Shown in pieces: positions 1 through 42,628 of a stretch of 42,628 nucleotides of DNA. The DNA lies in IMG/VR virus record IMGVR_UViG_3300036770_007877, positions 1-42,628 of that record; one strand, 5' to 3'. The notes below the pieces were generated by a model, which had not been told where the DNA came from, did not search any database, and saw nothing but the letters and a program-made list of their open reading frames with translations. A program made the translations under genes and the position numbers. The stretch's first letter is position 1. Each line of letters starts with the position of its first letter. This stretch comes from a virus.

Positions 1-2926
1 TTAAACTATCAATGTTTATTGCTATACTATCTTTAGTACCTTCATCAAAATCTTTAACCCTTCTATTTGAAACAATTGCTGCACCACTCTTTCCTGGTAA
101 ATCTGCAACCATTCCAACGATATATGGGGGTCTTACGAATGCTGGCTTTTCTATATCGCCAGGCTTTCCAACTGGCAGCAATCCATAATTGTAAAAACCC
201 TCATCATCCTTCTCGAAAGTTCCTGAACTTGATTCAGTTATCTCTTGCGATGTGATAAGATAATAAATAGTATTTTGAGTTCCCTGTAGATTTTGCTCTA
301 ACTCATAAAATCTAGATATATTGATTTCTCTGTCATAACTTCCTGGAAAATTAATGTCCAATTGCTTGGTGTTAACAATCTTTAAGTTTGCATCACCGGC
401 TTTATTCTTTATTGAAAATAAAGCATAATATTTCTGATCTTTACTACCATCCGTTAGCTCTGGTAACGTTATTTCTTTGAAGTCTTTATTTAAAAAACCA
501 AAATCTTGAGAAAGAATAGTTTCGGTAATGGTATTTTGTTTTATCAGTAAATATGAATAAATTGGAATATTTGGATTAGAAAACACACCTCTACTAGCCT
601 TAATGGAGATGGTAGCTTGACTTCCGTCCAATAGAAGTGGAATAGAATGTACTAAGCCACCTGGAAATCTCAATCCATTAAGTTTTAGTTTATCGAATCC
701 AAGCTGGTTTTCTTCCTTTGGCTTATCTTTTAAATCTCCAAAGAAGATATCAAATTTTGCTGATTTTTTTCCATTTTTTCTCAAAATTATAGCAGGTAGT
801 TTTGTTACCTGGCCAAACTTATTAACTAGATCATCAATATTTTCAACAACTATCCTTTCATTATCTAAATCAAATTTTATTCCATTTTTAGTTTCATTTG
901 GTTTTAAAATAATAAAATTAATTAAGGTTCCAATTTTTATATTAGAAATATCTTCTTTTTTTACATTTTTGCCTTTATTCTTTATCTGAATAGAGATATT
1001 TATCTTATCGCCATCTCTGACCGGATCTCCAGCTACAGCCTCGATGGCTGGAGCCTCAACTACAATATTATTTCCAGGCATTCTAACGATCTGCTTGGAA
1101 TTTTTATCATGAATATAAAGAGCAAATTCTATTTTTCCATCTACTGTATAAAATTTTACATCTTTATTTTTAGGATCATCAGATATTAAATTAGAAGGTA
1201 TTTTTAATATTATTTTATCATCTTCTAATGATTTATCTAGTTTTATCCAAAAATCTTCTGATATTTCGGAAGCATCAATTATATTTGGACGAACAGATGC
1301 CATAATAGGCTTTGTAGATGGAGTCTTTGGATCAAAGAACCTGTTAGATTCCGGACTTCCAGTTTTTGCCTCTGCCTTATCCCCGCGACTACCAATCAAA
1401 ACTTCTGGTTTGTTCATTTCGCCAAGAAGATATTGGGCAGAGCTAATTCCAATAAAAGATAGAGATACGCCTAATGGCAATCCTGTTTTTTGTAATAAAT
1501 TTTTTAATGCATTTGTTACGTCAACTCTAGTTTGAACTTGAGATTGCACACTACTAGAAATGCTTTGTGTATTAACCCCTAATATCTTGTCTAAGTTTAA
1601 ATAAGCTGATTTTTTTAAAGTAGTAAAAATAGAATAAATTTGCTCATTAGTTAAATTATCAATTGTATAATTTATTGCTGGAAAAGATGATAATTCTAAT
1701 CCATTAGGTTCTCTAACAAATCCTTCTACTTTTGTTGATGCATCTATATTTATAATAGGTGAAAGGTAAAACTCAAGACCATCAACTTTTCCTAGACCAT
1801 CTTTTGATATTTCTATATCTAAAGTTTCAATATCTGTAAGCCCGTCCTCAACTAGCGAAGGACTTGGCGATGATGCCGTCTCCAGAACTAGCGGAATATA
1901 AGTGGTTATATCAGATGTAACTTCTTGGTAAAGTTCTAAAAATACAAAAGTACTTTCGGTTTCTTCGTTATCATAATCAAAAGGATCTTCAGAATCTCCA
2001 TCAAGATTTCTGCCAGACATGTCGGGCATCTTGACATATAAGAAGCCATTATGGGCAGTATAGTAACCGGAGATTTCATTACCTAATGGGTTAGAAATAT
2101 CTTTGATTCTAAAAATAGTAAATAACTCAAGAATTACATTTGTTATTAAATCGTCATTTAAATTAGAATAAACTCCATCTTTAAGTTCTCCAAATTTAGA
2201 TAATTCCTCAAATGTCTTTCCTGTAAAACCCTTAAATTTTGCCATTTTTGGCAAAATACAATCATCAAAAATTTTCTTTATTACATTAATTGGAATAAAC
2301 TTAAAACCACCTATAGTTCTTAGGTTGTTATTTCTCTTTGGAACACTATCTTGATTGTCTTCATCTATTTTCTTTTGCAAATCTGTTGCATTTGTAAATT
2401 GAGAATTACTAACAATCAATGATGCTAATTGCATTACAGGTATGCTAGAAACTTTCCAATTTTCAGAAAGACCAGGCATATCCTCAAGTGTTCGGTTGAT
2501 TAGATTTCTTGCCTCAACTAATTCATCGATATCAAATGCTCCAGCATCACTTGCTTCAGTAATATTTGAATTTATTGAATTTTTTAATCTATCAATTTGT
2601 TGATTATATCTTGATAAAAGATTTTGAATAATTTCTTTAATATCATTTGCATCTTTTAATGATTCTGCTTCATTATCTGTAATATATTTTGCATTTTCTC
2701 CAATATTTACCTTTAATACGGTACCGCCAATAACCGGAACAAGATCTTTGCCCCCACTATTGTTTGGGATTATTGGATATAGAACCTCATACCCTATTGC
2801 TGTACCTGGTCCGTTAGGATTAGGTTGGTTCGGGTTTTTCTTACAGTTTACAAACGCATTGGTAAAAACTTCATCAGTTTTTATTGGCCCAACAGCAGTT
2901 GGTAATAAGTTTTTATTTGAGGCCAT
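1..2926 (-). CDS. Large baseplate/tail structural protein, C-terminus outside the window
   Basis: The frame is open from an ATG at 2926 to the left edge (975 codons, no stop), so the protein is longer than 975 residues. GGAG lies 5 nt before the ATG, which supports this start. I do not recognise a named family. The N-terminus is Asn/Pro-rich (PNQPNPNGPG near residue 40), residues about 80-120 look helical and charged, and residues about 615-700 resemble a CARDB/Ig-like beta-sandwich (phrase INISIQIKNKGKNV). There is no signal peptide or membrane helix. It follows the hub and spike genes in the transcription direction, so a baseplate wedge or peripheral baseplate role is inferred from position and size only. 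It could also be a fibre-attachment protein. Confidence 0.7.
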   Translation of the reverse strand, partial: MASNKNLLPTAVGPIKTDEVFTNAFVNCKKNPNQPNPNGPGTAIGYEVLYPIIPNNSGGKDLVPVIGGTVLKVNIGENAKYITDNEAESLKDANDIKEIIQNLLSRYNQQIDRLKNSINSNITEASDAGAFDIDELVEARNLINRTLEDMPGLSENWKVSSIPVMQLASLIVSNSQFTNATDLQKKIDEDNQDSVPKRNNNLRTIGGFKFIPINVIKKIFDDCILPKMAKFKGFTGKTFEELSKFGELKDGVYSNLNDDLITNVILELFTIFRIKDISNPLGNEISGYYTAHNGFLYVKMPDMSGRNLDGDSEDPFDYDNEETESTFVFLELYQEVTSDITTYIPLVLETASSPSPSLVEDGLTDIETLDIEISKDGLGKVDGLEFYLSPIINIDASTKVEGFVREPNGLELSSFPAINYTIDNLTNEQIYSIFTTLKKSAYLNLDKILGVNTQSISSSVQSQVQTRVDVTNALKNLLQKTGLPLGVSLSFIGISSAQYLLGEMNKPEVLIGSRGDKAEAKTGSPESNRFFDPKTPSTKPIMASVRPNIIDASEISEDFWIKLDKSLEDDKIILKIPSNLISDDPKNKDVKFYTVDGKIEFALYIHDKNSKQIVRMPGNNIVVEAPAIEAVAGDPVRDGDKINISIQIKNKGKNVKKEDISNIKIGTLINFIILKPNETKNGIKFDLDNERIVVENIDDLVNKFGQVTKLPAIILRKNGKKSAKFDIFFGDLKDKPKEENQLGFDKLKLNGLRFPGGLVHSIPLLLDGSQATISIKASRGVFSNPNIPIYSYLLIKQNTITETILSQDFGFLNKDFKEITLPELTDGSKDQKYYALFSIKNKAGDANLKIVNTKQLDINFPGSYDREINISRFYELEQNLQGTQNTIYYLITSQEITESSSGTFEKDDEGFYNYGLLPVGKPGDIEKPAFVRPPYIVGMVADLPGKSGAAIVSNRRVKDFDEGTKDSIAINIDSL

Positions 2927-2993
2927 AAAATCTCCAAATATATTTATTATACGTTAATAAATATAAATATTAGCTGCATTTGATTAATAAGCA
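2927..2993 (-). promoter_or_regulatory. Leader with 9-bp inverted repeat and AATAAATA box
   Basis: This 67-bp AT-rich gap separates the spike gene from the left-edge gene. It holds a perfect inverted repeat (arms 2941-2949 and 2955-2963, 5-nt loop) about 14 nt upstream of the downstream ATG. The minus-strand octamer AATAAATA (2948-2941) lies in the proximal arm. The octamer resembles the T4-type late box TATAAATA, but in such AT-rich DNA a chance match is easy. It could instead be an RNA hairpin in front of the ribosome binding site. Confidence 0.25.
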
Positions 2994-5426
2994 TTATTTC
3001 TTAGAAACTGCCTCTGCTATATTGGCAATCTTACTTGGACCATTAATCTTATCTGCACCGGGTGTATCATTACCAGTGGGAGTTGTGTGGGTAAAGCTCT
3101 CTGGCATGCTTCTATCCCTAATAACAACGCTATTTCCAGATAGAATTAGTTTTGCAGAACTTTCAAGACATAAGTTTCCATCATTTCTAATTATCATAGG
3201 TGCACCTGGATTCATTCCAGCTATTACTAATCCATTTTCACTAATTGATATAATGTAATCGGAAGCGTGACCAGATTCAGTTCCTTGATCTCCAGTTTCA
3301 CCTAAAAATCCCTTATCTGTTACGTTTACTCTCAAATCAAATCTGCCAGTATTGAAAGAGTTTCCACTGTAACCACCGACGTTCAAAAGAACTTCTCCAT
3401 CAGTTTGAACTACCAAACTTCTGCCATTTCTATCTTTTCCAAGCCATGATATAATAGAACCGGCAGTATCTAGAACTATCGACTTTTGATCATAATTATC
3501 TTTTCCTACAGATATTTCAGCTGACCCTTCTAGGTTTACTGAAGCGCTCTTACCTCCCGGATCAAGTCTTTTTTCTCCATTTTTATTAAAATTTCCTGTC
3601 GTTAAGTCAGAACCAGAACCAGAAACTTTAAAATCATTTGAGAATGGAACAGAAGTTGGCCTACCGAGAGAGTCAGTATTTTGAATGGATGATGTTCCTG
3701 CAACAACAGTTTTTCCTCCAGTTTCTATAGCTGGCAATCCAGGAGATACGGATACTGTTGACATATATTTTATATCATTAGGGTCTTCTCCGGAAGGCTT
3801 TAGTGTTTTGCTAATTAACTCAAAAGCTTTTCCTGTTATATTTCCAGATGAAATAAATTCTGTTGGAGCATTTGTAAATGGTACATTTATCTTTTCTATA
3901 CGATTTGCAATAATGGCTTCTGCTGCAGCATACATATTGTGATGTTTTGTAAATTGAACTCTTAATGTATTTCCATCAACCTGATTTGTTCCTAGGTTTG
4001 CAAAATAAGATGAATCATCAGAAAACCTAATTCCAACTGGTCTTGTTAGGGCTTCTTCTGCTTGCTCTCTATTTGAACCGCTAAATACCCTATTTATTAA
4101 AAGATTTGGATTGGGAAGAATTACATTTCCATCGCTATCCTTCAGTAATACAGGCACCTTTTCAGAACCGTTCTTTATATTCTCAGGTATATCAGAACCA
4201 TAGCTAATCGGTCTTGAAATTACTCCGCCAGAATCGGTATACAAGACTGCAGAAGTTGGATAAGGAACGTTTCCTGTATTAGAAGATTTTGGAACATTAA
4301 CCTTTAAAACACCTTCTTTATCTAATGAAAAAATAAAATTTTTATCCGTAGTTGGTATAGTATTGGATTTGGAATTTGTTGATAATTGAAAATGATATCC
4401 AAGACCTCTTCTTGAGATCAGCCTATCTTCTTCATAATCTATTTCTGGAACTTTTTTCTTATGTTTTCCTGTGGAATCTCCGGGTTTTACTATACTATAA
4501 TTAATATCGAGAACGCTTCCTCTACTTGTTACTATATTTCCTGCAAGTACCTCTATGAGTTGAAACGGTCCTAAATAAAGCGAATTTCTAGGATTAACAG
4601 ATCTTAATTCTCTAGTGGTTTTTAGCTCAACTGTACCAGTAGAGTCTGTTAGATCATATTCTTTATCAAATCCTTTCCAATTATATATTTCTGAAAATTC
4701 ATTTATTACTGTTCTAGTATGTGAAAGCTCTGGATTTCTTAATATTCCATTATTTTTAAATGGAGATGGATCCGCTCCAGTGTAAAAGGCAAGTTTTTTT
4801 CCATCTGAATTTTTATCATAAGCTACTATTTCATTATTTATTACGCTTTTTGCACTAAGCTGATCTGTCCCAGGCTCTGTCCTGACTACAGTTCCTGAAA
4901 ATGTTTTAGATGCAGATGATAGTACCTGAATATATCTAGATAAAATTGTTGACGTTGTATCTGCAGACGTTTTATTTACATGAATACCATGTTTGGCAGA
5001 GTTTCCTAGAAATATATCAGATGAATTTGCAGTTCCAGTTAAATATAAATCGGCTCCAGATCTAGAGGTTAGGGCTACATCTCCAGATTTTAGGTTGGAA
5101 ATAGGATAGTTTCTGTATCCAGGAGGAATATCTCCTGAGTTAACTAAAGAAGAAGATGATTTATATTTATTTTTAATTGAAAGCAATCTAATGGGAAGAG
5201 TCATACTGTCTCTTCCGTTCTTAACTCTAACACACAGGAGTCTATCACCTGCTGATGGCTTCATAAACAAGCCGGAGCCATCAGAGCCACCATAGAGTGG
5301 TGGAAGTGTTGTTCTGAGTTTATCTTCCAAAGAAAAGTTGTCAGCAACTATAATTTCTCCGGTAACGTCATCTACCTCTAAAACTTCAACCTCATATGGC
5401 CAGAATGTAGAAAACTGTTCTCTCAT
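2994..5426 (-). CDS. Baseplate central spike protein (gp5/gpV/VgrG-type)
   Basis: Probable membrane-puncturing spike at the tip of the tail tube, 810 residues. Residues 1-100 look like the OB-fold of spike proteins: a short beta-rich start, a Gly-rich turn (YGGSDGSG) and the motif FMKPSAGDRLLCVRV, where the value-and-GDR phrase is typical of gpV/gp5 N-domains. Residues about 640-780 are rich in short beta repeats with Gly/Asn/Asp turns (phrases SIVLDTAGSIISWLG and SLVVQTDGEVLLNVGG), as in trimeric beta-helix spikes. The C-terminus has no obvious metal-binding His-x-His tip. The start overlaps the hub stop codon (TGA inside ATGA), so the two are translationally coupled. No lysozyme or peptidase domain is visible in the middle region. 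Family call is by pattern, not by a search. Confidence 0.75.
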   Translation of the reverse strand: MREQFSTFWPYEVEVLEVDDVTGEIIVADNFSLEDKLRTTLPPLYGGSDGSGLFMKPSAGDRLLCVRVKNGRDSMTLPIRLLSIKNKYKSSSSLVNSGDIPPGYRNYPISNLKSGDVALTSRSGADLYLTGTANSSDIFLGNSAKHGIHVNKTSADTTSTILSRYIQVLSSASKTFSGTVVRTEPGTDQLSAKSVINNEIVAYDKNSDGKKLAFYTGADPSPFKNNGILRNPELSHTRTVINEFSEIYNWKGFDKEYDLTDSTGTVELKTTRELRSVNPRNSLYLGPFQLIEVLAGNIVTSRGSVLDINYSIVKPGDSTGKHKKKVPEIDYEEDRLISRRGLGYHFQLSTNSKSNTIPTTDKNFIFSLDKEGVLKVNVPKSSNTGNVPYPTSAVLYTDSGGVISRPISYGSDIPENIKNGSEKVPVLLKDSDGNVILPNPNLLINRVFSGSNREQAEEALTRPVGIRFSDDSSYFANLGTNQVDGNTLRVQFTKHHNMYAAAEAIIANRIEKINVPFTNAPTEFISSGNITGKAFELISKTLKPSGEDPNDIKYMSTVSVSPGLPAIETGGKTVVAGTSSIQNTDSLGRPTSVPFSNDFKVSGSGSDLTTGNFNKNGEKRLDPGGKSASVNLEGSAEISVGKDNYDQKSIVLDTAGSIISWLGKDRNGRSLVVQTDGEVLLNVGGYSGNSFNTGRFDLRVNVTDKGFLGETGDQGTESGHASDYIISISENGLVIAGMNPGAPMIIRNDGNLCLESSAKLILSGNSVVIRDRSMPESFTHTTPTGNDTPGADKINGPSKIANIAEAVSKK

Positions 5427-8400
5427 TGCTTTGTTCCTTTAACAAATCTAGGAATATCTATTATACCTACTTCTATAGCATTAAGAGAACCAGAAAAATT
5501 AAAACTAAAAACTGAACCACGAACATCTAGCCATGTACCCTGTCTGGGACCTCCCTTTGGAAATATTCCAACAACATCCTCTTCATCAATATTCATGTCA
5601 GAATTGATGGCAGAAATTAATCTTCTATCGAGACATCTAATTTGGCCAGTTGGATATTCTTTTTTCTTGCCTGATTCTTTTTCAGATTTTTCCTTATTTA
5701 GAAATGAAACTTGTTCAATAATTTTATCTCCAGGTACTGGATAAACTGGGATACTATTTGGTAGTCTGAGCTGTTGTAAGCCACGAGTTGTTGCTGCCGC
5801 TGGACCACCAAAAACAGAACTTGTTCTGTTTATACCCTGAAATATACCTTCGACTAAATCATCACCAACAGAGTATGGATTATTTTGAGTGATTTGTACT
5901 GGATTTGTAAATAGCTGTTTAACTATAGCTATCTTCTCATTAACGTCATCAATAGCTTGCTGATCTGATGAATCTTTTACGAAACCTCTTATTAAGAGGT
6001 ATCTATCTCCAGCTACAGTTCCATTTACATCTATCATCATGTTTGTAAATCTAATCTGGTTATCCCTATATGATAATAGTTCAGTAACTGATGCACCGCC
6101 AGTTGGGAAAATAAGACATGAATCTGGTCTCAAAACTCGATATCTATCATCTGATTCATTTGTCCTATATGTTATAGGTGGATCTTGTGTTAAATTTGAA
6201 ACCAGTTCTTGCCCAATAATATCCAATGGAGATGGAAGATACTCTCCTGGCGGGTGACCTAATGAAAGATCTAGACTTGTTGTAAATGATTTTGATGAAT
6301 AACTAAAACTATGAGATACTGTTCTTACATAATACAACAGACCCTTGCTTGGAATATAAACCGTATCTCCTGGCTGGTAAAACTCATTTCCAGCCACAGT
6401 TATATCACCCCTATTTATTCCGGCTTTTTGTAAAATCATCTCTAAATACGCATAAGGTCTAGACTGGCCTTCCGCATCAGAGAAGAATGGTATTTCGAGA
6501 GTTTTGGATATATACCCATATTGTCTCCAGAGATCAAAATCAACTGCTCCAGCCCAATAATATCTTGACTCTGTAGCTCTGTCCAAATTATCTCCAACAA
6601 ATGCGGAGGTTCCTTTGACGTTTACTCTAGTGTATTCTGGAGGCGTTTCGGTATAAGTTGCACTAATAATATCTACATCTCTAATTATAAATCTTCTTCC
6701 AGAGCCAAATCCTAAAATATTTCTTGTATCATCCTCTATTAGATGATCAAATATTGTGCCATTATTGATTTTTCCAGTAAGAAGATCTATAGAGCTTTTT
6801 GTAGATGTAGCAAGTTTGCTCAAAAACTCTTGAGCTTCAGTTAAATAAGGAACATTTCCAATATTTTCATCCTGATCTCCTGCGAGTATTTGTTCGATTT
6901 CTTTAAGTTCTTTTTGTTTTTCTAAGTTTGCATTAAGTATTGAAACAAACCTATCCCTTTGAGATATCGCCCTGGCTAGGTCTGCTATTCTGCCAGACTC
7001 TCCAAGTAGTGCTTGATCTATATTTTCTTCGGTAATAAAATCTTTATCAGTAATTTCTGCACCAAGCTTCAGTCCAGCTCCAGGATCAATTCCAAATCTT
7101 TTCTTAAATGAATTTCTAATCTTATTCAAAGTGGCAGCATTTGCATATGTATCAATCTTGGATAATGGCTGAGAATCTCTTCTTACCGAAATAGTTGTTA
7201 AAACATTTGATATAATATCATTTTTCTCTTGTACTGCGGGATCAAATAATCCTATCAGGTCTGTCGTATTTCCGAAAAGAACATCGCCTTTAATTCCAGT
7301 TGTGACACCAAGCGATATACCTGTTCCAAAAACTTCGCTATTTCTTCTTGTGGTCGAACCAGTTAGGGTGTTCCACTCTGCTCCCGCCAATCTTGCATTT
7401 GCAGCATCTGGATTCTTACCTCCTGATGGCGTATTTATTTTGAGTCCAAAAAATCCAAGCGAAGTTGGACCAACTAGATTAATATTAGGGATAAGGTATT
7501 TATCTGGAAAAGTTCTTAGCAGAAGAGCGATTATTGCAATTTTAATATTTAAAGCATGAACTTGCAGGTACAAACTCTCTATTCTGGTAGAAAATAGGTT
7601 TGTAATAAATGATGGAATAATATTTTTATTACTATCCTTCTGTAATGCAATAAAATCTTTAAGAACTGTTAACGGAATTCTGTTCCACTGTGGTGGTCTA
7701 AACTCTAAATGTCCTTGAGTATTACAGAAGAATTCCATACGCAAATACTGAGATGCGGCTATACACTGCTGCTTGGAGGTAGTATATGTTGTATCAAACA
7801 GTTTTATACCTGTATTATTAATTGCCAAAATATATGGACGAATATCTGCAGTATCATATTGATCTGATATAATAAGATAGTTTTTGTCTCTGTTTAACCT
7901 AACATCCTCTATTCTTCTTTGTGCACCAACTGACATTATGGCTCTTGTTAGCTCATTGTTTTCTTCTTCGGTAGAGCCGAGGGGAAGATTTGCGGTACTT
8001 GTAGTTCCTATTCTCAGCTTAACGTCTCTGGAGGAGAGCAAGTTATTGCTTTCATCAATTATATCTAACTGAGAAGAAATACCATTATCAATATATTGCA
8101 ACTCTCTCTGAAGAGTTCCTATGATAGCGTCTATTGGAGTAGTGGCTCCAGATTTTTTAGACTCTTCTAGATCTGTAATTCTTCTCTTTATTTCCAGCTT
8201 TCTTTTTTGTAACTTTTTAATAACCTCATTAGCGTCCCTTCTTTCTCCGGCCATTCTTACCATTCTGTTGTGAGATTCTGAATCAACAGTTAGTGTTCTA
8301 TAGGCATGAAAATTTCCATAGTATTCATTTTGCTTTCTAACGGAGCTAATGAGGCCCGTAAGAGGATCCTCTTGGGTTAGATTGGTTGTCTTATCGCGTT

Positions 8401-10462
8401 TGTTGTGAGCCTCGTAAGACTGCTCTATGAAGCTTTCTACATCATATGGTTGCCCTATGATTAATATGCTTAAAATATTTGGAATATCTAAGTTCGTTAA
8501 GGCATCATTAACTACGGGAATTCCATATTGCTGAGAAAATAATGTATTTGCTCTACTATCTTCACCTGTTGGATCTACAATTTGAAATCCAGCCGTAGCT
8601 GTAAATATTCCCTGCTTCCATCTATAAACCATCCCTTCGGGATGTTGAACTATCTTTTTATCACTAAGAGATCCGAAACCATTGAATTGGCTCTGTATTA
8701 TATTACCTTCGTTAGCATTCTGACCAGCCAGCAAACCTGAATCGTAGCTTAATAATCCTGATTGTAATAATCTTTTATTTTCATACAGAAAATCCCTTTG
8801 AGCATAAATAGCCTGACCTGTGGAATCTTTCTTTATTTCAAATGGAGTTAATGGATCTTGTAAAATATTTTGTGGATCAGCCAATGATGGCCTAAGAACA
8901 TATGATGTCCAATCTAACCATTTCATGTTATCTGCACATGAAACTTTTAGACTATAAAAACCTCCGCTATAGCTTTCGCTGGTATTTGTTACAAATCCGC
9001 CAAAGACATGGATCATTCTAAATGAATTCTCTTGCCTTTTCCTTAGATTTTTATAATCATCAAAAGATATATTTTTGCTAGAATATAACTGATATTCTGC
9101 CCTAAGAACTGTATTATCAATCTCGTAATAATCCATCTGAAAAGGATCTATTGATGGACTTGTAGTATTGCCAATGCCCAAATTAGAATAATCAGTAAGA
9201 GATTTATTACTAGCCATATATACATGCACTGGATCTGGAGGGTTAATAAATGGCTTTCCTAAGTAAAAGGTTCTTAACCTATCTCTTACATAATCTACAT
9301 CTATTGCAGGATCTAATTTTCCAGCACCGCCCAATTCAAGTGCAGCTCCAATTATGGCAGTACCATCAACAACCGGCATTCTTTCATTCATACCCTCTGA
9401 GTGCAAACCACCGTGAATTAATTCGCTGAGTAATCCAATGGTTCCATTTAGAGCTTCTTCTATTGCTACTTCTATGTCATCCTCAAGAACAGTCCCCAAT
9501 CTGTATGGATAAGATATGTCAAAATTAGCCGTAGCCTCATTGGTCAGGTTATTACATGATGTATTTATTCCTGTAAATATAGCTAATTCTATTACTCCAG
9601 TTCCTGGACCTAAGATATAATTTTCCTGAGAGTTAGGATCGACAATCCATGTGGTTAATTGATTATCTTTAGAAAAGGCATCTCTTCTTAAAATTTCTAA
9701 AATATCTTTGTTAATATTATTATATCTTTCTTGCCTATCACTTAAGTTTAAAAATTTATCAAAATCAATCCTGGTAGAGCCAGAATTCATAAAAGATATA
9801 TCAGAATTATCTTTGTAATATTCTTTTCTAAACTTATCCTCTGTCTCTCTAACAGCCCTTCTGCTATCTGATGCGGGCAAATTTTTTAGATATTTTAAAT
9901 TTGTAAGTTGCGGATCAGATTCAGAAGGTTCTTGCAACCATTGTTCCAGTCTTTTTTGAACATAATCTTCTTCGGAATAAAGGAAATTTTTAATTCCTAA
10001 TGATGAAGCTTCTTTTGAGAAAGATGCCAATAAATTCAAAGAATAAGCTTGATTGCTAGACAAAAAGTTTTCAAACTTAGTCAAACTTTCATAAGCTCTA
10101 ATTTGCTGAACCTTATAGGCAAAAAGAGCTTTTGTTGCTCTCAGTAGGAGCTTTTCGGTTTCATCCATAAAAGCTAAATTATTTTGACTTCCAAGTGAAG
10201 AGAATACTTTCTTTTTTATTAAAATTGTTGCTTCAGGAGATATTGATATGATATTTCTTGTATCAGGAGTTACTGATAAGTCAGAATTTTGATTTATATA
10301 AACAGATGCTCCAGTACCCACAAGAGATTGTGGCGGATTATCAATCCCACCATAAGCTATATATGCAGAGCGTTGCCCATTTACAATTTCATTGTAAGCT
10401 TTATTTAAAGTTTGCGAAATTCTTTTCTTTAGAAGCTTAACACCTGAGGCTTCAATCGACAT
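5423..10462 (-). CDS. Giant baseplate hub protein (gp27-like domains)
   Basis: A 1679-residue protein between the baseplate initiator and the spike, the usual place for the hub that joins tube and spike. Residues about 490-520 carry a hub-like phrase (GGFYSLKVSCADNMKWLDW). Residues about 1355-1420 have the hub C-terminal signature: PGDTVYIPSKGLLYYV, then VSHSFSY and a TTSLDLSLG strand ending in a pro-rich exit. Around residues 735-800 there is a charged coiled-coil (KKLQKRKLEIKRRITDLEES), and residues 100-280 and 1130-1230 are also largely helical. T4 gp27 is about 390 residues, so this version contains large insertions, perhaps extra peripheral domains. RBS GGAG precedes the ATG at 10462. 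The stop overlaps the spike start. Hub assignment is fairly safe; the role of the insertions is unknown. Confidence 0.75.
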   Translation of the reverse strand: MSIEASGVKLLKKRISQTLNKAYNEIVNGQRSAYIAYGGIDNPPQSLVGTGASVYINQNSDLSVTPDTRNIISISPEATILIKKKVFSSLGSQNNLAFMDETEKLLLRATKALFAYKVQQIRAYESLTKFENFLSSNQAYSLNLLASFSKEASSLGIKNFLYSEEDYVQKRLEQWLQEPSESDPQLTNLKYLKNLPASDSRRAVRETEDKFRKEYYKDNSDISFMNSGSTRIDFDKFLNLSDRQERYNNINKDILEILRRDAFSKDNQLTTWIVDPNSQENYILGPGTGVIELAIFTGINTSCNNLTNEATANFDISYPYRLGTVLEDDIEVAIEEALNGTIGLLSELIHGGLHSEGMNERMPVVDGTAIIGAALELGGAGKLDPAIDVDYVRDRLRTFYLGKPFINPPDPVHVYMASNKSLTDYSNLGIGNTTSPSIDPFQMDYYEIDNTVLRAEYQLYSSKNISFDDYKNLRKRQENSFRMIHVFGGFVTNTSESYSGGFYSLKVSCADNMKWLDWTSYVLRPSLADPQNILQDPLTPFEIKKDSTGQAIYAQRDFLYENKRLLQSGLLSYDSGLLAGQNANEGNIIQSQFNGFGSLSDKKIVQHPEGMVYRWKQGIFTATAGFQIVDPTGEDSRANTLFSQQYGIPVVNDALTNLDIPNILSILIIGQPYDVESFIEQSYEAHNKRDKTTNLTQEDPLTGLISSVRKQNEYYGNFHAYRTLTVDSESHNRMVRMAGERRDANEVIKKLQKRKLEIKRRITDLEESKKSGATTPIDAIIGTLQRELQYIDNGISSQLDIIDESNNLLSSRDVKLRIGTTSTANLPLGSTEEENNELTRAIMSVGAQRRIEDVRLNRDKNYLIISDQYDTADIRPYILAINNTGIKLFDTTYTTSKQQCIAASQYLRMEFFCNTQGHLEFRPPQWNRIPLTVLKDFIALQKDSNKNIIPSFITNLFSTRIESLYLQVHALNIKIAIIALLLRTFPDKYLIPNINLVGPTSLGFFGLKINTPSGGKNPDAANARLAGAEWNTLTGSTTRRNSEVFGTGISLGVTTGIKGDVLFGNTTDLIGLFDPAVQEKNDIISNVLTTISVRRDSQPLSKIDTYANAATLNKIRNSFKKRFGIDPGAGLKLGAEITDKDFITEENIDQALLGESGRIADLARAISQRDRFVSILNANLEKQKELKEIEQILAGDQDENIGNVPYLTEAQEFLSKLATSTKSSIDLLTGKINNGTIFDHLIEDDTRNILGFGSGRRFIIRDVDIISATYTETPPEYTRVNVKGTSAFVGDNLDRATESRYYWAGAVDFDLWRQYGYISKTLEIPFFSDAEGQSRPYAYLEMILQKAGINRGDITVAGNEFYQPGDTVYIPSKGLLYYVRTVSHSFSYSSKSFTTSLDLSLGHPPGEYLPSPLDIIGQELVSNLTQDPPITYRTNESDDRYRVLRPDSCLIFPTGGASVTELLSYRDNQIRFTNMMIDVNGTVAGDRYLLIRGFVKDSSDQQAIDDVNEKIAIVKQLFTNPVQITQNNPYSVGDDLVEGIFQGINRTSSVFGGPAAATTRGLQQLRLPNSIPVYPVPGDKIIEQVSFLNKEKSEKESGKKKEYPTGQIRCLDRRLISAINSDMNIDEEDVVGIFPKGGPRQGTWLDVRGSVFSFNFSGSLNAIEVGIIDIPRFVKGTKQ

Positions 10463-10470
10463 AAATTCTC

Positions 10471-11484
10471 CTATGAGTTTCCACCATTAATGAAACCTCG
10501 TCTATTAATTGGTACCAAATTTTCTAAAGAATCTTGGATATCATTATCTCTAAATCTAGAGCTATCAATACCAGGTACTCCTCTGTCGTTAAAGAGGTCA
10601 TTTACAACTCTTTCTCCAGTAAAATTTGAATTGGAATCTCTTAAAGGAAATGATAAATTATAAGCACCATCAGTTCCCTTGGATACCGTATTTCTTTGAC
10701 TCATTTCAGTTTCACCATCTTCACTCAATGGATTTCTGTGCCAGGGCATGAAGTTAAGTCTTTTTCCGGTAATTTTCGTAATTTTAAAATCAAAACTATA
10801 ATCAAATAAGCCTAGCTTTCCAGTACTTTCTGTTACGCTAAAATTTGTAAAAAATCCTTTATAGAATTGACCTTGAAAATAAATATCTATGTTAGTAGCC
10901 AAAGCACCAAGTGTTGGAGCTGCCTTGAATGAAGATTTTTCTAAATCTGGCCTATCCTGGAATGGCTCTGTTATTATTTCGATAGCTGATTTTATTCCAG
11001 CATAAGTTTCAGAATAAGCTCCTCCAGTAACCAGGTCAGCTATATTTGACCATACTCCATCTGCCGAATCTCTTTTTTGATTAAGAAATAACTCAGCTTC
11101 TTCTGCTGTTTTCAGGGCAGCTTCTGCAAGACCTCTCTGTCTCTCTGCTAACAAAATTCTATACTGAATTTGCTCATGTCTATAAATATCTCTTAAAATA
11201 TTTATTCCCTCAATACCAGACGAACCAGTTGTTCCATTAGCAGTAAAAGATGGAAGCTGCTCTCCAAAGTATTGAACTACATAACCACCCTTAGTTAGAG
11301 TATCTTGAATAAGCTTAGTTTCTCTAAACTGAATATTATCTGGGTTAATATACATTTGCTTTCTGGCATAAAAATTTTCGCCATTTTTAGTAGAAGAATA
11401 TGGATTCTTACCGCCAACCAGAGCTTCCATATTTAATGGAAGAAAAAATATTATTGTTTGTCTGTTAAATATTGATCTACTCAT
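10471..11484 (-). CDS. Baseplate initiator / tube-to-hub adaptor protein
   Basis: A 337-residue protein starting in the TGA of the tape measure gene (ATGA overlap). Residues 40-85 read YINPDNIQFRE followed by TKGGYVVQYFGEQL and a Gly/Thr turn. That pattern (Ile-x-Pro, then a rTkGG strand and an aromatic-Gly) is common in baseplate proteins next to the tape measure of contractile phages. Residues 95-135 form a charged helix (LLAERQRGLAEAALKTAEEA). Residues 205-250 contain GFFTNFSVTE and FDYSFDFKI, the second half of this fold. By place and pattern it probably caps the tube and starts baseplate-tube assembly, comparable in role to T4 gp48/gp54 or XkdP-type proteins. No LysM domain can be shown. 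The exact family is not certain. Confidence 0.6.
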   Translation of the reverse strand: MSRSIFNRQTIIFFLPLNMEALVGGKNPYSSTKNGENFYARKQMYINPDNIQFRETKLIQDTLTKGGYVVQYFGEQLPSFTANGTTGSSGIEGINILRDIYRHEQIQYRILLAERQRGLAEAALKTAEEAELFLNQKRDSADGVWSNIADLVTGGAYSETYAGIKSAIEIITEPFQDRPDLEKSSFKAAPTLGALATNIDIYFQGQFYKGFFTNFSVTESTGKLGLFDYSFDFKITKITGKRLNFMPWHRNPLSEDGETEMSQRNTVSKGTDGAYNLSFPLRDSNSNFTGERVVNDLFNDRGVPGIDSSRFRDNDIQDSLENLVPINRRGFINGGNS

Positions 11485-13292
11485 AGGGGGCCAGTTCCTC
11501 TTTGTGCATCTCCGGCTGCTCTATCCATCATTTTTGTTACCTGGATAAACTTAGAAGCCTCTGGAGATAAATCAATTTTTATAGTAATATTTCCCATAGG
11601 TATCTCTCCTGGTCTTGCAGTACCCATTGTAGTTCCGGCAGCTTCTGTATTAGTCTCTCGGTTGGTCCTCATATTTCTGCCAGCTTCCGCAAGAACAGCC
11701 TCCTCTTCAGCAGAGGTTGAGAATATACCTTTATATTTTGTATTCAAATCTAGATTATACATATCAGCTCTCTGAGCTGGAGATCCTCCGATTACTTCTT
11801 CTACTTTTTCAATACCCCTATTTGCAAGCTTTCTAATTATCTCGTGTCCTTGTAATAACTGCTCCCTATATCCAGCTCTGGTTACAGCTATATGTGCGTC
11901 TATTCTTCTTGCCACAACTTCTGATGCATCCATAGTAGCATCCCTGCTCTTTGTTTCTTCCTCTATTTGTTTCTGAAGAGCTTCAACTGAATCAGCATCT
12001 CCAGCTTCTGTTGCCTCACCCAATCTGGAAAGCAAATCTAAAATTCTGTTGGCAGAAGCTTCATCCGAAACTCCAAATTGATTTTTTAGCATTTGCTGTT
12101 GTATATAAAACTGTGTTTGTAATCCTGGGGATTCTGCGGCCTCTTCTACGGTTACAATTTTTCCTCCAGCGAATGATGCAAGAGTATCTCTCAAACCAGT
12201 TACCAACTGGCTTGCCATTTCTGATTGAGCTCCGGGTTCTTTCTCCGCCCTAAGCATAGCTGCCTGCATTCCAATTGAGGCCCCCAAAACGCCCCCTCCA
12301 GCAGACATTGAGGAGAGGTCCATATTACCTCTTTGAAAAACCAAATAAGCATTAGTATAATTCGTAGCAAGACCTCCCAAAGTTGATGTTAAAGTATTTG
12401 CCAAGTCAGTTGCTTGACTAATTCCAAGTCCAACATCTTTCATCATTCTTGCAAATCCTTCCAACGCGGGTCTTCCGAATTCAACAGTCATTCCAAGCTT
12501 GGAGAAGCTAGAGACACTACGCTCCAATGTAGAAACAACATCATCTATTTGTAGTCCTGTTTTTTGAGAAATATCAGAATACATTCCCAAGGTACTTGCC
12601 GCATGCTGAGCGCTCATACCTTGCTCATTCATTAGCTTATTTAAGCTACTTACAACTGTTCCATATCCTAGTCCGGTTGCAGTAGCAACGCCTGTAGCGA
12701 GTTGGTATAGCTTAATATTTTCCGTTCCATATTGTATATTAGTAAATAACTGATCTAATGTTAAGTTTGAAGAGGAAGTGGCTTGAATAAAACTTAATTG
12801 CTCCTGTGTCGATAAGTGTAACATTTGAGCAAATCTGGAACCAGATTCTAAGTCAAATGCTTTTTGAAACTCCGCAGATCTTTCTGCAGATTCTCCAAAT
12901 CTTTTATCTAAATCAAAAAGGTTTCTTTCTAATAATCTAATACCTTCTGATGGAGCATCGAAAGCATCTGCCGCAGTTTCCGCAAACCTAAGTAGGTCAC
13001 CACTGAATGATGCGATAGTATTTGCAAAACTTCCAACTCCTTTTGTAAAGCCGCCAATAACCTGCCCCCCAACTCCAAGGTTAGACGTTAAACCTCCAAG
13101 TGAATCGGCTACTTCTTTGAGAATACCTCCAGCATTTTTGGCAGCACTAGCTATATCATCAAGCGATTTTGATGATTGACCAAATGATCTGCTAAAATCA
13201 TACGAGTTTAAATCATTTCCGGCATCTAAAAAATTTTTTAGTGATTGTGTTGCAGTATTTAATTGAGTAATAATTGTATTAAAATCTGCCAT
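11481..13292 (-). CDS. Tape measure protein
   Basis: A 603-residue, mainly helical, Ala/Gly/Ser-rich protein placed directly after the frameshifting chaperone gene, the hallmark position of the tape measure. The first 140 residues are heptad-like, with a Gly-rich hydrophobic segment (about residues 55-95) that could act as a membrane-active stretch during DNA delivery. Residues 110-300 form long helices and residues 400-500 are charged coiled-coil. The C-terminus is beta-like (MGNITIKIDLSPEA) and may contact the baseplate initiator. With about 0.15 nm per residue the implied tail is near 90 nm, a short contractile tail. The start ATG overlaps the upstream TAA (TAATG), and AGGT lies 7 nt upstream. 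No lysozyme or peptidase motif is seen. Confidence 0.8.
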   Translation of the reverse strand: MADFNTIITQLNTATQSLKNFLDAGNDLNSYDFSRSFGQSSKSLDDIASAAKNAGGILKEVADSLGGLTSNLGVGGQVIGGFTKGVGSFANTIASFSGDLLRFAETAADAFDAPSEGIRLLERNLFDLDKRFGESAERSAEFQKAFDLESGSRFAQMLHLSTQEQLSFIQATSSSNLTLDQLFTNIQYGTENIKLYQLATGVATATGLGYGTVVSSLNKLMNEQGMSAQHAASTLGMYSDISQKTGLQIDDVVSTLERSVSSFSKLGMTVEFGRPALEGFARMMKDVGLGISQATDLANTLTSTLGGLATNYTNAYLVFQRGNMDLSSMSAGGGVLGASIGMQAAMLRAEKEPGAQSEMASQLVTGLRDTLASFAGGKIVTVEEAAESPGLQTQFYIQQQMLKNQFGVSDEASANRILDLLSRLGEATEAGDADSVEALQKQIEEETKSRDATMDASEVVARRIDAHIAVTRAGYREQLLQGHEIIRKLANRGIEKVEEVIGGSPAQRADMYNLDLNTKYKGIFSTSAEEEAVLAEAGRNMRTNRETNTEAAGTTMGTARPGEIPMGNITIKIDLSPEASKFIQVTKMMDRAAGDAQRGTGPL

Positions 13293-14181
13293 TATTCAAA
13301 CCTTTTTTTTGCTAAATCAAAAACCGCTTGAGTTTCTTTGGGAAGACGAATCTTTCTTGCTCCACGTCTATTATCTGTATTATTATCACCATAATTAGCA
13401 GGTTTGTTGGCTCGCTTGATAACATCCAGAATGTCATCATCAATAATTTTACCAGAAAGAATTTTTTCTTCAAATTCTTCGGGTTTATCAAATCTTTCGT
13501 CTTTATCCAATTCTCTAAGATCTTTAATCTTCTTAACTGCTTCATAATTCCAAAATGAAGCAAGATATTCTGTAAGATACAGATTTTTTTCAAAATCTTT
13601 TTCTTTATCTTCAGAAATTAATTTAGAATAAAGCGCCCATTGCTGAGGAGTGATGGTCTCAAACCTAGCGTCATCTATTGGACATTTCCATATTTTAGAT
13701 AATTCCCAGCGGAGCCTAGTTAAAGGCTCCTCAGCTATTTTTTTATATCTTCTAGACCAATCTGCTTATTAGACTCTTCTAGTAGTTTTTCATATACTCT
13801 AAATATTCTATCGACCAGGTTAGTTTGCATATTTAAGACTACATCTAATCTTCTATCAACCTTATCTTTTATAGAATCATCTTCGCATAAATCTTCTAAC
13901 TGAACTCCGTTGATTGTTTTAAGGCAATAAGTTATAGTTAGAGGTCTGATATCAAATACCTTATTTTCACTTTGCATTTTCATAATTTTACTAACAATCT
14001 CTCTTTGCTCACCCGATGAGAGAGTTGAGATTTCAAATGAAAATCCAGATATTTTTAATATTTCGGTTATTTTTCCTAGGAGAAGAACTTTTTTAAGATT
14101 ATCAAATGTAATCCTTTCCCCTTCCTCTTGAATATCTTCTTCAACTTCTTTGTCTGAAAATTTACCTTGCATTCTTGGCAT
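13292..14181 (-). CDS. Tail assembly chaperone, long frameshift product (gpGT-like)
   Basis: This entry is the fusion made by a -1 shift: 148 residues in the first frame, then 148 more residues in the -1 frame from 13738 to the TAA at 13292, about 296 residues in all. Reading the -1 frame from the slip site gives IAEEPLTRLRWELSK and continues without a stop into a charged tail ending KKRFE. The extension is rich in Trp, Lys and acidic residues. By analogy with lambda gpG/gpGT and similar pairs in myophages, the short form coats the tape measure and the long form recruits tube subunits. A TTG at 13510 could look like a separate 72-residue gene, but the open frame upstream of it and the slip site make a fusion far more likely. 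Confidence 0.85.
13711..13744 (-). promoter_or_regulatory. -1 programmed ribosomal frameshift signal
   Basis: On the minus strand the message reads GAT ATA AAA AAA TAG. The heptamer A AAA AAA (13744-13738) is a classic bacterial -1 slip site, directly followed by the zero-frame TAG. After a 7-nt spacer there is a hairpin: arms GGAGCCT (13730-13724) and AGGCTCC (13717-13711), a perfect 7-bp stem with a 6-nt loop (TTAACT). Spacer length and stem position match known stimulators. The ratio of short to long product cannot be read from sequence. Confidence 0.9.
13735..14181 (-). CDS. Tail assembly chaperone, short product (gpG-like)
   Basis: A 148-residue acidic, helical protein ending EDIKK and then TAG, with the slippery run as its last codons. 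GAGGT sits 6 nt before the ATG at 14181. Its place (after tube and terminator, before the tape measure) and the frameshift at its end define it as a tail assembly chaperone rather than any visible motif. Residues 25-60 and 85-110 are helical with hydrophobic positions such as LKKVLLLGKITEILKISGF. It should be cytoplasmic and absent from the finished virion. Alternative functions are hard to reconcile with the context. Confidence 0.85.
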   Translation of the reverse strand: MPRMQGKFSDKEVEEDIQEEGERITFDNLKKVLLLGKITEILKISGFSFEISTLSSGEQREIVSKIMKMQSENKVFDIRPLTITYCLKTINGVQLEDLCEDDSIKDKVDRRLDVVLNMQTNLVDRIFRVYEKLLEESNKQIGLEDIKK

Positions 14182-14196
14182 TATAAACCTCTTTTA

Positions 14197-14204
14197 TATT
14201 TATT
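14197..14204 (-). promoter_or_regulatory. Candidate late-type promoter box AATAAATA upstream of the chaperone gene
   Basis: The octamer AATAAATA lies between the terminator behind the tube gene and the chaperone start, about 15 nt before the ATG at 14181. Since transcription from the sheath/tube unit should largely stop at the terminator, a promoter is expected here. The box is only similar to T4-type late promoters and sits in very AT-rich DNA. Confidence 0.25.
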
Positions 14205-14210
14205 TTACCC

Positions 14211-14247
14211 ATAAAATAAAAAAACACCATCATTAAGATGGTGTTTT
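14211..14247 (-). terminator. Intrinsic terminator after the tail tube gene
   Basis: A perfect 11-bp stem (arms 14221-14231 and 14237-14247) with a 5-nt loop, followed on the minus strand by a T-rich run (TTTATTTTATG). It lies 20 bp beyond the tube stop. The next gene must be reached by read-through or by its own promoter. Confidence 0.9.
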
Positions 14248-14266
14248 GTTATTGCAGAAATCTTTA

Positions 14267-14896
14267 TCAGTAAGCTGCAGAAATTAGACCTGGGAAGTCT
14301 AGAACGCCACGGCGTCCAGCATTTCCTGCGTCTGCTGCAAGCTCTACGGCATCTGTCTGTCTTCCAGCAACCTCCCTGGCTCCATTGACACCTTGGGAGA
14401 GTGCTACTGCCTCGCCTGCCCTTCTGACCGACATATATTCTACATCGAGTGATGCATCTTCTGTGATAGTATAGTTATCAGATGAGTAAGTCTTGCCGAG
14501 AGAGTTAAACCAACAGTTATGATAAGTTGTAACAACTGCATCGTTTCCTGTTCCGGTAAATCTATCGATAACAACAATGTCAAATGGAATTCTTTGTGAG
14601 TGAATATTTCTAAACCCTCTTGACATAGACTCTGGTAGGGAAAGTCCATCAAAAACCATTCTTCTAACGGTAAGTGAGAAGTCTGTTGCAGATTGTGGAA
14701 CGATCTCTACGGTTCCATCTGTACCAACTTCTCTAATTTTGGCGTTTTGCTTTCTTTGACTTTCCTGAAAGCTTTGAACTGCACCAACTGGTTCGCCATT
14801 AACTGTAATGACAACCTGAGTTGATAGACCAGTTCTAGTCTTTGCTCCCTCAACTGTTGCGCTATCGAAAAGTGTGCCTGTACTTGGATATGCCAT
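14267..14896 (-). CDS. Tail tube protein
   Basis: A 209-residue protein placed 12 bp after the sheath gene, the usual sheath-tube pair. The middle is beta-rich with a pattern typical of tube proteins: QVVITVNGEPVGAVQSFQES near residues 27-46, VEIVPQSATDFSLTVRRM at 63-80, a Trp/Asn turn (YHNCWFNSLG) at about 125-134, then TITEDASLDVEYMSVRR. The last 45 residues are Ala/Gly-rich and may be flexible. No signal peptide or cysteine pair. A strong AGGAG precedes the ATG. The gene is somewhat richer in GC than its neighbours, as expected for a highly expressed phage gene. Many copies stack as hexamers inside the sheath. Confidence 0.85.
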   Translation of the reverse strand: MAYPSTGTLFDSATVEGAKTRTGLSTQVVITVNGEPVGAVQSFQESQRKQNAKIREVGTDGTVEIVPQSATDFSLTVRRMVFDGLSLPESMSRGFRNIHSQRIPFDIVVIDRFTGTGNDAVVTTYHNCWFNSLGKTYSSDNYTITEDASLDVEYMSVRRAGEAVALSQGVNGAREVAGRQTDAVELAADAGNAGRRGVLDFPGLISAAY

Positions 14897-14908
14897 TTGT
14901 TTCTCCTA

Positions 14909-17900
14909 TTAAATTACGCCAACTTCGATATCAATGAAGACGTAGTTGATTGGGTATGCTGGGGTGAATCTTAGGAAGACATTTATTTGTCTTGGATCAA
15001 CTTTATCTTGTTCAACTCTAATATTTCCATATTGAGTAATCAAGCCTTGTGTTACAAGGGCGGACATAATGGAGTTTACTCTGGCTGATACAATATTATT
15101 TGTATCATCGCTTTGAACTCCTCCAATAAATCCTTTTAATGAATTTCTTAGAGTTCTCTTAACTGTATCTCTGATGAATACTATTGAAATCTCTTCATCC
15201 TCAACAAATCCGGATTGGCTTGTTGTTCTTCCTGCGAGAACTTGACCGCCGCCAGTTACGGGCTGAACAACAGTTGCACCTTCTGCTCCAAGTGAATTTA
15301 GAATTGTTTGTCTAAAGACTTTGTCTCTAGTAAGAGTAAATCCGCTTAGGGTTTTAAATGTAAGTGGTATTGCAACATTCTGTTTTGACGACAACCAACC
15401 AGCTGCTGCTGCAGCCATATAGAAGCCGTGAAGTTCTATATTTGTACCAGATACATTTCTAACAATTTTATCTGGGTACATATATACGGCTCTAATGCTA
15501 TCAAAATTATCGCTTAGCTTATAATTGGTTAGATCTTCTACGCTTCCAGATAGAATCTCCTCTGGGTCATCACCTTGAATGCCTTCTAAGACTCCAACAT
15601 CTTCCAGTGCAAGCTGAGCTGTACCCAGCAGAGCTGCGGTGCTAAGACCCTTCTGAGCTCCAATGAAGGCTACTCTTTCTTTGCGGTTAGCAATGCTGCT
15701 CATATTTTCGCAGTGATTTACGACAGCCCTAAAGATTGGAGTAATTGTTTGTGTTGGAACTGGAACAATTATTTGAGATTCAAATGCTTCCATTGCTTCA
15801 AGTGCATTGAACCAGTTTGTATCATAGAATTCTGCATCATTTTCATCTACATAAGAAACTTTAATTCCGTCACCCTGCTTGAGTATACCAGATGTTACAA
15901 GATCAGTATGGAGAAGAAGTGCTGCATCATCAGATGTTGTTAAAGGATCTGTTATAGAGAATTGAATATCAACAAAATCTAGAGTTGTTTTGAATGTCTC
16001 TCCAGTATCAGCTAAGACATATACTTTATTATCATTTACAATATCAGTAATTTCTAGTGCAGAATGGCTTCCTGCAACAGGTTGATATAGTTGAGATCCA
16101 ATTGTGGATGGAGTTGCATAAAGTGTTCCAGATGGATTTTCCATGCTAGATATATGAATCATCTTGCCAACATCGGATGCATTAAAGTCAATTTCCGAAC
16201 TGGAGAAGAAAACACTTCCATCTGGATCTATTCCTATCTGACCGAGGAATCCTGTGGCAACAACGTCTGCTGGAGTGTTTACGATTGTATACGAGAAGGC
16301 GTTATCAGGATCCGAAATCCAGTTAGACATTTGAACTTCAGTTTGTAGCTGAGAACTATAGAATGGATACTTGTTTGGGAAAATTTGAGTTTCTGTATTT
16401 CCTCTTATGACAAAAATATTTACTCTAGAATCTACCGAGGGTCTTCCATTTCTCAACCCAAGAGTTGGCCTTGGAATTGTGATCATAAGATCATCAAGAC
16501 CTGCTGCTGCTCCAACGAATCCACCGGAACCTGCTGCATTTACCTTGGGTAGTATAGTTTCAATGGTTCTTCTTGGAACAGCTGGAGCACATTGTACTGC
16601 CATAATTCCAGGTGCGCCATTCTCATATGCAATCTGGGCTGCAAGAGAAAGTGTATTAGTTTCAGATGGAGTTCCGTGTTTATTGTACAAATCTTTTGCT
16701 TCAGTTAAAAACTCTGGATCATTTAAATCTAGCTCATATATGTAATTAGCAGTAAGCCTATCACCACGAGCAAGAGTTCTGGATCTGACATCTATAAAGA
16801 ATTTGTCACCAACCTCAAATGGAACAGAGGATTCTGCGATTCCCATAAGGAGGACGCCGTTGGTTTCCAATAGATGGAATGTTAATCCGGTCTCTGTTAG
16901 ACCAGAAGTTCCTGTTGCGGTTGGGAATCCTACTAGTGGGTTTGAGTAAGAGCTTAGTCTGACAGTTCTGGCTGAAGTAACGGCCTTAATGGTATATAGA
17001 CCGCCATCAAACGAGCCACCTGGGCAGATCAGAACAACCTTGCCTACATCTGATGACTTAAACTTGCCGGCGGAATCAGTTGGAATGCTTTCGCCATCTA
17101 ATAGGGCTGGGTCATCTATTAGAACATTTGTTGCTCTAATATCCCAGTTTGTATAAGTTCCAACAATTAAGGAGTCTGTGGTAACAGATATTGTGGTCTT
17201 ATTTGTTCCAACATCGTATGACAGATCCTCAATTTCAACTCCAATGTAGCCATCAATGCAGAGGGTATCTCCAGCAAGGACTTGACCATTGGTTAGTAGA
17301 TCTCCATCTATTTCGAAAAGGTTTGTGGTCAAAGGTGTTGCATCATCAAGTTTTGCTACAGCCTCTCCGGTAGGAGTTACCCAAGCGCCGCTAGTAATGA
17401 GTGGGTAACCATCATCACAAACTGATTGATTTCCAGATACAGCTCCATCATTGCTTGTAAAGTAAGAAGAGTGAAATAAGAATGGATTACCGGCAGAATC
17501 TTTTAGCTGACCGGATATAGAGCCGGTTGCACTAAAGGTGGCTTTTCCTGGAATTGGATCTCCATTTGAATCTCTTACAACTCCAACGCATCGAATTGTC
17601 CATCTCTCTGCAGGCGCAGAGCTATCCAGGATAGAAAGAGTATTTATACTACCGCAGTTTGGATCCTCTACGATTATACCGTTGCCTGCATTTGTTGAGG
17701 CTGCTGACCATCCCTTTCCGCCCTGATCTCCAATGCTTGCACCCTGAAGTTCAATACATCCAGTGGTTGGGTCAAGTCTAAAATCAAATTTAGAATCAAA
17801 TCCATTTGCATCAATCTCGCCTTGATAACCAAAGAGTAGAGTATCGTTTAATCTTAACTCAGTTCTTCCACTAACAACTGGAGCATTTGCTAAAGAAAAG

Positions 17901-18115
17901 AACCTACCTTCTCCAGCACCGGTTGGGCTACAAGCAGCAGAACCATCTGCACCACCGCCAGCAGCAGATTCTACGATTACTTCCTCGCGAAGCCCCTCTC
18001 CCATGACGGCAACAACTCTGACACCGCCAGGAATCGAAACTCCCCTTGTTATAACCCTATCTCTGGAAAAAGCTCCAGGTTGAATGAAGCCTGAAATACC
18101 TGGTATATTAGCCAT
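14909..18115 (-). CDS. Contractile tail sheath protein
   Basis: A 1068-residue protein immediately before the tube gene. The first 45 residues (phrases GISGFIQPGAFS and VSIPGGVRVVAVMGEG) match the start of sheath proteins, and the last 180 residues carry the conserved sheath C-domain: VFIRDTVKRTLRNSLKGFIGG, then helix VSARVNSIMSALVTQGLI and the final strand FLRFTPAYPINYVFIDIEVGV. Residues about 475-520 (DLYNKHGTPSE, QIAYENGAPGIMAVQC) are also sheath-like. T4 gp18 is 659 residues, so about 400 extra residues, mostly beta-rich and located between 50 and 450 and around 590-760, are probably surface insertions. GGAGGT precedes the ATG. Sheath subunits polymerise around the tube and contract on infection. 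Confidence 0.9.
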   Translation of the reverse strand: MANIPGISGFIQPGAFSRDRVITRGVSIPGGVRVVAVMGEGLREEVIVESAAGGGADGSAACSPTGAGEGRFFSLANAPVVSGRTELRLNDTLLFGYQGEIDANGFDSKFDFRLDPTTGCIELQGASIGDQGGKGWSAASTNAGNGIIVEDPNCGSINTLSILDSSAPAERWTIRCVGVVRDSNGDPIPGKATFSATGSISGQLKDSAGNPFLFHSSYFTSNDGAVSGNQSVCDDGYPLITSGAWVTPTGEAVAKLDDATPLTTNLFEIDGDLLTNGQVLAGDTLCIDGYIGVEIEDLSYDVGTNKTTISVTTDSLIVGTYTNWDIRATNVLIDDPALLDGESIPTDSAGKFKSSDVGKVVLICPGGSFDGGLYTIKAVTSARTVRLSSYSNPLVGFPTATGTSGLTETGLTFHLLETNGVLLMGIAESSVPFEVGDKFFIDVRSRTLARGDRLTANYIYELDLNDPEFLTEAKDLYNKHGTPSETNTLSLAAQIAYENGAPGIMAVQCAPAVPRRTIETILPKVNAAGSGGFVGAAAGLDDLMITIPRPTLGLRNGRPSVDSRVNIFVIRGNTETQIFPNKYPFYSSQLQTEVQMSNWISDPDNAFSYTIVNTPADVVATGFLGQIGIDPDGSVFFSSSEIDFNASDVGKMIHISSMENPSGTLYATPSTIGSQLYQPVAGSHSALEITDIVNDNKVYVLADTGETFKTTLDFVDIQFSITDPLTTSDDAALLLHTDLVTSGILKQGDGIKVSYVDENDAEFYDTNWFNALEAMEAFESQIIVPVPTQTITPIFRAVVNHCENMSSIANRKERVAFIGAQKGLSTAALLGTAQLALEDVGVLEGIQGDDPEEILSGSVEDLTNYKLSDNFDSIRAVYMYPDKIVRNVSGTNIELHGFYMAAAAAGWLSSKQNVAIPLTFKTLSGFTLTRDKVFRQTILNSLGAEGATVVQPVTGGGQVLAGRTTSQSGFVEDEEISIVFIRDTVKRTLRNSLKGFIGGVQSDDTNNIVSARVNSIMSALVTQGLITQYGNIRVEQDKVDPRQINVFLRFTPAYPINYVFIDIEVGVI

Positions 18116-18148
18116 TTAAGAACCTCCGAGTCCTGTAATTCATCAAAT

Positions 18149-18156
18149 TATTTATT
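18149..18156 (-). promoter_or_regulatory. Candidate late-type promoter box AATAAATA upstream of the sheath gene
   Basis: In the 65-bp gap before the sheath gene the minus strand carries AATAAATA about 33 nt before the ATG, the best spacing of the three copies found. A TATAAT also occurs further upstream at the end of the terminator gene gap. Both are plausible only; the region is AT-rich. Confidence 0.25.
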
Positions 18157-18180
18157 ATTAGTAGTTTCATTATAAGCTTT

Positions 18181-18993
18181 TTATTGTGTAATTTCTGTTA
18201 ATTCTAAAATGCTTTCATACTTGGTCGATAACAAGTCAGCGCTAGTTCTTGAGCCAGGAATTGGAGTTCTTGATGGCTCAATGCTGAAAGTTATTTTTTC
18301 AACCATATTCTCAATAGGTATTTCAACTCTCCATTCTGACAAAGTATTTAAACTTATTGTAACATTATATACATAATCATTAGCATAAGGTTCTGCAGAT
18401 TCTCCGCCAATTCTTAAAGATTTTATAAATAACCCGTTAGCCCTCAGTTCGTTCCACAAATTATATTGTAAAGCTAAAGACACAATATCTGTTAATTCCT
18501 CTAATTCACTTTGGCTTTCTGCATAAATCATAACATCAAAGTTCATATCCCAACTTCCGGTGTAAACTCTATGTGTTGGAGTTAGAACTTTTCTTTTTGC
18601 ACCATAAATATTTTCAACCATATCAGTTCTGTATTTAATAGTCATATCTTGATTAAAAGATATGGGCTTATAAGAACCTCCATTCGATTTTATAACTATA
18701 GCTGGAAAAAACTTAACCTCATATCTATACGTATCTGATATTAATATTTTGGTTGTTAATTCTGAATCTATATCGATACCTGTATGATCTGGAGTTAGAG
18801 GAAATCCGTAATCATCACTTCTGTAAGTAAATACAGAATCATTTCTAAAAATAGCTCTAAGTCCATCGATTAATAATGATTTTGGATGAACTATGGCTGA
18901 TTGTTGAACAATATGACTATCCGCAAAATAACTAGAATAAACGACATGATCGCCGTTTAAAGCTGTACCTGGTAAATTTTGCGAATCAATCAT
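18181..18993 (-). CDS. Tail terminator / tail completion protein
   Basis: A 270-residue protein directly upstream of the sheath. Residues 145-225 show the pattern of tail-terminator or gp15-like neck proteins: a strand with YTGSWDMNFDVMIYAES, a helix with LEELTDIVSLALQYNLW, then GLFIKSLRIGGESAEPY and VYNVTISLNTLSEWRVEIP. That is a Trp-bearing strand, an LxD helix, and a closing strand with Ser-x-Trp. The N-terminal 100 residues include an HPKSLLIDGLRAIF helix that could contact the neck. It probably stops tube and sheath growth and joins the tail to the head. The start overlaps the previous stop by 8 bp. The assignment rests on pattern and position. Confidence 0.65.
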   Translation of the reverse strand: MIDSQNLPGTALNGDHVVYSSYFADSHIVQQSAIVHPKSLLIDGLRAIFRNDSVFTYRSDDYGFPLTPDHTGIDIDSELTTKILISDTYRYEVKFFPAIVIKSNGGSYKPISFNQDMTIKYRTDMVENIYGAKRKVLTPTHRVYTGSWDMNFDVMIYAESQSELEELTDIVSLALQYNLWNELRANGLFIKSLRIGGESAEPYANDYVYNVTISLNTLSEWRVEIPIENMVEKITFSIEPSRTPIPGSRTSADLLSTKYESILELTEITQ

Positions 18994-19336
18994 CTTTATC
19001 CCTATCTCTAAAATTTATTGGTAAATATTGTAAACTATCGATTTTAGATACTTGTTCACAAAAATATCTAATTTCATTAATATATTTGTCTAACTTTTGC
19101 CTGTCTTCCAAATCTAAAGGGTCAATTTTTATAACCTTTTTAAAAGTTAATTCTGTAACTATACCATCATCATTATTAGATAATGTGCCAGAAATAAATT
19201 CTGTAGAATTAGAACTAGATATTGTATTAATTTTTTTACTGATTTTTTCAGTTAAAAACTTTTTAATATTTTGAATTGATCTCTGAAGTGTAAAGTTATC
19301 AGAAAAATTTGATGAAATTATTTTTACAGCTAGCAT
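18986..19336 (-). CDS. Small unknown protein of the neck/tail-terminator cluster
   Basis: A 116-residue, Ser/Asn/Lys-rich protein that I do not recognise. I chose the ATG at 19336 (TGATG overlap with the upstream stop; GAGGT 6 nt before it) over the TTG one codon earlier. Residues 15-40 and 75-100 are likely helices, separated by a Ser/Asn turn and a beta strand (GIVTELTFKKVIKI). Position between the CarboxypepD-like protein and the tail terminator suggests a neck or connector part. There are no metal-binding or catalytic motifs. Confidence 0.7.
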   Translation of the reverse strand: MLAVKIISSNFSDNFTLQRSIQNIKKFLTEKISKKINTISSSNSTEFISGTLSNNDDGIVTELTFKKVIKIDPLDLEDRQKLDKYINEIRYFCEQVSKIDSLQYLPINFRDRDKDD

Positions 19337-19815
19337 CAACGTACCTCAAATGTTTTGATTCCATCGTCCAGTTGGATAGATTTGTTTATGGGCTTAAATT
19401 TCTTATGAATGTATTCAACACCATACTTTCCGGATGGTAATCTTGATTCCCAATATCCATTCATATCAGAAGTTACATTCTTAACTAATCTGTTATTTTT
19501 ATCATAAACATTAATTACAACGCCCTCTATTGGCATTCTATCTCTATTTACTATGTATCCATAAACTTTAATATTTCCCAGAACAAGAACTTCCGGCTCT
19601 CTTTGTTGTGGAGCCTGAACAGATTCTCTTTGAATTGCAGTATCTGATTGCAAAACAGCTTCGGTCGATGTTGCAATATTTTTATTAAATTTAGATATTT
19701 TATTATTTAATAACTTAAGATTATCTTCAATTACTGATAATCTTTTTTCTAGTAAATCAGTTTTTTCTAAAACTTCATAGATTGCATCTATTGCAGATAT
19801 TTCATCTTTTTTCAT
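19336..19815 (-). CDS. Coiled-coil plus carboxypeptidase-regulatory-like (Ig-like) virion protein
   Basis: A 159-residue protein. Residues 8-45 are a coiled-coil (heptads in LEKTDLLEKRLSVIEDNLKL), residues 46-75 are a Ser/Gln-rich linker, and residues 78-158 match the carboxypeptidase-D-regulatory-like beta-sandwich: IKVYGYIVNRDRMPIEGVVI, then VTSDMNGYWESRLPSGKYGV. The G-x-V at the start and the D-x-x-G-Y motif are typical of this fold. Such domains are binding modules on extracellular and virion proteins. The coiled-coil suggests a trimer. It lies just after the two fibre-like genes, so it may be a fibre, collar or whisker part; that is inference. Confidence 0.7.
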   Translation of the reverse strand: MKKDEISAIDAIYEVLEKTDLLEKRLSVIEDNLKLLNNKISKFNKNIATSTEAVLQSDTAIQRESVQAPQQREPEVLVLGNIKVYGYIVNRDRMPIEGVVINVYDKNNRLVKNVTSDMNGYWESRLPSGKYGVEYIHKKFKPINKSIQLDDGIKTFEVR

Positions 19816-19824
19816 TTTTCCTCA

Positions 19825-22800
19825 TTAGCTATCTAGAATTGATGTTAAAACAACATTATTTATATTTACAAGATTTGATGTACTAAGGTTAGTTCCCGTT
19901 CCAATCTCAAAGCAAGCATAAGCGCTAGCATTATACGTTGGTTGTACGTTTTTTGTTATAAAATTATCTATAATAATATTTTCGACGTAGTTAGATACAT
20001 CATTATTAATGATAGCTCCAAAAGAAGCTGTTTCATTTCCAATAAAAGATGCATAACAATTATTGACAAATAAATTTCCATAATTCAAATTTGTTGTAGA
20101 TCCAGATTCTCTCGATAATAGAATTGCAAATTCATGTACAACACCTCTTTCTAAGTTTGTATTTCCTATGAAAGAAATATTTTCAAATCTAAATACTGCG
20201 TCTGCATTTGTAGATAGATCTTGAGCAATTAAGAAGAAAGTATTTGCAACGCCCTGATCTATCGGAGAGGCAACTCCGGGTGCTGATGAGCGAATAACTA
20301 GATTTTTTATAGTTACACCATTTACTATCGTAGAAGATGAAGTGTTTGTTTCGCTTCCAATTACAAACGGAATATTATCTATTATAGAAGAATTTAAAGT
20401 TAAATCTCCAGTTCCAATGTTATAAAAGCCAGAAGCCCTAGAAATAACTGTCGAAGGTCCCACTCCAGTTATAGTCATATCGGTATCTATGACAATTTTT
20501 TCGGAAATGGTATATTGACCCTCTTTAATCATAAGGGTTGGAGTTCCAAATGATGGAAACATTCTTCTAAACTTTTTGATATAGTCTACTGCTTTTTTGA
20601 TGTCAGTAAAGTGACCAAACCTAGAATCATTAGATACTGTAATATCAGATATAATTTTATAATCAATTTTATCTATAAAAAGTCTTAAGTCAATACTTGT
20701 AGTGCTTATACTATCTGGACTTATCAGGCATATATGTGCGGCGTTTGTATCGTAAAATGGAGAAGTTGGATTTCCAGAAATCTGGACTTCATTTGAAATT
20801 TGAATACATCCAAATTCATCGAATACTATATAAAATGTATTCTCTGTCAGAGGAAGCGCTGGAGAGTATCTGTATATTAAATTTTGAACTCCAAAATACT
20901 CATACCTAATTCCATTAACAACTGCAACTCCAGGAGTTATAGAAATTGTGCAAGTTCCATCTCCATTATAAGCTACAGATTCAAGTTCAAGTCCTCTGAT
21001 TATACCGCTAGATCTAAGTTCATTTCTAGGTCCTTCTATATACCTTTGTATAAATGGCTCAGAAACAATTGTATCATCCACTGTTCCAGTTGTTCTTTTA
21101 TCAGTAACAGAGGGAATTCCCAAGCCGGAAGTACCAAGAACCATTCCAAGAGATGGAGAATATGACGCCCTACATAAATGCAAAACGTCTGATGGTATTT
21201 CGCTTCCTTCACTTAAGATTGCTGATTTTGCCGATGCTGGAACTCCGTTTGTATAAACGGTTATAATTACATAAGAAAGCAAATCTGGTGCAAAAATCTT
21301 ATATCTTCCAGAGTTTGAAACGTAAACTGCAGGTCCAGTGCTAAATCCATCAGATAATGTTGCAAAGCCATTAGTATTTACACTTATAGTATATGATTGA
21401 TTTCCTGTTATAAAATTATGAGATATATCTGATAATACAGCATAAAAGTTTCCAACAGTCAAGGAAGCAGATTGCTTCAGCCTTTTTGTAAAATGAATAT
21501 CTAAATTATGATCAATAAATACATCTATTAAGAATTCTGCCCCAACGACAAAATCTAGTTCACCTATTGATGCGGTAGATTGTACGATAAATACTTGAGA
21601 TGTATCAGTAAGTTGACCAGCAAAGTTTGTTCCTACATATTCTAACGAAATGATAGAATCAGAAACAGAGCCTATTCTATAGGTTCCATCATCTGCAGAG
21701 TTTGCTGCACCACTTATTACACACAGATGCCCTTCCCTAACTCCTAATTCTGAAAAATTCTGATTAGAATTAGATATGTTCAAAGAACCTGGAGATAATT
21801 GTAAGGTAGAATTTGTTAATGTAATAACTTTATTAAAGTTACCAATTATATTGCCATTTAAATGAAAAGAATTTCCAGTAGAACCATAAGCCAATCTATC
21901 AATCAGATAGGACATTCCGATATCTGATGTTGCCGAAGAGGAAATAACTTTTATACTTCTTTTTGTTAGATCATCTGATAAATCTGGAAGAACATGAGAA
22001 ATTGCAATTTCATAACATTTTAAAGATCTAATTTTATATGCAAAAATATTATATTTATTTTGAGAACATTGTTTATTTATTTTGTAAACAATAGAATCAA
22101 TTGATTGAATAGAAAAATCTGCATTATAAAGATCTAACTGAATACTTTGTCCGTCAACCTCTAGGGACAGAATGTTGTTTGTTGTACTATTTATATTTTC
22201 CGGTTTTGCTCCAGAAGAAATGATAGTTGCCGAACCAGGTAGGGCTACTTGTATATCTGGAGTGTTAGTTGCAAGATATCTTGGCCTTACTGTTGTGTTT
22301 AAAGAATTTTCATTATATGCAACATATGGATTTTTTGTGATCTGACCAGTTGTGCCATTTGATAATATTGTTTTTGGTCCACCAAAAATGGTAACTGATA
22401 ATAATGTGGAACCAGATAAAGAAACAGATTCTATTAAATAATCACCATTATTTATTTCATCAGCAGAACTTGCAATTGTTAAAACATCAAACTTTGCGGG
22501 AATCTTATCCAGGACTGGGTTAGATGGAAATGAAATAATGGTTTTACTCAATCCAGTATTAACGGTGTAATTAATAGCCTGAACTGCTACTAACTCCTCG
22601 CCTTTTCCATTAGATTCATTTGCATTTTCAACCTTGCCAGTTCTTATGATTCCATTTGAGCTTATATTTAAAATAGCTCTTCTTAAGGCTGTTCCCTCAA
22701 GATTTGCAATATCTTCGATTACTGCCTGTACATTATTTGACGTAGATATATCAGATATATTTTGATTATCAAAATATATTTGATTTGCAGAGTGAGAATT

Positions 22801-23391
22801 ATTGGACGAACCTATTCCTACTCCAGTGAAATTAATGTGAGCATTATAGAGTCTCTCTAAGGCTAATTGAAGAGTCTCTGTCTGGAGAGACATTACTGCT
22901 GCATCAGATGCAGTTACTAGTGCTTCCTCTACAGTAATTGCTTTAGCAAAGTGCCTATTCAAGGCCGCAGAATTAACATGCGCAGTTAAAATTGCATTTA
23001 TTTCATTTATTGCTTGTATAAATTCATTTAATTTTGAATCAATAATTGAAATTTCATCTTGTAAAAGATCCGTTGGAAATCTAAGCTTTAGTTTAGACTC
23101 ATCTATTCCGGCTGCTTTTGAAACGTCTTGATCTGTTATTGGTCCTGATAATATACCAGCCTTGTCTATAGCTTCCTTTCTTAGATTTCCAGCTTCATCC
23201 ATAATCTTTTGAAGCCTATTTGACAGAGTATTTCCGGCAGCACCCTGAGGGTTGATACCTAATGTTTTTTCAATTTGAAAAATAGCAGATCTTAAAGAAT
23301 TTATAACATCAGAACCAATCTCAGTAATATTATCTCTTACCTGAGGTATTTCAACAGATGTGTCTAATTTATTTGGATAATTTGATTTCAT
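19825..23391 (-). CDS. Fibre-like virion protein with beta-helix domain, shorter paralogue
   Basis: A 1188-residue protein, paralogue of the 1501-residue product just before it. Residues 1-115 are nearly the same in both (DTSVEIPQVRDN, NSLRSAIFQIEKTLG, GILSGPITDQDV, KLKLRFPTDLLQDE) and probably form the attachment domain. Long beta-rich stretches follow. Residues about 780-850 hold the virion-attachment-like phrase ISITPGVAVVNGIRYEYFG. Residues about 925-1000 start a pectate-lyase-like right-handed beta-helix (GHFTDIKKAVDYIKKF, then KEGQYTISEKIVIDTDMTI). The protein ends soon after the helix and lacks the 300-residue C-terminal extension of its sister. It could be a tail fibre, collar fibre or whisker. 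No enzyme motif can be shown. Confidence 0.75.
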   Translation of the reverse strand: MKSNYPNKLDTSVEIPQVRDNITEIGSDVINSLRSAIFQIEKTLGINPQGAAGNTLSNRLQKIMDEAGNLRKEAIDKAGILSGPITDQDVSKAAGIDESKLKLRFPTDLLQDEISIIDSKLNEFIQAINEINAILTAHVNSAALNRHFAKAITVEEALVTASDAAVMSLQTETLQLALERLYNAHINFTGVGIGSSNNSHSANQIYFDNQNISDISTSNNVQAVIEDIANLEGTALRRAILNISSNGIIRTGKVENANESNGKGEELVAVQAINYTVNTGLSKTIISFPSNPVLDKIPAKFDVLTIASSADEINNGDYLIESVSLSGSTLLSVTIFGGPKTILSNGTTGQITKNPYVAYNENSLNTTVRPRYLATNTPDIQVALPGSATIISSGAKPENINSTTNNILSLEVDGQSIQLDLYNADFSIQSIDSIVYKINKQCSQNKYNIFAYKIRSLKCYEIAISHVLPDLSDDLTKRSIKVISSSATSDIGMSYLIDRLAYGSTGNSFHLNGNIIGNFNKVITLTNSTLQLSPGSLNISNSNQNFSELGVREGHLCVISGAANSADDGTYRIGSVSDSIISLEYVGTNFAGQLTDTSQVFIVQSTASIGELDFVVGAEFLIDVFIDHNLDIHFTKRLKQSASLTVGNFYAVLSDISHNFITGNQSYTISVNTNGFATLSDGFSTGPAVYVSNSGRYKIFAPDLLSYVIITVYTNGVPASAKSAILSEGSEIPSDVLHLCRASYSPSLGMVLGTSGLGIPSVTDKRTTGTVDDTIVSEPFIQRYIEGPRNELRSSGIIRGLELESVAYNGDGTCTISITPGVAVVNGIRYEYFGVQNLIYRYSPALPLTENTFYIVFDEFGCIQISNEVQISGNPTSPFYDTNAAHICLISPDSISTTSIDLRLFIDKIDYKIISDITVSNDSRFGHFTDIKKAVDYIKKFRRMFPSFGTPTLMIKEGQYTISEKIVIDTDMTITGVGPSTVISRASGFYNIGTGDLTLNSSIIDNIPFVIGSETNTSSSTIVNGVTIKNLVIRSSAPGVASPIDQGVANTFFLIAQDLSTNADAVFRFENISFIGNTNLERGVVHEFAILLSRESGSTTNLNYGNLFVNNCYASFIGNETASFGAIINNDVSNYVENIIIDNFITKNVQPTYNASAYACFEIGTGTNLSTSNLVNINNVVLTSILDS

Positions 23392-23399
23392 TTTTACCT

Positions 23400-26300
23400 C
23401 TAGATTGAATAATAATTTACAAACAATCTTACGCCAATAGTTACATCGTTACCAAGATTAGTTCCAGAAAATTCTATAGTAATAATATTGTTTGGATCAT
23501 TATAATAATATGTATAATCAAATAATGGATCACCATTATTTGGAGGATACCATGTATTTCCATCCTCAGAGACTAGCAAACTTATTGATATAATTTTTGC
23601 GGCCATAACAGCTGGCATATTCAAGGCAAGCGTTGGTGTTCCTCCATTTCCTATTCTAGCGGCTATTTCATTGGAATATGTATGAGTAACTTTATTATCT
23701 GATACATAAACTAATCCAGTAGATGTATTTGGATCAACAAAGCTATCTTCAACCAACTCATCTGCAATAGTAACTAATCCATTAGTTACCCTCAATCTTC
23801 CTGATACTTCCATCTGGTTTGAAGAATTCTTCTTAATACCTATAGTTCCATTTCCAAAATATAAATTATTCGTCTCTCCCGCCGTAGGGCCATCAACCCT
23901 AATATTTCCAGATGAATCAATTTGTAAATGACCTTGTGCTATATCACCATAATTTATAGCCACTCTGTTTACAGATTGATCGTAACCTATAGACATGGTC
24001 TGAGTTCCGCCAGAGTTGGTTAGAATTTCCAAATCTTGTGAACCATCATTTGCAAGCAACATTCTGTTTGCAAATGAATCATTAGAGTCTCCAAGAACAA
24101 GTCTATGCCTTCCCGCAGTGTTTCTGGCCAGCTCGGTGGAGTTTCCTACGCCCAAAGCTCCAGCTACAGTAAGCATTCTGCTAACCCTATCTCCCCATGG
24201 TAAGGCATTTGTAGAATCTATGTAAGCAGTATCTATAGACGTGTTATTCGAAAGTTGGTTGCCATAAAAATCTATATTTGCATCAGGGAGCGAACCAACT
24301 GGGTCAAAAATGTGTCCAGCAGTATTTGTGGTTACAAATGATGTTTCAGCACCAGGAAGCCTGCAGGAGTTATTTGCAAACAACATATTCCTTGCATTAG
24401 AAGCGGAAAAATCTTGTATCCTAATATTTGAATTTATAAAGTTACAACCAATTACTTTTATATTTCCAAACTGTTCAGAAGCCGTTGAGTCAACGCTAGA
24501 TATTATAATAGCTCTTCTTCCAGTTCCAGGATTTGGATTTTCTGAATAATCAAAAGTGCAATTTTCTATAATAATCTCATAATTTAATTTATTGCCAGAA
24601 CCATCCTCTAATAATGGATTTAATATTTCAATATGAGATAATCTAAAATTAATATCTTTAATCTTAATTATTCCAGATGTTAATGTTTCAACATTTGTTG
24701 TAGGCACAGTAACCAATCCGGACCCGGCTATTTGAATACCAAAGGCATTATTAGGAACAGTGCCTCCCGCAGCAGTCAACCTGTCATCACTGGAGATTGG
24801 GTAATCTGTATATGATTTAGATATATCAATTACAGTAGAATCACCCTCTCCCTCTAATATGACCGGAAAATTAATCCAAATACCATCGAGATTTGATCTC
24901 TCGTACTTTGTCAAATTAGATACATCAAATGTAGAATCAAAATCCAAATTTATCTTATAAGTTCCAGATTTTAAATGAACCTTTGGAATACCAGCCTGAG
25001 GAAATACTTGGGAAAATCTAGCAGCATACCTGAGAGCTTTAGAAACATCTGTAAAATGCCCAATGCCGGGCTGTGGACTTACTGTAATTGAATTTAAAAC
25101 CTTAAGATCCAGATGATCTATAAAAAGCCTTAAATCTATTGGCGTAACAACTATATTATTGTATTCCAATCTTCCAAGAAGACAGTAATTATATGGATTA
25201 AATGGAGATTGACATATCGGAATAGTTGTAGTTGGCGGTCTGCAGACAATTTCTCCATATTCATTAATTGCAATAAATATATTATCTGAAGCGTTTGATA
25301 CGCCAGTATTTAGTGATATCCTTTCATCAAACTCAAAACGTTTACCTTTTACATAGCAAACTCCAGCAGATATATCTACAATATAGTTTCCGCCAGCAAA
25401 TTGTGGCGATGAGATAGAAATGTCCAAACCAGAGATAACTCCGCATCCTCTGGTTTCTTCAAGTGGTCTTTGCTGTATCTCTCTAATAACATCAGTCCCA
25501 ACGTCATCCATGCCCAGGGTTCCATATCTCATGGCTGGAGATATTTTTGGTAAGCCAGTGCCTGCCCCTGTGACTCTAGATTTTAGAGATTCAAAATTAA
25601 CTCTTGCTATTATAATATTTTCTTTATACGAAATTTGTTTAAATCCAAAAATTTCTACTAGAGTTTCTTTTGGAGAAACAAGTGTATTTAAATACGAAAC
25701 TATATTTGCTTTAGAGTTTATTAATAAAGTTAATTTTAATTTATATCTATTAGAATAAATATCAATATTATTTTTTATATAATTTGTTATTTGGAATTTA
25801 GGACCACCATCGAGAGAGACATATGGCTCACCATCCAACAGCTCAAATTTTAGATAGCCGGGATCTGTTGCGGTATATACTGAAGGATCTCCTTCATAAT
25901 TAATTATGGAAACTAGATTTTCAGCCGCATAAGTTGCCTGGCCGTATTCAAAAACTTTATTGTAGTTTAATCCTAAATTAGAATCCAAAAATACTTCTAC
26001 AAGAGAAGTTTTTGATAGTCCTGATAAAGTAGTGCTAAATTGAAGATTTTCAAAAGATATAGTAGAATCAACAACCCTAAGAATAGAAGCAGCCCCAACG
26101 GTACCTGACCAGATTCCAGTTTGAAGCTGTTTTGATTCTACAGTAATAGAGTTACTTGCAACTGATAAGACAACATAACTTCCATCATCAGAGCTAGATC
26201 CAAAAATTGTAACCAAATCTCCAACTTTAATTCCATATTCAGTAAAGTCCAATTGAGAAGTGGTTATAGAAGAAGTTCCAGCTAGCAAAAGAAAATCATT

Positions 26301-27905
26301 TGTTTCTAACTTAATATTTAAATCATCAAATTGTTTTCCTTGTACAAAGAACTGAGTGCCTACTCCGGTAAATATCTCAATTCCATCTATCAGCCCAAAA
26401 CCCAAGTCAAATATGGCGGTACCACTAGCTCCAGCGGAAATTGTTATTGTATGATTCTCGGAAGAAGAGTTGGCCAAGTTATGAACTATTGCCATCTCAG
26501 ATGGCCTATTCTCAAAGTCTACCCTATATGCAAGAATAGGGAGAGCATAAGCTGCAACTTGCTCATTAAACTTCTTGATGATAGAATCTAATGATTGGAT
26601 AGGCTCAGTAACATCATACAATGCAAACTGTATCGCAGTTGATCCGTCAACTGATACGTTTATAGAATTACTTATTGATGTTATTGCTGTTGCGTTAATT
26701 CCATTGGAAATTATTGTTGTTGCATTTGGATTTGCAACTTGAACTATATCAGCCTTAGTAAGTGCTGTTCCATAAATATATTTAAACTCTCTTGTTCCAA
26801 CCATCAGTCCAGATAGGTTTGATATCCTGTTTGGATTCTTATAAATAGAAGCAGTTGCTCCAACTGATGATGCCAATACAAAGCTTCCAAATATCTCTAC
26901 TGAGGTAAGCTCCTCCTGAACTGTAGTTATTACATTGGCAATTTGATATCTATTTACTATATCATTTGATGATATCTCTATAATATCTCCAGGCTCAATT
27001 GAGATGGAGGATATTATTGGGCTTGCTGTAAAAGAAACTGTAGAAGTATATTGTGTTAGATTTGGATTGTAAGCCGAAAATGTAATTGGCTCATCTGCAA
27101 TTAATAATAATCCTTCTGAGTTAGCATTAGAAGAGTCAAGATTTTTTTGCTTTCTTAAAAGTCCATTCTCATGGAAAAAGTATTGATGCACTTCAGACTG
27201 ACCACTAACTAATCCTAGCACATCCTCTATGGCACCTTGAGTATCATTTGAAGGAATCTCTATAGAAAAACCTGTGTTATCAAAATAAACTTGATCCGCT
27301 TTGTGCGATCTGTTTGTAAGAGATATTCCAGTTCCATCATAATTAATGTGCTTAGCAAATATGTCCTCTATCGCGGATTGAAGATCCTCTCCCGGAAGAG
27401 TTGTCATGCCTTCCGGGGAGGAGGTATCCCCTATTGTATCTAGGCTAATCGATAGCGCTTTGTGTCTATTAATTGCAGCAGAATTTATATGAGCTGTTAA
27501 TATTGAGTTAATTTCATTCAATTCTGTAGTTAAGACGGTAATTGAAGATAATAACTGAGAAACTTCATCTTGCAATAAATCTGTAGGAAATCTTAACTTT
27601 AACTTAGACTCATCTATTCCGGCATTTTTAGCGACATCCTCATTGGTTATGGGTCCAGAAAGTATCCCGCTTTTATCTAAGGCTTCTTTTAAGATGTTTC
27701 CATTTCCATCCGTAACTGCATTAAGTCTGCTGGCAACTGTGTTTCCAGTTGCCCCCTGTGGGTTTACTCCAAGGGTCTTTTCGATTTGAAAAATCGCAGA
27801 ACGTAATGAGTTTAATACATCGGAACCAATCTCAACAAGATTGTCTCTTACTGCTGGGATTTCTACCGATGTATCAATCTTAGCCGGATAGTTTGATTTT
27901 GGCAT
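23400..27905 (-). CDS. Fibre-like virion protein with beta-helix and extra C-terminal tip, longer paralogue
   Basis: A 1501-residue protein with the same first 115 residues as the 1188-residue neighbour (DTSVEIPAVRDN, LRSAIFQIEKTLGVNPQG). The middle is beta-rich. Residues about 950-1100 form the pectate-lyase-like beta-helix (GHFTDVSKALRYAARF, then HLKSGTYKINLDF and GEGDSTVIDIS). Residues about 1240-1420 look like a trimeric shaft domain (NTAGRHRLVLGD, LEILTNSGGTQTMSIGYD, GNIRVDG), and the last 80 residues are a beta-sandwich with LVSEDGNTWYPP and VTIGVRLFVNYYSI that could be the receptor-binding tip. An RBS (TAGGAG) precedes the ATG. The tip appears only in this paralogue. The receptor cannot be inferred. 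Confidence 0.75.
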   Translation of the reverse strand: MPKSNYPAKIDTSVEIPAVRDNLVEIGSDVLNSLRSAIFQIEKTLGVNPQGATGNTVASRLNAVTDGNGNILKEALDKSGILSGPITNEDVAKNAGIDESKLKLRFPTDLLQDEVSQLLSSITVLTTELNEINSILTAHINSAAINRHKALSISLDTIGDTSSPEGMTTLPGEDLQSAIEDIFAKHINYDGTGISLTNRSHKADQVYFDNTGFSIEIPSNDTQGAIEDVLGLVSGQSEVHQYFFHENGLLRKQKNLDSSNANSEGLLLIADEPITFSAYNPNLTQYTSTVSFTASPIISSISIEPGDIIEISSNDIVNRYQIANVITTVQEELTSVEIFGSFVLASSVGATASIYKNPNRISNLSGLMVGTREFKYIYGTALTKADIVQVANPNATTIISNGINATAITSISNSINVSVDGSTAIQFALYDVTEPIQSLDSIIKKFNEQVAAYALPILAYRVDFENRPSEMAIVHNLANSSSENHTITISAGASGTAIFDLGFGLIDGIEIFTGVGTQFFVQGKQFDDLNIKLETNDFLLLAGTSSITTSQLDFTEYGIKVGDLVTIFGSSSDDGSYVVLSVASNSITVESKQLQTGIWSGTVGAASILRVVDSTISFENLQFSTTLSGLSKTSLVEVFLDSNLGLNYNKVFEYGQATYAAENLVSIINYEGDPSVYTATDPGYLKFELLDGEPYVSLDGGPKFQITNYIKNNIDIYSNRYKLKLTLLINSKANIVSYLNTLVSPKETLVEIFGFKQISYKENIIIARVNFESLKSRVTGAGTGLPKISPAMRYGTLGMDDVGTDVIREIQQRPLEETRGCGVISGLDISISSPQFAGGNYIVDISAGVCYVKGKRFEFDERISLNTGVSNASDNIFIAINEYGEIVCRPPTTTIPICQSPFNPYNYCLLGRLEYNNIVVTPIDLRLFIDHLDLKVLNSITVSPQPGIGHFTDVSKALRYAARFSQVFPQAGIPKVHLKSGTYKINLDFDSTFDVSNLTKYERSNLDGIWINFPVILEGEGDSTVIDISKSYTDYPISSDDRLTAAGGTVPNNAFGIQIAGSGLVTVPTTNVETLTSGIIKIKDINFRLSHIEILNPLLEDGSGNKLNYEIIIENCTFDYSENPNPGTGRRAIIISSVDSTASEQFGNIKVIGCNFINSNIRIQDFSASNARNMLFANNSCRLPGAETSFVTTNTAGHIFDPVGSLPDANIDFYGNQLSNNTSIDTAYIDSTNALPWGDRVSRMLTVAGALGVGNSTELARNTAGRHRLVLGDSNDSFANRMLLANDGSQDLEILTNSGGTQTMSIGYDQSVNRVAINYGDIAQGHLQIDSSGNIRVDGPTAGETNNLYFGNGTIGIKKNSSNQMEVSGRLRVTNGLVTIADELVEDSFVDPNTSTGLVYVSDNKVTHTYSNEIAARIGNGGTPTLALNMPAVMAAKIISISLLVSEDGNTWYPPNNGDPLFDYTYYYNDPNNIITIEFSGTNLGNDVTIGVRLFVNYYSI

Positions 27906-27953
27906 GAACTATAACTCCTACGTTTATTAATCTTTATTAGCAATAAATAACAA

Positions 27954-28151
27954 TTATTCCACTGTAATTTTCGGAATCTCTATGTCATCTGAGACCTTAT
28001 CCGGATTTACAGTGGCTTCCATTCTATCTATATCAATCAGAATATAATCTTTTGGTTTAGATACAGAATCAGCAAGATCTGTAACTTGCTGTGCGAATTT
28101 TGGATTTATTTTTGCTAATTTTTTGGCTAATTCTCTAATTTGCGTCCTCAT
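27954..28151 (-). CDS. Small helical protein of unknown function
   Basis: A 65-residue protein with a basic amphipathic N-terminal helix (IRELAKKLAKINPKFAQQV) and an acidic C-terminus. An AGGATA site lies 9 nt before the ATG, 6 bp after the membrane-protein stop, so it is cotranscribed with it. I do not recognise it. It might be a virion or lysis-accessory peptide, but nothing in the sequence decides this. Confidence 0.6.
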   Translation of the reverse strand: MRTQIRELAKKLAKINPKFAQQVTDLADSVSKPKDYILIDIDRMEATVNPDKVSDDIEIPKITVE

Positions 28152-28157
28152 ACTACA

Positions 28158-28421
28158 CTATCCTATATCACTCTCGGGTTCCTCTTTTGTCTTCCTACTA
28201 TATCTCTTATCCGTCCACCTTCTAGTTACATAAGCAGTAAATGTCGCTCCAAGATAAGCAGTCATGGTGGCTGCGTCCATTGAAACAAATTGAAATGTAA
28301 AGTCTCCTTTTGTGATTGTACCAAATGTTGCAAGTAGAACATTTATTGTAACCACAAGAAAAGAATAAAAAGCAAAAGTTAGCATTGCATCAGGTTTACC
28401 AGATGTATTTTTAATCCACAT
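28158..28421 (-). CDS. Small two-helix membrane protein, possible holin
   Basis: An 87-residue protein with two predicted membrane helices: residues about 13-33 (MLTFAFYSFLVVTINVLLA) and 49-66 (MDAATMTAYLGATFTAYV), the second followed by a basic cluster (RRWTDKRYSRK) that should stay in the cytoplasm. Size, two helices and charged tail suit a class II holin, but holins are very diverse and no endolysin gene lies beside it. Position in the neck/fibre region also allows a virion membrane-interaction role. A strong AGGGGGAT ribosome binding site is present. Confidence 0.6.
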   Translation of the reverse strand: MWIKNTSGKPDAMLTFAFYSFLVVTINVLLATFGTITKGDFTFQFVSMDAATMTAYLGATFTAYVTRRWTDKRYSRKTKEEPESDIG

Positions 28422-28429
28422 ATATCCCC

Positions 28430-30424
28430 CTATCCTTTTAGAACAAATGGAAAAGTATAGACAATATCAGTTTTGTCTAGACGTTTTAAGAAAAGTCTTT
28501 GACGAGTAAAATGACGGTAAAAAGCTTTTTCTCTATTAACTCTCAATACTTCATAAAAGTATTCAACTTGATCTACATAATCAAATCTAATTATTAGATC
28601 TCGATCTCTAATCGCTGGAGAGAAAAGGGTCCAACACTGAGGTTCATAAGATTGCTCCAGGTGATTTTGAGCACCGAGTTTAAGATCCTCCTCTGTATCT
28701 CCAAATTTAACCATAACTCTTCTATCTCTTCTTCTCATGTAATCAAACTGCTGAAAACCACCTTCATATCCAGTTCCATAGCAAGTTTTACATGATCTCA
28801 TTTTTGGATGAACTCTTCTTGAATCCATACAAGAGCAGATTTGACCATTCCATATTCTCTTCAGAAGAATGACTGGCTCTCCAGTTTGATCGAGCAGGAC
28901 CTCTTGTCTGTCATTCATTCGATCAAAAATATTCATACCCCTGGTTCCGTTGAACTCTCCGCCCAAATAGGAGCCGCAATCATCCTTTCCGGTAAGTGTA
29001 TCTTGTGGCAAGGCCCTGTGATATCCGCAAAAATCAAAACCTTGGAAGAATTTTCTATCGGAGTCGGTATAATCCGTAACAACTAATCCTATATTGTTTA
29101 TAATCCTACCACTCTCATATCCATCAACGAATACAGGAGTTACCGTAGTAATTACTGTATTTTTATCTTGACAAGCTACAAAAAGCTGTAACGTATCGCC
29201 TCCCAAATAAATTCCCTTACTTGTGTTGTTAAGTCCTCTAAACTTATTGGGAACGATAAAAGAATTATTTGTTCTACTTGTATATCTTACAACCTCTGAG
29301 TTATTTACAATCAATACACCTGCAGCTGGATATCCAATGGCTGAATCTACCACAAACGTTGTATTGATGCTGTCTACGATATAATCAACTAAAGTTACTG
29401 GATTTGGAAAAACAAAAACATCAGTATCTACTTCTTCCATACCAGTTAGGTCGAAAGAATCTTTATATGTTTCAAAAGATCTTACGCCATGAGCTAGAGT
29501 TATTCCCGGTGTTAAACCTCTAAAGATTGCGCTTGTTACTGTAGATTTTGCTATGTATTTTGGATTTCCATCAAATGTTGCTAGTCTTTGTAGATTTTGA
29601 TATATTAGAGCAAATGCCTCTCCCTTATAAGAACGAGCGGTTGGTTTATGCCACTCTACTTTTAGGGCATCTCCAGTCCCAACATTAAAAACCCCATATA
29701 GTCCAGTTGAAACTCCTAGCGGTTTTGTTTGTGGAAAAATAGATGGTAGTATTACTTCATTTAATTTTACAGAATATGATATATTGCCATACAATTTATT
29801 TCCAATTGTATCTTCAACTGAATAAGATAATGCATAGGTTCCGTTACGGATAGCTTCAGTTGGATCAATTCTTACAAATAAATCGTTGCCTATTTTTGTT
29901 ATCGCAGATTCTGGTCCATCATAGAAATCTTGAAATTCGCTATTTATTATTATTGGTAGACCATTTAGGTTAACATTAACTGTTGCTGCATTAACTCCGT
30001 CAATAGGGTCTGTAAATTTAAAAAATAAAACCTGATCCGAATCTAGGACATCTCCAGATTTAGGATTAGAATCAGATAGATAAGGTTCCTTAGGAATGGT
30101 CTTGAAGACATAATTTGCGTTATTATATCCGCCAACATTATTTTTTATTTGAACCTTAACATTTACAACATCGCCTTGCTTAAAGTCCTGCTCTGGATCA
30201 ATGATTACGACGATATCATTGAGATTTATTGTTATATCTGAAAGTGGACCATCAAAACCATTTACAAAAGAAAGGTTTTCTATCGCCCTAAATCCATTAA
30301 CCTCTACAATTAAAGATGATGGACTTAGACCCTTACCATCGTCAATTATTGTAAACTCAATTAGAGTATCTAATGGCACAAATTTTTCGCCTTCGGCAGG
30401 CGATCTGTTGGTTAAGAATTCCAT
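28430..30424 (-). CDS. Ig-like domain protein with zinc-knuckle C-domain, probable neck/connector protein
   Basis: A 664-residue protein. Residues 1-110 and 115-225 are two related Ig-like beta-sandwiches (both hold an NG turn and a final VxFKT or ISYSV strand), as in bacterial surface Ig-like domains. The middle (230-500) is beta-rich with a fibronectin-like VEWHKP. Residues about 525-555 contain a zinc-binding cluster: ICSCMD, then RSCKTCYGTGYEGG, i.e. two Cys pairs with a C-x2-C-x-G-x-G-[YF] knuckle. This type of knuckle is seen in phage neck or head-completion proteins. The last 90 residues are beta-rich and basic. It lies at the start of the tail part of the cluster. A head-tail joining function is inferred. 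No protease or lyase motif seen. Confidence 0.6.
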   Translation of the reverse strand: MEFLTNRSPAEGEKFVPLDTLIEFTIIDDGKGLSPSSLIVEVNGFRAIENLSFVNGFDGPLSDITINLNDIVVIIDPEQDFKQGDVVNVKVQIKNNVGGYNNANYVFKTIPKEPYLSDSNPKSGDVLDSDQVLFFKFTDPIDGVNAATVNVNLNGLPIIINSEFQDFYDGPESAITKIGNDLFVRIDPTEAIRNGTYALSYSVEDTIGNKLYGNISYSVKLNEVILPSIFPQTKPLGVSTGLYGVFNVGTGDALKVEWHKPTARSYKGEAFALIYQNLQRLATFDGNPKYIAKSTVTSAIFRGLTPGITLAHGVRSFETYKDSFDLTGMEEVDTDVFVFPNPVTLVDYIVDSINTTFVVDSAIGYPAAGVLIVNNSEVVRYTSRTNNSFIVPNKFRGLNNTSKGIYLGGDTLQLFVACQDKNTVITTVTPVFVDGYESGRIINNIGLVVTDYTDSDRKFFQGFDFCGYHRALPQDTLTGKDDCGSYLGGEFNGTRGMNIFDRMNDRQEVLLDQTGEPVILLKRIWNGQICSCMDSRRVHPKMRSCKTCYGTGYEGGFQQFDYMRRRDRRVMVKFGDTEEDLKLGAQNHLEQSYEPQCWTLFSPAIRDRDLIIRFDYVDQVEYFYEVLRVNREKAFYRHFTRQRLFLKRLDKTDIVYTFPFVLKG

Positions 30425-30460
30425 TTCTTTGCCTCAACAGATCATTTTCTATTAGTAGAG

Positions 30461-30976
30461 CTATTTATCGTCAACTTTTTCCATTAATTCTTTTTTCTTA
30501 TCTTCTCTTTTTGAATCTGGAATTTTATGGTAATCTAAAAGATTTTCAACATAGTCTTCAACTTTTTTCTCACCTTTTTGTTTTTTGTCAAATTGAAGTT
30601 GATACTGAAATGCTTCAATCTCATGCTCTCTATTTAGATAATCTTTTTTTCTGTTTATTTTTTTCTTTTTTCCATACTCATCAATATGCTGAAAAACATG
30701 AACTAATTCATGAATAACATATTTCATTATAGTTTCATGCGACTTTTTAAGAAGTTTTTTACTAAGAATTATATTTCCATTTATAGTTTTTGCTGTTGTA
30801 TCAATATTATCAAATCTTATTGATACAGATTTTAAAATCCAATAATCAAAATTATTATCATCACAAATTTCTTTAGCAACATCATTGTTAATTAATGATT
30901 TTCTAATTTTATCTAAAATTTTTATTTCATCTTCTAAAGATGGTTTAACAATTTTTTTTGAAATTTTAATTATCAT
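30461..30976 (-). CDS. Putative zinc metallopeptidase (HExxH zincin)
   Basis: A 171-residue protein with the zincin motif HELVHVFQH (His89, Glu90, His93) in a helix, and a second helix NREHEIEAFQYQLQF (residues 115-129) that supplies the likely third ligand Glu119 or Glu121, an E-x-E-A arrangement typical of small phage and bacterial gluzincins. There is no signal peptide, so it acts in the cell or the prohead. It is very Lys-rich after residue 100. It overlaps the upstream small gene by 11 bp and is followed by a neck-type gene. Head location makes a role in prohead processing possible, but the usual prohead proteases are serine enzymes, so this is only a hypothesis. Confidence 0.7.
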   Translation of the reverse strand: MIIKISKKIVKPSLEDEIKILDKIRKSLINNDVAKEICDDNNFDYWILKSVSIRFDNIDTTAKTINGNIILSKKLLKKSHETIMKYVIHELVHVFQHIDEYGKKKKINRKKDYLNREHEIEAFQYQLQFDKKQKGEKKVEDYVENLLDYHKIPDSKREDKKKELMEKVDDK

Positions 30977-31178
30977 CTTTGAATAATTCCTCTAAATTTT
31001 CTATTTTTGAGTGGATTGCCAAATCAACCAAATATTTGCTTTGAGTTAACGAAGATATTCTTTCTTGAGCTTTTTTTATTAAAGTATCTAAACCTAGAAT
31101 TTCAAATTCAATTTCTTTTGAAGATTTTGGATCATTATATCCGCAATATTGTATATTGCAGTTTTCGGGTCTTCTCAT
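30966..31178 (-). CDS. Small Cys-containing helical protein
   Basis: A 70-residue protein with a short Cys-containing start (ENCNIQYCGY) and a charged coiled-coil-like C-terminal part (LDTLIKKAQERISSL). GGAGA lies 5 nt before the ATG. It overlaps the metallopeptidase gene by 11 bp, so both are made from one message. It could assist or inhibit the peptidase, a guess from coupling only. I do not recognise the family. Confidence 0.6.
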   Translation of the reverse strand: MRRPENCNIQYCGYNDPKSSKEIEFEILGLDTLIKKAQERISSLTQSKYLVDLAIHSKIENLEELFKDDN

Positions 31179-31336
31179 CTTTTCTCCAATATCAATTTTA
31201 TATTATAGTTAATACTCTATAATATTTAGCTATTACAAAATTTTAATTTACTTAAAATATAATTTTATTAATAAAAATAATATTAAAAGATTGCAAATAA
31301 AGTTGTAAGATATCTTAGAATCAGCAGGATCACAAA
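31179..31336. promoter_or_regulatory. Divergent intergenic region between minus-strand cluster and plus-strand gene
   Basis: This is the only divergent gap in the window, 158 bp and extremely AT-rich. TATAAT occurs on the plus strand at 31218-31223 and on the minus strand at 31207-31202, so back-to-back -10 elements are possible. Neither has a convincing -35 at 16-18 bp. A 14-bp perfect palindrome (31263-31276) and a shorter one around AAGATATCTT are further candidates for operators. Some transcription start must lie here for the plus-strand gene. Confidence 0.35.
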
Positions 31337-33100
31337 ATGAATTATAGATTTTTAAAGTTGGCTAACTTATTAAAAATAGCTGAGGTTACTGAAGCTAATC
31401 AGAAACTAAGAGAAGAATTTTTTCAAAAATTTAAAGAAAAAAATATAGAAGAAAATATAGAAGAAGAAAATATAGAAGAAAGTGTAGAGGAAAAGAAAAA
31501 AAGAGAAGAGAAGAAAAGAAAAGAAGAAGAAAGGATTAGAAGAAAACCTTTTGCTATAGCAGATCAATGGTATAAAGCATTTTATAATACAGATCTGTAT
31601 ACTAACTGGAAAAATTTTGACACATTAGATGCTGTATTATCTTATACCCTATCTTATATCAGAGAAAATAAAGATTTTGTTTCAAATAAAAATTTTGTTT
31701 CAAGAGAGGCCAATCAATCTGAAAATAAAAATCTTGAATATTTAAAGAAAAAATATCCCAAGTTACAGGATCAAATTTCTCAATTGAAGCCTCAATTTTT
31801 ATCTTGGCTAAATTCAAGGTTTGGAGAAAATCCTGAAACAAAAGAGGTACATTCAATAGAAGATTGCTTACCTACTTTATCTAGGTATCAAGAAAAGCTT
31901 GATTCGTTAAAGGCAAAATTTAATGATGATAAAGATTTTAAAAATGTGATTATAGAAAGATTTGGAGATATTAATATCTCAATAATAAAAAATTTTACTG
32001 TAGATGATATGGAAAAAATTATGGCCATATCCGAGAGAAAAAAGGGAATTAAGACAATAATTCCGGAAGGATATATTCCAAACGAATATATTGGAAAATT
32101 TGGAGAATGGAACCTTTGGATGCCGCTTACAAGGGAGGATTCTATTGCGATTCCGGGTTTTGATCCAGATACTTTAAAACCGCATACAACTTGGTGCACA
32201 GCAAGAACTACTGGTTCTAATTTGTTTTATTCATATTCTGGAGGTGGAACCATATTATTTTATGCGATAAAAGATGATCCAAATCCGGAAGATGATAATG
32301 CTTATCAAAGTATCGGTTGGGACTACGGTGAGGTGCAATACAGGGGAGATGGAACGGAAACGGTAAATAGAGCAAATAAAGGAATGTACGAAGAGGATCA
32401 CCGCGCATTATTTGGATCGGCCTTTGATGCCATTTATGAGGCTATGGAAAACGAGGTGGAACAACTTGGCGGACAACATCCTGTTGCAGAAAAAATTGAA
32501 GAAGCTGCATTTGGAGATCAGGAAGTATATAAAGATCTTATCAGAGGAGTGGAGCCGGATGGTGTTAGGGATATAGATGAAGTGGTGAGAGAAAAAAGAA
32601 TAGAACTTGCCGAAAACCCTTCAATACCTCTGGATAATTTGAGGGAATTCTCTAAGGATAAAGATGCTAGGGTTAGGAGGGCGGTTGCCTCAAACGAATC
32701 AACACCTCCGGATGTTTTGAGGGAATTATCTGGAGATGAAGATGAAGGGGTTAGGGCGGCGGTTGCCTCAAACGAATCAACACCTCAAGATATTTTAAGG
32801 AAACTATCTGGTGATGAGAGTCCTATTATTAGGGAGGGGGTTGCCAAAAACCCCTTAACACCTCAGGATATTTTAAGAAAATTATCTGGTGATAAGGATT
32901 ATAGGGTTAGGGCATTTGTTGCCGAAAACCCCTCAGCACCTCAGGATGTTGTGGAAAAATTGTTAGAAGATCCGAGTGAGAGTGTTAGGTTAAATGCAAA
33001 AAAAACCTTAAAAAAATTGCAAGAAAAACAAGCCTCCACAAAGGAGAGACGCTTCAATAAGATAGCAAGATACTTAAGAATCAGCAACCTTAAAAATTAA
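31337..33100 (+). CDS. Tandem-repeat protein with LRV/HEAT-like C-terminus, unknown function
   Basis: The only plus-strand gene: 587 residues. Residues 1-20 (RFLKLANLLKIAE) and the last 20 (RRFNKIARYLRIS) carry a similar basic amphipathic motif. Residues about 25-72 are a very charged Glu/Lys helix coded by an almost pure purine run (31430-31545). Residues 75-250 are helical. Residues about 255-365 form a distinct domain with PHTTWCTARTTGSNLFYSYS and a GGGTILFYAI strand; I recall this Trp-Cys-Thr-Ala pattern from large-phage proteins of unknown function but cannot name it. Residues 424-553 are five 26-residue repeats (core AxNPSxPxDxLRxLSxDxDxxVR) resembling leucine-rich-variant or HEAT repeats, hence protein binding. 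Weak RBS. Its stop shares TTAA with the convergent endonuclease. A packaged or regulatory protein is possible. Confidence 0.8.
   Translation: MNYRFLKLANLLKIAEVTEANQKLREEFFQKFKEKNIEENIEEENIEESVEEKKKREEKKRKEEERIRRKPFAIADQWYKAFYNTDLYTNWKNFDTLDAVLSYTLSYIRENKDFVSNKNFVSREANQSENKNLEYLKKKYPKLQDQISQLKPQFLSWLNSRFGENPETKEVHSIEDCLPTLSRYQEKLDSLKAKFNDDKDFKNVIIERFGDINISIIKNFTVDDMEKIMAISERKKGIKTIIPEGYIPNEYIGKFGEWNLWMPLTREDSIAIPGFDPDTLKPHTTWCTARTTGSNLFYSYSGGGTILFYAIKDDPNPEDDNAYQSIGWDYGEVQYRGDGTETVNRANKGMYEEDHRALFGSAFDAIYEAMENEVEQLGGQHPVAEKIEEAAFGDQEVYKDLIRGVEPDGVRDIDEVVREKRIELAENPSIPLDNLREFSKDKDARVRRAVASNESTPPDVLRELSGDEDEGVRAAVASNESTPQDILRKLSGDESPIIREGVAKNPLTPQDILRKLSGDKDYRVRAFVAENPSAPQDVVEKLLEDPSESVRLNAKKTLKKLQEKQASTKERRFNKIARYLRISNLKN
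32606..32995 (+). repeat. Five 78-bp coding repeats (26-residue LRV-like units)
   Basis: Five successive 26-codon units. The second and third share an almost perfect run of more than 25 bp (around 32681 and 32759), which points to recent duplication or conversion, whereas the others have drifted. The number of repeats is therefore likely to vary among relatives. Confidence 0.85.
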
Positions 33101-34251
33101 GCCACCGGAATTCCATACTTATCCATATATCTTTTCATGGTGGTGGCTCCAATCTTCAGTTCTCTTGCAGCACCTTTCACAGAACCTCCATCCTTAAGAG
33201 CTTTTAATAATACTTCTTCGGTCAGCTCGGATTGAAATCTAGCATTCTTGGAGCCCGTAGATTCATTGATTTGGATTCCATGTTTATGGGCATAGTTATG
33301 AACCGTAGTTAAATTAACTCCCAATTCTTTTGCAACCTTTTCAAGACTTTGAAATTTATCATAAAGGCTTTGGATTACCTCCTTATTGCAAATCTCTTCA
33401 AAATCCCTGGGGTCTCCGAGAGTTTTTGCTTTTATTCCAATTTGATATTTTCTATCCATATAGATGGTTGCGTCCTTATACATAAATTCAACAATATTTT
33501 GCAGAATCCTGTTGCCGCCGTATTCAAGGGTATTTATGCCGGAGTTTAATCTGGGTATTTTGGATTTTGATTTAGCAGGAAGATTGCATTCCTCATCAAA
33601 AATCTGGACAATGCCAGAGAGAAAATCCTTGGTTCCTCTGACCGAGAAATGAACTTGTTCTACACTTCTGGAGCCATCGTTTTTAAGATGAGTATAAAAT
33701 GAACCATCTCCATCAAAGTAACCTCTAATGAAATGGTGCTTTAGTGGATGATTGAGTATCCATTCGGGAAATTTTAGGGTATGAGTTTTTCTTTCGGTTA
33801 TTCCAAATCTCAGTAGATCTTGGCACATCTGCTTTGAGGAAATAGCTAACTCTACACCCTCTGTGTCATTCCAATTGGGATTTGCTCTAGAATTTTTATT
33901 TACCTTATGATATATTGGATTCTCAGCTTTTAATAAATCCTTTATCATTTGCAGCTGTGCTACATCTTTCTTAGCGAGACAGATATACAATACTGTTGAA
34001 TCTTTCTTAACACATCCATCTGCAGCTATAAAACCAGCGACATAAAAAGATTCCTCAGTATCTCTTGAGAAAAACTGGTGATTGCAGTTGTAGCGTACTG
34101 GCTCTGGGGTTTTTAGGCCGTAGCTTTGCATGTATCTTTTTATTGTTGTAGCATCAACACCATAGTGTCTACCGACAGCTTTTAAACTTCCGTGTTCTGC
34201 AAATGCTTTTTCTAGAACTTCTTTGGTAAATATTTTTGAGTATAATGACAT
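33097..34251 (-). CDS. LAGLIDADG homing endonuclease with three HTH units
   Basis: A 384-residue protein; I chose the ATG at 34251 because GGAAGG lies 6 nt upstream, and the 38 extra residues of a longer frame overlap the connector gene. Two LAGLIDADG motifs are present: YVAGFIAADG (70-79) and FIRGYFDGDG (174-183), each with the acidic residue needed to bind metal, so a monomeric two-motif enzyme is expected. Helix-turn-helix units occur at 8-47, 290-326 and 343-382; the first and last are clearly related (KAVGRHYGVDATTIKRYM against KGAARELKIGATTMKRYM). Such enzymes cut one specific long site and spread their own gene. It is free-standing: no intron or intein partner is visible. It probably targets a nearby structural gene in rival phages. 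Confidence 0.9.
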   Translation of the reverse strand: MSLYSKIFTKEVLEKAFAEHGSLKAVGRHYGVDATTIKRYMQSYGLKTPEPVRYNCNHQFFSRDTEESFYVAGFIAADGCVKKDSTVLYICLAKKDVAQLQMIKDLLKAENPIYHKVNKNSRANPNWNDTEGVELAISSKQMCQDLLRFGITERKTHTLKFPEWILNHPLKHHFIRGYFDGDGSFYTHLKNDGSRSVEQVHFSVRGTKDFLSGIVQIFDEECNLPAKSKSKIPRLNSGINTLEYGGNRILQNIVEFMYKDATIYMDRKYQIGIKAKTLGDPRDFEEICNKEVIQSLYDKFQSLEKVAKELGVNLTTVHNYAHKHGIQINESTGSKNARFQSELTEEVLLKALKDGGSVKGAARELKIGATTMKRYMDKYGIPVA

Positions 34252-34269
34252 AATGCACCTTCCTTTATT

Positions 34270-34297
34270 ATTATACCAATAATAATAGAAGATGCAA
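34270..34297 (-). promoter_or_regulatory. Candidate extended -10 promoter of the endonuclease gene
   Basis: The minus strand holds TGGTATAAT (34278-34270), an exact extended -10, with TTGCAT 16 bp upstream as a weak -35. Transcription would start near 34263, at the edge of the ribosome binding site, which is uncomfortably close to the start codon. A separate promoter would let the endonuclease be made apart from the late genes. Confidence 0.35.
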
Positions 34298-34312
34298 ATT
34301 CTTCGGTATCTA

Positions 34313-34903
34313 TTAAACGATTTTTCTTGAGCGCTGGTGCCGTAAACGTACCCAGCTCGGGGCACCGGAACTCAAGTTCGAATAAGTGCCGAAAGAAACT
34401 GGATTTGGACGAATCGAATTTTTAATAAATTTCAATCTTTCTCTATATGAAGTTAAGAAGTTATTGTAATTGGATTGAAGGAAATCGCCTAACTGAGGTG
34501 GCTGGTAATTGATGCCGCCATCCGAAATATTGAAATCTCTTCCCTTTTCTAGTAGGGCCTGAGAAGCTACCGCTAAAATATAAGCTCCTTCTACAATGGC
34601 ATGCGAAAAGGTTTTATGAATAATGGGGTCGGCAAAAGAGTAGGAGGTGAAGAAGGGAATCATATTGAATTCTGATAGGGCAGAAATCAAGAAAGTAACC
34701 AAGATTTCATCGGAAAATACAGGACAGTCAATCATTACCATATTACCATTGGCATCATAGATAAAAGCGCCAAACTCATCTCTTGCAGGCTTCTTTCCTT
34801 CGGAGCGTAATCTTGCTTTTAAATATTTTAAGAGTATGTTAATTCCGTAAATTTCTTGATCCGAGAAATCAAAATTAACATCATCGCCTATTGCAATTGG
34901 CAT
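34313..34903 (-). CDS. Probable head-tail connector protein
   Basis: A 196-residue protein, largely helical. The N-terminal part is mixed and contains a beta hairpin (FGAFIYDANGNMVMIDCP). Residues 65-125 form helices (SDEILVTFLISALSEF, SHAIVEGAYILAVASQALLEKG). Residues 130-175 (ISDGGINYQPPQLGDFL, then a helix YNNFLTSYRERLKFIKNSIR) match the C-terminal pattern of many head-tail connector proteins, in which a GG, a PP and a long helix follow each other. Position after the capsid gene and before the neck proteins agrees. The C-terminus is basic (RLRHQRSRKIV) and overlaps an inverted repeat. GGAG lies 5 nt before the start. Identification is by pattern and position. Confidence 0.55.
   Translation of the reverse strand: MPIAIGDDVNFDFSDQEIYGINILLKYLKARLRSEGKKPARDEFGAFIYDANGNMVMIDCPVFSDEILVTFLISALSEFNMIPFFTSYSFADPIIHKTFSHAIVEGAYILAVASQALLEKGRDFNISDGGINYQPPQLGDFLQSNYNNFLTSYRERLKFIKNSIRPNPVSFGTYSNLSSGAPSWVRLRHQRSRKIV
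34327..34375. repeat. Imperfect inverted repeat at the 3' end of the connector gene
   Basis: Arms TTGAG-CGCT-GGTGCC (34327-34341) and GGCACC-GGAA-CTCAA (34361-34375): 5 + 6 paired bases around a symmetric 4 x 4 internal loop, with a 19-nt loop. It lies inside the coding sequence, about 75 bp before the endonuclease start. No T-run follows, so it is not a normal terminator. It may be an RNA structure or a remnant of the endonuclease insertion. Confidence 0.5.
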
Positions 34904-34913
34904 GGTAACTCCA

Positions 34914-35135
34914 TTAGTTTAGATAAATTAGCTTCTTTAGTGATCTAACTTGATTATCAAACTTGCAGAAGTCACTGCTAAAATATTCTAGAGATAATTG
35001 ATCTGCATTATTTTCTGAGTTGTCAATAATAAACTGAAACCTACCGGATGATAACTTCTGTGCGCTAATAAGTTTTAAACCACGAAATGTAAGGTAAGCT
35101 GCTAATGCCAAGTCAGATGTTTCGTATTGATTCAT
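34914..35135 (-). CDS. DUF5659-like small protein
   Basis: A 73-residue protein. The opening YETSDLALAAYLTFRGLKLI followed by a strand pair (GRFQFIID) and a closing helix with RSLKKLIYL matches my memory of the DUF5659 pattern (T-x-D-x-x-L-A-A-Y-L, glycine, valine strands, final helix). Its function is unknown; it is common in phage genomes. GAGG lies 5 nt before the ATG. The gene sits between the zinc-knuckle protein and the connector, so it is probably coexpressed with head genes. Confidence 0.6.
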   Translation of the reverse strand: MNQYETSDLALAAYLTFRGLKLISAQKLSSGRFQFIIDNSENNADQLSLEYFSSDFCKFDNQVRSLKKLIYLN

Positions 35136-35181
35136 TTGTTCCTCTTCTATTCATTTTAACAAATTAATAGAATATTACTAT

Positions 35182-35733
35182 CTACCTAGATTGTTTATCT
35201 ATTAACTTTTGATGCGATGCGCAAATAGTTTTTCCCTTTGGAGCTTGGCGTTTGCACTGAGTCCCATCTTCTTTGTGATAAGAGCACTGAACAAATTCAA
35301 ACTTGGGTTTTTCTGATAATTCAATGCTGCTTGATTCAAATGGTTCTGTTGGCATTTGATACATATCCAGGTCTTCATTTTCTGGGTCATTTTCTGAGAA
35401 TGAAGGGGGCGGGCTGGAAACTTCTTCTTGCTCCTCTATTTCTTCTAACATTAATGGAGCTGGATTATATTTTGGTTCAACTATTTGCTCTTCTCTTTCT
35501 TCCATTAAGAAGGGCTCTTCTTTAAAGGTTTCGGCAAATTGTTCTGCTGCAGATTTCATACCGGATAATTCATCTTCAAAATCAAAGAATGAATTATCAA
35601 AATTTCCATCTTCTTGAGTTTCCATTACAGTATAGTTTCCAGTTCTGCGAGAAAAGATAGAACTAGTTACTCTATTTGGAAGAGGTTTGCCTGTTACAAA
35701 CTTTTGTCTTTCAAGTAATTTCTTTTTATTCAT
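35182..35733 (-). CDS. Acidic protein with C-terminal Cys/His zinc module
   Basis: A 183-residue protein with a basic N-terminus (MNKKKLLERQKFVTG), a long acidic and Pro/Glu-rich, probably unfolded middle (residues 45-140), and a C-terminal module CSYH-x6-C-x10-CASH (C-x2-H, C, C-x2-H spacing; residues about 150-178). The spacing resembles the short Cys/His motif of DUF5763-type proteins found in phages and other genomes. It may bind zinc and possibly DNA or RNA. The ATG has no clear ribosome binding site: the start lies in an AT-rich leader right behind the capsid terminator, so translation may be weak or use an unusual leader. Role in head assembly is possible by position only. Confidence 0.65.
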   Translation of the reverse strand: MNKKKLLERQKFVTGKPLPNRVTSSIFSRRTGNYTVMETQEDGNFDNSFFDFEDELSGMKSAAEQFAETFKEEPFLMEEREEQIVEPKYNPAPLMLEEIEEQEEVSSPPPSFSENDPENEDLDMYQMPTEPFESSSIELSEKPKFEFVQCSYHKEDGTQCKRQAPKGKTICASHQKLIDKQSR

Positions 35734-35747
35734 GATAAAATAATACT

Positions 35748-35788
35748 ATTTAAAATAAAAAAGACACGGTGTTTGCACACCGTGTCTT
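35748..35788 (-). terminator. Intrinsic terminator after the major capsid gene
   Basis: A perfect 12-bp stem (arms 35761-35772 and 35777-35788) with a GCAA tetraloop on the minus strand, followed by TTTTTATTTT. It lies 24 bp beyond the capsid stop and should end most messages from the decoration/capsid unit. Confidence 0.95.
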
Positions 35789-35812
35789 AAATTTTGCCTT
35801 AGGCCGCTAGAA

Positions 35813-36820
35813 TCAGACGGTTCCGGTAGCAACACCGCGAGGGTTGACGATACCGATACCAATGATTTCGTTGACAACCCAACCGAGCTTGAGTTGCTTG
35901 GGCTCGTCTGCAGGAAGAACTTCGATGTCCTGACGAACAGGCATTACACCGACGAACTCTGGATCTGCAGTGGCGAAGCCACGACCCGATGGAACAACCT
36001 TGGAGACGATGATATCGGCGCCAAAGATGTGGCCATAGAGGCCGGTCTGGAGGAGCTCACGTTGGGTGACTGGGTCAACCTGTGAGTTTGAGCCACCAGC
36101 TGATTCCCAGGCGAGGATATCGGTGAACTCATTGATGTTGAGGAAGTACTTGGCAGTGACAAGGTCCCAACGGTCAATAGCGCGTTTGAGGTTGAGGAGG
36201 CCGTCCTTCTGGAGGGTAGCACCAGTTGGCGAAAGGTCTACTGCAGCGTTCTCACCACCAAGGGTGCTGTCACCGGCGAAGGCGAGGGCTGCGAAGACGT
36301 TGGCATCCTCTTGTGCTTGGATCTCCTGACGAGCTTTTTGCTGTGCACGGTCAATGACGTTGAATCTACGACGTTTGACTTCAGCGATGCGAACGGTTGG
36401 GTTTGAGACAATCTCAAACTCAGGAACGGTTACGCGGTCACCGAAAACGCGTGACTCAGGAGCAGAGCCGTTGCTTGAAACAACGACGGCTGCAACGTCA
36501 ATATCACGGTCATAAACAGGGAGTGCGCCTTGGGGTAGTGGATCGACAACGAGTGCCTTACGAGCTACACCTTGGTAGTCCAAGTTTCTGCGGATTGGGT
36601 TTGCCATTGCTTGACCAAGAGCAATCTTTCCTTCTTGGGTCATGAGTGCTTGCTTGATCATCTCGTCTCTTTGCGAGTCATTTAGGCTTGGAGCAGTTGC
36701 CTGAACCGAGCTTGAAGACTGAAGATCCTCGATGATAGAAGCGTACTTGACGATGTTAGAAAGTGCTTCTTGGACATTGGAAGCATTTAATTCACCATGG
36801 GTATTGAATAGATTTGACAT
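35813..36820 (-). CDS. Major capsid protein (HK97-fold type)
   Basis: A 335-residue protein with a strong AAGGAG, followed by a perfect terminator. An N-terminal helical segment (residues 12-75) precedes a beta-rich part: GALPVYDRDIDVAAVVVS (about 97-114), VTVPEFEIVSNPTVRIAEVKRRRFN (128-152), a helix RAQQKARQEIQAQEDANVFAALAF, and a later LYGHIFGADIIVSKVVPSG followed by FVGVMPVRQDIEVLPADE. A long helix with many charged residues, then the 'isgaDI..s..vp' phrase and closing strands, is typical of HK97-fold capsid proteins of myophages. The gene is visibly richer in GC than its surroundings. No cleavage site can be assigned with certainty. Assembled as hexamers and pentamers. Confidence 0.8.
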   Translation of the reverse strand: MSNLFNTHGELNASNVQEALSNIVKYASIIEDLQSSSSVQATAPSLNDSQRDEMIKQALMTQEGKIALGQAMANPIRRNLDYQGVARKALVVDPLPQGALPVYDRDIDVAAVVVSSNGSAPESRVFGDRVTVPEFEIVSNPTVRIAEVKRRRFNVIDRAQQKARQEIQAQEDANVFAALAFAGDSTLGGENAAVDLSPTGATLQKDGLLNLKRAIDRWDLVTAKYFLNINEFTDILAWESAGGSNSQVDPVTQRELLQTGLYGHIFGADIIVSKVVPSGRGFATADPEFVGVMPVRQDIEVLPADEPKQLKLGWVVNEIIGIGIVNPRGVATGTV

Positions 36821-36845
36821 AATATTTTCTCCTTTGTCCTATTTA

Positions 36846-37523
36846 TCAGGCTACGGTTGATGCGGCATTGCCGAGGTAGAATACTGCGTGGTACTCAGTT
36901 ACAGCTGCAGCGCCAACTGCGGTTGCGGTTGTAGAGACCAGTGACGAATCTGAAACTGGTGCGACATAAATTGCTACTTGAGCTCCTGCGGTGTTTGCTG
37001 TAGTTAGGTGGCCAGGATCGGCTCCACCGGTGGCTCTAGCCTCAAGTCTATCGTTGGTTGTTGCTGCTACGGCTGGGGTAAGGTAAGTTGCTGCTGCACC
37101 GGCTATGCCGTAAAGACCGGCCTGTGCCCAAACAGTGACTTTGCCAGAGGCGCGATCTGTGGTTGGACCAACTACAACTGCTCCACCAACTACGCCAAAT
37201 TGAGTTGCTCTACCTGCATTGGAGCCAATGAGGCTTCCAAAGAGTGTGCCATATTCTGCTCCGCCCTCGTCAGCCAAGCCGCCAAGTTTTGGACCGTTTG
37301 GTGTACCAACGGCTGCAGCGGTGCGCGTACCTCTTGCGAAGTTTACTGTACCACCGAATGCCAATCCACCAACTGCTCCAACGTCGGCTGCATAGCCTTC
37401 AAATGGATCAGTTACTGTTGCTAGCTCGACGTACTCGCCGCCGAGAATTTGACCTGCATCATCATCCTCAAGGTCAAATTGACCTAGGGGAAGGTATCCA
37501 GGCTGTAATACTTTTAATGCCAT
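36846..37523 (-). CDS. Probable capsid decoration or accessory capsid protein
   Basis: A 225-residue Ala/Gly/Val/Thr-rich protein directly before the major capsid gene, 25 bp apart, with AGGAG 7 nt before its ATG. The first 35 residues (GYLPLGQFDLEDDDAGQILGG) hold an acidic stretch; the rest is predicted beta with small residues (VGGAVVVGP, AQAGLYGIAGAAATYL). No cysteine is present. GC content is high as for the capsid gene, which suggests very high expression. Placement and composition suit a head decoration protein or structural accessory, but a minor head or tail role cannot be excluded. Confidence 0.6.
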   Translation of the reverse strand: MALKVLQPGYLPLGQFDLEDDDAGQILGGEYVELATVTDPFEGYAADVGAVGGLAFGGTVNFARGTRTAAAVGTPNGPKLGGLADEGGAEYGTLFGSLIGSNAGRATQFGVVGGAVVVGPTTDRASGKVTVWAQAGLYGIAGAAATYLTPAVAATTNDRLEARATGGADPGHLTTANTAGAQVAIYVAPVSDSSLVSTTATAVGAAAVTEYHAVFYLGNAASTVA

Positions 37524-37583
37524 TTTTTTCTCCTATTTTATTTTACGTTTAAATATAATTGTTTGATTATATTGCTAATTAAC

Positions 37584-40500
37584 TTATTTTTTACTTTTCT
37601 TAGACATGATGTCTTGAACCCAAGCATATTTGGCTGAATAATTTCCCGTAGGAACGCTACGAGCTATATCTTCCATTTTCTTCTTGCGCTCAAAACCGTT
37701 TTCAACTAAACCACCATCTCCAATGGACTTAGAAGTTCTTGCTTCTCTTGGGTAAGCTGACTCATAGAGTTCGGCTCCCGTCTCTCCTTCCATGGGATAA
37801 AGATCTTTGTAATCTTCCTTTGGTGCTTCAGGTTTCTCATCGTACATGCCTTTTAGCCTTGTAAAATAAGAACGGAGTTCTGGATCTTGTACATTTAGAT
37901 CTGTTATAGCATCTTTGTAATAAGATCTTGAAAAATCATCTGCATTTTTAAATAACGACTCTAACTCATTTTGTAGTGAGTTATTAGTAGAATTATTAGA
38001 AACATTAGCAGTTTTGTGAATACTTTCTAGAGTTTCTTTAATTTTTGCAAATCTAGACTGCTGTCTTATTTCTTTTTTCATTCTTCCTCTCTCTAATGGT
38101 GTTACTTTTTCTCTTCTAATTGGTTGTTTGCCACTGATTAACTTTTGAACATCTCTCATTCCGCCTGGAAGATTCATTCCAAATTCCAGAATTAAATCTA
38201 ACAAGGTATTGAAGTATTTTTGTTTTTCAACTCCGGTGGCTGTTTCAAATCTACTGTAAATATCTAAATATCCTGGCGAATCTGCAGCAATGATATAAAG
38301 AAGTGATTTAATATTACCCTTATTTCCAAGAGTATATAGAGCCCATCTAACTGCAGCAGGATCTCTAGAGAATGCAGAATCTAGGAATGCATATCTAAAT
38401 TCTGTTCCAAAAATTACAGCTGGAGGAACTAGCTCTATAGAATATCTTTTGCCAAAATAATTCTTTAGACTATTTAAAGCTCTTTGTTTTTCATCTCCAA
38501 CTAAAGAATCTACAAGATCAAAAGCTTCATCAATTTTTCCTGAAGAAGCTAGTTTTACAGATTCTGAGATGCGGTATTCTGAAACTCCCTTTGCTGCATT
38601 GGTAATTTCTTCATCAGTTGCAGAATCTCCAAACATCTCTCTAATTCCGCTAAGAACATCCATACCCATTAGCTGGTAAGAGAGTGCTGCAACGCCAACT
38701 GTTGCGCCTGCAATTAAAACATATTTTGGAATATTTGAACTAAATCTCAGTTTAGACAACTCTCTTTTTGACTGTTCTGATTCTAGCAGTTTTTTATTTA
38801 AAAGAGCTTCTCTTTCTGCACGACCTGCAGCATCTAATTGTTTGCCTCCGCCCAAGGCTTCAGATACCTCCTCAGTAAGTCTTCTCGAGCTAGCAGCTGC
38901 CGGAGCAGGGGTGGTCACTCCCCTGCTTCTTGATGCAGCAGGACTGGCCTCAGGAGTTACGCTAGTAGAGGTGGTTCTAGATGCAGGAGCTGCGCCAGTA
39001 GGTGCGGCAGAGGCAGTTAGTCTATCTGCAAGCTTATCTAGAGCTCTTGGATCCGAAGAAACCCAAGCGTCAGTAATCTCATTTATATTACCTCTATATT
39101 CTGGTTTTAGTCTAGGTTGGATTAATCTCTTGATATCTCCAACATCACTAATATCCTTAAGCATAAGGCCGTCAGAAATAGAATTATATATTACTCTAAT
39201 ATCTGATTCGCCATTAGTTAATAGTTTTTTTACTGAATCAGAACTAATTGCTGCATCCCACTTATCTATTCTTAATCTTGCAGCAGCCGAAGCGCTTGGT
39301 TCGCCTATTACCTTTGCGACTTGCTGTGCTTGTTCTCGATGCAAACTGGTTGGGGTAATTTTGTTAAAGAAGTTAGAAACAATATCACCAAATGCTCCAA
39401 TAGATGCTGCTAATTTAAGTAAACGATTTTTTCTAGCAGAGAAATTATCATTATCAAATCCATAATCCAAGGAAGCTACTCTATTTGGATTTAAGTTCAT
39501 ACGTCTTTCTCTGGGTCTAATTCTTCCATATCCAGGAACTGACTCAGGACCCATTCTTTGAATCTTTCTTGTTCTGGCTTGTCCGCCAGCTGTTGCAAGA
39601 TCTTTATTTAACATTAAATCAAAAATTTCGCTAAAATAAATAATCTTATCATTACTAGAAAGTGATCTGAATTTTTCATATAGTTGTGCCAAATCTATTC
39701 CTGGAAATTTTCTTTCCATTAGAATAACAACTGGATTTATTCTATATCTTGGGCCTCTTTGCGATTCAATTATACCATTAATTTGATTTAACTCATCTCT
39801 AACAAGCCTGACGGAACCAGGATTTCTTCTCTCTGGGCTCTTTGAGATTACATAAGTAAAAGTTGTACCCAGTAAAGTTACTGGAGGATCCAACTCTATT
39901 ACTTGAGCCCCCTTTCCTCTTTGTGCAATAACTTCTGGTGGAACATCATCAACGTCAGTACTTTCTCCCTTTGCAGCTGGAATGTTTTCTTTATCTTTAT
40001 CTCCAGGGCCTCCGGCACCAGTTCCTCCGGCACCAGTTCCTCCAGTGTCAGATCTTCCGGCACCATCGGAAGAACCTCTACCGCTAAACAATGATGGCCC
40101 ATAAGTATATAAGGCATAGCCAGCAACACCGACGCCAAGCATTCCGAGAATTTTTAGCAAGCTTGAGTAAGATTGCCTTACTGTTCTGGCGGCAGATGAT
40201 AAATCACCAGATCTGATTGTACGAGATGCATCATCTGCAATTCTTGATATCCTATCTATTGCACTATTTAAATTAGAAAGAGAAACGCTATTTACATCAA
40301 CTCTATCTACATTGATTCTTCTAAGAGAATCCTCCATGCCAGAAAGCTGTCTAGAAATGCGTTCTAGAATTTCACTTAAATTATCATCAATAGTATCTAC
40401 TACTTCATCTGTCAGATCGTCAACATCGATATCAGAAATTGTTGCAGGAGTTACTGAGGTTGTTACGGTTGGACTTCCAGGAATCGAAGAAGGGCCAGGA

Positions 40501-42527
40501 CCAGTTGTTACAGATGGTCCTCCGGGAACTGAGGGAGTACCAGGAACAGTTGTTACAGTTGGACCTCCGGGAACTGAGGGAGTGCCAGGCCCAGTTGTTA
40601 CAGATGGACCTCCTGGAGTGGTAGAAACACCAGGGCCAGTTGTTACGGTTGGACCTCCGGGTGCACCAACTGATGGTCCAGGGCCAGTTGTTACAGATGG
40701 GCCTCCGGAAGTTGGAGAAGAGCCAGGACCAGTTGTTACGGTTGGCCCTCCGGAAGTTGGAGAAGAACCTTTTGATACTAAAACTAATTGATTTAATGAT
40801 TCTTCGGTTTTTCTAGCTCCATCCTGAACTGTAATGGCTAAAGCATTAACAACTTGATCTGCATTTTTTCCATCGCTAGATACATTGATTGGTGTTAGAA
40901 TAATTTGATTTTTAACTTCGTCTGCAGTTCTTTTGAAGTTTTGATTTGCGGCCTCTACCTGTCGCATTTTTATTTCATTAAGTTTGTAAAAAAACATTGC
41001 TCTAGATTCTTCGCTAACCTGTCTAGAAGCAATACCTGGTTTGCCTCCAGGTTTAGGTCCGTCCACAATAATAGTCTTTTTTAACTCTTCTATTTCAGCA
41101 TCGGTAATTTCTCTTCCCAAATATTTGGATAGTTGTTCTCTAATTTCACTTTCAGCTTTGGGACTAGATAAACCTCTAGATAATTGTAATATTTGAGGAT
41201 CTTTAATATCTACTTTTTTCTTTTTAACAACCTTAACTATAGGTTCAGATATAAGTACTTGAGCTCTATTTGCTTCATTAAATTGAATATTTCTGATTAT
41301 ATTTTTTACAGATTCTGTAAAATCAATTTTCAAAAAGTTTGGAGATTGAATTAATGCTTGAATCTCGTTAAATATTTTTCCCTGCTTGCCTGGATTTGAA
41401 CGTTGACCACCAATTGTCTCCATCCAATTTTTTATTTCTTCTTGTACACTTGAGATTAGTATTTCTTTACTAGGATTTTTATTATTTTCAAGTTCTTTCC
41501 TGAAACCTTCCATAAGCCCCGAAATATCATCTGTTAAACCTTCTACAAATTCATTTTCAGTTTGAAGCATATTTTCAGTCAATCGTCCTAAATCTTTAGC
41601 CTTACTTGCTTCTTCGGTTACTGGAGGTGGCTCTACTTTTAGCATACCAGCTGATGCAAGAGGTTTTCCATCCGCAGGAATTGATGTTGAATATCTATTA
41701 AATAAATTTAATAACTCTTTTTCATCCGCATTGGCTTTTATAATAGAAATTAATTCTTTTTTTAACTGTTCAAACTCGACAGGCTTGCCGTCAGCTGTAA
41801 GTCCCAAAAAGTTTTTAGCAGCATTTTCCGCAAGGGAACTAATATTGCTATCAGATGATTTTTTCTTACTCAGCATATCATCATAAAACGTGGCTACTCC
41901 AAATGTGGCTGCACCTGGACTCTTATACATCTGTCTATAATATGCCTTTTCGGATAAGCCTGCTATATCAACAGGCTTACCAGTTTCTGTGTCAAGAGGC
42001 TTCTTAGCTTCCGAAGGCTTTACGGACGGCCCCTCAGCTTCTGGAGGCTTTACAGCCGGAGCTTCGCTTGTGACTGCGGGAGTTGCGGAACCTCGTAATT
42101 TCTGTAGTTCTGCCCTTGGATCATTGGAAGTAAGTATTCTTAAAATTTCATCATAAGATTCTACAGGTGCACCTGAGGTTTTGAGTGCATCCTTAAGGAA
42201 ATCCTCAATTACTGAAGCCCCCCTGCTAGGATCAAGGTCAATGCCTTTAAGTTTATAAATAAATTTAGAAAAATTAGTTCCAGTAGTATTATTAGACGTA
42301 CGAGTTGCGGAAAATGGCTGTCCTTCGAATAAATTTAAAATACCAGCCTTTAATTCTTCTGAGCCTTTTGTGATGCCAGTAAGGTACTCAAGAGCTTTTG
42401 TGGGAGTTTTACCAATAAGCGGATTAATTCCGGCAGTTTTTGATAGATTTCTTTTTTCAGAAAAAGATTTTAAAATCTCAACATAATTATTAAAGATTTC
42501 GGAATCTATAGATTTGTTTATTCGCAT
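37584..42527 (-). CDS. Large modular head-region protein with two TM-plus-domain repeats
   Basis: A 1647-residue protein that I cannot assign to a family. Residues about 1-590 are helical and charged. Residues 590-690 are a Pro/Gly/Thr repeat. Then two copies of one module follow: a hydrophobic helix (about 790-812, LGMLGVGVAGYALYTYGP; and 1266-1288, LIAGATVGVAALSYQLMG), a spacer, and a related domain (about 876-1010, IELDPPVTLLGTTFTYV; and 1362-1480, IELVPPAVIFGTEFRYAFL; both end with YFxxxxDLxL and a Gly-rich turn). After each copy comes a basic motif with K-L-A or K-I-K. There is no signal peptide. Location before the capsid genes suggests an internal head protein, scaffold or ejected membrane-spanning protein; helices and TM segments favour ejection. 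GAGGT precedes the ATG, which overlaps the previous stop by 10 bp. Confidence 0.75.
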   Translation of the reverse strand: MRINKSIDSEIFNNYVEILKSFSEKRNLSKTAGINPLIGKTPTKALEYLTGITKGSEELKAGILNLFEGQPFSATRTSNNTTGTNFSKFIYKLKGIDLDPSRGASVIEDFLKDALKTSGAPVESYDEILRILTSNDPRAELQKLRGSATPAVTSEAPAVKPPEAEGPSVKPSEAKKPLDTETGKPVDIAGLSEKAYYRQMYKSPGAATFGVATFYDDMLSKKKSSDSNISSLAENAAKNFLGLTADGKPVEFEQLKKELISIIKANADEKELLNLFNRYSTSIPADGKPLASAGMLKVEPPPVTEEASKAKDLGRLTENMLQTENEFVEGLTDDISGLMEGFRKELENNKNPSKEILISSVQEEIKNWMETIGGQRSNPGKQGKIFNEIQALIQSPNFLKIDFTESVKNIIRNIQFNEANRAQVLISEPIVKVVKKKKVDIKDPQILQLSRGLSSPKAESEIREQLSKYLGREITDAEIEELKKTIIVDGPKPGGKPGIASRQVSEESRAMFFYKLNEIKMRQVEAANQNFKRTADEVKNQIILTPINVSSDGKNADQVVNALAITVQDGARKTEESLNQLVLVSKGSSPTSGGPTVTTGPGSSPTSGGPSVTTGPGPSVGAPGGPTVTTGPGVSTTPGGPSVTTGPGTPSVPGGPTVTTVPGTPSVPGGPSVTTGPGPSSIPGSPTVTTSVTPATISDIDVDDLTDEVVDTIDDNLSEILERISRQLSGMEDSLRRINVDRVDVNSVSLSNLNSAIDRISRIADDASRTIRSGDLSSAARTVRQSYSSLLKILGMLGVGVAGYALYTYGPSLFSGRGSSDGAGRSDTGGTGAGGTGAGGPGDKDKENIPAAKGESTDVDDVPPEVIAQRGKGAQVIELDPPVTLLGTTFTYVISKSPERRNPGSVRLVRDELNQINGIIESQRGPRYRINPVVILMERKFPGIDLAQLYEKFRSLSSNDKIIYFSEIFDLMLNKDLATAGGQARTRKIQRMGPESVPGYGRIRPRERRMNLNPNRVASLDYGFDNDNFSARKNRLLKLAASIGAFGDIVSNFFNKITPTSLHREQAQQVAKVIGEPSASAAARLRIDKWDAAISSDSVKKLLTNGESDIRVIYNSISDGLMLKDISDVGDIKRLIQPRLKPEYRGNINEITDAWVSSDPRALDKLADRLTASAAPTGAAPASRTTSTSVTPEASPAASRSRGVTTPAPAAASSRRLTEEVSEALGGGKQLDAAGRAEREALLNKKLLESEQSKRELSKLRFSSNIPKYVLIAGATVGVAALSYQLMGMDVLSGIREMFGDSATDEEITNAAKGVSEYRISESVKLASSGKIDEAFDLVDSLVGDEKQRALNSLKNYFGKRYSIELVPPAVIFGTEFRYAFLDSAFSRDPAAVRWALYTLGNKGNIKSLLYIIAADSPGYLDIYSRFETATGVEKQKYFNTLLDLILEFGMNLPGGMRDVQKLISGKQPIRREKVTPLERGRMKKEIRQQSRFAKIKETLESIHKTANVSNNSTNNSLQNELESLFKNADDFSRSYYKDAITDLNVQDPELRSYFTRLKGMYDEKPEAPKEDYKDLYPMEGETGAELYESAYPREARTSKSIGDGGLVENGFERKKKMEDIARSVPTGNYSAKYAWVQDIMSKKSKK
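40456..40769 (-). repeat. Coding 45-bp minisatellite (15-residue Pro/Gly/Thr repeat)
   Basis: About seven units with the core GGP[TS]VTTGPG encoded in the 1647-residue gene. Units alternate strictly Thr, Ser, Thr, Ser, Thr, Ser, Thr at one position, so the copying unit may be 90 bp. One unit carries an extra residue. It probably makes a stiff, extended linker. Confidence 0.85.
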
Positions 42528-42628
42528 AGGATATCTACCTCATTTAATTCGTCAATAGTTCTTTCGATATTGTAAGCAACTTTATATTCGCCTTCTAATA
42601 TTGCTTTATCTGCCATCTTTCTTAATTG
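42518..42628 (-). CDS. C-terminal end of an upstream gene (N-terminus outside window)
   Basis: The frame enters from the right edge and ends at a TAA at 42518, giving 36 residues (QLRKMADKAILEGE, then YNIERTIDELNEVDILCE). An ATG at 42616 could be the start of a 32-residue product, but there is no good ribosome binding site before it, so I take it as the tail of a larger gene. The 10-bp overlap with the next start and the GAGGT inside its coding region suggest translational coupling. The family is not recognisable from so little. Confidence 0.5.
   Translation of the reverse strand, partial: QLRKMADKAILEGEYKVAYNIERTIDELNEVDILCE

Follow-up and report, generated by a model that had tools for sequence, protein, structure and literature searches.

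The window analysed here, an IMG/VR record of 42,628 bases, contains genes for structural proteins of a large myophage. Most of them lie on the minus strand, and they include a sheath gene (phrog_2839 match, 7e-21) and a gene with a weak tape-measure match. Near one end of the window lies a giant open reading frame (ORF; 37584-42527, minus strand) that encodes 1647 aa from an ATG start and has homologues at the same place in relatives. It is followed by a decoration-like gene of 225 aa (36846-37523, minus strand) and by the major capsid protein (MCP) gene (35813-36820, minus strand; phrog_2522, 4e-74), whose product is 52% identical to phage G gp27. The decoration-like gene is so called by position, as its homologues lie between the giant and MCP genes in relatives. 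The phage G capsid decoration gene, gp26, occupies the equivalent position, and a sequence match between it and the window's gene was not found. The first ~45 residues of the MCP constitute an N-terminal extension that is present in the window's phage group and absent from gp27. On the other side of the giant gene, the 3' end of a small acidic-protein gene that is truncated by the contig end (42518-42628, minus strand) was recognized from its sequence and from homologues in relatives. It ends ..KVAYNIERTIDELNEVDILCE and overlaps the start of the giant by 10 bases. Many relatives show this overlap too, which suggests that the two genes are translationally coupled. An earlier note on this DNA had placed the giant gene beside the capsid genes; in the loci of relatives that were inspected this order is conserved, the giant gene immediately preceding the decoration-like and MCP genes. 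The giant belongs to the head operon.

The giant is the longest member that was found of a family in which both ends are conserved and the middle evolves fast (all of the following coordinates are on the minus strand). Residues 1-33 (42429-42527) form a conserved N-terminal segment that ends KTAG, matches a relatives-only profile (E 6e-14) and is a candidate head-targeting propeptide. This segment is followed by a variable region that is unmatched in relatives (residues 34-545; 40893-42428), a Pro/Gly/Thr-rich linker built from 45/90-base tandem repeats (40459-40766), a first module, a second linker, a second module and a C-terminal domain. Module 1 comprises a hydrophobic helix (residues 788-810; 40098-40166), a Gly-rich spacer of low pLDDT (residues 811-873; 39909-40097), the first copy of a domain that we refer to as IELxPP (residues 874-980; 39588-39908) and a basic tail with ~19% K+R (residues 981-1050; 39378-39587) that the relatives' profile follows in register as far as residue 1009. 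Module 2 comprises a hydrophobic helix (residues 1270-1290; 38658-38720), a spacer for which AF2 predicts helices with pLDDT 80-95 over most of its length (residues 1291-1357; 38457-38657), the second IELxPP domain (residues 1358-1463; 38139-38456) and a basic tail (residues 1464-1509; 38001-38138) that is covered by the relatives' profile, with ~28% K+R over residues 1461-1510. The conserved C-terminal domain (residues 1510-1647; 37587-38000) carries the invariant motifs G.GGL.EN and P.GN. GGLVEN in the core of this domain could be a candidate L-x-E protease site, although we offer this as a thought only.

The earlier note had described two blocks repeating the same order of elements, and this was borne out: a hydrophobic helix, a spacer of ~70 residues, an IELxPP domain and a basic tail occur twice. 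Both domains also have the described beginning, IEL-x-PP, and the described end, YFxxxxDLxL (IELDPP at residue 877 and YFSEIFDLML in domain 1; IELVPP at residue 1364 and YFNTLLDLIL in domain 2). The weak but ordered match from which an old duplication had been proposed was upheld by Smith-Waterman alignment of the two domains (score 103, compared to 26 +/- 4.5 in shuffles, with 0/2000 shuffles as high) and by BLASTP (27% identity over 113 aa). Structure prediction of both regions with AF2 gave the same order of elements in each (helix-strand-strand-helix-helix-helix-helix-helix), with pLDDT ~80-95 in most of each domain, although overall values were low (63.8 and 66.3). The helix-plus-spacer stretches of the two modules do not align above chance (the score was reached by 273/2000 shuffles), so the two copies alone prove a repeat of the domain and not of the helix. 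A module profile from which the window was left out matches both copies and stays in register all the way from the helix to the basic tail, scoring 56 bits for copy 2 (residues 1258-1519) but only 2.1 bits for copy 1 (residues 788-1009). In a phylogenetic tree the two window copies are sisters (97/90), although their branches are long and may be falsely joined. A second module was not found in any relative, so the duplication, though it looks old, seems to be confined to the window's lineage, subject to the same long-branch caveat.

Among all 19-residue windows of the protein, those starting at residues 1270 (KD 1.58) and 788 (KD 1.53) are the most hydrophobic, and the windows at 788 and 1270 precede the domain starts at 874 and 1358 by 86 and 88 residues, respectively. 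Shuffles of the 1647-aa protein commonly reach a KD maximum of 1.58 (p 0.56), and hydrophobicity was therefore rejected as proof of membrane helices. Support for the helices comes instead from their position: in 19/20 non-redundant relatives, compared to an expected 2.5, the most hydrophobic window sits 60-150 residues before the single domain.

Used as a query at full length, the giant had no match in phage records or in a single-sequence pattern scan of IMG/VR, and its relatives were reached through an MCP search, which returned 80 loci. Within these loci the C-terminal domain is present in 76 ORFs. A profile search for the duplicated domain, which the earlier note had recommended, was also carried out, and the iterated IELxPP profile recovered >20 relatives with one domain each, located 62-111 residues after a hydrophobic helix. 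Iterated profiles of this kind can drift; the constant position of the domain after the helix argues against drift here. The relatives carry one module or the helix only. In one locus (L110:2575-5420) the giant seems to be split, the first ORF having the conserved N-terminus and the next the C-terminal domain. In another (L133:7325-9330) the MCP gene is divided into two ORFs that are separated by an ORF of 270 aa, an arrangement like that of an intron with a gene inside it. The family is encoded beside the capsid genes of large tailed phages that are distant kin of Bacillus phage G. Among genome contigs of bacteria and archaea, no relative was confirmed. As for a link to phages that encode bS21, no S21 gene was found in the window or in four relatives, which are possibly incomplete. 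The conserved parts of the giant fall in none of the sequence families of Pfam, PHROGs or the PDB, apart from one weak PHROGs match (0.005) in one member. Foldseek searches of both models against the PDB, and of the model of module 2 plus C-terminal domain against BFVD, gave nothing at E <= 0.001, which does not in itself establish a new fold. A second look at the fold matches (VIA) gave weak rows only, mostly over the helical spacer of copy 2, and a known fold may yet underlie the domain.

Comparison with phage G bears on which gene of the operon acts as the scaffold. In relatives, an operon gene of ~1110 aa (L014:1434-4775 and homologues) is a fusion of what in phage G are two separate genes, gp19 and gp21: its N-terminal part matches gp19 (E 7.5e-33) and a head maturation protease family, and its C-terminal part matches gp21 (E 4e-11). 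The scaffold-like position is thus taken by a gene other than the giant, and the candidate assignment of the giant as an orthologue of the gp21 scaffold was rejected, because gp21 matches the fused protease gene and not the giant. The giant resembles scaffold-core proteins such as gp21 in that its gene falls in the interval from the protease-bearing gene to the capsid genes, next to that of a small acidic protein, but it differs from them in having a hydrophobic helix. No homologue of the giant was detectable in the part of phage G that was examined.

The KTAG ending of the N-terminal segment is an instance of a motif, K-x-A, that was counted within residues 11-60 of the head-operon families of loci L003-L136 and compared to shuffles. 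K-x-A is strongly enriched in five of these families: the giant (43/55, compared to 20.7 +/- 3.4 in shuffles), family A184 (27/28, compared to 10.8 +/- 2.7), the protease fusion (24/24, compared to 9.8), the MCP (50/53, compared to 15.2), in which it takes the form IVKYAS, and the acidic protein. These counts are inflated, as members of one family are not independent. Family D230 lacks the motif (0/24), and the downstream genes carry it at chance level (21/132, compared to 22.8 +/- 4.2). Because ~20% of genes elsewhere in the genomes of two relatives also carry K-x-A at residues 11-60, it was rejected as a stand-alone marker of head proteins, and a narrower form of the motif showed no enrichment among the window proteins. 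Given this lack of genome-wide specificity, we treat K-x-A as a lead, a possible cleavage site of the prohead protease or a possible targeting signal.

The core of the C-terminal domain is found in other proteins as well (L079, L080, L131-L136), and seven of these loci (L080, L131-L136) each encode two different proteins that contain it, as though it served as a tag common to head proteins. In six of the eight loci a partial peptidoglycan-binding-like motif is present in a C-terminal stretch, either fused or in the next gene and at the same operon position (L079:2171-2449, L080:8826-9101, L131:7037-7303, L132:6307-6573, L134:6671-6937 and L135:6665-6931). PG_binding_1 was detected in 5/6 of the members with this motif, as a partial match below the curated cut-off (best E 0.0039), and a profile of the stretch matches matrix metalloprotease chains in the PDB (best 7e-4). 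A helix of KD ~2 is present in five of the distant relatives (L079, L080, L132, L133 and L136). Motif and helix together are weak hints that may point to a role at the cell envelope.

Taken together, we lean, with modest confidence, towards the giant being an internal head protein, a component of the prohead core of a jumbo myophage, with a possible membrane-seeking helix. We favour this reading because of the gene order, the conserved N-terminus, the sharing of K-x-A and the presence of the C-terminal domain in so many ORFs of the relatives, because the scaffold-like sequence resides in another gene, and because the helix is conserved in position. Precedents in T4 and SPN3US contribute as well. 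Internal head proteins of T4 have N-terminal propeptides that were shown to target them to the prohead and that are cut off by the prohead protease, an N-terminal propeptide with the same fate has been proposed to target SPN3US gp47 to the prohead, and the proheads of both phages assemble on the inner membrane (PMC9026906, PMC7411985). Counting against this reading are the occurrence of K-x-A in other genes of two relatives and the non-independence of family members, a hydrophobicity no higher than in shuffles, and the failure to detect a phage G homologue or a fold match. The likeness to T4 IPI-III and Alt and to the SPN3US E proteins gp53 and gp54 is one of working principle, namely head genes with a conserved N-terminal segment and a variable remainder. 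The giant has no sequence match to these proteins in PHROGs or Pfam, and it has K-x-A where the cleavage motifs of T4 and SPN3US are glutamyl (T4-like, S/A-x-E, A-x-E). Unlike them, it also has a hydrophobic helix and a duplicated domain. A literature search for virion proteomics of the giant's phage group found none, and a search for proteomics of phage E3 turned up nothing.

Under this internal head protein reading, the giant would be brought into the prohead by its N-terminal segment, perhaps together with the C-terminal domain. There it may be trimmed by the prohead protease, at K-x-A or close to it, and the mature protein would remain in the head with the DNA. More speculatively, the Gly/Ala-rich helix might meet a membrane, either the host inner membrane upon ejection or the membrane on which the prohead assembles, and the second module might supply a second membrane contact. 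Ejection, and any channel, would be the least certain steps.

The earlier note had gone further in suggesting that the protein is stored in the head, injected and made into a membrane channel. Storage is compatible with our results, as the conserved N-terminus looks similar to propeptides that target proteins to the capsid. Injection and channel formation fared less well, since the relatives manage with one module or the helix only, the helices are marginal, and no match to a pore or ejection family or fold was obtained. In a phage with a contractile tail, passage through the membrane may already be the task of tail proteins, which likewise counts against a channel. We therefore consider it rather unlikely that the giant travels with the DNA and inserts its helices into the inner membrane of the host, where they would make up or line a conduit, although the conserved helix position and the KD ~2 helix of distant relatives that share the C-terminal core, some with the partial peptidoglycan-binding-like motif, would suit such a role. 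Giant phages such as SPN3US do store ejection proteins in the head (PMC7411985). Opposed to this are the marginal hydrophobicity of the helices, the sufficiency of a single helix in most relatives and a peptidoglycan-binding match that is partial and below cut-off. The internal core ejection proteins gp14, gp15 and gp16 of T7, which are stored in the head and proposed to cross the envelope, offer an analogy only; T7 is another kind of phage, and the window's phage has a contractile tail. The giant had no Pfam, PHROGs or Foldseek match (E <= 0.001) that would liken it to ejection proteins of the T7 type, although a distant kinship is conceivable.

It is similarly doubtful that the giant is a prohead-assembly factor, belonging to the core, that tethers the growing prohead to the inner membrane of the host by its helix and is cleaved or lost when the head matures. 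Its gene adjoins those of the protease fusion, the acidic protein and the MCP, as would be expected of such a factor, but anchoring in T4 is done by the portal with YidC (PMC9026906), and anchoring alone leaves the fast-evolving middle unexplained. Least probable is an internal shell component with its hydrophobic helix buried in a protein contact, for which marginal hydrophobicity would be suitable and which could correspond to the internal densities seen under the five-fold vertices of all jumbophages studied except Bellamy (PMC5646251), because phage G is among the phages with such a density yet has no detectable giant homologue, and because a long, repeat-rich, rapidly changing middle would be unusual in a part of the shell.

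A bolder extension of the internal head protein reading, which we regard as unlikely, is that these contractile jumbo phages of the phage G kinship encode a new family of head-stored, membrane-seeking proteins, that the shared K-x-A propeptide reflects an undescribed prohead-protease specificity, and that module duplication builds a longer trans-envelope device. Many jumbo phage head proteins have no assigned role. The present work defines a conserved head-operon family, with its domain limits, that is set apart from the scaffold and is unnamed by Pfam, PHROGs and PDB sequence searches, and K-x-A provides a testable idea for the prohead-protease site in the phage G kinship. If the helix inserts in membranes, the family would bear on how a very large genome crosses the envelope or how a giant prohead is anchored.

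Several other genes of the window stand out. Within the structural operon, the opposite strand encodes a 587-aa protein with leucine-rich-variant/HEAT repeats (31337-33100, plus strand; PF01816, 8e-29), and a probable endonuclease gene with HNH-type matches (33097-34365, minus strand; phrog_4645, 3e-53) sits among the structural genes. Another gene of the operon (30461-30976, minus strand) has weak metallopeptidase-like matches (SprT-like, 0.0013; eCIS_core, 0.013). Two adjacent large proteins of 1188 and 1501 aa (19825-23391 and 23400-27905, minus strand) have a near-identical N-terminus, KSNYP.K.DTS.EIP.VRDN, and look like paralogues.
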